A DNA stretch of 37,794 bases from Acidobacteriota bacterium (lineage in GTDB: Bacteria; Acidobacteriota; Terriglobia; Acidiferrales; UBA7541). Shown here in pieces: positions 1 through 37,794 of the stretch (position 1 is its first letter; the number at the start of each line of letters is the position of its first letter). A model generated the notes under the pieces. It saw only the letters and a program-made list of their open reading frames with translations, was not told the DNA's origin and ran no database searches. Both the position numbers and the translations under genes were made by a program. The DNA lies in the NCBI GenBank assembly GCA_023481105.1, contig JAMCWK010000096.1:1-37794 (forward strand). The letters run 5' to 3'.

Positions 1-7
1 CCGATCT
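1..7. other. Probable Illumina adapter remnant at contig end
   Basis: The window opens with CCGATCT, the last seven bases of the standard Illumina adapter (known adapter end GCTCTTCCGATCT). Removing it leaves a clean in-frame continuation of xseB (Glu-Val-Val-Gln-Lys-Leu-Glu). Keeping it creates an in-frame TAA at 7-9 from the adapter T plus genomic AA. Seven bases could match by chance, but the position at base 1 and the restored reading frame make an artefact likely. Confidence 0.7.
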
Positions 8-207
8 AAGAAGTAGTGCAGAAACTCGAGGGCGCCAATCTATCCCTGGATGACGCGATGAAATTGTTTGAAGAGGGCGTGCAACTCTCCCGCGAATGCC
101 AGAAGCAGCTCGCCGAGGCCGAGGCGCGCGTGGAAATCCTGCTGAAGAAGGCGGACGGGAAATTGGCGGCGGAGGCGTTTGAGGCGGGAGAAGAGGATAA
201 GCGTTGA
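8..207 (+). CDS. xseB: Exodeoxyribonuclease VII small subunit, 5'-truncated
   Basis: XseB is the small subunit of exonuclease VII, which degrades single-stranded DNA together with XseA. The visible part reads EVVQKLEG followed by LSLDDAMKLFEEGVQL and a charged helix, the family's helical hairpin. The family is usually about 70-85 residues, so roughly 15-20 N-terminal residues lie off the contig. A GTG at 16 could be called as a start after the TAA at 7-9, but that stop seems to be an adapter artefact. I therefore treat the gene as running in from the left. It precedes ispA, as in many bacterial xseA-xseB-ispA clusters. Confidence 0.85.
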
Positions 208-276
208 AAAGCAGAGTCAATGGTGAATTGTGATTTGTGATTGATGGAAAATTGAGTAATTGAGTGATTTATGATT

Positions 277-295
277 CGCGGGCAAACCGCCCGCG
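277..295. repeat. Intergenic palindrome between xseB and ispA
   Basis: CGCGGGC and GCCCGCG form a 7-bp stem around AAACC. It lies in the 168-bp AT-richer gap between xseB and ispA, which also holds several imperfect TGAGTGATT-like repeats (about 250-315). No T-tract follows, so it is more likely an interspersed palindromic repeat than an intrinsic terminator. Confidence 0.45.
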
Positions 296-375
296 GAAAA
301 GATGAGTGATTGAGGGAAAAACCATCGCGCTGAACATTTGCACTTTGTTTTTACATTTCCTGGAAATTCCTGAGA

Positions 376-1257
376 ATGAAACTTCCCGAATTTTTTGAAG
401 AGGACCGGAAGGCCGTGGAGCAAGCGTTGGAGCGGCTGCTACCGGCGGAGGGCACGCCGCCGCCTTCGATCCACCGCGCCATGCGCTACAGCGTCTTTGC
501 CGGCGGAAAGCGCGTGCGCCCCATCCTGTGCATAGAGGCCGCACGAATTTTTTCCGCGGATGTCGCAGCGGCGGTCGCGGCGGGCTGCGCGCTGGAATTC
601 ATCCACACCTATTCGCTGATTCACGACGACCTGCCCGCGCTGGACAACGACGACTTGCGGCGCGGAAAGCCCACTTGCCACAAACAGTTCGGCGAGGCGG
701 CCGCCATCCTGGCCGGAGATGCGCTACTCACGCTGGCGTTTCAGACGCTGGGCGAAGCGCCGCTTCCGGCAGAGCGCCGCGTGAATGCGATACAGGAAGT
801 TTCGCGAGCGGCGGGCACCGTGCGCGGCATGGTCGGCGGACAGGTGGCGGACCTCGAGGCGGAAGGAAAAACAATTGAGCCGGAAATGCTGGAGTACATT
901 CACCGCTCGAAAACGGCGGCGCTGATCCGCGCGGCGGTGGTGACCGGGGCGATTTGCGGCGGCGCGGAGGCGGCGGACGTCGAACGGCTGCGGCGTTTCG
1001 GCGAAAATATCGGCTGGGCGTTTCAGGTGGTGGACGACATTTTGGACGTGGAGGAGTCGTCAGTCGCGCTGGGGAAGACAGCGGGAAAAGATCAGGCGCA
1101 GAAGAAAGCCACGTACCCGGCGCTGTTCGGGCTGGAGAAATCGCACAAGTTCGCCGAGAAATTAATCGGCGAGGCGGTTGCGGAGTTGGCGCCGTACGGG
1201 GAGCGCGCGGCGCGGTTGCGGCAACTAGCGGAATTTTTGGCGGCGCGGCGGGCGTGA
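376..1257 (+). CDS. ispA: Farnesyl/geranyl diphosphate synthase (short-chain polyprenyl synthetase)
   Basis: Condenses isopentenyl diphosphate with allylic diphosphates to make the C15 (possibly C20) isoprenoid precursor; cytosolic. The 293 residues match the bacterial FPP synthase length. GGKRVRP lies near residue 43, the first aspartate-rich motif DDLPALDNDD near 84-93, and the second aspartate-rich motif DDILD near 218. The two-residue insertion in the first motif is the bacterial type II pattern. ATG at 376 is the first start and gives a family-like N-terminus. The tlyA start follows 40 bp after the stop. Many relatives have dxs between ispA and tlyA; here dxs is absent. Chain-length specificity cannot be read by eye. 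Confidence 0.93.
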   Translation: MKLPEFFEEDRKAVEQALERLLPAEGTPPPSIHRAMRYSVFAGGKRVRPILCIEAARIFSADVAAAVAAGCALEFIHTYSLIHDDLPALDNDDLRRGKPTCHKQFGEAAAILAGDALLTLAFQTLGEAPLPAERRVNAIQEVSRAAGTVRGMVGGQVADLEAEGKTIEPEMLEYIHRSKTAALIRAAVVTGAICGGAEAADVERLRRFGENIGWAFQVVDDILDVEESSVALGKTAGKDQAQKKATYPALFGLEKSHKFAEKLIGEAVAELAPYGERAARLRQLAEFLAARRA

Positions 1258-1272
1258 TTTGCAAGCCGCCAA

Positions 1273-1300
1273 ATGCCGGCCTAAAGGCCGGCGCTACATG
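1273..1300 (+). repeat. Interspersed palindromic repeat, copy 1
   Basis: The 28-bp unit begins ATGCCGGCCTAAAGGCCGG and ends CGCTACATG. A second copy at 5116-5143 matches at 27 of 28 positions. The core GCCGGCCT-aa-AGGCCGGC is an inverted repeat. This copy fills the ispA-tlyA gap and its last three bases are the likely tlyA start codon. Confidence 0.8.
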
Positions 1301-2089
1301 AAGGCGAAATCCAAATCTAAAAAGAAAACGAGACTGGATGTGCTGCTGGTGGAGCGCGGGCTGGCGGAGTCGCGCCAAAAAGCGCAGGCGATGATACTGG
1401 CGGGCGAGGTGCTGGTGAACGGGCAGAAGGCGGCGAAGGCGGGCACGCCCGTGGCGGAAAACGCGGAGATTGAAATCACCGGCGAAAAACTGAAGTATGC
1501 GAGCCGCGGCGGGTTGAAGCTGGAAGGAGCGCTGGCGGATTTCGGCGTGCATGTGAGCGGAATGGTCTGCCTGGATGCGGGAGCGTCCACTGGCGGGTTC
1601 ACCGATTGCCTGCTGCAACATGGTGCGGCGAAGGTTTTCGCAGTGGACGTGAGCACCGACCAGCTCGACTGGAAGCTGCGGCAAGACGCGCGGGTGGTGC
1701 CGGTGGAATGCAACGCACGGTTTCTGGAGCCCGCGGACATCGGTGAAGCGGTGGACGTGGTAACGGTGGACGTGTCGTTTATTTCCGTGACGAAAGTTTT
1801 GCCCGCGCTGGCGGCGGTGGCGCGCGAAGGCGCGGAATTCCTCATCCTGGTAAAGCCGCAATTCGAGCTCGAGCGCGGCGACGTGGGCAAGGGCGGAATC
1901 GTGCGCGACATTGCCCTGCACAAGCGGGCCATCGAGCGCGTGCGCGTGGCCGCGGGACTCATGGAGCTGACCGTGCTCGGCGAGGCGCCCAGCCGCGTGA
2001 CCGGTGCAGGCGGCAACCAGGAGTATTTCCTGCACGCGCGGCGCGAGCCGGTGCGTTCCGATGTTTCGCCGGGGAAGCCAGTAGAGTAG
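1298..2089 (+). CDS. tlyA: TlyA-family rRNA 2'-O-methyltransferase (S4 + FtsJ domains)
   Basis: TlyA/YqxC proteins methylate rRNA riboses using S-adenosylmethionine. An N-terminal S4 RNA-binding domain spans about residues 8-70 (RLDVLLVERGL, SRQKAQAMILAGEVLVNG). The Rossmann methyltransferase follows, with SAM motif CLDAGASTGGFTD, then VDVSFIS and LVKPQFE, consistent with the family's K-D-K-E catalytic set. A TTG at 1259 would add 13 residues encoded by the palindromic repeat (QAAKCRPKGRRY), which do not belong to the family, so I choose ATG at 1298. The gene sits between ispA and nadK, a common arrangement. The exact rRNA target is not predictable here. Confidence 0.9.
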   Translation: MKAKSKSKKKTRLDVLLVERGLAESRQKAQAMILAGEVLVNGQKAAKAGTPVAENAEIEITGEKLKYASRGGLKLEGALADFGVHVSGMVCLDAGASTGGFTDCLLQHGAAKVFAVDVSTDQLDWKLRQDARVVPVECNARFLEPADIGEAVDVVTVDVSFISVTKVLPALAAVAREGAEFLILVKPQFELERGDVGKGGIVRDIALHKRAIERVRVAAGLMELTVLGEAPSRVTGAGGNQEYFLHARREPVRSDVSPGKPVE

Positions 2090-2116
2090 AATCAGCCGGC
2101 CCGCAGCCCGAGCGCC

Positions 2117-2989
2117 ATGATTCGCAACGTCGGCATCATCTCGAAACCCCAGAAGGAAAATATAGCCGCGGTCGTGCCGCGCCTGCTGGAATGGCTGCGC
2201 GCGCACAAGCTGGAAATTTTCTACGACCACGAAACGGCGGAATGCATCGCCGAAGGGAATGCGCAGGGAGGGACGCGCGTTTTGCGCGAAGAACTCCCCG
2301 CGAAGACAGACATGATTATTCTGCTGGGCGGCGACGGCACGCTGCTGGCCGCGGCACGCATGATGGGCAGCTCGACGGTGCCCATATTGCCCGTCAACCT
2401 CGGCGGGCTGGGCTTTTTGACCAGCGTGACGCTGGAGGAATTGTATCCGGTGCTGGACGAAGTGCTCGCAGGAAACCACCGCATCAGCGAACGCGGGATG
2501 CTGGAGGCGGAAGTGCTCCGCGGCGGGCAGGTGATCGAAGTCCAGCGCGCGCTGAATGACGCGGTGCTGAACAAAGCGGCGCTGGCACGGATCATTGACC
2601 TGGAGCTGTCCATTGACGGCGGCTACGTGTGCAGCTACAAGGCGGACGGGCTGATTGTGTCCACGCCGACGGGCTCGACGGCGTACTCACTCGCGGCGGG
2701 CGGGCCCATCGTGTATCCCGTGCTGGACGCGTTTGTGATTACGCCGATTTGCCCGCATTCGCTGACCAACCGGCCGCTGGTCGTGCCGGACACCATGCGC
2801 ATCGAGATTGCATTCCACTGCGGAGACGAATCGGTTTTTCTGACGATTGACGGGCAGGTGGGCATCGAGTTGAAAGAAGGAGACCGCGTGGCGATTCGCA
2901 AGGCGCCGACCAAGCTGCGCGTAGTGCGTCCGGTGCGAAAAACTTATTTTCAGATTTTGCGCAGCAAATTGAAATGGGGCGACCGCTGA
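2117..2989 (+). CDS. nadK: NAD kinase
   Basis: ATP-dependent phosphorylation of NAD to NADP; cytosolic. At 290 residues it has the usual length. It shows the GGDGTLL motif near residue 72, the TPTGSTAYSLAAGGPI nucleotide-binding segment near residue 185, and the C-terminal beta-sandwich (TIDGQVGIEL). ATG at 2117 gives MIRNVGIISKP, the normal family N-terminus. It lies 27 bp after tlyA in the same direction and is probably co-transcribed. The recN gene often found next is absent; an amidohydrolase follows. Confidence 0.95.
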   Translation: MIRNVGIISKPQKENIAAVVPRLLEWLRAHKLEIFYDHETAECIAEGNAQGGTRVLREELPAKTDMIILLGGDGTLLAAARMMGSSTVPILPVNLGGLGFLTSVTLEELYPVLDEVLAGNHRISERGMLEAEVLRGGQVIEVQRALNDAVLNKAALARIIDLELSIDGGYVCSYKADGLIVSTPTGSTAYSLAAGGPIVYPVLDAFVITPICPHSLTNRPLVVPDTMRIEIAFHCGDESVFLTIDGQVGIELKEGDRVAIRKAPTKLRVVRPVRKTYFQILRSKLKWGDR

Positions 2990-3051
2990 GCCGCGCGTAA
3001 ATATTCTTTCGGCTCGCGACAGACACGCTCGCCGCGAGCAGGAGTCCTGCC

Positions 3052-4737
3052 ATGATGCGTTTTTCCTTTGCGATGTGTTTGCTGTTTTTGCTGGGTGCGT
3101 CCGTCGCACGAGCGGGCGAGCCGAAGCCGCCGGCGGACCTCGTGGTGCTGAATGGAAAAGTGTGGACGGTGGACCCGGCGATGCCGCGGGCAGAGGCCAT
3201 CGCCGTCGTGGGCGAACGCATCGCGGCGGTGGGCAGCAACGAGGAAATCAAAAAATGGGTGGGGCCGAATACGCGAACGATTGACGCACGCGGGAAAAGC
3301 GTCCTGCCCGGAATGATTGACGCGCACGTGCATTTTTCCACCGGCGGATTCGACATCAGCGGCGTGCAGCTCAAGGACACGCGCACGCGCGAAGAGTTTG
3401 CGCGGCGCATCGGCGAACACGCGAAGAAACTTGCGAAGGGCGAATGGATGCTGGGCGGCACGTGGGACCACGAAAACTGGCCCGGCGCGCCGCTGCCCAC
3501 GCGTGAGTGGATTGATGCGCTCACGCCGGACAATCCCGTTTTCGTCAGCCGCTACGACGGGCACATGGCGCTGGCCAACACGCTCGCGCTGAGACTGGCC
3601 GGGGTGACGCGCGATACGCCGGTGCCGGCGGGCGGCGAAATCGTAAAGGATGCGAACGGCGAGCCGACCGGCGTGTTCAAGGACGCGGCGAGCTCGCTGG
3701 TGTATCGCGTGATTCCGGATCCGACCGAGGAGCAACTGACGCGCGCGGTGAAGGCAGCGCTGACGGAGGCGGCGCGGTTCGGGGTCACCAGCATGCACGA
3801 TATCTCCAGCGCGGCGGACGTGCGCGTGTACCAGCAACTGCTGGCGCGAAGCGAATTGACAGCGCGAATTTACTGCATCACGCCGATTCAGCAGTGGGAA
3901 GCGCCGGCGCGCACCGGCATCCGCGCGAACTTCGGCAATAAGTGGATTCGCGTTGGTGCGCTGAAGGGATTCGCGGACGGGTCGTTGGGCTCGACGACGG
4001 CGCTGTTCTTCGAGCCGTACGTGGACGCGCCGAACACCACCGGGCTGCCCAATCAAATGATGTTTCCCGAAGGCAACATGCAGAAAATGGCGCTGGGCGC
4101 GGACCGCGCGGGGCTGCAATTGGCAATTCACGCCATCGGCGACAAAGCGATTCGCATGATTCTGGACACGTTTGCCGAGGTGGAGAAGCAAAACGGGCGA
4201 CGCGACACGCCGAGGCGGTGGCGCATCGAGCACGCCCAGCACATGCATCCGGACGATTTTGTGAAATTCGCGCGGCTGGGCGTGATTGCTTCCATGCAGC
4301 CGTACCACGCGATTGACGACGGGCGCTGGGCGGAGAAACGCATCGGGCACGAGCGCGGCAAAATGACGTATGCGTTTCGCACGTTTCTCGACAAGGGCGT
4401 GAAGCTGGCGTTCGGGTCAGACTGGACGGTGGCGCCGCTGAATCCGATGACCGGCATTTACGCGGCGGTGACACGAGCCACGCTCGACGGAAAAAATCCG
4501 GGTGGATGGTATCCGCAGCAGAAGATTTCGCTGGCCGAGGCCATCGAGGCGTACACGATGGGGTCGGCGTATGCGGAGTTTGCGGAAAGGGAAAAGGGAT
4601 CACTGACGGCGGGAAAGCTGGCGGATATTGTGGTGCTGGATGCGGATTTGTTCGCGATTGCGCCGGAAAGGCTCAAAGACGCGAAAGTGGTGAGTACGGT
4701 CGTCGGTGGCAGAGTTGTGTTCGAAGGAAAGCGATAA
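3052..4737 (+). CDS. Secreted amidohydrolase of the YtcJ-like (amidohydrolase 3) family
   Basis: Predicted metal-dependent hydrolase of 561 residues. An N-terminal signal peptide (FAMCLLFLLGASVARA) suggests export. The amidohydrolase composite domain begins at LVVLNGKVWTVD. The metal-binding DAHVHF follows, then LKGFADGSLGS, HAIGDKAIRMIL, RIEHAQHMHPDD and a late FGSDW aspartate. The C-terminal part returns to the small domain (GKLADIVVLDADLF), as in YtcJ-like enzymes. AGGAG at 3040-3044 supports ATG 3052; ATG 3055 is an alternative. The substrate is unknown, since this family has been linked to varied amides and imidazolones. Confidence 0.85.
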   Translation: MMRFSFAMCLLFLLGASVARAGEPKPPADLVVLNGKVWTVDPAMPRAEAIAVVGERIAAVGSNEEIKKWVGPNTRTIDARGKSVLPGMIDAHVHFSTGGFDISGVQLKDTRTREEFARRIGEHAKKLAKGEWMLGGTWDHENWPGAPLPTREWIDALTPDNPVFVSRYDGHMALANTLALRLAGVTRDTPVPAGGEIVKDANGEPTGVFKDAASSLVYRVIPDPTEEQLTRAVKAALTEAARFGVTSMHDISSAADVRVYQQLLARSELTARIYCITPIQQWEAPARTGIRANFGNKWIRVGALKGFADGSLGSTTALFFEPYVDAPNTTGLPNQMMFPEGNMQKMALGADRAGLQLAIHAIGDKAIRMILDTFAEVEKQNGRRDTPRRWRIEHAQHMHPDDFVKFARLGVIASMQPYHAIDDGRWAEKRIGHERGKMTYAFRTFLDKGVKLAFGSDWTVAPLNPMTGIYAAVTRATLDGKNPGGWYPQQKISLAEAIEAYTMGSAYAEFAEREKGSLTAGKLADIVVLDADLFAIAPERLKDAKVVSTVVGGRVVFEGKR

Positions 4738-4749
4738 GTGAGATCCTTC

Positions 4750-4772
4750 GTCCCGATAGAAAGCATCGGGAC
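4750..4772. terminator. Hairpin between convergent amidohydrolase and lysA genes
   Basis: GTCCCGAT and ATCGGGAC form an 8-bp stem around AGAAAGC in the gap between two convergent genes. No clear T-tract follows. The remaining gap (about 4814-4849) holds short repeats of the CACAGAGG/GCGCAGAG type, a low-complexity interspersed sequence. Confidence 0.4.
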
Positions 4773-4849
4773 TCCCTTCGCTGCGCTCAGGGCAGGCAGG
4801 ATGACAGAACTTAACACAGAGGCGCAGAGGGCACAGAGGAGCGCAGAGA

Positions 4850-6181
4850 CTACTCGCCACGGACAATGTCGGTGAACGATTCGCGGCGGCGGATGAGGCG
4901 GAAGCGGGAGCCGTCCACGAGAATTTCCGGCGCGCGCGGGCGGGAGTTGTAATTCGACGCGGCGACCATGCCGTAGGCGCCAGCGCCCCAGAGAGCCAGC
5001 AGATCACCCGAGTTCACTTCCCCCAGAGGCCAATCCCGCAAGAAACAGTCGCCGGTTTCGCAGACGGGGCCGACGATATCGACACGTGCGGGCACGGCAG
5101 GCCGTGCGGCGACGGATGCCGGCCTAAAGGCCGCCGCTACATGTGCCGCAATCGTAATGGGGTGAACAGCTCCGTAGAGGGCGGGGCGGAGCATGTCGTT
5201 CATGGCGGCGTCCACAACGACGAAAGTTTTTCCGTGATTTGTTTTGGTGTAGAGGACGCGCATCAGGAGCACGCCAGCGGGGCCAACGATGACGCGGCCG
5301 GGCTCGAGCAGTAAATGGCAGCCAAGCGGGCGAACGGCGCGGCTGATCGCAGCGGCATAGGCGCGCAAGTCGAGCGGAGATTCGCTCGAGTAGCGCACGC
5401 CGATGCCGCCGCCGAAATCGAGATATTTCAGCGCGATTCCTTCGCGGCGCAGTTCGCGGACGTAATCAGCGAGGCGCGCGATGGCGCGGCGAAACGGCGC
5501 GGCGCTCAAAATTTGCGAGCCGATGTGCGCGCTGATTCCCTGCCAGCGAATCCAGCGCGAATCCTTGTACGCGAGGTAGAGGCGGCGGGCGTCGTGCCAG
5601 TCCACGCCGAATTTGTGGCGATGATGGCCGGTGGAGATGTGCGGATGGCCGCCGGCCTCGACGTCGGGGTTGACGCGAATGCCTGCGGCGGCAACTTTCT
5701 TCAGGCGGGCGGCTTCGGCGGCGAGAATTTCCAGCTCGGCAGCGGATTCCACGTTGAAAAGCAGGATGCCGGCGCGCAGCGCAGCGCGAATTTCTTCGCG
5801 GGTCTTCCCTACCCCGGAAAAAACAATTTTTCTTGGCGAGACACCGGCGCGGCGCAAACGCTCGAGTTCGCCGCCACTCACGATGTCGAATCCGCTGCCA
5901 AGGCGCGCAAGAAGCCGCAGGATGGAGAGATTGGAATTCGCTTTCACGGAATAGCAAATGGTATGCGGGATGCCGTTCGCGCCGGCGAACGCGCGGTCGA
6001 GGGAGCGATAGGCGGCGGAGATGGCGGCGCGGCTGTACACGTACGCGGGAGTGCCGACATGCGCAGCGATGCGATCGAGCGGGACGCGCTCGCAGTGGAG
6101 TTTTCCCGCTCGAATGCTGAAGAAGGGCGTGAAGGCGGCCGGATTGGCGAAACGTTTGGCGGTAGCCACAGGGTTTGGCAC
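4850..6181 (-). CDS. lysA: Diaminopimelate decarboxylase with in-frame palindromic insertion
   Basis: PLP-dependent decarboxylation of meso-diaminopimelate to L-lysine, the last step of lysine synthesis; cytosolic. The PLP lysine lies in CYSVKANSN, followed by GSGFDIVSGGEL, the glycine-rich DFGGGIGVRY, PVCETGDCF with the active-site Cys, and GAYGMVAASNYNSRPR. I choose GTG at 6181, 2 bp after the stop of the upstream phosphatase gene; longer reading would run into that gene. This gives 443 residues. Just before DIVGPVCETGD the protein carries a linker of roughly 20 residues (HVAAAFRP, then AARPAVPAR) encoded by two palindromes. Catalytic residues are intact, so it is probably functional. Confidence 0.92.
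   Translation of the reverse strand: MPNPVATAKRFANPAAFTPFFSIRAGKLHCERVPLDRIAAHVGTPAYVYSRAAISAAYRSLDRAFAGANGIPHTICYSVKANSNLSILRLLARLGSGFDIVSGGELERLRRAGVSPRKIVFSGVGKTREEIRAALRAGILLFNVESAAELEILAAEAARLKKVAAAGIRVNPDVEAGGHPHISTGHHRHKFGVDWHDARRLYLAYKDSRWIRWQGISAHIGSQILSAAPFRRAIARLADYVRELRREGIALKYLDFGGGIGVRYSSESPLDLRAYAAAISRAVRPLGCHLLLEPGRVIVGPAGVLLMRVLYTKTNHGKTFVVVDAAMNDMLRPALYGAVHPITIAAHVAAAFRPASVAARPAVPARVDIVGPVCETGDCFLRDWPLGEVNSGDLLALWGAGAYGMVAASNYNSRPRAPEILVDGSRFRLIRRRESFTDIVRGE
5092..5143. repeat. Palindromic repeat inside lysA (copy 2 plus adjacent palindrome)
   Basis: Two palindromes lie side by side inside lysA: GCACGGC-ag-GCCGTGC at 5092-5107, and a 28-bp copy at 5116-5143 of the repeat seen at 1273-1300 (one mismatch). 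Both are read through in frame by lysA on the minus strand. Confidence 0.8.
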
Positions 6182-6183
6182 GA

Positions 6184-7935
6184 TTACTTGACCTTCAGCA
6201 CGACGAGGGTAATGTCGTCGCCGGCGGGAGTGCCCTCGGCAAAGCGCTCGACGTCCGCCAGCGTAAGATCGGCAAACTCTCCGGCGGTGAGGGAAGCGTT
6301 GGCGGTCAGCAAGTCCATGAGGCGCTGCGTGCCGTACAGCTCGCCGCGGCGGTTGGCGGCATCGGTGACGCCATCGGAATAGAACACCAGCATGTCGCCC
6401 GGGTCCAGCGTGGTGGACCACTCCTCATACGAAACTTCGTCCTGCAAGCCCAGCGGAAATCCGGCGAGGTTGATCTTTTCGCAGCGGCCGCTCTTCCACA
6501 ACAGAGGCTGCGATTGCCCGGCGTTGGCGATGCGCAGGCGATTGCGCCCGCGCTGCCAGGTGGCAAAACACATGGTCATGAAGCGTTCGTCAATGCGGCG
6601 CTCGCAGATCAGCCGGTTCATCTCACGCAGCATTTCCGCGGGCTGGAATTTTTGTTGCGCCAGGCTGCGGAGAATGCCGATGCCCACCGCGCAATACAGG
6701 GCGGCGGCCGTTCCCTTGCCGCTGACGTCACCCAGACATACGCCCAACTGCTGCGGGCCGTAGCGGAGAAAGTCGTAGAGGTCGCCGCCCAGTTCGCGGG
6801 CGGAGTCGTAGCGCGCGGCGATGTCCAGTCCGTAATCCTCGGTGGGAACTTTGCGGAGCAGGGCGCCCTGGATGCGCCGAGCGGCTTGCAGCTCGCGATC
6901 CATGCGGGCTTCGTCCCGCGCCACCTGCTGGTAAAGGCGCGCGTTTTCGAGCGAGACGGCCAGGTGCGCGGCGAGGATGGAAAGCGTCTGCACGTGCTCG
7001 TCGGTGAAGTAGTTGAGCTGCGGGCTTTCCAGGTCCATCACGCCAATGACGCGGCCCTTGTGCACCATGGGAATGGCCAGCTCGGAGCGCGTCTCCGGAT
7101 TGACGGGGAGGTAGCGCGGGTCCTGGGTCACGTCGGGCACCAGCACGGGCTGGCGCGTGGTGGCCGCGGCGCCGACGATGCCCTCCGTGGCGGGCACGGC
7201 AAATTTTTCCTGGATACGCTCGCCGAATTTTACGGTGATGCGGTGGCGAAAGCTGTTGTCGCGCTCGTCGTAGAGCAGGATGCTGAAAATCTGGTAGTCA
7301 ATGACGCGCTTGGCGAGCTCGGCGGCGCGACGAAGCTGCGCTTCGACGTCGAGGATGGCGCCGGCGTCGCGGGCCACTTCGTGGAGCAGGACGAGGGTTT
7401 CGGCCTGGTTGCGCTCGTGCTCGAAGAGGCGGGCATTTTCCATGGCGATGGCCAGGCGGCCGGCTAAAAGAGTGAGGATGTTCTGCTGATCGCGGGTGAA
7501 GTAGTCGAGTTCGTGGCTCTGGATATCGAGCACGCCAATACATTTGCCCTTAAGCATGAGCGGCACGGCCAGCTCGGAACGCACGGAATCGAGGGCGTTG
7601 ATGTAATTGGCTTCCTGGCTGACGTCGGCGACACGGATGGGCTTGCCGGTGGCTGCGCAGCGGCCTGTGACTCCCTGCCCCAGCGCGACATGCCAGTTTT
7701 CCACGACTTCGCGGCGGTGGCCGATGGCGAAACGGAAGCGCAGAGACTGCGTGCGCTCGTCGAGCAGCATGACGGCGAAGATTTCGTAGTCAATCAGGCG
7801 GCGGATGAGGTCGGCGGCGGTGACCAACACCTCGTCAAGGTCCAGCGAGGCGTTCATCTCCTGGACAATTTCCACCAGGGTGGCCAGCACCTCGGTGGGC
7901 ACAGCTAGCGGCGATGGTGTTTCAACGGGGTCCAT
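6184..7935 (-). CDS. GAF-GAF-SpoIIE (RsbU-like) serine phosphatase
   Basis: Predicted cytosolic PP2C-type phosphatase controlling a partner-switching module, usually by dephosphorylating an anti-anti-sigma factor. Two GAF sensor domains cover about residues 15-170 and 190-355 (VPLMLKGKCIGVLDIQS and IPMVHKGRVIGVMDLES are matching GAF strands). A coiled linker follows (ARDEARMDRELQAARRIQ), then the SpoIIE domain with GGDLYDFL and CLGDVSGKGTAAAL metal-binding aspartates and FYSDGVTDA. ATG 7935 is chosen because a TATAAT at 7989-7994 would leave ATG 7977 almost leaderless; 7977 remains possible (14 residues longer). No anti-sigma partner is visible nearby. lysA follows after 2 bp. Confidence 0.88.
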   Translation of the reverse strand: MDPVETPSPLAVPTEVLATLVEIVQEMNASLDLDEVLVTAADLIRRLIDYEIFAVMLLDERTQSLRFRFAIGHRREVVENWHVALGQGVTGRCAATGKPIRVADVSQEANYINALDSVRSELAVPLMLKGKCIGVLDIQSHELDYFTRDQQNILTLLAGRLAIAMENARLFEHERNQAETLVLLHEVARDAGAILDVEAQLRRAAELAKRVIDYQIFSILLYDERDNSFRHRITVKFGERIQEKFAVPATEGIVGAAATTRQPVLVPDVTQDPRYLPVNPETRSELAIPMVHKGRVIGVMDLESPQLNYFTDEHVQTLSILAAHLAVSLENARLYQQVARDEARMDRELQAARRIQGALLRKVPTEDYGLDIAARYDSARELGGDLYDFLRYGPQQLGVCLGDVSGKGTAAALYCAVGIGILRSLAQQKFQPAEMLREMNRLICERRIDERFMTMCFATWQRGRNRLRIANAGQSQPLLWKSGRCEKINLAGFPLGLQDEVSYEEWSTTLDPGDMLVFYSDGVTDAANRRGELYGTQRLMDLLTANASLTAGEFADLTLADVERFAEGTPAGDDITLVVLKVK

Positions 7936-7988
7936 GATTTCAGGCGATGTTCCGCGCGAAATGTGCGGCGCGACCATGGCGACACAAT

Positions 7989-7994
7989 ATTATA
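7989..7994 (-). promoter_or_regulatory. Perfect TATAAT -10-like element before the phosphatase gene
   Basis: On the minus strand the 98-bp gap between deoC and the phosphatase gene contains TATAAT, the sigma-70 consensus -10. No good -35 hexamer is seen at 16-18 bp. Expected initiation near 7982 supports translation from ATG 7935 and suggests the phosphatase-lysA pair can be transcribed separately from hpt-rpiB-deoC. Confidence 0.4.
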
Positions 7995-8033
7995 GCAGGT
8001 GCTCGAAAAATGCGTTGGGAGGCGGAGTGCGCT

Positions 8034-8942
8034 TCAGCTTTTCGCGGGACCGCAGGCTTCTTCGAGGATGCGCACACTGGCCGACGCGCCGATGCGCGTG
8101 GCCCCTGCGCTGACCATTTTCTTGAAGTCTTCGATGTTGCGGATGCCGCCCGCGGCCTTGATGCCCATTTCGCGGCCGACGGCGGCGCGCATCAAAGCGA
8201 CGTCTTCCGCGGTGGCGCCACCCGGGCCGAAGCCGGTGGAGGTCTTCACAAAATCCGCGCCGGCGTTTTTGCAGGCGATGGAGGCGCGGACTTTTTCTTC
8301 CGTGGTGAGCAGCGCGGTCTCCAGAATTACTTTGCAGATGGCGCCGCCGCGATGGCAGGCCTCGACCACGCCGCGCACATCCAGCTCGACCACATCGTCC
8401 TGGCCGGACTTCAGCGCGCCGACATTGATGACCATGTCCACTTCCTGCGCGCCGAGCTTGATGGCTTCTTCGGCTTCGTGGATTTTTACGCCGGGAAGCG
8501 TAGCGCCGAGCGGAAAACCGGCGACCGTGCAGACTTTCACTGCCGAGCCGCGCACGTGCTCGGCGGCCAGCGGCACGTTCCACGGATTTACGCAAACGGA
8601 CGCAAAGCCGAAGCGCACGGCCTCCTGGCAGAGCTTGATGATTTGCTCGCGGCTGGCCTCGGGCTTCAGTAGCGTGTGATCAATGTACGGGGCGAGGGCC
8701 GCTTCGCACTGCTGAACGGAGTCGCTGGCGGAAATGCGATCGGCGCCGGCTTCAATTCCCTTGTGGGTTTTTTCGGCGCAGAGGCCGGAACAGTTCGTCT
8801 TGCAGTCGGGACAGACCCCCGTGTCGTCGCGGGGCGGCGCGGAAGGCGGCGCGCCGCTCAGGTAGTGGACCACCTCATCCGTGATGACAGAGACGATGAG
8901 CTCAAGCTGGCGGGGATCGATCTGCGGGGCATCTGAGGCCAT
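8034..8942 (-). CDS. deoC: Deoxyribose-phosphate aldolase with long N-terminal extension
   Basis: Cleaves 2-deoxyribose 5-phosphate to glyceraldehyde 3-phosphate and acetaldehyde. The class I core starts near residue 85 (YIDHTLLKP), with VDMVINVGALKSG and the Schiff-base lysine in FVKTSTGFGPGG. The protein is 302 residues, against roughly 220-250 for plain DeoC. The extra N-terminus has an amphipathic helix (RQLELIVSVITDEVVHYL, residues 11-28), a proline-rich linker, and a four-cysteine segment (CPDCKTNCSGLC, 44-55). The helix-plus-linker resembles encapsulation tails of microcompartment cargo enzymes. ATG 8942 is the first start that avoids the upstream palindrome and rpiB. Position next to rpiB fits pentose phosphate metabolism. 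Confidence 0.9.
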   Translation of the reverse strand: MASDAPQIDPRQLELIVSVITDEVVHYLSGAPPSAPPRDDTGVCPDCKTNCSGLCAEKTHKGIEAGADRISASDSVQQCEAALAPYIDHTLLKPEASREQIIKLCQEAVRFGFASVCVNPWNVPLAAEHVRGSAVKVCTVAGFPLGATLPGVKIHEAEEAIKLGAQEVDMVINVGALKSGQDDVVELDVRGVVEACHRGGAICKVILETALLTTEEKVRASIACKNAGADFVKTSTGFGPGGATAEDVALMRAAVGREMGIKAAGGIRNIEDFKKMVSAGATRIGASASVRILEEACGPAKS

Positions 8943-8956
8943 ATTCGGTCTTCCAC

Positions 8957-8976
8957 GGGCGCTGCATGCAGCGCCC
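8957..8976. repeat. Perfect 20-bp palindrome between rpiB and deoC
   Basis: GGGCGCTGCATGCAGCGCCC is its own reverse complement. On the plus strand it is followed by CTAC, as the repeats at 1273 and 5116 are followed by GCTACA, suggesting a related interspersed family. The CTA at 8977-8979 is the rpiB stop codon on the minus strand. Confidence 0.7.
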
Positions 8977-9588
8977 CTACTTGCTGTGCTTCGACTCGAT
9001 ACCGCAAATCTTGTCGATGCGCTTCTGGTGGCGGCCGCCGGCGAAGGGCGTCTCCAGCCACAGGGCCACAATTTCGCGCGCGGCCTCCGGCGAAATCATT
9101 TTCGCGCCGAGCGAGAGCACGTTGGCGTCGTTGTGCTCACGGCTGTTGCGCGCCGAAGGCCGATCATAACACAGCGCCGCGCGCGCGCCGGGGACCTTGT
9201 TGGCGGCGATCGCGGAGCCGATGCCCGCGCTGTCAATGATGATGCCACGCCAGGCATCGCCGCGGACCACGGCGTTGGCTACGGCTTCGGCGAAGTCGGG
9301 ATAGTCCACCGCGTCCGCCGAATCGGTACCCTGGTCGAGAACGACATAGCCCCACGTTCGCAGATAGCTCTTCAATTCTTCTTTGAGCGAATAGCCACCG
9401 TGATCGGCGCCAATGGCCACCACGCGACCGGCGCTTCCCTGCTTCGGTTCGACCACGCGGAGCGTGATATTGCGGCGGTCGGCTTCCTCGCGGGCCAGCG
9501 GAGTGATAAGCGTGTCGGGCGTGACGGTGAGTTCGCCGCCAGAGGCGACGCCCTCGAGGTCTTGCGCGGTGAGCACGTTTCGCGGCAC
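8977..9588 (-). CDS. rpiB: RpiB/LacA-type sugar-phosphate isomerase, extended and lacking the usual Cys
   Basis: Interconverts ribose 5-phosphate and ribulose 5-phosphate, or a related sugar phosphate. The core begins near residue 56 with VVAIGADHGGYSLKEEL and contains AANKVPGARAALCYD and SREHNDANVLSLG. At the site of E. coli CGTGIG the sequence is DSAGIG, so the catalytic Cys appears replaced by Asp. About 50 extra N-terminal residues form an added segment ending ITPLAREEADRRNITL, not part of plain RpiB (about 150 residues). GTG at 9588 follows the hpt stop by one base, suggesting translational coupling. No strong ribosome-binding site is seen. Adjacent deoC also has an N-terminal extension. 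Confidence 0.88.
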   Translation of the reverse strand: MPRNVLTAQDLEGVASGGELTVTPDTLITPLAREEADRRNITLRVVEPKQGSAGRVVAIGADHGGYSLKEELKSYLRTWGYVVLDQGTDSADAVDYPDFAEAVANAVVRGDAWRGIIIDSAGIGSAIAANKVPGARAALCYDRPSARNSREHNDANVLSLGAKMISPEAAREIVALWLETPFAGGRHQKRIDKICGIESKHSK

Positions 9589-9589
9589 G

Positions 9590-10135
9590 TTATTGCGGGG
9601 GCAGCGTCAGAATGCAGACGTCTTTCAGGTTGCGATAGCGTTCGGCGTAGTCCAGGCCGTAGCCGACCACAAACTCGTTGGGAATCTTGAAGCCGATATA
9701 GTCGGCGTTCACTTCCTGGATGCGCCGCTCGGGCTTGTCGAGCAGCGCAGCGATGCGCAGCGTTTTGGGCTTGCGCTGCTTGAGCACGCGGCAGAGGTAG
9801 TTCAGCGTGAGGCCGGTGTCCAGAATATCTTCGACAAGAATAACGTTCAGCCCCTCGATGCTGGTGTCGAGATCTTTGTACAGGCGGACCTGGCCCGAGG
9901 ATTCCTTGCCCTTGCCGTAACTGGCCACGGCCATGAAGTCAATGGAAACGTCGGTGCTCTTGAAACTGCGCACAAGGTCAGAAAGAAAAATGCAGGCGCC
10001 CTTGAGGACGCCGATGAGATGAACGCGCTCGCCCTTCAGTTCGCGCTCCATCTGGCGGGCCATTTCCCGGATGCGGCCCTTCAAGGCGCTGTGCCGGATA
10101 AGCACTTTCAGGTGTTCGTCACTTCGCTTGGCCAC
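9590..10135 (-). CDS. hpt: Hypoxanthine phosphoribosyltransferase
   Basis: Purine salvage: transfers phosphoribose from PRPP to hypoxanthine or guanine. At 181 residues it has the expected length. The PRPP-binding motif VILVEDILDTGLTL and the early LIGVLKGACIFLSDLVR segment are present, and the C-terminal FVVGYGLDYAERYRNL is typical. The start is GTG at 10135, supported by GGAGGT about 9 bp upstream. It is the first gene of a minus-strand run hpt-rpiB-deoC. ftsH, often next to hpt, is not in the window. Confidence 0.95.
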   Translation of the reverse strand: MAKRSDEHLKVLIRHSALKGRIREMARQMERELKGERVHLIGVLKGACIFLSDLVRSFKSTDVSIDFMAVASYGKGKESSGQVRLYKDLDTSIEGLNVILVEDILDTGLTLNYLCRVLKQRKPKTLRIAALLDKPERRIQEVNADYIGFKIPNEFVVGYGLDYAERYRNLKDVCILTLPPQ

Positions 10136-10278
10136 GGAACATCCACCTCCGCCCGGAAGCTGCGAGAGAACAAGGCGGGTAGAGTAGCGCAGACCCAGCG
10201 AGAGAACAAGCAGGAGCGGGCCAGTATCACAAAACGGTCAAGCGGCTTTCACACAGCCGTAATCCACAAGAGGCATGC

Positions 10279-10308
10279 TTGACAAGTCGCTCGGGGCAAC
10301 TTTAGAGT
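10279..10308 (+). promoter_or_regulatory. Candidate sigma-70 promoter upstream of the Oar-like gene
   Basis: TTGACA at 10279-10284 and TAGAGT at 10303-10308 are separated by 18 bp. The -35 is perfect and the -10 matches TATAAT at four of six positions. It lies in the 343-bp divergent gap between hpt and the receptor gene; the rest of the gap shows no gene or other clear element. Confidence 0.45.
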
Positions 10309-10478
10309 AAGCGGCATCTTGGGGGTGGGGTGATCGTCAAGCTCGCAGACAGAATGCACAGCGCAAGGGACGCTAAATTTAACGGAAATCGTGCGCAAGA
10401 GTGTGCGGGAATCCTGCCTATTTTTGGGGTGAGCATTTGTGGCGGAACGGAAACGAAGACCAAGCGGGAGGAGTAATG

Positions 10479-13400
10479 ATGAACCGAAAGCATTGGGGTG
10501 AGTGTGGGTTGGGAATGGTAGTGTTTTTTGCGGTGCTGGTATTGCTGCTGGCGCCCACGGCCAGCGCACAGTCACAAGGCACCGGACAGATTGTGGGTAC
10601 GGTGTATGACGCTTCCGGGGCATCCGTCCCCGGAGCGAAAGTGACGGTCACCGGCAAAGCAACCGGACTGTTACGCGAAGCGGAATCCAACCAGGACGGC
10701 GGCTACCGGGTGGTGCTGCTGCCTCCCGGGCTGTATGCGGTGGAAGTGAGGCAAACCGGATTCAAGACGTTCAAATCGGACATTAACGTTTCGGTAGGCT
10801 CGGCGGTGACGGTGGACGCGCACTTGCAAGTGGGCCAAGTCACTGAAGTGGTGGAAGTGACAGCCACGGTGGTCATCGAAACCACCGCGGTGCAAACCGA
10901 CGCGCTGATTAACCAGCGTTCTATTTCGGAGCTTCCCATCAACGGCCGGCGGTTCCACGACTTCGTGCAGTTGACGCCCACAGCTCAGATCGAACCGGCA
11001 CGGCAAGGAATCTCCTTTGCTGGGCAACGCGGCATCAATGCCAACATCACCATTGACGGCGCGGACTACAACCAGCCGTTTTTTGGCGGGATTCGCGGGG
11101 GCGAGCGGTCCAACTCCGCCTTTTCCATTCCGCAAGAGGCGATTCAGGAGTTTCAGATCGTGGCCTATGGCGCGACCGCGGAGTACGGGCGGACCTCGAG
11201 CGGCACCATGAACGCCGTGACCAAGTCCGGCAGCAACGATTGGCATGGCAGCGGCTTTTACCTGGTTCGCCACAAGGACATGGCCAAGAAAGATGCCTTC
11301 AATCGGCAGTCGCTGGACAACCAGCACCAGTTCGGCGGCTCGTTCGGCGGGCCAATCCGGCGGGACCGCAGCTTTTTCTTCGTCACCGCAGAACAGCAGT
11401 TGATCGACAACCCACGCCTGGTGCGCTTCAGCCGGCTGGATACTGGCAGTTCGTTTGCCGGGCGCACGACGGCCAACGGAGAGGCTTTCGATTTCTACCG
11501 CGCACTGGAGACTCCATTTACGCAAACGAATGACGCGACGAGTTTGCTGGGTAAGTGGGACGAGCAACTGACCTCCAACCATCGCGTTTCGGTGCGTTAT
11601 TTGTGGAGCACGAACACGGCGAACAACGCGGTCGCTACGGGCAATCAAATCTCTCCGGAAACGAGCAACGCCCTGAGTAACAACGGCACTGAGGGCGACC
11701 GGCAGCACACGGTGGTCGGCAACTGGACGGGCATCATGTCGCCGAGGATCGTCAATGAATTCCGCGGGCAGTATTCGTGGGAAAAGCGGCCGCGACTTGC
11801 GAACGCGAATTTGGCTGGGATTGGAAACACAGTGGGAAGCACCGGCACGCGGTCGTTCCTCTCCACCACGCAGAAGGACTACCGCGTTCAACTGGCCGAC
11901 AATATGTCGTGGAACATCGGGAGTCACGCGCTAAAGTTCGGCGGCGAGTTTAACTACCTGTTTGCCGACCAGTTTTTCCAGTTCAACCAGTTTGGGATTT
12001 TTTCGATTTCCGGGTCGAACGTGGACACGGTGCTGAACATCTTGTCACTGGATCCGACCAACCCAAATGACCGGCGCTTCGACAGCACGGCGGTGAGCTA
12101 TCGCGTGAATATCGGGAATGGGTTGGCCGAGATGAAGATGCAGGAGTTTGCGCTGTTCTTCCAGGACCAGTGGCGCATCCACCCTCGGTTAACGCTGACA
12201 GCTGGCCTCCGCTGGGAAGGCTACTGGAACCCCTCTCCGGCCACCAGCAACACGACCTTGGTTGCCGCCGTGCGCAGTGCGACGCTGCCTTTCGGCTCGC
12301 TGGATCCTGGGAAAATACCGGATAACCTGGACCAGATTATGCCGCGCGTGGGCCTCGCTTGGGACCCGTGGGGCAACGGGAAGACGGTGATCCGCCTGAA
12401 CGGAGGAATCTACTACGCGCGGACACCGCTGCTGTTGTTCGCAGGGCCGATCAACAACTTCCGGACGCCGGCGGGGGACCTCTCGGTCCAACTGCCGCTG
12501 GCGCTGCCCACCGGATATGTATGCACACCCATGGCGGCTGGCGACACTTGCAATACGGTGTACTGGCAGATGCGACGAATCGGCATCGATCTGAACACCT
12601 TCAGCCTGGGGAACCTGCCGACTCTGACACCGGCGCAGATCCAGGGTATCGCCACGGGGCTAGCGCTGCCATTTGACCCCAACCAAGGAGTGGCGCCGAT
12701 CACCATGGCCAACAACTACGAGAGTCCGCGCTCATGGCAATGGAACGTGGCTTTCCAGCACGAAGTGGCCAACGGTCTCACTGTTGGTGCGGATTTCGTG
12801 TACATCAACACGGTTCATCTGGAGCGCAACCGCGACTGGAACATTCCGGCGCCCGTTGTCGGCGCGACGGATTTGAGCCTGCGGCAGTGTTACGGCCTGC
12901 GCGGTGGCACCCCGTGCAGCACACGGGCGCGTCCGATTCCGACGCTGAACTCAGTGCAGGTGCGCGAAACCATTTCCCGTGCGCTCTACCGTGGCACGAC
13001 TCTGCGCGCCTCGTACCGCCGGAAGAATTATCAGTTCCAGGCGTATTACACCATCAGCACGAACTACTCCGATGATGACAACGAGCGGGATGCCGGAGGC
13101 TTGAGCTACGAAAACGCCTTCAACCTGCAGCCTGAGTACAACTACTCCAACCTCGATGCACGGCACCTCTTTGTGTTCAACTCGGTTGTGAACTTGCCGT
13201 GGGACTTCAGCGTAAGCGGGCTGGTGAAAATGCGGTCGGGCCGTTCGCTGGACGCGTCGACGGGAGGGGACACAAATGGCGACTTTGGCGGTCCGGACCG
13301 GCCCTACCAAAAGCCCGGCGTGCCCTTCCTTCGCAATAGCTTCCGCGACCGGCCGAGTTACGCTGCCGACTTGCGCGTGGCAAAGAGGATCAACCTGCCG

Positions 13401-13688
13401 AAGGAAGGGGTCTTCTTCAACATTACGGTGGACTTCTTCAACCTTTTCGACTTCGACAACGTCGTGTTCGGCTTTTCGAGAAAAATTTACGGCACTGGCG
13501 TCAGCTCCACTTCCGGAGCTATCCTGGCGCCGAGCTCGACGTTTTTGCAGCTCTACAACCCATCCTCGTGCCTTACACCAACGAACCCGACCGGGAACAA
13601 GAGCTGCTACGACACGCAAAACACCGTCAACACCATCGGAACCGGCGGCCCATTCCAGATGCAAGTGGGCATCCGCTTCCAGTTCTAA
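10479..13688 (+). CDS. Oar-like TonB-dependent outer-membrane receptor with carboxypeptidase-regulatory-like domain
   Basis: Outer-membrane protein of about 1069 residues. A signal peptide (MVVFFAVLVLLLAPTASAQ) is followed by a carboxypeptidase-regulatory-like fold (GQIVGTVYDASGASVPGAKV through GFKTFKSDINV), a plug-like segment (ELPINGRRFHDFVQL, IDGADYNQP, EYGRTSSGTMNAVTKSGSN) and a long beta-barrel ending in the aromatic MQVGIRFQF. This architecture is common and highly paralogous in Acidobacteriota; substrates are generally unknown. ATG 10479 is preferred over 10476 because GGGAGGAG at 10466-10473 is then better spaced. It lies just left of the presumed island and is followed by a clear hairpin. 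Confidence 0.88.
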   Translation: MNRKHWGECGLGMVVFFAVLVLLLAPTASAQSQGTGQIVGTVYDASGASVPGAKVTVTGKATGLLREAESNQDGGYRVVLLPPGLYAVEVRQTGFKTFKSDINVSVGSAVTVDAHLQVGQVTEVVEVTATVVIETTAVQTDALINQRSISELPINGRRFHDFVQLTPTAQIEPARQGISFAGQRGINANITIDGADYNQPFFGGIRGGERSNSAFSIPQEAIQEFQIVAYGATAEYGRTSSGTMNAVTKSGSNDWHGSGFYLVRHKDMAKKDAFNRQSLDNQHQFGGSFGGPIRRDRSFFFVTAEQQLIDNPRLVRFSRLDTGSSFAGRTTANGEAFDFYRALETPFTQTNDATSLLGKWDEQLTSNHRVSVRYLWSTNTANNAVATGNQISPETSNALSNNGTEGDRQHTVVGNWTGIMSPRIVNEFRGQYSWEKRPRLANANLAGIGNTVGSTGTRSFLSTTQKDYRVQLADNMSWNIGSHALKFGGEFNYLFADQFFQFNQFGIFSISGSNVDTVLNILSLDPTNPNDRRFDSTAVSYRVNIGNGLAEMKMQEFALFFQDQWRIHPRLTLTAGLRWEGYWNPSPATSNTTLVAAVRSATLPFGSLDPGKIPDNLDQIMPRVGLAWDPWGNGKTVIRLNGGIYYARTPLLLFAGPINNFRTPAGDLSVQLPLALPTGYVCTPMAAGDTCNTVYWQMRRIGIDLNTFSLGNLPTLTPAQIQGIATGLALPFDPNQGVAPITMANNYESPRSWQWNVAFQHEVANGLTVGADFVYINTVHLERNRDWNIPAPVVGATDLSLRQCYGLRGGTPCSTRARPIPTLNSVQVRETISRALYRGTTLRASYRRKNYQFQAYYTISTNYSDDDNERDAGGLSYENAFNLQPEYNYSNLDARHLFVFNSVVNLPWDFSVSGLVKMRSGRSLDASTGGDTNGDFGGPDRPYQKPGVPFLRNSFRDRPSYAADLRVAKRINLPKEGVFFNITVDFFNLFDFDNVVFGFSRKIYGTGVSSTSGAILAPSSTFLQLYNPSSCLTPTNPTGNKSCYDTQNTVNTIGTGGPFQMQVGIRFQF

Positions 13689-13714
13689 ACAGAGACAGCA
13701 ACGCTCCGCACCAA

Positions 13715-13744
13715 ACGGGCGTCCCGGGCAATCGGGACGCCCGT
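13715..13744 (+). terminator. Strong hairpin after the Oar-like gene
   Basis: ACGGGCGTCCCG and CGGGACGCCCGT pair perfectly over 12 bp with a 6-base loop, 27 bp after the stop codon. The tail TTGCATTT is only weakly T-rich, so termination is likely but not certain. Confidence 0.65.
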
Positions 13745-13789
13745 TGCATTTATGCGCGGATTATTCTGCGGACGAGATTTCGAGAGTGA

Positions 13790-13819
13790 TGGTAGGGGCG
13801 GTGGGGATCGAACACGACC
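13790..13819 (-). repeat. Left attachment-like repeat: 3' fragment of tRNA-Lys
   Basis: Positions 13790-13813 are identical to the 3'-terminal 24 bases (including CCA) of tRNA-Lys at 25080. The match then continues as ACGACC after a 2-base deletion relative to the true T-arm. No acceptor 5' strand, D-arm or Lys anticodon arm follows, so this is not a functional tRNA. Confidence 0.75.
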
Positions 13820-14551
13820 CCAAAATTCTAAGTCCCGTGCTATGTCGGCGTTGCAACCGCCTGCCAAGTCCAAGTGCTGATTCTGCTGACAGTGCGAGAT
13901 ACGACGACTCAAAGGGGTGGTTCTCGGCGAAAGGAGGTCCACGGCAGAGAGGGAAGATTGTTGCGCCCAGGATCGTTCCAGATCTGTGGCTCTGGGGCTA
14001 GCGTTGAAATGCAGCGGCCAACCCAAGAGCAACGCGGGTCATCGGGGATGAACCACCACCGGGCCGAGGCGAGGGCCAAGTTCTCGCTTCTCGGCCGTCG
14101 TGATTTGGAGTAGAAGGTTCGCTCTCTGCTCCCCGTGATTGCTGGAACAAATCGGGAACGTCACGCTCGATAAGCGTTAGATGCTCGGTCCATCGGGGAG
14201 CATGCGCGTGTCATCAGGCTGAATCCAACTGCTACAACCTACTGCAAATTCTAGTGTTGTTGCACTTGGGACCCATGTAGTCTTCCCATGCTTATCGGCA
14301 TGGGGTGTGATAATGCACTGAAATCTGGAGCACTTAGCGCGATTTCCCGCAAAGGTCACTGACTCGGAACCCAAGTTCACCCTTAAATCTCACAGTAGGG
14401 CAGCTAAGTCACTTTAAATCAAATCGTCAGACAGAGCACGTCCAGTTTTGGGGCTGGAACGACAAGTGCAGCTGATGGCCCTAGCGGTTCCGTATTGGCC
14501 CTGGGAACCACTTTGGAATTTGATCGACCGAGAAACGGCTGGAAAGAGCTA
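13820..14551. other. Gene-poor left end of the island
   Basis: About 730 bp without a convincing gene. Short open frames here show no domain or ribosome-binding site. The stretch next to the attachment repeat (GACTTAGAATTTTGGGG on the minus strand) looks faintly like a tRNA anticodon arm but does not fold into one by eye. The cytochrome cluster promoter should lie near 14400-14540, but I cannot identify good hexamers. Confidence 0.5.
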
Positions 14552-16000
14552 ATGGTTCAGGATCGCCAGAATCTTGCTGGAGTGCTTCTGTTATTGCTGC
14601 TGCCCATTTTCGCCAATGATGGGCTGGCGCAAACCCCACATCCGGCTGTCCCCCGCACGACCGATGGAAGTGCTTTCGACTTCAATAGTTGCAAGCAGTG
14701 TCATGAAGCAAAGCTCAAGGGCACCTCGGTGCATGCAGCCGTGCAAGTGGGCTGTGACGCTTGCCACGCCGTTGAACACTATAAGAACGAAACGGATATT
14801 TATGTTCGCTCTGAGGGCAATGAGCTCTGCTACGAGTGTCATGAGGACAAGAAGCCCAAAACTTCACAGACCACTCTTCACTTTGCTCTCCGTAAGGAAC
14901 CGTGTACCACCTGTCACGATCCGCACAGCTCCGCTGCCCCCCATCTGCTGAAGCGCGCTGCCGAAGGCCGCGACCATGAAAGTAACCTCTGCCTCACGTG
15001 CCACACCCAGATCGAAGCACTCTTGAAGAAGCCGACGCAACATGCAGCGGTGGACATGGGTTGTGCAACATGTCACACCACGCACAGGAGCGAGCCTGCC
15101 GGAGAGCCGGAAGGAATTTTCCATTTGAACAAACCTCCCGCGGCGCTCTGTTTGGAATGTCACGGGGCGGACGTTCCTGCGCTGCGAAAGGCCCACCAGG
15201 ATCAGCCGATTGAGAAAGCCAACTGTGCGGAGTGCCATAACCCGCACGGTTCGGACGCCCCGAAACTCTTGAATAGCTTTGTGCATGCACCGTTTGCCGC
15301 CGGATGCGACACATGTCATGCGGCGGCAGTCGACGGCAAGATTCAGTTGCTCGACGGGGCACGGCGCACTCTGTGCCTGGCATGTCACAGCAACATCGAG
15401 GAACAGCTCCAGCAGGCAAGAGTAACGCATACACCTGCGGAGATGGAGGAAGGCTGTGTGACGTGCCACAGCCCGCACGCCGCAAGTTCGCCGCGCCAAT
15501 TGCGGCTCGGACCTGTGCGCACTTGTTTTGTCTGCCATGAGGAATTGGCGGAAGCGCGAGCGACGAAACAGCATCTCCATCAGCCCGTTTTTGCACAAGG
15601 CTGCTTTGTGTGCCATCAACCGCACGGTGGCGCACAAAATCATTTACTCCGCGCCGAAACGAACGACCTGTGCATGGAATGTCACAACCCTGGCATCGCC
15701 GCTACAGTGCGTACGCAGCGCAGGGACAAGAAGGCTGTCGAATTGTTCGGGGGAAAAGTCGAAATCTTTCCCGATGCACTCGCGAGAATTCCAACCATCG
15801 ATCTGCTTCCCAGCAAAGACAAAGGGCACCCGCTCATCCCACGCCATCCGGTCCGGGGAAAATATCAACTCGGGGACAACATGACCTGCGTGACGTGTCA
15901 CACGCCGCATGCGGCCAACGGAAATCCAAAACTCTTTGTGACGGAATCCGCCGCACAACAGGAGCTTTGCCGGAAGTGTCACCAGGAGGACAAGAAATGA
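14552..16000 (+). CDS. 16-heme c-type cytochrome, exported
   Basis: The 482-residue protein has a signal peptide (LAGVLLLLLLPIFANDGLAQ) and sixteen CXXCH heme-binding motifs: CKQCH, CDACH, CYECH, CTTCH, CLTCH, CATCH, CLECH, CAECH, CDTCH, CLACH, CVTCH, CFVCH, CFVCH, CMECH, CVTCH, CRKCH. Many are followed by NPH, SPH or TPH, the doubled-CXXCH pattern in which neighbouring histidines act as second axial ligands. The pattern recalls MtrA/DmsE decahemes, but longer. ATG 14552 is preceded by GGAAAGAG at a good distance and starts the signal peptide; upstream in-frame starts only add an unlikely tail. Its stop overlaps the start of the NHL gene (ATGA). Likely role: periplasmic or outer-membrane electron wire. 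Confidence 0.9.
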   Translation: MVQDRQNLAGVLLLLLLPIFANDGLAQTPHPAVPRTTDGSAFDFNSCKQCHEAKLKGTSVHAAVQVGCDACHAVEHYKNETDIYVRSEGNELCYECHEDKKPKTSQTTLHFALRKEPCTTCHDPHSSAAPHLLKRAAEGRDHESNLCLTCHTQIEALLKKPTQHAAVDMGCATCHTTHRSEPAGEPEGIFHLNKPPAALCLECHGADVPALRKAHQDQPIEKANCAECHNPHGSDAPKLLNSFVHAPFAAGCDTCHAAAVDGKIQLLDGARRTLCLACHSNIEEQLQQARVTHTPAEMEEGCVTCHSPHAASSPRQLRLGPVRTCFVCHEELAEARATKQHLHQPVFAQGCFVCHQPHGGAQNHLLRAETNDLCMECHNPGIAATVRTQRRDKKAVELFGGKVEIFPDALARIPTIDLLPSKDKGHPLIPRHPVRGKYQLGDNMTCVTCHTPHAANGNPKLFVTESAAQQELCRKCHQEDKK

Positions 16001-17118
16001 AGCGGCGCACAATTGAGTCCGTGTGGATAACCACATTCTTGATCGCGCTCATCCTTTCGGGCGGTGTGTCGCAAGGGGCTGCGCAATCCAAAGGAAAAGG
16101 TCAGGAACAAAAGCCAGGCACGCAAGAGCTGGTGTGGCCGCTTCTGCCGGATCCGCCGCGCATTCGCTGGGTGGGACAATTCTCCAGCGCCGAGGAAATC
16201 GAGCAGAAAAGGAAAAAACAAAGCTGGTTTGAAAGAGTGGCTGGCGCAAAGCAAGAAAAAGAAAAAGAACGGCGGCTGGCTTCGCCCTACAGCATTGCAG
16301 CGGATTCACGGGGACGAATCTTTGTGGCTGACTGGCTTTCGGGCGGCGTTTTGGTATTCGACCAATCGGCACGCAAGGTAGACGTGTGGGGGCCAGAGCG
16401 CGGGCTGCAAATGCGCATGCCACTTGGCGTGACCGTGGGCGAAGAAGACCGCGTGTTTGTTGCTGACGCCACGTTACGGACGGTGCTGTGTCTGACCAGC
16501 GATGGAAAACTAGTGCGCCAGTTTGGTGCCGACAAGTTGGAACGCCCGGTTGGTTTGGCGGTGGATAAGGTCCGGCACCGGCTCTATGTGTCGGACACCA
16601 AGGGCAACCGCATCGCCGTGTTCAATTCCGAGTCCTTTGAGTTCATCAAGTACATCGGCGAAAAGAGTGCAGCGGGAGAACCAGGGAAATTCCGGTCACC
16701 GCTCGGCATTGCCGTGGATAAGCGGGGATTCCTGTATGTTGTGGACACGTTCAACCATCGGGTGCAGATCTTCAACCGGCAGGACAGATTCCAGCGCGCG
16801 TTTGGCACTCACGGAAACGGCATCGGCCAATTTGCCCGGCCGAAAGGCGTGGCTGTGGACTCCGACGGAAACATCTACGTGACCGACGCGGAATTCAACA
16901 ACTTTCAGATTTTCAATCAGCAGGGACAACCGCTCCTGTTCGTGGGCGTTCGCGGAGTTCAGCCGGGGCAGTTCACTCTCGTCACCGGCATTTTCATTGA
17001 CGAGAAGGATCGGATCTACACGACGGAGCCGCAGTTCAACCCCCGCGTTCAGATTTTCCAGTACATCTCTGAATCTCAACGAGCTGGAGGAAAGGAGGTG
17101 GGTCCGGACAAGAAGTGA
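15997..17118 (+). CDS. Exported six-bladed NHL-repeat beta-propeller protein (first)
   Basis: The 373-residue protein has an N-terminal signal sequence (VWITTFLIALILSGGVSQGAAQ), a charged helical stretch (EEIEQKRKKQ, EKEKERR), then six NHL repeats. Clear blades include MPLGVTVGEEDRVFVAD, RPVGLAVDKVRHRLYVSD, SPLGIAVDKRGFLYVVD and RPKGVAVDSDGNIYVTD. NHL propellers are protein- or ligand-binding scaffolds without a fixed catalytic function. The start overlaps the 16-heme gene stop by 4 bp, so the two are translationally coupled, pointing to a joint complex or assembly role. It is similar in plan to the NHL proteins at 19810 and 23128. Confidence 0.88.
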   Translation: MKRRTIESVWITTFLIALILSGGVSQGAAQSKGKGQEQKPGTQELVWPLLPDPPRIRWVGQFSSAEEIEQKRKKQSWFERVAGAKQEKEKERRLASPYSIAADSRGRIFVADWLSGGVLVFDQSARKVDVWGPERGLQMRMPLGVTVGEEDRVFVADATLRTVLCLTSDGKLVRQFGADKLERPVGLAVDKVRHRLYVSDTKGNRIAVFNSESFEFIKYIGEKSAAGEPGKFRSPLGIAVDKRGFLYVVDTFNHRVQIFNRQDRFQRAFGTHGNGIGQFARPKGVAVDSDGNIYVTDAEFNNFQIFNQQGQPLLFVGVRGVQPGQFTLVTGIFIDEKDRIYTTEPQFNPRVQIFQYISESQRAGGKEVGPDKK

Positions 17119-17201
17119 CCAATTGTTTGAGATCAATCTGCAACTCAACGTCCCGAATTGCAGTGATTCGGATTGAATTCTGCCAAGGAGGACAAACAGA
17201 A

Positions 17202-17879
17202 ATGAGGCTTCGGAACCTAGTAATTCTCATTGCTCTCATCGCCCTTGTTGCCGTGGGTGCGTATGCCCAGAAAGCCGGGCTGGCCACCGATACCCAACAC
17301 GGCGCAGTGGGAACGACACCGTGCGGGAGTTGCCATACACCGCACGGCGGAACCAACGGCGTGTCGTTGTTGTGGGTGCATTCGATCGGTACGTCCACCT
17401 ACACCACGTACACCTCTTCAACAATGGGCAACCCGACAACCAACATCACTTCACCGGGCAACGGCAATCTGACCGCCGGCGCGCCGGTGAACAACACTCT
17501 TCTCTGCGTGAGCTGCCATGACGGAGCGCTCGCAGCTGCACAAACCCCGGCGATTACCTTGAAAACCGCCACGTATGGCACGGCGGGCTCAGCCATCTCC
17601 GGAACGGCAATTGACGTCGCTGGCGGCACGAAAACGCTGACCGACGACCACCCGGTCAACATGTCCCACAATCCTACGAACGATGCAGGGTTGGACACTG
17701 TCGCCAACGTCACCGCCGCCGGCTTGGTGCTCTATTCGGGCGGCGGCTCGACTAACACTGTGCAGTGCGGGTCTTGCCATGATCCGCACAAACAGGGACC
17801 GCAAGGCGGCCCGGGCGTTGGGAACTATCTGCGCAAGACCAACGCGGCGTCAGCCCTTTGCCTTACCTGTCATTTGTAA
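17202..17879 (+). CDS. Tetraheme c-type cytochrome, exported
   Basis: The 225-residue protein has a signal peptide (LVILIALIALVAVGAYAQ) and four CXXCH motifs: CGSCH, CVSCH, CGSCH, CLTCH, the last being almost the C-terminus. Between the first and second lies a Thr/Ser/Asn-rich segment (TYTTYTSSTMGNPTTN), and LTDDHPV precedes the third. The same order of landmarks occurs in the N-terminal part of the larger cytochrome at 20851, so this looks like a free-standing version of that module. AAGGAGGA at 17185-17192 supports ATG 17202. It is followed by a strong hairpin before the beta-barrel gene. Likely periplasmic or surface electron carrier. Confidence 0.87.
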   Translation: MRLRNLVILIALIALVAVGAYAQKAGLATDTQHGAVGTTPCGSCHTPHGGTNGVSLLWVHSIGTSTYTTYTSSTMGNPTTNITSPGNGNLTAGAPVNNTLLCVSCHDGALAAAQTPAITLKTATYGTAGSAISGTAIDVAGGTKTLTDDHPVNMSHNPTNDAGLDTVANVTAAGLVLYSGGGSTNTVQCGSCHDPHKQGPQGGPGVGNYLRKTNAASALCLTCHL

Positions 17880-17898
17880 TGCAACTTCAACCCCTTTT

Positions 17899-17925
17899 GG
17901 GAGGGGCCGTATCACGGCCCCTCCC
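17899..17925 (+). terminator. Perfect 12-bp hairpin between tetraheme cytochrome and porin genes
   Basis: GGGAGGGGCCGT and ACGGCCCCTCCC pair over 12 bp around ATC, 20 bp after the cytochrome stop and 24 bp before the porin start. No T-tract follows. It may be a partial terminator or an mRNA-stabilising hairpin that sets different levels for cytochrome and porin. Confidence 0.55.
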
Positions 17926-17948
17926 GAAGGGAAGCGAAGGAAACCGGC

Positions 17949-19808
17949 ATGAAGCCAATCGCGCAGTTTCGCGAGAAAAGTCTGCCCCTCATTGCTGCGA
18001 TGATCCTTTGCGCATTGCCGTTGGGAGCGCAGCAGAAACCTGTACAACTCCGTGGCGAGGTCGTCACGGGATATGCGAGCACCAATGCCGTAGATGGAAG
18101 TCATCTTACGCAGTCCGTCTCGCCGTTTGGCCTCTTTTTTGATTTGAATACATACCTCGGGCATCCGGATTTCCTGAGTATTCGCGTGCAGCCGCGCGTC
18201 AATTTCGGAGGTGAGGCGCCGCAGGCCGGATTCGATGGCCGGGACGGCGTTCAGGTGGCCGCCGAATTTCTGCGTCGCAGAGCATTCCCGTTGAGCTTCA
18301 CTTATTCCAACTTCCGAACCGACGCCATCAATTTTGGTTCCCTGGTGGGGCTGAATGCGGTGCGTCAGAAGTCCCGCTACAGTGATCTGGGTGTGAGCTG
18401 GCAAATCAACGCCCGGCGCTTGCCGAGGCTCATTTTTTTCTACAACCAAAGTGATTCCAGGAACCGGCCCGAGATTGATGTCCTTCCAGCCTATTCGTCC
18501 CACTACTCCACCTATGGTGTGCGCGGAAGCGACCATGTGTGGGGCTGGGATATCAACGGCGAGTGGTCCAGATCCCGGCGCGCAACGGATTCGGCAAGTT
18601 CCATTCTTCCAGACCTGACCACTTATGTCTTCCGCCAGAACATCAATGGGGGCCACGTTTCCGCCCAGCGAACCTTTCGAAAGAAATATCAGATCTCGCT
18701 GCTGGGCGGGCGCGAGAACAGCAAGAATTCTATCGACGGGATGCCGCTGGATCAAAGCAGAACATTTGTTCGCGGGGCAGGGTTCCTTCAATTCTCCAAG
18801 CGATTGAATGCACAACTCGACATGGGCTACGACTCCAACGTGGACGACAGCTACCAGCGGGTGTTCGGTGGATCGCCTCCGGGTGGGATGACGCTGCTGC
18901 TTCGCACCGGCCTCAGTACCTTGAGCGCTTCCGGACAAGTCCGCTACAAGATCAGTCGCGATTGGAATGTGAACGGAGGCCTCAACCGCAACCGCGTGCA
19001 TAGCCGATTTGGGTCCAATGCCACGTTTGACGGCGCCTCGTGGGGCGCCAATGCGGGCCTCGGCTACAACCATTCGTTTCGCAAGGGACAACTCAGCGCC
19101 GGCTACACCGTGGGCCTCACGCGGGCCGCGATTGCCAACGACGGGCTCGGCAGCAACACCCTGGGGCACACGCTGAGCATGCAGTATCGCGCGGGACGAT
19201 TGGAGTCCCTCGAATTCACTGTCCTGAGCATGTTGAGTGTGAACCGTGTGGAGAGTAACATCTTTCTGACGCAGAAAAATGCCCACACCGACGTGACGCT
19301 GGGCCGCAAAATCGGAAAATATACTTTGCAGGGCGGAATCGTTTACCAGCAGATTCGCAGTGAGAACTATTTCGATTTTCGTTCCCATGATCTCGGATTC
19401 CGTGCGAGCCTGGACAATGGCTTCATCAATCTTCGATACGCACGGAACACGATTGATGGACGCTCCATCGTGCTCGCATCGCTTGCGAACGGATTAGTTG
19501 TCAGCAATCCCGTTGCGGGGTTGCCACTTCAGACCGTACTGACGTCTTCGGCCCGGCAAATGGTGAGCGTGGGACTTCGGCCCTGGAAAAAAATGCAGAT
19601 TCAAACCAACTGGTTCCAGTTGGATCAGTCTCTCGCAGACCGGCTTCGTACGACGAGTGATTTCTTTGACGTTTCCGTTTCGTACAGCTTTCGGCTTCTG
19701 GACTTCCAAGTCGGTTACACACTCTATGATCAAAGCCTGGTTGGACTGCCGGGTGTTTCGCGGCGCAGTTTCTTTTTCCGCGTACGGCGCTCGTTCCGGG
19801 TGTTTTGA
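17949..19808 (+). CDS. Putative outer-membrane beta-barrel (porin-like, MtrB/PioB-type role suspected)
   Basis: The 619-residue protein starts with a signal peptide (LPLIAAMILCALPLGAQ). The rest is full of alternating-hydrophobicity strands rich in aromatic, Gly, Asn and Arg residues, for example NAGLGYNHSFRKGQLSAGYT and FDVSVSYSFRLLDFQVGYTL. It ends in RRSFRVF, a C-terminal phenylalanine typical of BAM-inserted barrels. No TonB box or plug domain is visible. Its place among four multiheme cytochromes suggests the porin sheath of a porin-cytochrome conduit such as MtrB or PioB, but I cannot show sequence homology to those families by eye. An ordinary porin is the main alternative. Confidence 0.72.
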   Translation: MKPIAQFREKSLPLIAAMILCALPLGAQQKPVQLRGEVVTGYASTNAVDGSHLTQSVSPFGLFFDLNTYLGHPDFLSIRVQPRVNFGGEAPQAGFDGRDGVQVAAEFLRRRAFPLSFTYSNFRTDAINFGSLVGLNAVRQKSRYSDLGVSWQINARRLPRLIFFYNQSDSRNRPEIDVLPAYSSHYSTYGVRGSDHVWGWDINGEWSRSRRATDSASSILPDLTTYVFRQNINGGHVSAQRTFRKKYQISLLGGRENSKNSIDGMPLDQSRTFVRGAGFLQFSKRLNAQLDMGYDSNVDDSYQRVFGGSPPGGMTLLLRTGLSTLSASGQVRYKISRDWNVNGGLNRNRVHSRFGSNATFDGASWGANAGLGYNHSFRKGQLSAGYTVGLTRAAIANDGLGSNTLGHTLSMQYRAGRLESLEFTVLSMLSVNRVESNIFLTQKNAHTDVTLGRKIGKYTLQGGIVYQQIRSENYFDFRSHDLGFRASLDNGFINLRYARNTIDGRSIVLASLANGLVVSNPVAGLPLQTVLTSSARQMVSVGLRPWKKMQIQTNWFQLDQSLADRLRTTSDFFDVSVSYSFRLLDFQVGYTLYDQSLVGLPGVSRRSFFFRVRRSFRVF

Positions 19809-19809
19809 T

Positions 19810-20850
19810 ATGCATAAAATCGCGACGATCTTAGCGTCATTGTGGGTTGCGCTGTTTTCTTCAGGAGGAAGCGGCCTTCCCACGCCTCCGCCTGCAGAAA
19901 ATTCGAAGTTCTCCGCTTCCGCGCCAATGGGTGCGATCGACTATCTCCGATCGGTGGACGCGCGCCAGGTGGATGCGCTTGCCAAGCCTCATTCCTTCTT
20001 CGGAAAGCTGATGGAGATCGTTGCAGGCCCGGCCGAAAGGCCGCGGCTCGTGAGGCCCCTGGGAATTACGGAAGATTCGCGCGGACGGCTGATCATCGCA
20101 GATCCGGGGCAGCGGGTGGTTCATCTGCTCGACATAGAAAAGAGGGAATACAAATTCATTGCCCGCGGGAAAAACCGTGCATTCCAATCCCCCGTGGGAG
20201 TGGCCGTGGATGGCCGGGACAACATCTATGTCAGCGACTCTGCCCGTGGAGAGATTTCCGTATTTGATGCCAAAGGCAAATTCCTGCGCGTGATCGGAGA
20301 GAAGACGGGGACCGGCCCCCTCCAGAGGCCCACCGGAATTGCTGTTGACCCGCTCGGGCGGCGTCTGTTCGTGACGGACACTCTGCAGCACCAGGTCCTT
20401 GTTTACGATCTGGAAGGCAAGTGGATTCGAACAATCGGTCGCCGCGGAGCAGAGATCGGAGAATTCAATTTCCCGACGTTCCTCGCGCTTTCGGGCGGCC
20501 GGCTCTACGTTGTGGACTCCATGAATTTCCGAATTCAGATGTTTTCACCGGACGGCAAGGCATTGGGAACCTTTGGCCATCTGGGGAATCGCAGCGGCAC
20601 CTTGAACCGACCCAAAGGCATTGGCGTGGATAGCGACGGCAACATCTACGTGGTGGATGCCCTGTTTGAAACCGTGCAAGTATTCGATAGCGAAGGGAAG
20701 CTCCTGTACTACTTTGGTTCAAGCGGATCGAAGCCCGGGCAGTTCGTTTTGCCCACAGGGATCTACATCAATCCGCGTAACCTGATCTATGTCGCGGATT
20801 CCTACAACCGGCGCGTGCAAATCTTCCGGTATCGGAGGGTGACGCCTTAA
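19810..20850 (+). CDS. Exported six-bladed NHL-repeat beta-propeller protein (second)
   Basis: The 346-residue protein has a short N-terminal hydrophobic segment (IATILASLWVALFSSGG), probably a signal peptide, then a Pro/Ser-rich linker and six NHL blades: RPLGITEDSRGRLIIAD, SPVGVAVDGRDNIYVSD, RPTGIAVDPLGRRLFVTD, FPTFLALSGGRLYVVD, RPKGIGVDSDGNIYVVD and LPTGIYINPRNLIYVAD. ATG 19810 lies 1 bp after the porin stop and the next cytochrome starts immediately after this gene's stop, so the three genes form one tight transcription unit. Probably periplasmic or surface-exposed; a scaffold or maturation partner of the adjacent cytochrome is an inference. Confidence 0.88.
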   Translation: MHKIATILASLWVALFSSGGSGLPTPPPAENSKFSASAPMGAIDYLRSVDARQVDALAKPHSFFGKLMEIVAGPAERPRLVRPLGITEDSRGRLIIADPGQRVVHLLDIEKREYKFIARGKNRAFQSPVGVAVDGRDNIYVSDSARGEISVFDAKGKFLRVIGEKTGTGPLQRPTGIAVDPLGRRLFVTDTLQHQVLVYDLEGKWIRTIGRRGAEIGEFNFPTFLALSGGRLYVVDSMNFRIQMFSPDGKALGTFGHLGNRSGTLNRPKGIGVDSDGNIYVVDALFETVQVFDSEGKLLYYFGSSGSKPGQFVLPTGIYINPRNLIYVADSYNRRVQIFRYRRVTP

Positions 20851-22740
20851 ATGCCCTTCTCGACGCCAACCCGGGTGCAGCGTCGCGCGACAATGTGGGC
20901 CGTGATTGTTGTGCTGTTCCTGGCTATTCCCGTCGTGGCGGGCCCGGATTCGACGCGGGCCGTGATTGCTTCAAAGCACAATCTCTCCGTGAGTGGCCCT
21001 GGCCCTGTCACTTCTTCCAAAACGGACGCCTGCATTTTCTGCCACACGCCGCACACGAGCGACGTGAATACAAAGCCGTTGTGGAATCACGCGCTGCCAA
21101 ACCAACCCTACAATACCTATACCAGTTCCACTTACAACGCCGGTGCCGGGACTCCCGCGTCGGGCTCGTCTAAACAGTGCTTAAGCTGTCATGACGGCAC
21201 GGTGGCCCTCGGGCTGACGATTTCTGAGGGTTTGATTCCCACGTCCGGGAGCATGGGTGCACCAGCAGTTCTCGGCACGGACTTGACCAATGATCACCCT
21301 GTCGCCGTCCAGCCGGTAGATGATGGTCAGCTGCACTTGAATCTCTTCCAGTCGCCGCCGAGCACAGGCGATCCCAGCGTTAACCTGGTTCTGGGGAAAA
21401 TTGAGTGCACGTCGTGCCACAATCCGCACGAACCGGCACGCGACGCCGTGGTGCAGAAGTTCCTGGTCCGTTCCAACAGCGGAGGCACAATTTGCCTTGC
21501 CTGCCACAGTCCTTCGCGCCCGCAGCCAAACATGCTGAATGGCTGGGCCACAGGCTCACATTCCACGGCGACAAATACAGTGCCGACCACGGCGTCGTTC
21601 GGTCCCTATGGAGCGGTGAACACCAATGCCTGCGGCAACTGCCACAAGCAGCACGGAATGGCGGCAGGCGCAGCGCAAAGACTCCTGTACGCAGTTGAGG
21701 AGGCGACTTGCAGTCCGTGCCACTCCGGTGCAAATGTCACGCCGGCTCTCCGCAACGTTCTGGGAGAATTCGCAAAGGCATACAGCCACCCCACCACGAC
21801 GGTGGCAGGAAGCCACGATGCTGCCGAGAGTGTTGCTCCCGTCAATGCGAATCGGCACGCCGAATGCGTCGATTGCCACAACCCGCATCCGGCGAGCAGT
21901 ACGGGCGGCGCCGCCAATCCTCCTGGTGTTGAATCTCCGTTGTTGGGAATCAGCGGGTACAACGGGGCCGGCGCGCTGCGTCCAGCAAGCAACGAATATG
22001 AAGTCTGTTTTAAATGTCACGCGGACAGCACCAACAAGCCACAATCCACTGCCGGCTACAGTGCCTATGGACGCACGCCGGTACGCGTGACCAATGCAAC
22101 CGCGGTGGATCCTTATAATCTCCGCCTCAAATTTGCTTCTGGCGTGGCCCGGCACAATGTGTCCAACCCTCGGCAGCGCACGGCAGTCCAAATGCCGAGC
22201 TTGCGCGCCAACATGCTGAATCTCGACGGGTCCGCCGGACGGTCGCTCGCTGCCGGTACCTACATTTACTGCACGGACTGCCACAGCAACAACCAGGCAA
22301 GGAAATCGAACGGAACGGGTCCCAACGGCCCTCATGGATCCACATGGAACCATTTGCTGGAGCGTCGGTACGACTTGGAGCCGCTGCCGCCAGGAGGCCC
22401 GGGCGGAAGCAGCACCGGTGTTCCCTTCGTCACGGGGATTAGTGGTACTGCGGGCGTATGTTACAAGTGCCACGACATTGACACCAGCATCCTTTTGAAT
22501 CAGAGCTTCAAGGAACACGACACGCACGTGCGCGGCGCAGACATTTCCTGTTCAAGCTGCCACGATCCGCACGGCATCCACGGTGGAACTTCTGCCAACA
22601 ATTCGAACCTTATCAATTTCGATGTGGCGATTGTTGCTCCGACTTCGGGAGGAGTCTTGCGCTTTAACGATCAAGGAAATTTCACCGGCCGGTGCTACCT
22701 GCGATGCCATGGAAAAGACCACAACCCGCTGTTCTACTAG
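20851..22740 (+). CDS. Large multiheme c-type cytochrome: 11 CXXCH plus one CX3CH
   Basis: The 629-residue exported protein has signal segment MWAVIVVLFLAIPVVAG. Eleven CXXCH motifs are visible: CIFCH, CLSCH, CTSCH, CLACH, CGNCH, CSPCH, CVDCH, CFKCH, CTDCH, CYKCH, CSSCH. A twelfth site at the C-terminus is CYLRCH, a CX3CH variant followed by GKDHNPLFY. The N-terminal third parallels the tetraheme protein at 17202. ATG 20851 abuts the stop of the NHL gene; ATG 20893 is a shorter alternative just before the signal core. Long Ser/Thr/Gly-rich stretches between hemes resemble extracellular cytochromes. Probable outer-surface electron carrier; partners are the porin and NHL proteins. Confidence 0.88.
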   Translation: MPFSTPTRVQRRATMWAVIVVLFLAIPVVAGPDSTRAVIASKHNLSVSGPGPVTSSKTDACIFCHTPHTSDVNTKPLWNHALPNQPYNTYTSSTYNAGAGTPASGSSKQCLSCHDGTVALGLTISEGLIPTSGSMGAPAVLGTDLTNDHPVAVQPVDDGQLHLNLFQSPPSTGDPSVNLVLGKIECTSCHNPHEPARDAVVQKFLVRSNSGGTICLACHSPSRPQPNMLNGWATGSHSTATNTVPTTASFGPYGAVNTNACGNCHKQHGMAAGAAQRLLYAVEEATCSPCHSGANVTPALRNVLGEFAKAYSHPTTTVAGSHDAAESVAPVNANRHAECVDCHNPHPASSTGGAANPPGVESPLLGISGYNGAGALRPASNEYEVCFKCHADSTNKPQSTAGYSAYGRTPVRVTNATAVDPYNLRLKFASGVARHNVSNPRQRTAVQMPSLRANMLNLDGSAGRSLAAGTYIYCTDCHSNNQARKSNGTGPNGPHGSTWNHLLERRYDLEPLPPGGPGGSSTGVPFVTGISGTAGVCYKCHDIDTSILLNQSFKEHDTHVRGADISCSSCHDPHGIHGGTSANNSNLINFDVAIVAPTSGGVLRFNDQGNFTGRCYLRCHGKDHNPLFY

Positions 22741-22837
22741 TTTCTTAAGCGGCCGCCCCAAAGGTGCCGGTTATAGCACGGCTAAGGAATGCCACCTGAC
22801 TTGCCATGGTACTGGTCACAATCCAAAGAGGTACTGA
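22741..22837 (+). pseudogene. Remnant of a second cytochrome C-terminus
   Basis: Directly after the cytochrome stop, in another frame, the DNA encodes GAGYSTAKECHLTCHGTGHNP, then KRY and a stop at 22835-22837. This parallels the preceding gene's end (GRCYLRCHGKDHNPLFY), including a CX3CH motif, GxxHNP and a terminal Tyr. No start or upstream body exists, so it seems to be the tail of a deleted or recombined paralogous cytochrome. The following 290 bp up to 23128 show no recognisable gene. Confidence 0.7.
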
Positions 22838-23127
22838 ATCAGGAGCAAGAACTAGAGCCGAGTATGCGAGCCAACGAAAAATCGTATCCCTTTCGGTGCT
22901 TTGCACGGCACAGCGGAACACGACGAGACTCTCACCCCTGGAAGCTCGCGAATTGCGCTTTCTGTGGATTGCCAGGGAAGCGAGTACGCACTCCAGATTT
23001 GGACCGCGGAGCCGTGACACTGAAATGGCTTCAATTTCAATCGATTATGCAATCGTCGCCTTGCGTAGGATTGGCTATCGATTTGCCTGCAAATTGAGGT
23101 TGGGGTAGTTCTGCGGAGAGGTGCGTC

Positions 23128-24123
23128 ATGTGCGATCGAAAACATATCCAAGTCATGAGTCGTCTTGGCCATCCGTTGGGGATTGTCTTCCTTCTCCTGT
23201 TCTTTCTTGCCAGCACTTGCGTGAACGCACAAGTCCCTGCCTCCCCGCGGCGGATCGCAGAGCTGGACAAGAAAGCGATCCTGATTACAGACATCAATAC
23301 AGACTTGCAAGGAACGCTAGTGGCACTGGACAAGGCGACGATGCAGGTCGTTTGGACTTGCACGGTGCCCGGAGAGCCATTGGGCGTGGCGCACTGGAAG
23401 AACCTGTACCTAGTAGGTGATTCGGCATCGGGCAATGTCAGCGTCTATCGAATGGCCGGCGCAAACAGAGGCCTGCCCTGCTCAGGCACCGCGGCTGGAA
23501 AGTCGCTGGAGTTCCTGTTCAACTTGGGCCAAACGCAGCCCGGGGCCCCGGGATTCTTCCAAAAGGTTAATGACGTGGCCCTGGACGTGGACCTGCAGCG
23601 CATTTTCGTTGTGGACACGGGCGAGAAAAAAGTCAAGGTTTTTGACAACAAAGGAAATTTTCTGCATTCATTTCCGGAAATTGCGCCGACTTTGCTGAAT
23701 CCGACGGCGATCGCTGTGGATGAGACGAGGCAGGAAGTCCTCGTCAGCGATTTCGGGGATCCCTCTGGGAGCTTCAGTCCAACAGTCCCTCCCAGAATCA
23801 TGATCTTCAGTTATTCAGGCAACTACCTTGGTCAAATCACTAGCGATTCATCGAATGCCTCCAGCTACTTTTCAAAACCTCAGGGTCTAAGCGTAGATGG
23901 ATCTGGGCAGGTCTTCCTGGTTGATGCGTTTCTGGCAAAAGTGCTTGTGTTGGATCGTGTCACAGGGGCTTGGATCCGATCTTTCGGCGGGCCGGGCGAT
24001 CAACCCGGTGACTTAAAACTTCCCCTCGATTTGTTGCTCGACCGCGCTACAGGAGATGTATTCGTCACCAGCAACATGACTGGGCGCGTGGAAGTTTTTC
24101 GTACCGCAGGGAGGGTCCCATGA
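23128..24123 (+). CDS. Exported NHL/beta-propeller protein (third, divergent)
   Basis: The 331-residue protein has signal segment IVFLLLFFLASTCVNAQ. The first third is PQQ-like (GTLVALDKATMQVVWTC, then LYLVGDSASGNVSVYR). Four NHL-like blades follow: VNDVALDVDLQRIFVVD, NPTAIAVDETRQEVLVSD, KPQGLSVDGSGQVFLVD and LPLDLLLDRATGDVFVT. It is more divergent than the other two propellers. ATG 23128 has GGAGAGG a short distance upstream; ATG 23155 is an alternative. The gene end overlaps the next cytochrome by 4 bp (ATGA), repeating the NHL-cytochrome coupling seen twice upstream. Confidence 0.83.
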   Translation: MCDRKHIQVMSRLGHPLGIVFLLLFFLASTCVNAQVPASPRRIAELDKKAILITDINTDLQGTLVALDKATMQVVWTCTVPGEPLGVAHWKNLYLVGDSASGNVSVYRMAGANRGLPCSGTAAGKSLEFLFNLGQTQPGAPGFFQKVNDVALDVDLQRIFVVDTGEKKVKVFDNKGNFLHSFPEIAPTLLNPTAIAVDETRQEVLVSDFGDPSGSFSPTVPPRIMIFSYSGNYLGQITSDSSNASSYFSKPQGLSVDGSGQVFLVDAFLAKVLVLDRVTGAWIRSFGGPGDQPGDLKLPLDLLLDRATGDVFVTSNMTGRVEVFRTAGRVP

Positions 24124-24764
24124 AAACGGGTGTCCGCAACTTTTTTATTGTCGCTTGGATTTCTTCAGTTGCATGTCTTGGCACGTCACTGGCGCGTGCT
24201 CAAACTTCGCGAAATGCCATCAAGGTGAACTGCGCCATGTGCCACAGCGCTCATGGAGGATTTTCATTCCTGCTGAATCAAGCTGATGTCGAGCTGCTGT
24301 GCTTGAGTTGTCATGGTCCCGGCGGCATCGCAACTGAAGCTGCGGTGCACTACAACGCCAAGACGACCTATCCAGCGTATCGCATCACCTGTCTCGGTTG
24401 CCATAACGCCCATTACGACCTCTCCAATCAGGTCGGCACAAAAAACATCGAACTTGTTGCAAACGTTCGCGACGACACCAACGGCGCGAAGATTAATACG
24501 CCACCCAACGACGGTGGACCGTGCCTCGACCCCGTTCCGGGCGGTGGTTGTTACCGCATTCAAGTCTTTGCGGATCGCACTCTAACAGGAGCCCAGTCAA
24601 ATTGGGCCTCAACTGCACCACCTTATCGCGGTGCCTGCAACGTTTGTCACACGCGCACAGGTCACCACCAAAATAGCGACTTGGATTCGACGGCGGATCA
24701 CACACACAACATCAATAGAGTTTGCACTTCGTGCCATCTCCACACGAAAGGCTTTATCAAATAA
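24120..24764 (+). CDS. Pentaheme c-type cytochrome, exported
   Basis: The 214-residue protein has signal segment FFIVAWISSVACLGTSLARAQ and five CXXCH motifs: CAMCH, CLSCH, CLGCH, CNVCH and CTSCH. Extra histidines (SAHGG, NAHYD, TGHHQNS, DHTHN) may act as distal heme ligands. Two further cysteines (GGPCLDPVPGGGCYR) are not in heme motifs and may form a disulfide. It starts inside the end of the third NHL gene (ATGA overlap) and is the last gene of the cluster. Probably a periplasmic or surface electron carrier. Domain order differs from the 4-heme and 12-site proteins, so it is a distinct subfamily. Confidence 0.87.
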   Translation: MKTGVRNFFIVAWISSVACLGTSLARAQTSRNAIKVNCAMCHSAHGGFSFLLNQADVELLCLSCHGPGGIATEAAVHYNAKTTYPAYRITCLGCHNAHYDLSNQVGTKNIELVANVRDDTNGAKINTPPNDGGPCLDPVPGGGCYRIQVFADRTLTGAQSNWASTAPPYRGACNVCHTRTGHHQNSDLDSTADHTHNINRVCTSCHLHTKGFIK

Positions 24765-24884
24765 CAGCTAACAGCACGCAGACCGATTCCCTACTTCCTG
24801 AGGCTGTGAAACGGTTCTCGGTGGCGGGGGGGGTGAAATTCTCTCTCTCTCTCGCTCCCGCTGGCACAGAAAGCCCCGTTCAGG

Positions 24885-25025
24885 TCACCCATAACAGTTG
24901 TTCAGGCACATCTACAACACACTGAAGCACGTATGACGCTCGAACTTTACGGACATGTAATTCCAGAGTCCCAGCGCGACGCAGTGACGCACTCGCGGAG
25001 AAAATCAGCGGAGCCCAATTGCTGA
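24885..25025 (+). pseudogene. Decayed C-terminus of a tyrosine recombinase (integrase)
   Basis: The frame reads VVQAHLQHTEARMTLELYGH, then VIPESQRDAVTHSRRKS and a stop at 25023-25025. This matches the end of phage/ICE tyrosine integrases: the H(S/T)xxRMTLExYGHVIPxSQRDAV block with the nucleophilic Tyr (codon 24948-24950). The rest of the gene is missing; a poly-G run and a CT repeat lie just upstream (about 24825-24855). It sits 55 bp from the tRNA-Lys 3' end, the expected place for the integrase of an element inserted in that tRNA. Confidence 0.75.
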
Positions 25026-25079
25026 CTGGGGCTCCAACCGCTGACTCGACTCCGTAAATGTCTTTTGTTCAGTGAGGTT

Positions 25080-25154
25080 TGGTAGGGGCGGTGGGGATCG
25101 AACCCACGACCTTCGGCTTAAAAGGCCGCTGCTCTACCACTGAGCTACGCCCCT
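25080..25154 (-). tRNA. tRNA-Lys (anticodon UUU), CCA encoded
   Basis: The minus strand folds into a full cloverleaf. Acceptor AGGGGCG pairs with CGCCCCT; the D-arm is GCTC/GAGC. The anticodon arm has loop CTTTTAA, giving anticodon TTT (Lys), with a terminal mismatch in the stem. The T-arm is GTGGG/CCCAC with loop TTCGATC. Discriminator A is followed by genomically encoded CCA. It is flanked by the integrase remnant. Confidence 0.95.
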
Positions 25155-25207
25155 GCGGACCTTTCATTGTAAAGGCTGATGGGCGAGGCCGCAACCGGGC
25201 CTGCGGG

Positions 25208-25558
25208 TTAGCGTTCAACCATCGTGGGCACAGCGCGTTTGCGCTTCCACTGGTGCTCGCGACGCACCTTGGCTTGGTGCTTCTTAATCTGCGTGCAGAG
25301 ATCCGAAAATGCGTCCTTGATGCACTTGCGGACGTCCGGGCAGTCGCCGGAGGCGTACAGGCTGCCTGTGGGCAGGGCGAGGTTCAGAGAGAATCCAAAG
25401 GCTGCTTTGCGGGGATGCTTTTCCACCGAGGCGTGGACCTGCACCAAATCCGGTGCATAGGTTTTCAAAAGCTTTTTGAGTTTAGCTAAGTGATGTGCGA
25501 CTTCGGTTTCGATCGGTTCGCGCAAATCCACATTCTTGTAGCTGAGCGAAAGTTTCAT
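25208..25558 (-). CDS. hpf: Ribosome hibernation promoting factor (HPF/RaiA family), short form
   Basis: Binds the ribosome in stationary phase and blocks translation. The 116 residues match the short HPF form: MKLSLSYKNVDLREPIE, a helix (HLAKLKKLLKTY), HASVEKHPRKAAFGFSLNLALP, LYASGDCPDVRKCIKDAF and a basic C-terminal helix (KKHQAKVRREHQWKRKR). ATG 25558 begins the family fold, with AAAGG upstream; longer in-frame starts add unrelated sequence. The long C-terminal dimerisation domain of long HPF is absent. It lies between tRNA-Lys and a divergent DUF72 gene. Confidence 0.87.
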   Translation of the reverse strand: MKLSLSYKNVDLREPIETEVAHHLAKLKKLLKTYAPDLVQVHASVEKHPRKAAFGFSLNLALPTGSLYASGDCPDVRKCIKDAFSDLCTQIKKHQAKVRREHQWKRKRAVPTMVER

Positions 25559-25775
25559 CTGCGCACCTTTGCTTGCGGGAGTGTGAAACGGGATGCCACC
25601 GAAGGTTAAGGCGTGGACCCATCTTCCAACTCCACAATAGCAAGACAAACCGGAGGAAGCAACCCGCGCGAGCTCCGCGCGCCCGGAGCTGCTTGTGGCG
25701 CGGACGCGGTTGACACTGAAGGGAAAAACGTCATAGGCTGCGCTCCCCCGCCGTTCTTTCCGGCTGCGCGCTACG

Positions 25776-26750
25776 GTGACGGCAGCGGCCCAGAGCGCGG
25801 CGGAAGCAGGGGCGTCCGTGGGACCCGCGCGAAAATCCGCGAAGCAGGAGCCGGGCAAAGTGTTCGTCGGACCGGCGGGGTGGTCGTACGCGGACTGGGC
25901 GGGCATTGTGTACCCGGCGCGGAGGCCGCGCGGTTTTCACGAGGCGGCATACCTTTCTGAATACTTCGACACCATCGAAATCAATACTTCCTTCTACCAG
26001 CCGCTGCGTCCGGCAGTGTGCTGGCAGTGGCTGGAGCGCGTGGCGGGTAACCCGCGTTTTCTCTTCACTGCAAAATTGTGGCAGCGCTTTACGCACGAAA
26101 CCGGCGCCACATCCGCGGACGAGAAAGCTGTGCGCGGGGGTTTCGACCTGTTGATGGGCGCCGAGAAACTGGGCGCGGTTCTGCTGCAGTTCCCTTTTTC
26201 ATTCCACAACATCCCGGAGAACCGCGAGTATTTGCAGAAACTCGTGGCGCGGTTCCGGGAGTATCCGCTGGCAGTGGAGGTTCGCCATTCGACGTGGAAT
26301 GACAAGAAGTTTTACGAGATGCTGCAGGAGTTCGGCGTGGGGTTCTGCAATATTGACCAGCCGGTGATCGGAAAATCCATCAAGCCGTCGGAGCGTACCA
26401 CCGGGCTGGTGGGCTACGTGCGCCTGCACGGGCGACGCTACGACACGTGGTTTAGCGACGACCCCACAGTGCCCTCGGAAGAGCGCTACAACTACCTCTA
26501 CACCGATGCCGAGCTGGAGCCCTGGGCGGAGCGCATCCAGAAAGTGCGCGCGCGGGCCAAAACTACTTTCGTCATCACCAATAACCACTTTCAAGGAAAA
26601 GCCATCGTCAACGCGCTACAGTTGATCCGCCTGCTCACCGGCAGCAAAGTGAAAGTGCCGGAGCCGCTGCGGCACCACTATCCGCAGCTCGACGCGATTT
26701 CCGACAAGCCCGAGCAGGAGCCCACGCTGTTTCCCAACCCGCCGCGGTAA
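25776..26750 (+). CDS. DUF72 (YecE-like) family protein
   Basis: TIM-barrel-like protein of unknown function, 324 residues. The family opening VFVGPAGWSYADW starts near residue 29, followed by FDTIEINTSFYQPL, RFLFTAKLWQRFTHE, LGAVLLQFPFSFH, LAVEVRHSTWNDK, GFCNIDQP, GYVRLHGRRYDTW and TFVITNNHFQGKA, all landmarks of DUF72. The start is uncertain: GTG 25776 gives a poorly conserved Ala-rich lead, and GTG 25818 or 25860 would be closer to the family start. No clear ribosome-binding site decides it. It is divergent from hpf; the 217-bp gap shows nothing else recognisable. Confidence 0.85.
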   Translation: MTAAAQSAAEAGASVGPARKSAKQEPGKVFVGPAGWSYADWAGIVYPARRPRGFHEAAYLSEYFDTIEINTSFYQPLRPAVCWQWLERVAGNPRFLFTAKLWQRFTHETGATSADEKAVRGGFDLLMGAEKLGAVLLQFPFSFHNIPENREYLQKLVARFREYPLAVEVRHSTWNDKKFYEMLQEFGVGFCNIDQPVIGKSIKPSERTTGLVGYVRLHGRRYDTWFSDDPTVPSEERYNYLYTDAELEPWAERIQKVRARAKTTFVITNNHFQGKAIVNALQLIRLLTGSKVKVPEPLRHHYPQLDAISDKPEQEPTLFPNPPR

Positions 26751-26769
26751 AAACCACGAAGACGAAAAG

Positions 26770-26831
26770 CGAAATTCGAAAAACGAAAAGCGGGAGAACG
26801 TCCACGAAGGGAGGCCGTTTTTCGATTTTCG
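26770..26831. terminator. Inverted repeat between convergent DUF72 and zinc-ribbon genes
   Basis: CGAAATTCGAAAAACG (26770-26785) and CGTTTTTCGATTTTCG (26816-26831) pair with one mismatch over 16 bp. The right arm is T-rich on the plus strand and touches the stop of the minus-strand gene. Probably a bidirectional terminator for two convergent genes. Confidence 0.5.
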
Positions 26832-26832
26832 A

Positions 26833-27297
26833 TTATTTCTTAAAGAGGTCGTCAAAGGCTTTGCGCGCGGAGTCGGGTCGCAGGCCCGCGGTGGGAGCGG
26901 CCGACGAAGCGGGGGCCGAAGGAGCGGTGTCTTTCTCGACGGTGGTGCGGAAAACGTAGAAGGTGCACTTGTTGGCGGTGTCTTTTTTGGGAATGCGGTC
27001 CGGGATTGGCTGCATGCATTCGAAGCGCGCGCCGGTGTCGAAATAGAGGCACTGCTTACAGGAATGAAGTTGCGCTTTGCAGCGCGGGCACTGGCCGTTG
27101 ACGTCGAAGCCGGGCACGAGCACGGTGCCGCAATGGGCGCAACGCGCGCGCGTAATCGAGCCCACCATGCGCGGTGTGCGCGGGCCCATTTGATCCTGTC
27201 GAGGGCGTGGCTCCGGAGAACGTTCTTTGGGTTTTTCTTTACGTTCCCGCTTGTCTGAGTCCTGGTAGCCCCGATGGCCGTACTTGCGCTCGGACAT
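26833..27297 (-). CDS. Small zinc-ribbon protein of unknown function
   Basis: The 154-residue, probably cytosolic protein has a charged, disordered N-terminus (about residues 1-45, rich in Arg, Lys, Glu and Pro). Paired cysteines follow: CAHCG and CPRC form a likely zinc ribbon, then CKQCLYFDTGARFEC and a later Cys in ANKCTFYVF give a second cluster. The C-terminus is Ala/Pro-rich and ends in a helix (ARKAFDDLFKK). ATG 27297 has GGAGG at a good distance; longer in-frame readings have no support. I do not recognise a characterised family. It might bind RNA or be a small regulator, but nothing here shows that. Confidence 0.75.
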   Translation of the reverse strand: MSERKYGHRGYQDSDKRERKEKPKERSPEPRPRQDQMGPRTPRMVGSITRARCAHCGTVLVPGFDVNGQCPRCKAQLHSCKQCLYFDTGARFECMQPIPDRIPKKDTANKCTFYVFRTTVEKDTAPSAPASSAAPTAGLRPDSARKAFDDLFKK

Positions 27298-27374
27298 AGG
27301 CGCCTCCGGGGGGGATGAGCCATCATACTCCCTATTGCCGCGCAGCAGAGCAAATTTGCGCGGCACTGTGGAAA

Positions 27375-28511
27375 TCAAGCTGCGCCGGCCGGGCGTGCCG
27401 ACATTCTGCGCAAGAAAGCAGGCAGCCCGAAGATGGTCTTCCGCAACAGGCGATAGATTAGATAAAGCAGCGGCGGCCAGAACGGGATGCTTAGCGCAAA
27501 TCCGGGCCACAAGGTGACGCTAACCGGTTCGCGCCACGACCAAATCAGCAGCGCCGCGGCGACGCCTTGCAAAAGAATCGTAGAAAGATAAATCGCCGCG
27601 CGCTTGCGCCCTTCTTTGGTAGTCGGCCGGGCTTTCCGGAATTCTTTGACGAACGCCCAGCGGCCGCCGGCCTCTTTGATGCCGGTCCACTGGCTGACGA
27701 TCTTAGCCAGGTCCGAGCCTTCCTCCATCGCGTAGGAAAATTGCAGGACAAACAGCGCCTGCGGAAGTAAGAACATCAAGGTGATGAAATTCGGCCAGAG
27801 CAGCCACAGGTTGACGAGCACAAAAAAAGCGAACATGTCCAGAAACGCCCCGCCGGCAAAGTATGGAATGAGCTGGCTCGGCTTGCTCAGCGGCGAAGTG
27901 TTGGAGAGAACGTAGAGGTTGGCGTTATTCTTGCGCACGCCGACTTCCAGCACTTCCCCGCCGAACCAGCGGCAGACCACGCCGTGGCCCAACTCGTGCA
28001 GCAGGCCGATGGGTACGAAGCACAAGTAATAGAGAAGCATGGCGGGCACGGGATACACGCCGGTGATGCGGCCCACCTCGGATACAAACAGGCCCCAGTT
28101 GCTCAACAGGAGCCACAGCCCTGCAAACAGCAAAACGAAGAGCAAGACTACGGCCGGCGCGGTGAACAGCCAGCGGCAGCGATGCGTCAGAAAATCAAGC
28201 GCCGGGCCGGGGTCAAATAGGCGCACGCGCGGATAACGCTTGGGGTAGCCCTCAAAAATTCCAAAGTCCTTGAGTTGGTTAATGAACCCTGCCCATTCTT
28301 CCTGCGTGCAGTCGTAATCCATGGCGGCGCGAACATCCGGCATCATGTCCGCCAGCGCTTGACCGCGGCAAAGCTTAAGCGCGGCGGCCGCGCGCTCATC
28401 CAGCACTTGCGAGGCGACCTCCGGGTGGTAAAGAAACACGTAGCCGCCTGTGAGCGGCCGGAATTCCAGGCCGGAACGCAGGACCGGCGCGCGGGGTTCA
28501 GCTTGCTCCAT
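27375..28511 (-). CDS. PqqD-like domain fused to M50-type membrane metalloprotease
   Basis: The 378-residue integral membrane protein has an N-terminal soluble part (about 1-95) resembling a PqqD-like winged helix (GGYVFLYHPEVASQVLDERA), the fold used as a peptide-recognition element in RiPP pathways. Several membrane helices follow (116-138, 152-171, and more), with HELGH at 172-176, the M50/S2P zinc motif, then FGGEVLEVGV. The second M50 motif NPxxxxDG seen in the paralogue at 31810 is not obvious; SYAMEEGSD lies at the likely place. ATG 28511 has GGAGG seven bases upstream. It is divergent, by 82 bp, from the kinase-regulator pair. Probably processes a membrane or peptide substrate; it could be catalytically altered. 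Confidence 0.8.
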   Translation of the reverse strand: MEQAEPRAPVLRSGLEFRPLTGGYVFLYHPEVASQVLDERAAAALKLCRGQALADMMPDVRAAMDYDCTQEEWAGFINQLKDFGIFEGYPKRYPRVRLFDPGPALDFLTHRCRWLFTAPAVVLLFVLLFAGLWLLLSNWGLFVSEVGRITGVYPVPAMLLYYLCFVPIGLLHELGHGVVCRWFGGEVLEVGVRKNNANLYVLSNTSPLSKPSQLIPYFAGGAFLDMFAFFVLVNLWLLWPNFITLMFLLPQALFVLQFSYAMEEGSDLAKIVSQWTGIKEAGGRWAFVKEFRKARPTTKEGRKRAAIYLSTILLQGVAAALLIWSWREPVSVTLWPGFALSIPFWPPLLYLIYRLLRKTIFGLPAFLRRMSARPAGAA

Positions 28512-28593
28512 GGACGGCCTCCAGTGTAGAGTGCATCCCGTAGCTGGTTGCCTACGAGCGAAAACTCAAAACAGAGAATTCAGACTGCCCAGA

Positions 28594-29466
28594 ATGGATG
28601 AAACGCCCCAAATTCCTCGCGCCGACACGCCCAGTAGCGATTCCGCCGCGGACTGGCTGCGAGAAGCGGCCGAATATTTGGTTCATCCACAGCAGCAATT
28701 GACTCCGCCTCCGCAACCCGAGCTGATGCCAGCCTACGACACGGTGCTGGCCTGCCGGCAACAACTGGAAGCATCGCAGCACGAGCTGATCCAGGACGTC
28801 GAGATGCAGGCCATGCAGACCGTCGGCTCCATCCTGGCGCATGACCTGCACAACTTATCGCTGCGATTGGCGCTGTTGAGTCAAAACCTGGAGCAATTCT
28901 ACGGCGATCCGGAATTTCTGCAAAGCGCGAAACGCGTGCTGGACGATACCGTCGAACGCATGCAGGGCCTGGTGGATGGCTTCCGCGCGCGGCAGGAAAC
29001 GGTGATCGTAAAAATTCTGACCGACGTGGGAGACGTCTTGCGCGCCGTGGTGCGCCAGGCCGGAGTGGAGTCCATCCCCGGCTTGCAGGTGAAGGGAGAG
29101 TACGCTGAGTCCGTGAACAAAATCTGGGCGGACCCGTTCTTCCTGGCCAACGCAATCCGCGTGCTGCTGGATAACGCCGTGCAGGCCATGCCTCATGGGG
29201 GACGGCTGACGCTGCGCACGCGTTCTACGGCGCAGGGCGGCGCAGAATTGGAAATCGAGGATTCCGGGGAAGGCATGACCAAGGAGTTTGTCGAACGCGA
29301 GTTGTTCGCGCCGTTCCGCTCGAGCAAGGGCCGCGGCCTGGGGCTGGGCATGTACATTTGCCAGCACATTATCCGCCTGCATGGCGGCGAAATCCGCTTG
29401 GCCAGCGAGCCGGGCACCGGAACCCTGTTCCGTCTGACCTTCCCGCAGGGGGCGGAACAGTCATGA
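28594..29466 (+). CDS. Soluble sensor histidine kinase
   Basis: The 290-residue protein has no membrane segment. The dimerisation/phosphoacceptor helix has HDLHN with His83, followed by the HATPase_c domain: N-box LLDNAVQAMP near 194, G1 DSGEGM near 223, G2 GRGLGLGM near 245, and the C-terminal GTLFRLTFP. No PAS or GAF sensor is fused, so the input must come through a partner or the first 70 residues. The stop overlaps the regulator start (ATGA), so the two form a coupled two-component pair. ATG 28594 follows the divergent promoter region; upstream in-frame reading overlaps the M50 gene antisense. The PrsK kinase of PEP-CTERM systems has a comparable regulator partner, but this one is much smaller. 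Confidence 0.87.
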   Translation: MDETPQIPRADTPSSDSAADWLREAAEYLVHPQQQLTPPPQPELMPAYDTVLACRQQLEASQHELIQDVEMQAMQTVGSILAHDLHNLSLRLALLSQNLEQFYGDPEFLQSAKRVLDDTVERMQGLVDGFRARQETVIVKILTDVGDVLRAVVRQAGVESIPGLQVKGEYAESVNKIWADPFFLANAIRVLLDNAVQAMPHGGRLTLRTRSTAQGGAELEIEDSGEGMTKEFVERELFAPFRSSKGRGLGLGMYICQHIIRLHGGEIRLASEPGTGTLFRLTFPQGAEQS

Positions 29467-30869
29467 ACGGCCCGCGTCAAATTCTGGTGGTCGAAGACGA
29501 TCAGCAGCTTCGTGAGCAGATGTACTTCTCGCTGAAGCAAGAGTACGAAGTGGCGCAGGCGGGCAGCCTCGACGAAGCGCTCGGCCAACTGACACGGGTG
29601 CGCGCCGATATCGTTTTGCTCGATCTGCAATTGAGCACGAACGGAACGGTGGACCAGGGATTCACGGTCTTGCGCGAGGTCAAGCGCCAGGTCAGCGACA
29701 CGGTGGTCATCGTGATGACCGGCGACCCTCATCACGAGACGCGGCTGCGTGCCATCGAAGAAGGCGCTTATGATTGCTTCAGAAAGCCGTTCGATATCCG
29801 CGATGTGAAGCTGGTGATCGCGCGCAGCCTGGAGCGGCTGGACCTGGAGCGCGAAAACCGGCGACTGCGCAGCGAAGTCATTCGCACGTCGTCGTTTCAG
29901 CGGCTCATCGGCTGCAGCACGGCAATGACGAGCGTGTTCGACATGATCCGCCGCGTGGCCGACAGTCCGGCCACCGTGCTGTTGCAGGGCGAAAGCGGGA
30001 CGGGCAAGGAGCTGGCGGCGCGCGCCATCCACTACCAGAGCATGCGGCGGGATGAGCCGTTTGTGCCTGTGCACTGCTCGGCGCTGCCGGAAACGCTCAT
30101 CGAAACGGAACTTTTCGGCCACGAAAAAGGCGCCTTCACCGGCGCAGTAGCTGCGCGCGAAGGCCGCTTCGAGATGGCACACCGTGGCACGCTATTCCTG
30201 GACGAAGTGGGCACGCTCAACTTGAACGTGCAGACCAAGCTGCTGCGAGTGCTGGAGGAACGGCAGTTCGAGCGCGTCGGCGGGCGGAAGACCCTCAATG
30301 TGGATGTGCGTTTGGTGGCCGCCACCAATGAAGACCTGGAAACATTGGTTACGGCGGGACGCTTCCGCGACGACCTGTTCTTCCGCCTGAATGTCCTGCC
30401 CATCCGACTGCCGCCGTTGCGCGAGCGCATGGAAGACATTCCCGTGCTGGCCAGTTCCTTTGTGCAGAGTTACTGCGAGCGCTGCAAGCTGCCTCGAAAA
30501 CGAATAGCGCCGGAAACCATTCAGCTTCTTATGAGCCACTCGTGGAAGGGCAACGTGCGCGAATTGGAGAACGTCATCCAGCGCGCCATTCTCATGGCGG
30601 ATGGTGATTTGTTGCTGCCTGAGCATCTGCCCGCCCAGGTTCGCTGCAGCGATGCCCCCGCCGCAAGCGGGCAAGTTATGATTCCTCCCGAGGGGCTGAA
30701 GATGGAGCAGGAGATTTCGCAGTTCGAGCGCAGGCTGTTGGAATGCGCTCTAACCCAAGCAGGAGGCGTAAAGGCCAAAGCTGCCAAACTCCTCGGACTG
30801 ACGAAGGAACAGATGAAGTATTTATGTCGAAAGCACGGCGTGGAGAGGAAATTGTCACCCGAGGGGTAG
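29463..30869 (+). CDS. NtrC-family sigma-54-dependent response regulator
   Basis: The 468-residue transcription activator has a receiver domain (1-120) with acidic pair EDD and phosphoacceptor Asp54 (VLLDLQL). The AAA+ domain has Walker A GESGTGKE (176-183), the sigma-54-contacting loop GAFTGA (223-228), Walker B TLFLDE (243-248) and NVRELENV. A C-terminal Fis-type helix-turn-helix reads AKAAKLLGLTKEQMKYLC. Intact GAFTGA means it can activate sigma-54 polymerase. It is coupled by a 4-bp overlap to the kinase. A sigma-54-like promoter and a palindrome lie just downstream, before the repeat-peptide gene, the most likely target. Confidence 0.95.
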   Translation: MNGPRQILVVEDDQQLREQMYFSLKQEYEVAQAGSLDEALGQLTRVRADIVLLDLQLSTNGTVDQGFTVLREVKRQVSDTVVIVMTGDPHHETRLRAIEEGAYDCFRKPFDIRDVKLVIARSLERLDLERENRRLRSEVIRTSSFQRLIGCSTAMTSVFDMIRRVADSPATVLLQGESGTGKELAARAIHYQSMRRDEPFVPVHCSALPETLIETELFGHEKGAFTGAVAAREGRFEMAHRGTLFLDEVGTLNLNVQTKLLRVLEERQFERVGGRKTLNVDVRLVAATNEDLETLVTAGRFRDDLFFRLNVLPIRLPPLRERMEDIPVLASSFVQSYCERCKLPRKRIAPETIQLLMSHSWKGNVRELENVIQRAILMADGDLLLPEHLPAQVRCSDAPAASGQVMIPPEGLKMEQEISQFERRLLECALTQAGGVKAKAAKLLGLTKEQMKYLCRKHGVERKLSPEG

Positions 30870-30940
30870 TTTTCAACCTCCACATCCTGCAAGTGCCCCA
30901 ACTTGAGTCATTCATCACCGCCTAACACTATGAAAACACA

Positions 30941-30965
30941 CCAGTACTGGTACTTGAAGTACTGG
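30941..30965. promoter_or_regulatory. Palindromic operator-like site upstream of the repeat-peptide gene
   Basis: CCAGTAC and GTACTGG form an inverted repeat at the two ends of this 25-bp site. The left half is itself a perfect palindrome, CCAGTACTGG, and AGTACTGG occurs twice in direct orientation 15 bp apart. It is centred about 25-30 bp upstream of the sigma-54-like element, so it could be the binding site of the adjacent NtrC-type activator. It is closer to the promoter than most such sites. Confidence 0.55.
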
Positions 30966-30975
30966 AACTAGCCCA

Positions 30976-30992
30976 TTGGCCCTGTGAGTGCA
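30976..30992 (+). promoter_or_regulatory. Candidate sigma-54 promoter (-24/-12)
   Basis: TTGGCCCTGTGAGTGCA matches the sigma-54 consensus YTGGCACGRNNNTTGCW at 14 of 17 positions, counting degenerate ones. The essential GG and GC pairs are exactly 12 bp apart. Initiation would fall near 31003, giving a leader of about 115 bases before ATG 31119. It fits the neighbouring sigma-54 activator. Confidence 0.6.
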
Positions 30993-31118
30993 TTCATTAA
31001 GGCCAAGTTGCCCGTGGGTGCCTAACCAATTCGTTTGGAGTCGGGGATGAGCCCGTAAGGGCTTTGCAGTTCAAGCTCGAGTCTACGGAGCAATAAATCT
31101 GATCGATGGAGGAAAGCG

Positions 31119-31694
31119 ATGGCAGACCCGAAATCGGTGGTGATCAAGCTGACGAACGAGCAACAGGAAGCGATCCGCCGGGCCACAGGCCAGGAGATCA
31201 CGGAATTCAAGGTGGAAGCTCTGGAAGGCCGGGAATCGCCCATCAGTTTGCGCGCACTGGAAAGCCGCAAAGCCCCGTTCGCGGCAGACATGGAAGCGGC
31301 TCGCAAGGCTCCGTTCGGAGTGGATGCGGAATCGGCCCGCAAGGCTCCGCTGCGCATGGGAGACGAGGAAGCTCGCAAGGCCCCGTTAAAGGTCGGTGGC
31401 GAGGAAGCGCGCAAGGCCCCGATGAGCGTGGATGCCGAATCCGCGCGCAAGGCCCCGCTGCGCGTCGGCGATGAGGAGGCCCGCAAGGCGCCGCTGAGTG
31501 TGGACGCGGAGGCCAGCCGCAAAGCACCCCTGAGCGTGGATGCGGAAGCCAGCCGCAAGGCACCGTTGAAGATTGGCAGCGAGGAAGCCCGCAAGGCGCC
31601 GCTGTCCGTCGATACGGAAGCCAACCGCAAGGCCCCGCTCTCCATTGACTCCGAGGCGAGCCGCAAGGCGCCGCTGAAGATCACCGAAGACTAA
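31119..31694 (+). CDS. Tandem RKAP(L/F/M) repeat protein, candidate peptide precursor
   Basis: The 191-residue protein has no signal peptide or membrane segment. Residues 1-37 form a leader-like, partly helical region (VVIKLTNEQQEAIRRATGQE). Residues 38-49 (RESPISLRALES) look like a degenerate unit. Residues 50-191 are twelve 12-residue units of the form RKAPL-SVDAEAS, ten with variations at positions 5-12 and the last shortened to end KITED. RKAP is invariant; position 5 is L, F or M, and the rest alternates acidic and small residues. GGAGG lies 6 bp before ATG 31119. A sigma-54-like promoter lies upstream and a strong terminator downstream. I recognise no family. It could be a multi-core peptide precursor, a secreted repeat protein or a scaffold. 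Confidence 0.85.
   Translation: MADPKSVVIKLTNEQQEAIRRATGQEITEFKVEALEGRESPISLRALESRKAPFAADMEAARKAPFGVDAESARKAPLRMGDEEARKAPLKVGGEEARKAPMSVDAESARKAPLRVGDEEARKAPLSVDAEASRKAPLSVDAEASRKAPLKIGSEEARKAPLSVDTEANRKAPLSIDSEASRKAPLKITED
31266..31691 (+). repeat. 36-bp tandem repeat array within the repeat-protein gene
   Basis: Twelve in-frame units of 36 bp (the last 30 bp) encode RKAP-starting 12-mers. The block CGCAAGG-C-CCG-T recurs, with third-position changes between units. Length is constant, but sequence has drifted, indicating selection on the protein repeat rather than recent slippage alone. Confidence 0.9.
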
Positions 31695-31735
31695 CCAGCC
31701 GCGCGGGTCCCCGGACCCGCCTGCACCAAGACACG

Positions 31736-31781
31736 ACGGGCCGCCCCTCGGTGAATGCCGACGGGCGGCCCGTTTTTTTTT
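31736..31781 (+). terminator. Strong rho-independent terminator after the repeat-peptide gene
   Basis: ACGGGCCGCCC (31736-31746) pairs perfectly with GGGCGGCCCGT (31763-31773). An inner TCGG/CCGA stem extends it, and nine T follow (31773-31781). A second small hairpin, GCGGGTCC/GGACCCGC, lies at 31703-31720. It isolates the repeat-peptide transcript from the convergent operon ending at 31810. Confidence 0.9.
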
Positions 31782-31809
31782 GCATACGGCTTGCCGATTT
31801 CGGCCTGCG

Positions 31810-33954
31810 TCACCACCACACTTTGCTGCGGAACAAATCCTTCGCGGAGCGGAAGACCCTGCCGGCAATGCTGCGGCTATCTGCGCGAATCTTCACCATC
31901 CCGCTCATTCCTGCGCGAAGGCGCCCATCGCGGTTGGGAATCTCTGCAAACACATGGAAATGTGAAAAGGCGCCCGGCTCGGACTTGGTGCCCAACACGA
32001 CCGCCGAGCGCACAAGTTCCGCCGTGCGGTTGGCCGCGTTGTAGGAATCATCGGCAGCCATGCCGCGCGAGGATATCGAACCCCGAAAAGTGTCCCCCGG
32101 AAAGGAGTTCAATTTCAGGCGGACTTCGCGGTTGTCCGCGATGTCGCGAAGGAGGAATTCATTGACGCGAATGCGTGCGCGCATTGTTTGCAACATGCCG
32201 AAATTGCAAAGCAGGTCGCCCGGCTTGACGAACTGGCCCTTCAGATCCTGCAAGCGCGCCGTGAGAATGTACCCGTCAAACGGGGCCCGGATCACCAGCA
32301 GGGCTTCCTGGCGCTGCCATTCCGACAAATCCTTCGCGGCGGATTCCAGCTCGCGCTGGCTGGACTGCGAGCCGGACACGTCTCCCGCGGCTTGCGCGCG
32401 CGCCACAGCGGAACGCAGGCGCTCCACCTCTCCCTCTGCGTTTTCGCGGCGGGCCACTATTTCCGGGTTGCGCAGACGCACCAAGACTTCGCCAGCGGCT
32501 TGCAGCCCGTCGGGGTTGACGGCGACTCCGGCCACGAAGCCGGGCGCCTCCGCGCGCAATGGAAGTTGCCGCGCCGGCTCCAAAACCACCGGGGCGGAAA
32601 CGGTGTTGCCAAACGGGTAGAAAAGCACAACGAGCAGCAACACGGCAGTCGCCAGGCCCCAGCGCCGGATGGAGGCCTTCTGCGTGAGCAGCTCGCGCTT
32701 ATCGAGAAAAACAAAGCGGGAGAAAGTCATAAGCTTTTGAATCCTTTTTTTCAGAATCATGTAAGCCAGGAAAGTGCCCAGGAAAATACCCATCTCCGGA
32801 AAATTCCGCATCGAAGTGCGGAACACGAAGAGCACAAACAGCGTCACAATGAAAACGATGTAAACCGTGGAGAGCAACCCGTACACCGTCCAGATGCGCT
32901 TCTTGCGCGGCGTAAGTCCCGGAGGCGGCGTGGCCGCCACGCGGTACACTTTTTTCCGCAAAAGATACGAGATGTAAGCGGCGGAATTCTCGCGCAGGTT
33001 GGACATCTCCAGGATGTCGCTGAGCAGGTAGTAGCCGTCGAGCTTGATGAGCGGGTTGTAGTTGAAAATAATCGTGGAGACGCCGGCAAAGACCATCACA
33101 TTGTAGGCCACGTGGTGAGCGAGTGTGTCCGGCGCCGTGAGCCACCAGGTGAACACCGCGGTGGAGCAGATGCACAGTTCGCTGTAGCCGCCCGCCAGCG
33201 TGACCCAGTACTTGTGCCACTTCTTGTCGAAGAGGTAGGCATCGCTGACGTTGGCATAAAACGCCGGCGCAAAGAAGATGAGCATGAAACCCATCTCCGT
33301 GACTTCCCCTCCGAAATTCATGCACGTGAGGGCATGGGCGGACTCATGAATGGCGATGACAAACGCCAGGATGAGAAAAAGCAGCACCACGTCGGCTGAG
33401 GTTTTCTCCTGAAAATTCCAGAATTTCAGCATGCCCTCGCGCACAGCGGCCCAGTTGGATACGATCACCGTGGCCGCCGCGCAGAAATACAACAGAGTGG
33501 AAACCACAAATGGCGGCGTCCAAATCCAGCGCAGCCAGGGATAAATGGCGCTGTAGAATTTTTGCGGGTTGGTGGTGGCCAGCGTCAGGTAGAAGATGTC
33601 CTTGGCCTGGCTTTGTTCGGCCTGTTTTTTGCGCTTGGCCTGGAGCTTTTCGAGAATGACGATGCTGCGCTCGGCCGGTGAGCGCACGATCAGCTCTTTC
33701 TTCTTGAGCGTGTCCACGAAATCTTCGATTTGTCCGGCGTCAATATCCACGTCGGGAAACTGTTCCGAAAAAGCGTCGGCAATGTCCTGGTAGGAGTTTT
33801 CGCCGTTCAGGCGCGAAATGATGGCCCACTCCATCTCGCGGAAACGGAGGTATTCAGAGGTCTCGCGGTTTTTGATGAGATAGGTGACCTCGCCGGCCAT
33901 TACCTGGCGCTTCAGCACAAGGTCATCGCGAAGTTTGGGGCCTTTGTAAGCCAT
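31810..33954 (-). CDS. PqqD-like / M50 peptidase / HlyD fusion membrane protein
   Basis: The 714-residue protein has an N-terminal PqqD-like winged-helix region (about 20-90). Membrane helices with an M50 metalloprotease core follow: HESAH at 203-207 and NPLIKLDGYYLL at 300-311 (NPxxxxDG), so both zinc-site motifs are intact. After further helices (about 355-405 and 430-447) comes a periplasmic HlyD/biotinyl-lipoyl-like adaptor part (from about 455: APGFVAGVAVNPDGLQAAGEVLVRL, split by a coiled coil; APFDGYILTARLQDLKGQFV). Fusions of this type are annotated as putative peptide zinc metalloproteases. ATG 33954 begins the fold. It is the last gene of a three-gene operon, convergent with the repeat-peptide gene. 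Confidence 0.87.
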   Translation of the reverse strand: MAYKGPKLRDDLVLKRQVMAGEVTYLIKNRETSEYLRFREMEWAIISRLNGENSYQDIADAFSEQFPDVDIDAGQIEDFVDTLKKKELIVRSPAERSIVILEKLQAKRKKQAEQSQAKDIFYLTLATTNPQKFYSAIYPWLRWIWTPPFVVSTLLYFCAAATVIVSNWAAVREGMLKFWNFQEKTSADVVLLFLILAFVIAIHESAHALTCMNFGGEVTEMGFMLIFFAPAFYANVSDAYLFDKKWHKYWVTLAGGYSELCICSTAVFTWWLTAPDTLAHHVAYNVMVFAGVSTIIFNYNPLIKLDGYYLLSDILEMSNLRENSAAYISYLLRKKVYRVAATPPPGLTPRKKRIWTVYGLLSTVYIVFIVTLFVLFVFRTSMRNFPEMGIFLGTFLAYMILKKRIQKLMTFSRFVFLDKRELLTQKASIRRWGLATAVLLLVVLFYPFGNTVSAPVVLEPARQLPLRAEAPGFVAGVAVNPDGLQAAGEVLVRLRNPEIVARRENAEGEVERLRSAVARAQAAGDVSGSQSSQRELESAAKDLSEWQRQEALLVIRAPFDGYILTARLQDLKGQFVKPGDLLCNFGMLQTMRARIRVNEFLLRDIADNREVRLKLNSFPGDTFRGSISSRGMAADDSYNAANRTAELVRSAVVLGTKSEPGAFSHFHVFAEIPNRDGRLRAGMSGMVKIRADSRSIAGRVFRSAKDLFRSKVWW

Positions 33955-33982
33955 CGGAAAATGTGTTTGGACGAGCGCGCTG

Positions 33983-35137
33983 CTAGCGGACGCGGACAGC
34001 CATGCCGTCCTGCAATTTGTCCGTGACGCGGGCGACGATGCGTTCCCCGCCGGAGATGCCGCTGAGGACCTGCACGCCGGACGCGCTCTCGCGTCCAATT
34101 TTCACGTTTCGTTTTTGCAGGCGGTCTCCCGCAATCACAAACAAGTCGGCACGGTCTTCCGTCGTGCGACGCAATGCGCTGGCAGGAACCGTCGGAGCGG
34201 CGGATGCGGGTGTTGCGCCGGGAACGCGCACGTCCACGGCCATGCCCGGCACGAGACCCGCGGGGACAGGCTCCACAAGCTGCGCCGTGCATTCCAGCGA
34301 GCCGCTGGAGGCATCCACAACCATGCTCGTGCGCACCACGCGCGCTTTCGCCGCGCTGGCAGCCGCATCGGCCGGAAACACTTCCACGACCGCGCCGCTG
34401 GCTGCGGCATGCCGCGCCGACTCCGGCACAGTGAAGCGCACCAGGAGGGGCCGCAACTCGGTCAGGCGCAGCACTTTTTCGTCCCGCAGCATGGACTGGC
34501 CCACGCGCGCATAGCGACGCGAGACGATGCCGTCAAAGGGCGCGCGGATGTCCATACGCGAAAGCCGAATCTCACCGTCTTCCACTTTCGCCTTGGCGCG
34601 TTCGAAATCCGCTGCGGCTTTTACAATTTCCACTTTGTAGGATTCCAAACTAAAGCGGGCGCGGTCGAAATCGCGCATGCTGCCAAGGCCTTCTTTCCGT
34701 AATTCGCTCTGCCGCTGCAGCTCGACTTCGGCAGCCTGCCGCAGCACCTCGGCCTGCTTTGCTGTGGCTTCGAGCATGCGAGCTTCCGCGCGGTCCTGCT
34801 CCAGTTGCTTGCGCAAGCGCGAGGCGTCCAGCCGGGCCAAGAGCTCGCCCTGCTTCACGCGCTGGCCCATGTCCGCCGTCACTTCCAGCAGGCGGCCCTC
34901 CTCTTGCGCAATCAAGTCGGCTTCGCGTTCAACGGCCAGCGTGGACGCCACCGTGAGCGGGCGAACTGCTGCTGAATCCGCTGCCGGCACCACGAACACC
35001 TCCACGTCGGCGACGGCTTCGGACGCTTTGGCAGGCTGTTGCGGCTTTTCCGTGCTACACCCGGACAGGCCGGCGAGCAGCACAAGCAAAAGTGCTCCGT
35101 GGCGTTTCACAAACTTCCTCCCGTTCATCCCTATCAT
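33983..35137 (-). CDS. Periplasmic adaptor (membrane fusion) lipoprotein, RND/HlyD family
   Basis: The 384-residue protein has a lipoprotein signal: LLLVLLAGLSGC with the lipobox Cys near residue 27. The membrane-fusion-protein order follows: barrel-sandwich half (EEGRLLEVTADMGQRVKQGE), a long coiled-coil hairpin (about 90-180), the second half (MDIRAPFDGIVSRRYARVGQ) and beta-barrel domains (VPGMAVDVRVPG, VKIGRESASGVQVL). ATG 35137 overlaps the stop of the upstream gene by 4 bp (ATGA); ATG 35128 is an alternative. No RND pump or outer-membrane channel gene is nearby, which is unusual for this family and suggests that it works with the HlyD-type fusion proteins on either side. Confidence 0.88.
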   Translation of the reverse strand: MIGMNGRKFVKRHGALLLVLLAGLSGCSTEKPQQPAKASEAVADVEVFVVPAADSAAVRPLTVASTLAVEREADLIAQEEGRLLEVTADMGQRVKQGELLARLDASRLRKQLEQDRAEARMLEATAKQAEVLRQAAEVELQRQSELRKEGLGSMRDFDRARFSLESYKVEIVKAAADFERAKAKVEDGEIRLSRMDIRAPFDGIVSRRYARVGQSMLRDEKVLRLTELRPLLVRFTVPESARHAAASGAVVEVFPADAAASAAKARVVRTSMVVDASSGSLECTAQLVEPVPAGLVPGMAVDVRVPGATPASAAPTVPASALRRTTEDRADLFVIAGDRLQKRNVKIGRESASGVQVLSGISGGERIVARVTDKLQDGMAVRVR

Positions 35138-37518
35138 GGCAGCCAGCTCCACACCTTCAGCCAGATCCAGCGCAGCGGCGCGCGGAACATCAAGTAGCCC
35201 ACCGGCGCGCGACGCGCCAGCACCTTGCCGCGGCCCATCATGCCCGTGCGCAGCGATTGGTCGGCGTTGGGTACCTCGACGATAACGTCGAACACTCGCT
35301 CATCACTCTGCTCGCGCGCCTGCGGCGAAATGCGCACCACGTGTCCGACAAACTTGCGGTCCGGAAACGTATTCAGTTTCAGCCAGGCTTCCTGCTCCGG
35401 CAAGATTTCTCCAACTTCCTTTTCGGGCACGGCGATTTCCACCCAGGCGCGGCCGGCGTCAACGACCTGACAGAAAACGTCGCCGCGGCGCAGCAACTGG
35501 CCGGTGCGCTCTTCGAGCCTGGGAGTTATGACGACGCCAGTAATGGGGCTGCGAATTTGCGTGGCGGCCAGGCGCGTGTGCGCTAAATTCAGCTCCGCTT
35601 CTGCTTGCTGCATCCGTGCGCGCTCCATGCGCGCCTCGCCCAGGTCGCCGGCGGCTTCGAGTTGCAGCACGCGGCGTGAGGAGATGTCGAAGTTCGATTG
35701 TGCCTGCTGCAAGGCCACACGCATCTCTTCGGGCGCCACTTCCGCGAGCAGGTCTCCGGCGTTCACGCGCGCGCCCTCGCGCACGCGCACGCTGCGCACC
35801 ACGCCTTCCACCTCTGCGCTGACCGGTTGCATCAGCGCGGGCAACACACGCGCTTCGCCGCTCGGCTTGGAATACCACGGGAAGAAAGCTAGGAATGCCA
35901 CCAGCAGCACGGCGCTTGCAATCATCACACTGCGGCGAGCGGCGGGGATGGCCGCAAACTTCGCGCGTTTTTCCGCCAGTGGTTGGAGCACCCCGGCCAG
36001 GGGCATCTGCTGATAGAGAAGCGCGTTACGCACCGCCACGGTCACCTGGCTGGCAAAAATGCGAGCCAAATCGTAATGCCCATGCGACAGCCCGCCGGGT
36101 TCCTTGCCCTCCAGGACGAGCGTGCCGACGATGCTTTCCTCGTCGCGCAGCAGAATGCCCATGAAAGCGGACATCCCGGCCTGTTCGAAGAAAGTAGCGA
36201 ACTTGTCGCGGACTTCTTCGCGCTCGGCATCAATACCTTCTTCCGTGCGTAGCACCGTGCAATCGCCGCCGGAGCCCGCCAGCCATACGTGCATAGCTTC
36301 CAACTCGGGCATGCCCGCAGCCTTGCGGTCCAGCTTCATTTCCCCGGAAACGGCGCAGAGTTCCCAGCGGCCTTTGCGAAAAAGGGCCACGGTGCAGCGG
36401 TCGCAAGGAATCACTGAGGTGATGCGATTGACGGTGGTGGAAAGCACGCGATCGAGGTCCAGCGTGGCCGTGATTTCCTTGCTGATCTCCATCAGCGCGT
36501 TCAGCTCGTTAACGCGGCGCTCCGCCTGCAAGCGCTGGGCGTTGCGCAGCGACACGGCGGCCTGCTTGGCCACGTCAATCAGCAGGCGCAGATCTTCTTC
36601 AGTGAAGTAGCGCCCGCCCTCGCTGCGTACCGCTTCGATGGCGCCGAGGAAGCGGCCACCCTGCATCAGGGGCACAGCCAGCAGGGAGCGAATCGAGCCT
36701 CCCCAGCGGTCGGTCCACTCCGGCTCAACGACGTTGTGCAGCAGCACCGCTTCGCCCTGCGACACCGAAGTGCCCAGTCCGGTGTCGCTAGCCCACACGC
36801 GCACCGAGCGCATATCTTCCGTTCGCGGGCCTTCGGCGGCCGCACAATAGAGGTTGCGCTTCACCGGGTCCAGCATCCACACCGTGGCGGATTCCGCCTC
36901 GAGAATATTCAGCACGCGGCTGCAAATCACCGGCGCCAGTTCTTCCATCTCCAGCGTGGAATGAAACACCTTGCCGATGTCGTACAGCATCATCAAACGG
37001 GAAATGGCGTTGACGTAGTTGCGGCGCTCAGACTCGTACTCCAGCAGCGCCGGCAGGGACTTGTTCAGCACATCTTCGAGCAAGGTGAGAATTTCCGAAG
37101 TGGCCGCGGGCTTGCCTCCGCCCACTTTCCACCATAGCTCGATGCAGCCGATGGTTCCTTTAGGTCCGCGGAGCGGAACGCCCGCCACCTGCGCAAGCTG
37201 CGCGCCGGCCAAGGCAGTGCGATATGGGCCCGATGGTGATTCCTGGACTGCCGCGGAGCCGCTGCGCCACGAAGCCATGCCCACGGAATCGCCGACATTC
37301 TCGATGGTCCAGTCCATCCGCGCAGTCCCGTGGACGGCCAGAGCGAAAAGCAGGTCGTCCTCGGAGCGCCAGAGGATGGCGCCGTCCGCGCCCAGATAGT
37401 CGGCGAGGCGATCAAGGAGATCAGGCAGCTGGTCGGGATCGCGGCAGGTCTGCAGGTAGGGCAAAAATTCCGCGCGCAAGACCTGCAACAGTTCAGTATG
37501 CCCGGACGAAGCTGGCAT
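35134..37518 (-). CDS. Three-GAF sensor fused to HlyD-type membrane adaptor
   Basis: The 794-residue protein has three GAF-like domains in the N-terminal, presumably cytosolic part (about 35-160, 175-330 and 338-500; for example ILEAESATVWMLDPVKRNLY and ITSVIPCDRCTVALF). One membrane helix follows (about 531-547: MIASAVLLVAFLAFFPWY), then an HlyD/MFP periplasmic part (VEGVVRSVRVREGARVNAGD, a coiled coil, TQIRSPITGVVITPRLEERT and a beta-barrel). ATG 37518 has GGGAG about 10 bp upstream; GTG 37536 is a longer alternative. It is the first gene of the operon with the adaptor lipoprotein and the M50-HlyD fusion. A cytosolic sensor joined to a secretion adaptor suggests export or envelope contact gated by a small ligand. 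Confidence 0.87.
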   Translation of the reverse strand: MPASSGHTELLQVLRAEFLPYLQTCRDPDQLPDLLDRLADYLGADGAILWRSEDDLLFALAVHGTARMDWTIENVGDSVGMASWRSGSAAVQESPSGPYRTALAGAQLAQVAGVPLRGPKGTIGCIELWWKVGGGKPAATSEILTLLEDVLNKSLPALLEYESERRNYVNAISRLMMLYDIGKVFHSTLEMEELAPVICSRVLNILEAESATVWMLDPVKRNLYCAAAEGPRTEDMRSVRVWASDTGLGTSVSQGEAVLLHNVVEPEWTDRWGGSIRSLLAVPLMQGGRFLGAIEAVRSEGGRYFTEEDLRLLIDVAKQAAVSLRNAQRLQAERRVNELNALMEISKEITATLDLDRVLSTTVNRITSVIPCDRCTVALFRKGRWELCAVSGEMKLDRKAAGMPELEAMHVWLAGSGGDCTVLRTEEGIDAEREEVRDKFATFFEQAGMSAFMGILLRDEESIVGTLVLEGKEPGGLSHGHYDLARIFASQVTVAVRNALLYQQMPLAGVLQPLAEKRAKFAAIPAARRSVMIASAVLLVAFLAFFPWYSKPSGEARVLPALMQPVSAEVEGVVRSVRVREGARVNAGDLLAEVAPEEMRVALQQAQSNFDISSRRVLQLEAAGDLGEARMERARMQQAEAELNLAHTRLAATQIRSPITGVVITPRLEERTGQLLRRGDVFCQVVDAGRAWVEIAVPEKEVGEILPEQEAWLKLNTFPDRKFVGHVVRISPQAREQSDERVFDVIVEVPNADQSLRTGMMGRGKVLARRAPVGYLMFRAPLRWIWLKVWSWLP

Positions 37519-37577
37519 CGTTGATGTCTCCCACACTCGGACGAAACGCTGCGACCGACCAACCGAATGAGCGTGAC

Positions 37578-37605
37578 TCTATAGCAAGCAGCGCGCTGGA
37601 CGCAA
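37578..37605 (-). promoter_or_regulatory. Weak sigma-70-like promoter before the GAF-HlyD operon
   Basis: On the minus strand TTGCGT and TATAGA are 16 bp apart (-35 three of six, -10 four of six matches), about 60 bp upstream of ATG 37518. No sigma-54-like element is seen here, so the export operon may be regulated separately from the repeat peptide. Confidence 0.3.
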
Positions 37606-37732
37606 CCGGAATCCTGCGTGCGCCGGACGCGCGGCACGCCTCCCGATTCCCGACCGCGTCTTGTGCGGTCAATCAGTTACTCGACGGGCGCACCGGCAAC
37701 TGGCCGAAGCGACGCGCCGATGGTAAATTCGC

Positions 37733-37794
37733 ATGGGCATCGAGGTGCTGCTTCTCTCGAGCCCAGACGAGGGGCGCGCTCTGGCCAACCCGTT
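37733..37794 (+). CDS. Possible start of a gene running off the window
   Basis: ATG 37733 opens a frame reading MGIEVLLLSSPDEGRALANP to the window end, with no clear ribosome-binding site. It is divergent from the GAF-HlyD operon. Too short to assign, and may not be a gene. The 37519-37732 gap shows only the weak promoter on the other strand. Confidence 0.2.
   Translation, partial: MGIEVLLLSSPDEGRALANP

Follow-up and report, generated by a model that had tools for sequence, protein, structure and literature searches.

The primary paper on the Uet (undecaheme electron transfer) complex is reportedly that of Eddie et al. 2022. As far as the available text of PMC10734462 describes it, Uet is found in the Tenderiales and some Gallionella, and its parts include a tetraheme cytochrome (UetA), a prolyl isomerase (UetB), a barrel (UetC), NHL proteins (UetH and UetI), an undecaheme cytochrome (UetJ) and the trihemes UetD, UetE and UetG; there it is a porin-cytochrome complex whose tetraheme is extracellular, and is not described as a wire. 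In the OmcE wires of Geobacter, according to the accessible sections of PMC9473688 and PMC12307469, one heme is coordinated by a histidine from the neighbouring subunit, and the latter, a review, regards nanowire anchoring and the points of electron entry and exit as unresolved. The osc and OetABI-type clusters likewise pair a wire cytochrome with a conduit or channel, and osc clusters include folding and morphology helpers (accessible parts of PMC13194489 and PMC10553843). Their wire protein is the hexaheme OmcS, reported to be without sequence similarity to OmcE (PMC9473688, in part), whereas the candidate wire protein described below is a tetraheme. No published link between Uet and OmcE nanowires was recognised in the literature searched; Eddie 2022, Shen 2025, Wang 2022 (OmcE) and Baquero 2023 may contain one.

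The window (the whole stretch of acidobacterial DNA that was analysed, 37,794 bases) carries a cluster of eight intact reading frames on the plus strand, four of which encode multiheme cytochromes (cytA to cytD) with 16 + 4 + 11 + 5 = 36 CXXCH motifs. A single CX3CH is present at residue 615 of the 629-aa cytC ORF. The totals of 36 and one, together with three NHL propellers and one barrel, had been given in the initial annotation and were confirmed by recounting. Across all six frames of the window there is just one further CXXCH, on the minus strand at 12918, so the clustering of motifs is not due to chance. The NHL proteins were recognised by Pfam PF01436 (E 9.8e-31, 3.3e-33 and 1.4e-9 for NHL1, NHL2 and NHL3) and are tightly coupled to cytochrome genes, as had also been noted: NHL1 (15997..17118) overlaps cytA by 4 bp, NHL2 (19810..20850) ends at the base before the ATG of the cytC frame (20851), and NHL3 (23155..24123) overlaps cytD by 4 bp.

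The gene order was unfamiliar to the initial annotation, but the idea that it had not been seen before must be rejected, as the core order was found in many genomes and the parts match Uet as far as the available text of PMC10734462 describes them. When heme counts, Pfam matches and the barrel model are set against that description, cytC corresponds to UetJ (11–12 heme motifs), cytB to the tetraheme UetA, the modelled single large barrel to UetC, and NHL1 and NHL2 to UetH and UetI. The island is without a UetB counterpart, and the same genome has one in its other module copy (contig C97, L025:12151-13233). The trihemes UetD, UetE and UetG are unmatched, no 3-heme ORF being found in the island, which encodes the 16-heme, MtrA-like cytA instead; for this reason we call the cluster a Uet-type variant and not plain Uet. 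Trihemes adjoin the barrel in two of nine stretches from the gammaproteobacterial class sample (L169, L172). Further differences from Uet, within the same limits of description, are the additional NHL3-cytD pair and the carrier, a tRNA island in Acidobacteriota.

Gene sets of this kind occur in many phyla; together with the fit to the Uet description, this makes the cluster one of a known kind and not a new one. Among 78 loci with a full cytC, an NHL gene was found near cytC in 76 (directly upstream in 68), a barrel-like ORF in 61, a tetraheme in 55, and all three in 48. The barrel-like ORF was not seen in 17 of the loci and the tetraheme in 23, partly because of contig ends, and both gaps were counted against the preferred explanation. 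A prolyl isomerase gene occurs in 22/78 loci, and in seven relative copies (7/7 such genes scanned) it lies between the tetraheme and the barrel. The island has no prolyl isomerase ORF, which was likewise counted against that explanation. Other electron-transfer parts are also found in this genome: a 13-heme protein with a fused cytochrome b561, and a decaheme of the DmsE/MtrA type that scores above its cut-off.

The cluster was said to be island-borne, and this is well borne out. The island (13790..25103; 11,290 bp repeat to repeat) lies at the 3′ end of an intact tRNA-Lys (TTT) gene on the minus strand (25080..25154, by ARAGORN), and is bounded by 24 bp perfect direct repeats, the left (13790..13813) copying the tRNA-Lys 3′ end and the right (25080..25103) lying within the tRNA gene. 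A sister genome of the same genus (G002, L151) carries the same tRNA and provides the empty site: it aligns to window positions 2190-13819 and then from 25079 onward, with the cluster wholly absent between the two aligned parts. The GC content of the island is 0.565, versus 0.619 and 0.613 in the flanks, and the electron-transfer cluster is its sole recognisable cargo. No integrase ORF was found in the island or its margins, and the four integrase matches of the genome are all on other contigs. Among the module loci, insertion was demonstrated in the window case only. The notion that the module habitually travels at tRNA sites was unsupported, since ARAGORN found 11 tRNAs in 60 loci, close to a rough expectation.

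The tetraheme cytB (17202..17879; 4 CXXCH) matches OmcE (7tfs) at E 2.9e-10 over residues 9-224 of its 225, and its best sequence match, also near full length, is 9yuq (E 3.9e-19), the protein behind which was not named in the literature searched. Its four proximal and four candidate distal histidines are invariant in 14/14 aligned sequences, and in the alignment its N-terminal histidine pairs with the second residue modelled in the subunit of the OmcE filament. On sequence grounds, then, cytB is a full-length, four-heme homologue of OmcE-type subunits and a predicted nanowire subunit, in which matching histidines are seen for the heme coordination between subunits described above. Orthologues of Geobacter OmcE (53-60% identical to it) have as neighbours an NHL gene, cytochromes with 8 and 10 hemes, and an ORF of 748-806 aa with a terminal Phe, but the two closest of these neighbourhoods (L138, L139) are without the 12-heme cytC gene.

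The 12-heme cytC (20851..22740; 11 CXXCH and one CX3CH) has an N-terminal OmcE-fold domain followed by an eight-heme part. By sequence, the N-terminal part matches 9yuq (E 2e-18) and, like cytB, OmcE itself (7TFS). For a template-free model that starts at the inner ATG at 20893 (615 aa, the form used for histidine numbering), Foldseek gave 7tfs and nothing else below 0.001 (TM 0.68, by target length), and VIA-align superposed 7tfs with Z 11.2 and rmsd 2.6 Å over 173 residues. The cysteines and histidine of all 12 motifs are invariant in 75/75 aligned proteins, including C601, C605 and H606 of the CX3CH, showing that the latter is a real, conserved site; the motif count is 11 + 1 in 74 of the proteins and 10 + 1 in one. 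Beyond residue 206, VIA-align found no close known fold, which is not evidence of a new one as this part was modelled within the whole protein and not alone.

A porin-cytochrome conduit had been proposed for this cluster, and the idea is partly supported, although the OmcE homology of cytB and of the cytC N-terminal domain, i.e., of the centre of the cluster, had been overlooked. The 16-heme cytA (14552..16000; about 30 residues per heme) matches TIGR03508 (E 4.9e-52) with 176.9 bits, short of the NCBIfam DmsE cut-off of 192.2 by which decaheme MtrA/DmsE proteins are recognised; in the PDB its closest sequence is 6r2q chain A (E 3.6e-11), and it is probably a periplasmic or trans-barrel wire. 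The barrel ORF (17949..19808; C-terminal Phe) has no family in Pfam or NCBIfam, the nearest being a sub-threshold match to OMP_b-brl (E 0.067). Its AlphaFold2 model (pLDDT 80.0, pTM 0.67) is a single large beta-barrel of roughly 28 strands on our count, for which Foldseek ranks MtrB of the Mtr complex first (6r2q_B; E 3.8e-12, runner-up 5.3e-9). The likeness to MtrAB/PioAB lies in the barrel fold as judged by Foldseek and in the decaheme-type sequence of cytA; those systems have 10 hemes where cytA has 16, and the island is without an MtrC-type gene. That the barrel is an unrelated porin, part of the finding that was expected to undo the conduit, is unsupported because the barrel matches MtrB and cytA matches 6r2q_A, though in VIA-align the barrel-MtrB match (Z 16.6, 489 residues) is tied with unrelated barrels, so that the barrel is a candidate MtrB homologue only. 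These ties, the moderate barrel model and the rmsd of 12.2 Å in the Foldseek superposition on MtrB were counted against the preferred explanation. The barrel diverges fast (23-26% identity between the window copy and other copies in the genus, versus 50-63% for cytC), explaining why a single-sequence scan of the genome contigs found no relative.

Taken together, we consider the cluster to be a Uet-type extracellular electron transfer module with a conduit, an OmcE-type wire and a cytC adaptor, carried on a tRNA-Lys island, with a probability of about 0.6. The barrel and cytA would form the outer-membrane conduit, while cytB would be exported to the surface and polymerise into a nanowire. Positioned at one end of the wire, cytC would pass electrons between wire and conduit, in the direction of export or of uptake. 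The NHL propellers may help to assemble the components or keep them together, and folding of cytB may be assisted by the prolyl isomerase from the other module copy. More tentatively, we suggest that UetJ-type proteins in general physically join a trans-outer-membrane conduit to an OmcE-type nanowire. The far side of their N-terminal wire-subunit domain continues in cis with eight hemes, so this domain should accept only one neighbour, and each wire would therefore have one defined polar end in one conduit.

This geometry fixes one end without saying which faces the cell, and cytC might instead cap the outer tip, where it would contact minerals; this is unlikely, as across phyla the cytC gene is accompanied by a propeller gene and usually by one for a barrel, which fits the base better. 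A cluster without any filament, in which cytB and cytC act as monomers, either on the outer surface or as terminal cytochromes, in a short-range, Mtr-like complex, would agree with the published portrayal of Uet in the available text of PMC10734462 and with the weak matches of cytC to OcwA (Z 4.8) and an S-layer cytochrome (Z 3.7). We find it doubtful given that cytB retains the histidine layout of OmcE, N-terminal histidine included.

By analogy with the proposal for OscEFG of the Geobacter OmcS system, the barrel could also be a secretion and assembly channel for cytB, and cytA a periplasmic electron store or donor. Similar kinds of parts do recur, namely propellers and, in the seven relative copies, the prolyl isomerase. 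Yet by Foldseek the top match of the barrel is MtrB, which sheathes a cytochrome wire, the cluster also has a gene for an MtrA-like protein, and in other genomes different multiheme cytochromes adjoin the barrel, so that a pure channel seems a rather poor prospect. Lastly, the missing integrase and prolyl isomerase genes could mark the island as a decayed or non-functional remnant, but with eight intact frames and every heme motif of cytC retained this is very improbable.

If UetJ-type proteins are indeed such junctions, the place where a nanowire is anchored in the membrane and takes up electrons has been encoded beside the wire gene in many phyla, and would be movable between genomes as an 11-kb island. 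With its fusion of a wire subunit and an eight-heme part, and nearly always accompanied by propellers and usually by a barrel, cytC is a concrete candidate for nanowire anchoring. As cytC is present in 21/297 sampled Acidobacteriota genomes and the whole module sits on a compact tRNA island here, one acquisition may be enough to confer the ability to exchange electrons in this phylum, which is common in soil and groundwater.

The pair formed by NHL3 and the 5-heme cytD (24120..24764; 5 CXXCH) is accessory and lies outside the conserved core. A clear relative of NHL3 was seen in one locus only (L042; 45% over 325 aa), where a relative of cytD (34%) is also paired with an NHL gene.

All eight reading frames of the initial annotation are present and intact in the window, and four of them encode multiheme cytochromes: cytA (14552–16000, 16 CXXCH), cytB (17202–17879, 4 CXXCH), cytC (20851–22740, 11 CXXCH and one CX3CH) and cytD (24120–24764, 5 CXXCH). 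Across all six frames of the whole window, only one CXXCH lies outside these genes. By Pfam, three window proteins carry NHL repeats and four match multiheme families. The cytA stop overlaps the start of NHL1, the first propeller gene, by 4 bp, the NHL3 stop overlaps the cytD start by 4 bp, and NHL2 ends at 20850 with the outer ATG of cytC directly after it, at 20851. The clustering of heme motifs (36 CXXCH plus one CX3CH), the NHL genes and their tight junctions are thereby confirmed. The propeller and cytochrome pairs may bind each other, as hinted by a Phycisphaerae record (L071:1–2295) in which an NHL propeller (residues 26–295) and an 11-heme part belong to a single ORF; this ORF runs off the end of its contig and matches both NHL3 and cytD.

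The tetraheme cytB is, judged by its sequence, a homologue of OmcE. It matches PDB chain 9yuq (E 3.9e-19, residues 7–224 of 225) and chain 7tfs (E 2.9e-10, residues 9–224 of 225), the latter being by its entry title the OmcE nanowire of Geobacter sulfurreducens. All 14 aligned sequences keep the four heme histidines as well as His 33, 48, 150 and 196. In OmcE, according to the cited sections of two reports (PMC9473688, PMC12307469), one heme ligand is common to two subunits across their interface. Opposite the second modelled residue of OmcE, the alignments place the N-terminal histidine, His33 of cytB and His29 of cytC, which would be the ligand shared between subunits.

The 12-heme cytC is predicted to contain a wire subunit in its N-terminal part. 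Residues 5–206 match 9yuq (E 2e-18), and an AlphaFold2 model (75 aligned sequences, no templates, pLDDT 84.4, pTM 0.84) gave a single Foldseek match below 0.001, again 7tfs (E 2.4e-7, TM 0.68 by target length). By VIA-align, model residues 28–206 superpose on 7tfs with Z 11.2 (rmsd 2.6 Å over 173 residues), while the following match reached only Z 4.8. All 12 proximal histidines are invariant in the 75-sequence alignment, as are His 29, 135, 179, 223, 254, 299, 332, 421, 481, 542, 560 and 610; His 54, 308, 322 and 545 are kept in 73–74 of the 75. With twelve extra invariant histidines and four near-invariant ones, the conserved candidate ligands outnumber the need of the 12 hemes. The N-terminal domain could donate His29 to a neighbouring cytB, and His223 is a candidate replacement ligand on its far side. 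Because that other side continues in cis as the eight-heme part, cytC could occupy only a terminal position in a wire.

Searches for cytC relatives identified them in 16 genomes out of 61 related ones and in 21 out of a phylum-wide sample of 297; both counts include the genome of the window. Among 17 relative stretches read (L022–L038), a barrel-sized ORF lies between the tetraheme and the NHL2–cytC pair in 12; contig ends truncate L028 and L029, L037 and L038 have fragments of cytC, and no intact barrel ORF was found between tetraheme and NHL2 in L031 (9348–13106). Relatives of cytA carry 16 hemes in L022, L025, L026, L027 and L035, 13 in L023 and 7 in L030, L033 and L034. In seven stretches a 317–410-aa gene between tetraheme and barrel encodes a PpiC/SurA-type prolyl isomerase (7/7), a gene absent from the window copy. 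Close to the cytC fragment of L038 is a 900-aa ORF with 27 CXXCH (9972–12674).

A scan of named genomes confirmed at least 505 of at least 591 candidate stretches. The best 80 of these carry record titles of Acidobacteria, Nitrospirae, Nitrospinota, Planctomycetes, Verrucomicrobia, Bacteroidetes, Proteobacteria, Deltaproteobacteria-type and others. Two had no full cytC by the rule of the analysis and were dropped, leaving 78, of which 21 are near a contig end. Among these 78, from the best 80 of at least 505, an NHL gene is nearby in 76 and directly upstream of cytC in 68, a tetraheme is present in 55, a prolyl isomerase in 22, and a barrel-like ORF (by a loose rule: heme-less, 400–860 aa, matching the barrel profile or ending in Phe or Trp) in 61, with NHL gene, barrel-like ORF and tetraheme together in 48; since the loci were picked by cytC, these counts describe its company and not module abundance.

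The gene order, unrecognised in the initial annotation, thus recurs in relatives, and its core fits a described system. The cited sections of PMC10734462 place the undecaheme electron transfer complex (Uet) in Tenderiales and some Gallionella, and list undecaheme UetJ, extracellular tetraheme UetA, trihemes UetDEG, prolyl isomerase UetB, NHL proteins UetHI and barrel UetC. The window core corresponds except that its copy has neither trihemes nor prolyl isomerase, and has the 16-heme cytA in place of the trihemes. Compared with the published description, the cluster can be called a variant of Uet by its parts and heme counts. Among 297 Desulfobacterota genomes sampled around a Desulforhopalus record (L103), 15 have OmcE matches at 1e-25, and two encode proteins 60% identical to Geobacter OmcE (53–54% by BLAST). 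Cytochromes with 10 and 8 hemes are encoded next to these, as are an NHL protein and a 748–806-aa ORF ending in Phe. In Geobacter, gsu0615-gsu0616-gsu0617 form one predicted unit in the cited part of PMC1829397, and omcE is GSU0618 (PMC13194489, as cited), adjacent to that unit by locus number. The neighbours of OmcE are thus of the kind that make up the window module. In the same sample, L142:1–8598 has two OmcE-like genes in tandem upstream of a complete module.

The barrel (17949–19808) had been proposed to belong to a porin–cytochrome conduit, as known from Mtr, Pio and Geobacter systems, and this reading is partly supported. No Pfam or NCBIfam family matched the barrel above the cut-off. 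Its model (27 sequences, pLDDT 80.0, pTM 0.67) has about 28 strands by our count, and MtrB (6r2q_B) is the top Foldseek match (E 3.8e-12, the next 5.3e-9) but with an rmsd of 12.2 Å. VIA-align gave MtrB the longest alignment among the matches listed (489 residues, rmsd 5.3 Å), but by Z (16.6) MtrB ties with unrelated barrels. For cytA, a match was obtained to chain A of 6r2q (E 3.6e-11), which we take to be MtrA, the molecule name on that row being at odds with the entry title, and one to the DmsE family below the family cut-off. In other phyla, other multiheme proteins stand beside the barrel, with for example 5, 9, 13, 14 or 19 hemes, and two trihemes do so in 2 of 9 stretches of a gammaproteobacterial class sample. 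It is more informative to read the window cluster as a predicted Uet-type module for an OmcE-type wire, carried by a tRNA island; this reading is based on sequence, gene order, modelled folds and island structure.

The description of the cluster as island-borne held. The last 24 bases of tRNA-Lys occur twice, at 13790–13813 and 25080–25103 (11,290 bp apart), and GC is 0.565 in the island versus 0.619 and 0.613 in the flanks. In the sister genome G002, of the same genus, the left flank (2190–13819, 79% identity) continues directly into tRNA-Lys, a tRNA confirmed in that genome, and the right flank (25079–27375); DNA alignment to the window found no cluster sequence between them, an empty site. 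An antisense ORF across tRNA-Lys (25079–25489) reads GAVGIEPTT, and its broken copy at 13790 marks the left end of the island. No integrase ORF was found in the island margins, and the genome's four integrase matches all lie on other contigs. The element is a compact tRNA-site island with the electron-transfer cluster as its sole recognisable cargo. Alignment to the G002 stretch (L151) ends again at 27375, a second difference, right of the island. In two other copies a tRNA-Met lies just downstream of cytC (L024:7383–7459, L031:7220–7296).

G002 has its own module copy at another place (L022). A second complete copy, with a prolyl isomerase gene, lies on contig C97 of the window's genome (L025:7340–16817). 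The cytC of the C97 copy is only 51% identical to that of the window, and the nearest relative of this copy is L024 of the same-genus genome G001 (84%). Between the window copy and the other genus copies (L022–L025), identity is 23–26% for the barrel and 50–63% for cytC; the faster divergence of the barrel perhaps reflects surface pressure, such as from phage. Electron exchange with the outside is plausible for the host, because its genome has another multiheme locus, on contig C75 (L120:4484–19868, L121:3–2417). Encoded there are a fusion of a 13-heme protein with cytochrome b561, a protein of NapC/NirT type, proteins with 19 and with 9 hemes, and a DmsE/MtrA decaheme that exceeds the cut-off; after the decaheme comes an 804-aa protein with weak similarity to GSU2204.

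What the first reader, a model, noticed from the sequence alone, without database searches (positions are those of the whole stretch)
31119..31694. A protein made of twelve 12-residue RKAP repeats
RKAP is invariant in all twelve units, the period is exactly 12 residues, and a short leader-like region precedes them. Position 5 varies between L, F and M, and the last seven positions vary within a pattern of small and acidic residues. An additional degenerate unit (RESPISLRALES) directly precedes the array. Constant period with silent drift indicates selection. There is no signal peptide, so export would need a dedicated route. K and D/E at fixed spacing would also permit side-chain crosslinks, but no ligase gene is seen.
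Basis: seen in the sequence. Interest (0 to 1): 0.85.

Follow-up and report, generated by a model that had tools for sequence, protein, structure and literature searches.

The report
Leader-guided hypervariable repeat peptide system
The RKAP repeat protein is one member of a large, apparently undescribed family of small bacterial proteins that share a short front tag and a conserved gene neighbourhood (a membrane protease fused to an export adaptor) but carry tandem repeats that are rebuilt from scratch in every lineage.

Summary
In detail: 31119-31694 (+) encodes a 49-residue leader and twelve RKAP 12-mers at exact period 12. RKAP codons vary only silently. The source is an Acidobacteriota genome.

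The array is the variable half of a conserved locus. Opposite and convergent lies GAF-HlyD, HlyD lipoprotein, then a three-part protein: PqqD-like leader-binding domain, M50 intramembrane protease, HlyD adaptor. Upstream is a sigma-54 response regulator. Of 41 loci with this layout, 27 hold a tandem-repeat peptide exactly here, against one repeat island in 600 kb elsewhere in the same loci. Repeats differ completely (LQRGT, SGGKGL, APRVA, LREEG, KSALAS, RKAP...). Leaders fall into four classes that follow the protease tree with the minimum number of changes. 37 of 42 peptide genes have a sigma-54 promoter, against 2.7% of random windows.

Best explanation: the leader is bound and cut by the protease and the repeat payload is exported through the HlyD proteins. 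A related protease does the binding-and-cutting step in daptide biosynthesis. The locus is shown; cleavage, export and the payload's role are inferred. No modifying enzyme, ligase or ABC pump recurs in the loci. I found no description of the system in the held open-access literature.

The parts
31119..31694 (+). Leader + repeat precursor, 191 aa
   Evidence: ORF with Shine-Dalgarno; same-genus orthologue 76% identical; selection pattern
31119..31265 (+). Leader (residues 1-49), class A motif VxIxLTxEQxxxIrxATGxxxxExxVE, ending in the degenerate unit RESPISLRALES
   Evidence: Shared with L079, L114, L126, L148, L155, L156, L168, L169, L171; strand-helix-strand, pLDDT 72-88
31266..31691 (+). Twelve RKAP units of 12 residues (the last partial)
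   Evidence: TRF period 36/108; predicted disordered
30977..30992 (+). Candidate sigma-54 promoter TGGCCCTGTGAGTGCA (-24/-12), 142 nt upstream of the ATG
   Evidence: Conserved in the sister species (TGGCCCCGTGAGTGCA); 37 of 42 peptide genes have such a site with at most 2 of 11 mismatches, against 2.7% of 1500 random 400-nt windows
31737..31781 (+). Intrinsic terminator after the precursor gene: perfect 10-bp stem CGGGCCGCCC/GGGCGGCCCG followed by a T run
   Evidence: read directly
31810..33954 (-). PqqD-like domain + M50 intramembrane metalloprotease (HESAH, NYNPLIKLDGYY) + HlyD adaptor, 714 aa from the likely ATG (the listed ORF runs to 34098)
   Evidence: Pfam PqqD, Peptidase_M50, HlyD; NCBIfam daptide_HExxH 177 bits, under its 300-bit cut-off; catalytic motifs invariant in 30 homologues; AF2 pLDDT 83; adaptor fold MacA/AcrA/MexA
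33983..35152 (-). HlyD-family periplasmic adaptor with lipobox (LSGC)
   Evidence: Pfam/NCBIfam RND_mfp; lipobox read
35134..37536 (-). GAF-domain + HlyD adaptor fusion
   Evidence: Pfam GAF and HlyD_D23; conserved upstream of the protease gene in relatives
29358..30869 (+). Sigma-54-dependent response regulator, probable activator of the precursor gene
   Evidence: Pfam/NCBIfam; convergent to the protease gene, beyond the peptide gene, in 41 loci
28450..29466 (+). Sensor histidine kinase paired with the regulator
   Evidence: Pfam HATPase_c; 90% identical orthologue in the sister species

Best explanation
The RKAP protein is the substrate of a dedicated maturation and export locus. A histidine kinase and sigma-54 response regulator switch the precursor gene on. 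The strand-helix-strand leader is bound by the PqqD-like domain of the three-part membrane protein; its M50 active site cuts the leader off; and the disordered repeat payload is handed to the periplasm and outside through the HlyD portions (and, in other phyla, an encoded TolC-type channel). The payload is a set of near-identical short units, each with one or a few basic residues. It acts outside the cell either as many released short peptides (slightly favoured) or as one repetitive chain. SHOWN: the conserved locus, the leader classes, the array in this slot, the sigma-54 sites, selection on the units, the intact protease motifs. INFERRED: leader binding, cleavage, export, and the role outside the cell.
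For: 27 of 41 loci with GAF-HlyD upstream and the regulator downstream hold a repeat ORF between protease and regulator on the convergent strand, against 1 repeat island in 600 kb elsewhere in the same loci. Leader classes A/B/C/D need 3 changes on the protease tree, the minimum possible; shuffled mean 23.3. Sigma-54 sites upstream of 37/42 peptide genes against 2.7% of random windows. Protease motifs HExxH and NxNPLxKxDGY invariant in 30 homologues. The model of the N-terminal domain has three strands then three helices, as in PqqD-type leader-binding domains. Precedents: in daptide biosynthesis an RRE fused to an intramembrane site-2 protease is assigned leader removal, with leader motif ELExMEAP (PMC10036551); an S2P-clan DUF3267 protease removes the TMcin leader (PMC13252029). 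Class D leaders read LExRIAPG. A class A-type leader also sits on short ORFs beside a RiPP radical SAM enzyme.
Against: No cleavage, export or expression data exist. No ABC, RND or other energised pump recurs in the loci, so how the payload crosses the inner membrane is open. Co-segregation of leader class and protease is also what plain vertical inheritance gives. 14 of 41 loci lack a clear array, though some of these carry a leader peptide with a short basic tail. In the window's own clade only two genomes are known.
Confidence: 0.62

Rival explanations
1. Same system, but the payload stays one intact, exported, intrinsically disordered repeat chain that works as a surface or matrix material (adhesion, binding of polyanionic polysaccharide).
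For: Array lengths vary freely; K+R is 13-35% of the peptide, typically 17-21%, with no Cys and almost no aromatic residues in 42 peptides. In Bdellovibrionota the class D leader sits on proteins over 1000 aa, two of which hit adhesin-type domains, in an operon with an outer-membrane channel and GAF-HlyD.
Against: Some carriers have only a short tail without an array (L076, L078, L081, L100), which a structural polymer would not explain. Exact protein identity of units within an array suggests a specific partner for each unit.
Confidence: 0.3
2. The precursor is a modified RiPP whose units are crosslinked or otherwise tailored (for example K to D/E lactams) by an enzyme encoded elsewhere.
For: Class A-type leaders occur on RiPP-like precursors beside a radical SAM C-methyltransferase in G209; K and E are at fixed spacing in the window's array.
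Against: No ligase or other tailoring enzyme in the window; none recurs across 80 loci; the own genome has no TIGR03975 match above cut-off (genome 85% complete); many arrays lack acidic residues.
Confidence: 0.06
3. The peptide stays inside the cell or membrane as a regulator of the protease or of the signalling pair, and nothing is exported.
For: Sensor GAF domains, kinase and regulator are part of the locus; regulated intramembrane proteolysis is a common role of M50 proteases (established knowledge).
Against: Three HlyD-type periplasmic domains in every locus, and TolC-type channels in some, point to export; a regulator would not need units copied up to about 20 times and changed in every lineage.
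Confidence: 0.08
4. Low-complexity DNA expansion with no protein function.
For: The unit sequence is not conserved between genera.
Against: pS > pN in all 26 arrays scored; protein-identical units are spelled in many ways, e.g. 20 SGGKGL units in 15 DNA spellings; fixed place in the locus; sigma-54 promoter.
Confidence: 0.01

Closest known systems
Daptide biosynthesis leader peptidase MpaP (RRE fused to intramembrane site-2 protease; NCBIfam NF041824)
   Same: PqqD-like/RRE domain N-terminal to an M50 membrane protease; several short precursors with a shared leader motif; class D leader LExRIAP resembles the daptide motif ELExMEAP (PMC10036551).
   Different: Here the protease is fused to a HlyD adaptor; score 177 bits against a 300-bit cut-off. 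No recurrent MpaB/C/D/M-type enzymes, no ABC transporter, no invariant C-terminal Thr; the payload is a repeat array.
TMcin and epipeptide systems (S2P-clan leader proteases TmcP, YydH/LiaK)
   Same: An intramembrane metalloprotease is assigned leader removal from a small precursor (TmcP: PMC13252029; YydH/LiaK: weak NCBIfam hit).
   Different: Those systems have ABC exporters and hydrophobic or epimerised cores; here there is no transmembrane core, no Cys and no radical SAM enzyme in the locus.
Tripartite efflux and type I secretion (HlyD/MacA/AcrA adaptors with TolC)
   Same: Adaptor fold (MacA, AcrA, MexA); outer-membrane efflux proteins in the Bdellovibrionota loci.
   Different: Three adaptors and no recurrent ABC, RND or MFS pump; the inner-membrane partner is a protease.
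Multicore peptide precursors (cyanobactins, orbitides, fungal Kex2-processed repeats, yeast alpha-factor)
   Same: Leader followed by tandem near-identical units whose sequence changes fast between species (recalled, not tested).
   Different: No homology, no known processing sites; other secretion machinery.

Membership tests
Daptide biosynthesis | RRE fused to intramembrane site-2 protease | tested here: met
   PqqD + M50 in Pfam; NF041824 E 4e-52 but below its cut-off; HExxH and NPLxKxDGY invariant
Daptide biosynthesis | Precursors with motif ELExMEAP and invariant C-terminal Thr | tested here: not met
   Window precursor has VVIKLTNEQQ...ATG and ends ...LKITED; other classes end variously
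Daptide biosynthesis | Decarboxylase, aminotransferase and methyltransferase beside the precursor | tested here: not met
   Not among window genes; no recurrent neighbour of that kind
RiPP in the strict sense | Leader peptide recognised by an RRE | tested here: inconclusive
   Leader and PqqD-like domain are present and co-segregate; binding not tested
RiPP in the strict sense | Post-translational modification enzyme | tested here: not met
   None in the window or recurrent in loci; a distant enzyme cannot be excluded
Graspetide (omega-ester/amide peptides) | ATP-grasp ligase in the cluster | tested here: not met
   No ATP-grasp domain among the window ORFs scanned
Type I secretion / tripartite pump | HlyD-type adaptor | tested here: met
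Type I secretion / tripartite pump | ABC, RND or MFS inner-membrane pump in the locus | tested here: not met
   None in the window; none recurrent in 80 loci
Type I secretion / tripartite pump | TolC-type outer-membrane channel | tested here: inconclusive
   OEP domains in L091, OEP-like cluster in 6 loci; none in the window
Pentapeptide-repeat or other known repeat protein family | Pfam/NCBIfam repeat model | tested here: not met
   Window protein: 0 Pfam families, no credible NCBIfam hit

The most novel reading that the evidence does not exclude
A new kind of leader-dependent secretion pathway in which a PqqD-M50-HlyD membrane protein replaces the usual pump: it recognises, cuts and hands over payloads that range from 30-residue basic tails and hypervariable tandem arrays (Acidobacteriota) to adhesin-like proteins of over 1000 residues (Bdellovibrionota), with the tandem units serving as fast-evolving, lineage-specific external signals or effectors.
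Probability: 0.3. Interest if true: 0.93.

Novelty: new variant of a known kind. Interest (0 to 1): 0.8.

Why it matters
The system occurs in roughly one in seven sampled Acidobacteriota genomes (60 of 396 hold the protease-adaptor gene), a phylum abundant in soil and groundwater whose secreted peptides are little known. It pairs a constant leader, protease and regulator with a payload whose unit is exact within a genome yet wholly different between lineages. That is an unusual evolutionary regime, and it makes a clean test case for how repeat arrays turn over under selection. If the protease-adaptor fusion really moves its substrate, it would add an inner-membrane partner other than an ABC, RND or MFS pump to the known ways of feeding a HlyD/TolC-type conduit. 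Cultured carriers (Edaphobacter, Granulicella) make all of this testable.

Tried and rejected
Chance or frame artefact: rejected by period statistics and codon pattern. Known domain: no Pfam family; the only NCBIfam hit was an 18-bit chance match to an unrelated transferase. Plasmid relatives: two weak repeat-composition matches (Cytobacillus, Nonomuraea), not followed up. Weak hits L003-L006 and L157-L158 match repeat composition only, without leader or locus. Radical SAM tailoring in the own genome: no TIGR03975 match above cut-off. A second precursor copy in the own genome: none. The second PqqD-M50 protein in the window (27375-28511) as a part of the system: no relative in 40 related genomes, so left out. 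RKAP as a cleavage site because it ends in AP like the daptide leader: considered; most other arrays have no AP, so not claimed as general. Solved structures for the leader: none. LEPR-XLL as a name for the class D leader: the sequences tested did not match it. Literature: ten searches gave no description of this locus; subscription journals are mostly not covered.

Full report
OBSERVATION. The open reading frame 31119-31694 (+) encodes 191 residues: a leader of 49 and twelve units beginning RKAP, all eleven spacings exactly 12, the last unit cut short at RKAPLKITED. Period-12 identities number 91 against at most 31 in 2000 shuffles. The RKAP codons are spelled in 6 ways across 12 units, with pS 0.38 and pN 0; the other eight columns give pS 0.78 and pN 0.38.

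HOMOLOGUES OF THE PROTEIN ITSELF. One same-genus genome (G001, the public record in L075, an Acidobacteria groundwater MAG) has an orthologue with ten RKAP units, one spaced 16, and the same leader. A third genome of the genus lacks both the peptide and the protease, so the locus is patchy. Searches across the phylum found proteins that match from residue 1, that is in the leader, and carry different arrays: KSALAS (G577), KAAKGL (G373), SGKSL (G522), RAAKSL/RSAKSM (G597). RKAP is therefore fixed only within the genus; the leader VxIxLTxEQxxxIrxATGxxxxExxV is what lasts.

THE LOCUS. On the opposite strand, convergent with the precursor gene, lie GAF-HlyD (35134-37536), a HlyD lipoprotein (33983-35152) and a three-part protein (31810-33954): PqqD-like domain, M50 protease with HESAH and NYNPLIKLDGYY, and HlyD adaptor. 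Upstream on the precursor strand are a histidine kinase and a sigma-54 response regulator. The protease protein was used to fetch relatives: 20 of 61 related genomes, 60 of 396 in the phylum, and 80 public loci with organism names, mostly Acidobacteriota, also Bdellovibrionota, Planctomycetota, Verrucomicrobiota, Eisenbacteria and SAR324. Among the window and these loci, 41 have GAF-HlyD upstream and the regulator convergent downstream; 27 of them hold a tandem-repeat ORF between protease and regulator on the convergent strand, whereas only one repeat island was found in 600 kb elsewhere in the same loci. Examples: LQRGT (L056), APRVA (L126), LREEG (L148, two genes), SGGKGL (L110), ARVTPH (L103), ANTR (L109), LLKNQP (L112), LSKQAH/LSKQIS (L090, L097), AKSTNL (L128).

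LEADER CLASSES. The peptides carry class A (the window type), B (MxIQKKSLISxLxTTKKAxVAS) or C (KKGKKL type) leaders; a fourth, D (LExRIAPG), is found in other phyla. On a tree of the protease protein the four classes need three changes, the minimum possible; shuffled labels need 23.3 on average. This fits substrate-protease pairing but also simple descent. A class A-type leader occurs as well on a run of short ORFs beside a radical SAM RiPP C-methyltransferase (TIGR03975, 535 bits against a 282-bit cut-off) and on a SET-domain protein in G209.

REGULATION. A -24/-12 site with at most 2 of 11 mismatches lies upstream of 37 of 42 peptide genes, mostly 60-90 nt before the start, against 2.7% of 1500 random 400-nt windows. 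The window's site (30977-30992, 142 nt upstream, 2 mismatches) is conserved in the sister species. Adjacent sigma-54 regulator plus sigma-54 promoter makes inducible expression likely; the signal is unknown.

SELECTION ON UNITS. In all 26 arrays scored, synonymous differences between units exceed non-synonymous ones (segment ends reach into the leader in some, which raises pN). Protein-identical units have many spellings: 20 SGGKGL in 15, 12 APRVA in 12, 14 REEGL in 12; an exception is L099, where 5 KAGVA units are identical in DNA and so probably young. The arrays are not fresh DNA expansions. Either each unit is under purifying selection, or codon variety is favoured because it prevents recombination, or both. 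How a whole array then changes to a new unit between lineages is unexplained.

PHYSICAL CHARACTER. In 42 peptides there is no Cys, hardly any aromatic residue, no stretch hydrophobic enough for a membrane helix, and K+R is 13-35%, typically 17-21%. The window peptide itself is nearly neutral (net +1), and L079 and L148 are net negative, so a purely cationic role does not fit all. AlphaFold2 gives the leader as strand-helix-strand and the array as disordered. The protease protein is modelled well (pLDDT 83), its N-terminal domain with three strands then three helices, as in PqqD-type domains; the adaptor part matches MacA, AcrA and MexA.

MECHANISM. In daptide biosynthesis an RRE fused to an intramembrane site-2 protease is assigned leader removal, and the precursors carry ELExMEAP (PMC10036551), similar to the class D leader here. 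The TMcin protease TmcP, of DUF3267/PF11667, removes a leader within the membrane; this was shown with catalytic mutants (PMC13252029). By analogy the leader here is bound by the PqqD-like domain and cut by the M50 domain, and the fused and neighbouring HlyD proteins take the payload on. That last step is inference: no energised pump recurs in the loci. In Bdellovibrionota the loci encode outer-membrane efflux proteins and the class D leader sits on adhesin-like proteins of over 1000 residues, which supports export and shows that the payload need not be a small peptide. Whether the array is cut into units is open; I lean slightly to release of short peptides because several carriers have only a single short tail, and because units are exact within and different between lineages, as for species-specific signals.

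COMPARISON. By the membership tests it is not a daptide, graspetide or classical type I system. It works like an RRE-guided leader-peptidase system with an unusual payload and exit, hence 'new variant of a known kind'. Ten literature searches found no description; coverage is limited to open-access papers.

Noticed in passing
L025, L026, L027 (G209 contigs C401, C392, C425): At least eleven short ORFs with a class A-type leader (MAGNKLTIKLTDEQQKQIKxATGKSIxELNID...GG) beside a TIGR03975 radical SAM C-methyltransferase (L026:1806-3713), and a SET-domain protein with the same leader (L025:779-1435): looks like a multi-precursor RiPP cluster.
   Followed up: partly
L091:17162-21283, L093:5105-8143, L130:5691-9353, L143:3756-6809: Proteins of over 1000 aa in Bdellovibrionota starting with a KLEERIAPG leader near the protease-adaptor gene, with outer-membrane efflux protein and GAF-HlyD genes beside them; possible leader-dependent secretion of adhesins.
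   Followed up: partly
L072:9605-9742, L072:10428-10607, L073:6358-6552, L137:9766-9918, L152:4718-5119: Short low-complexity peptides with an LExRIAP leader just upstream of a PqqD-M50-HlyD gene, including in the window's own family (G034).
   Followed up: partly
window 27375-28511 (-): A second PqqD-like + M50 (HELGH) membrane protein without HlyD, next to the histidine kinase; no relative in 40 related genomes.
   Followed up: partly
L060:10406-10993: A SET-domain protein gene directly downstream of and convergent with the protease-adaptor gene; a second link between SET domains and this leader system (the other is in L025).
   Followed up: no
L110, L126, L148, L056 arrays: Units identical in protein but spelled in many ways in DNA (20 units in 15 spellings in L110), while the unit differs wholly between lineages; the mode of turnover is unexplained.
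   Followed up: partly
window 30940-30968: Palindromic sequence (CCAGTACTGG ... AAGTACTGGAAC) just upstream of the candidate sigma-54 promoter; a possible activator site, unusually close.
   Followed up: no
window 14495-24764 (+): A run of multihaem cytochromes (Paired_CXXCH) alternating with NHL beta-propeller proteins.
   Followed up: no
loci, about 6 kb upstream of the protease stop: A STAS-domain-like small protein (anti-sigma-factor-antagonist type, by eye) recurs in 17 loci, usually divergent from GAF-HlyD.
   Followed up: no
L157 (G545): A 12-residue array (KRRSVSGPRAIL) without the leader or locus; the same 36-nt period is open in several frames.
   Followed up: no
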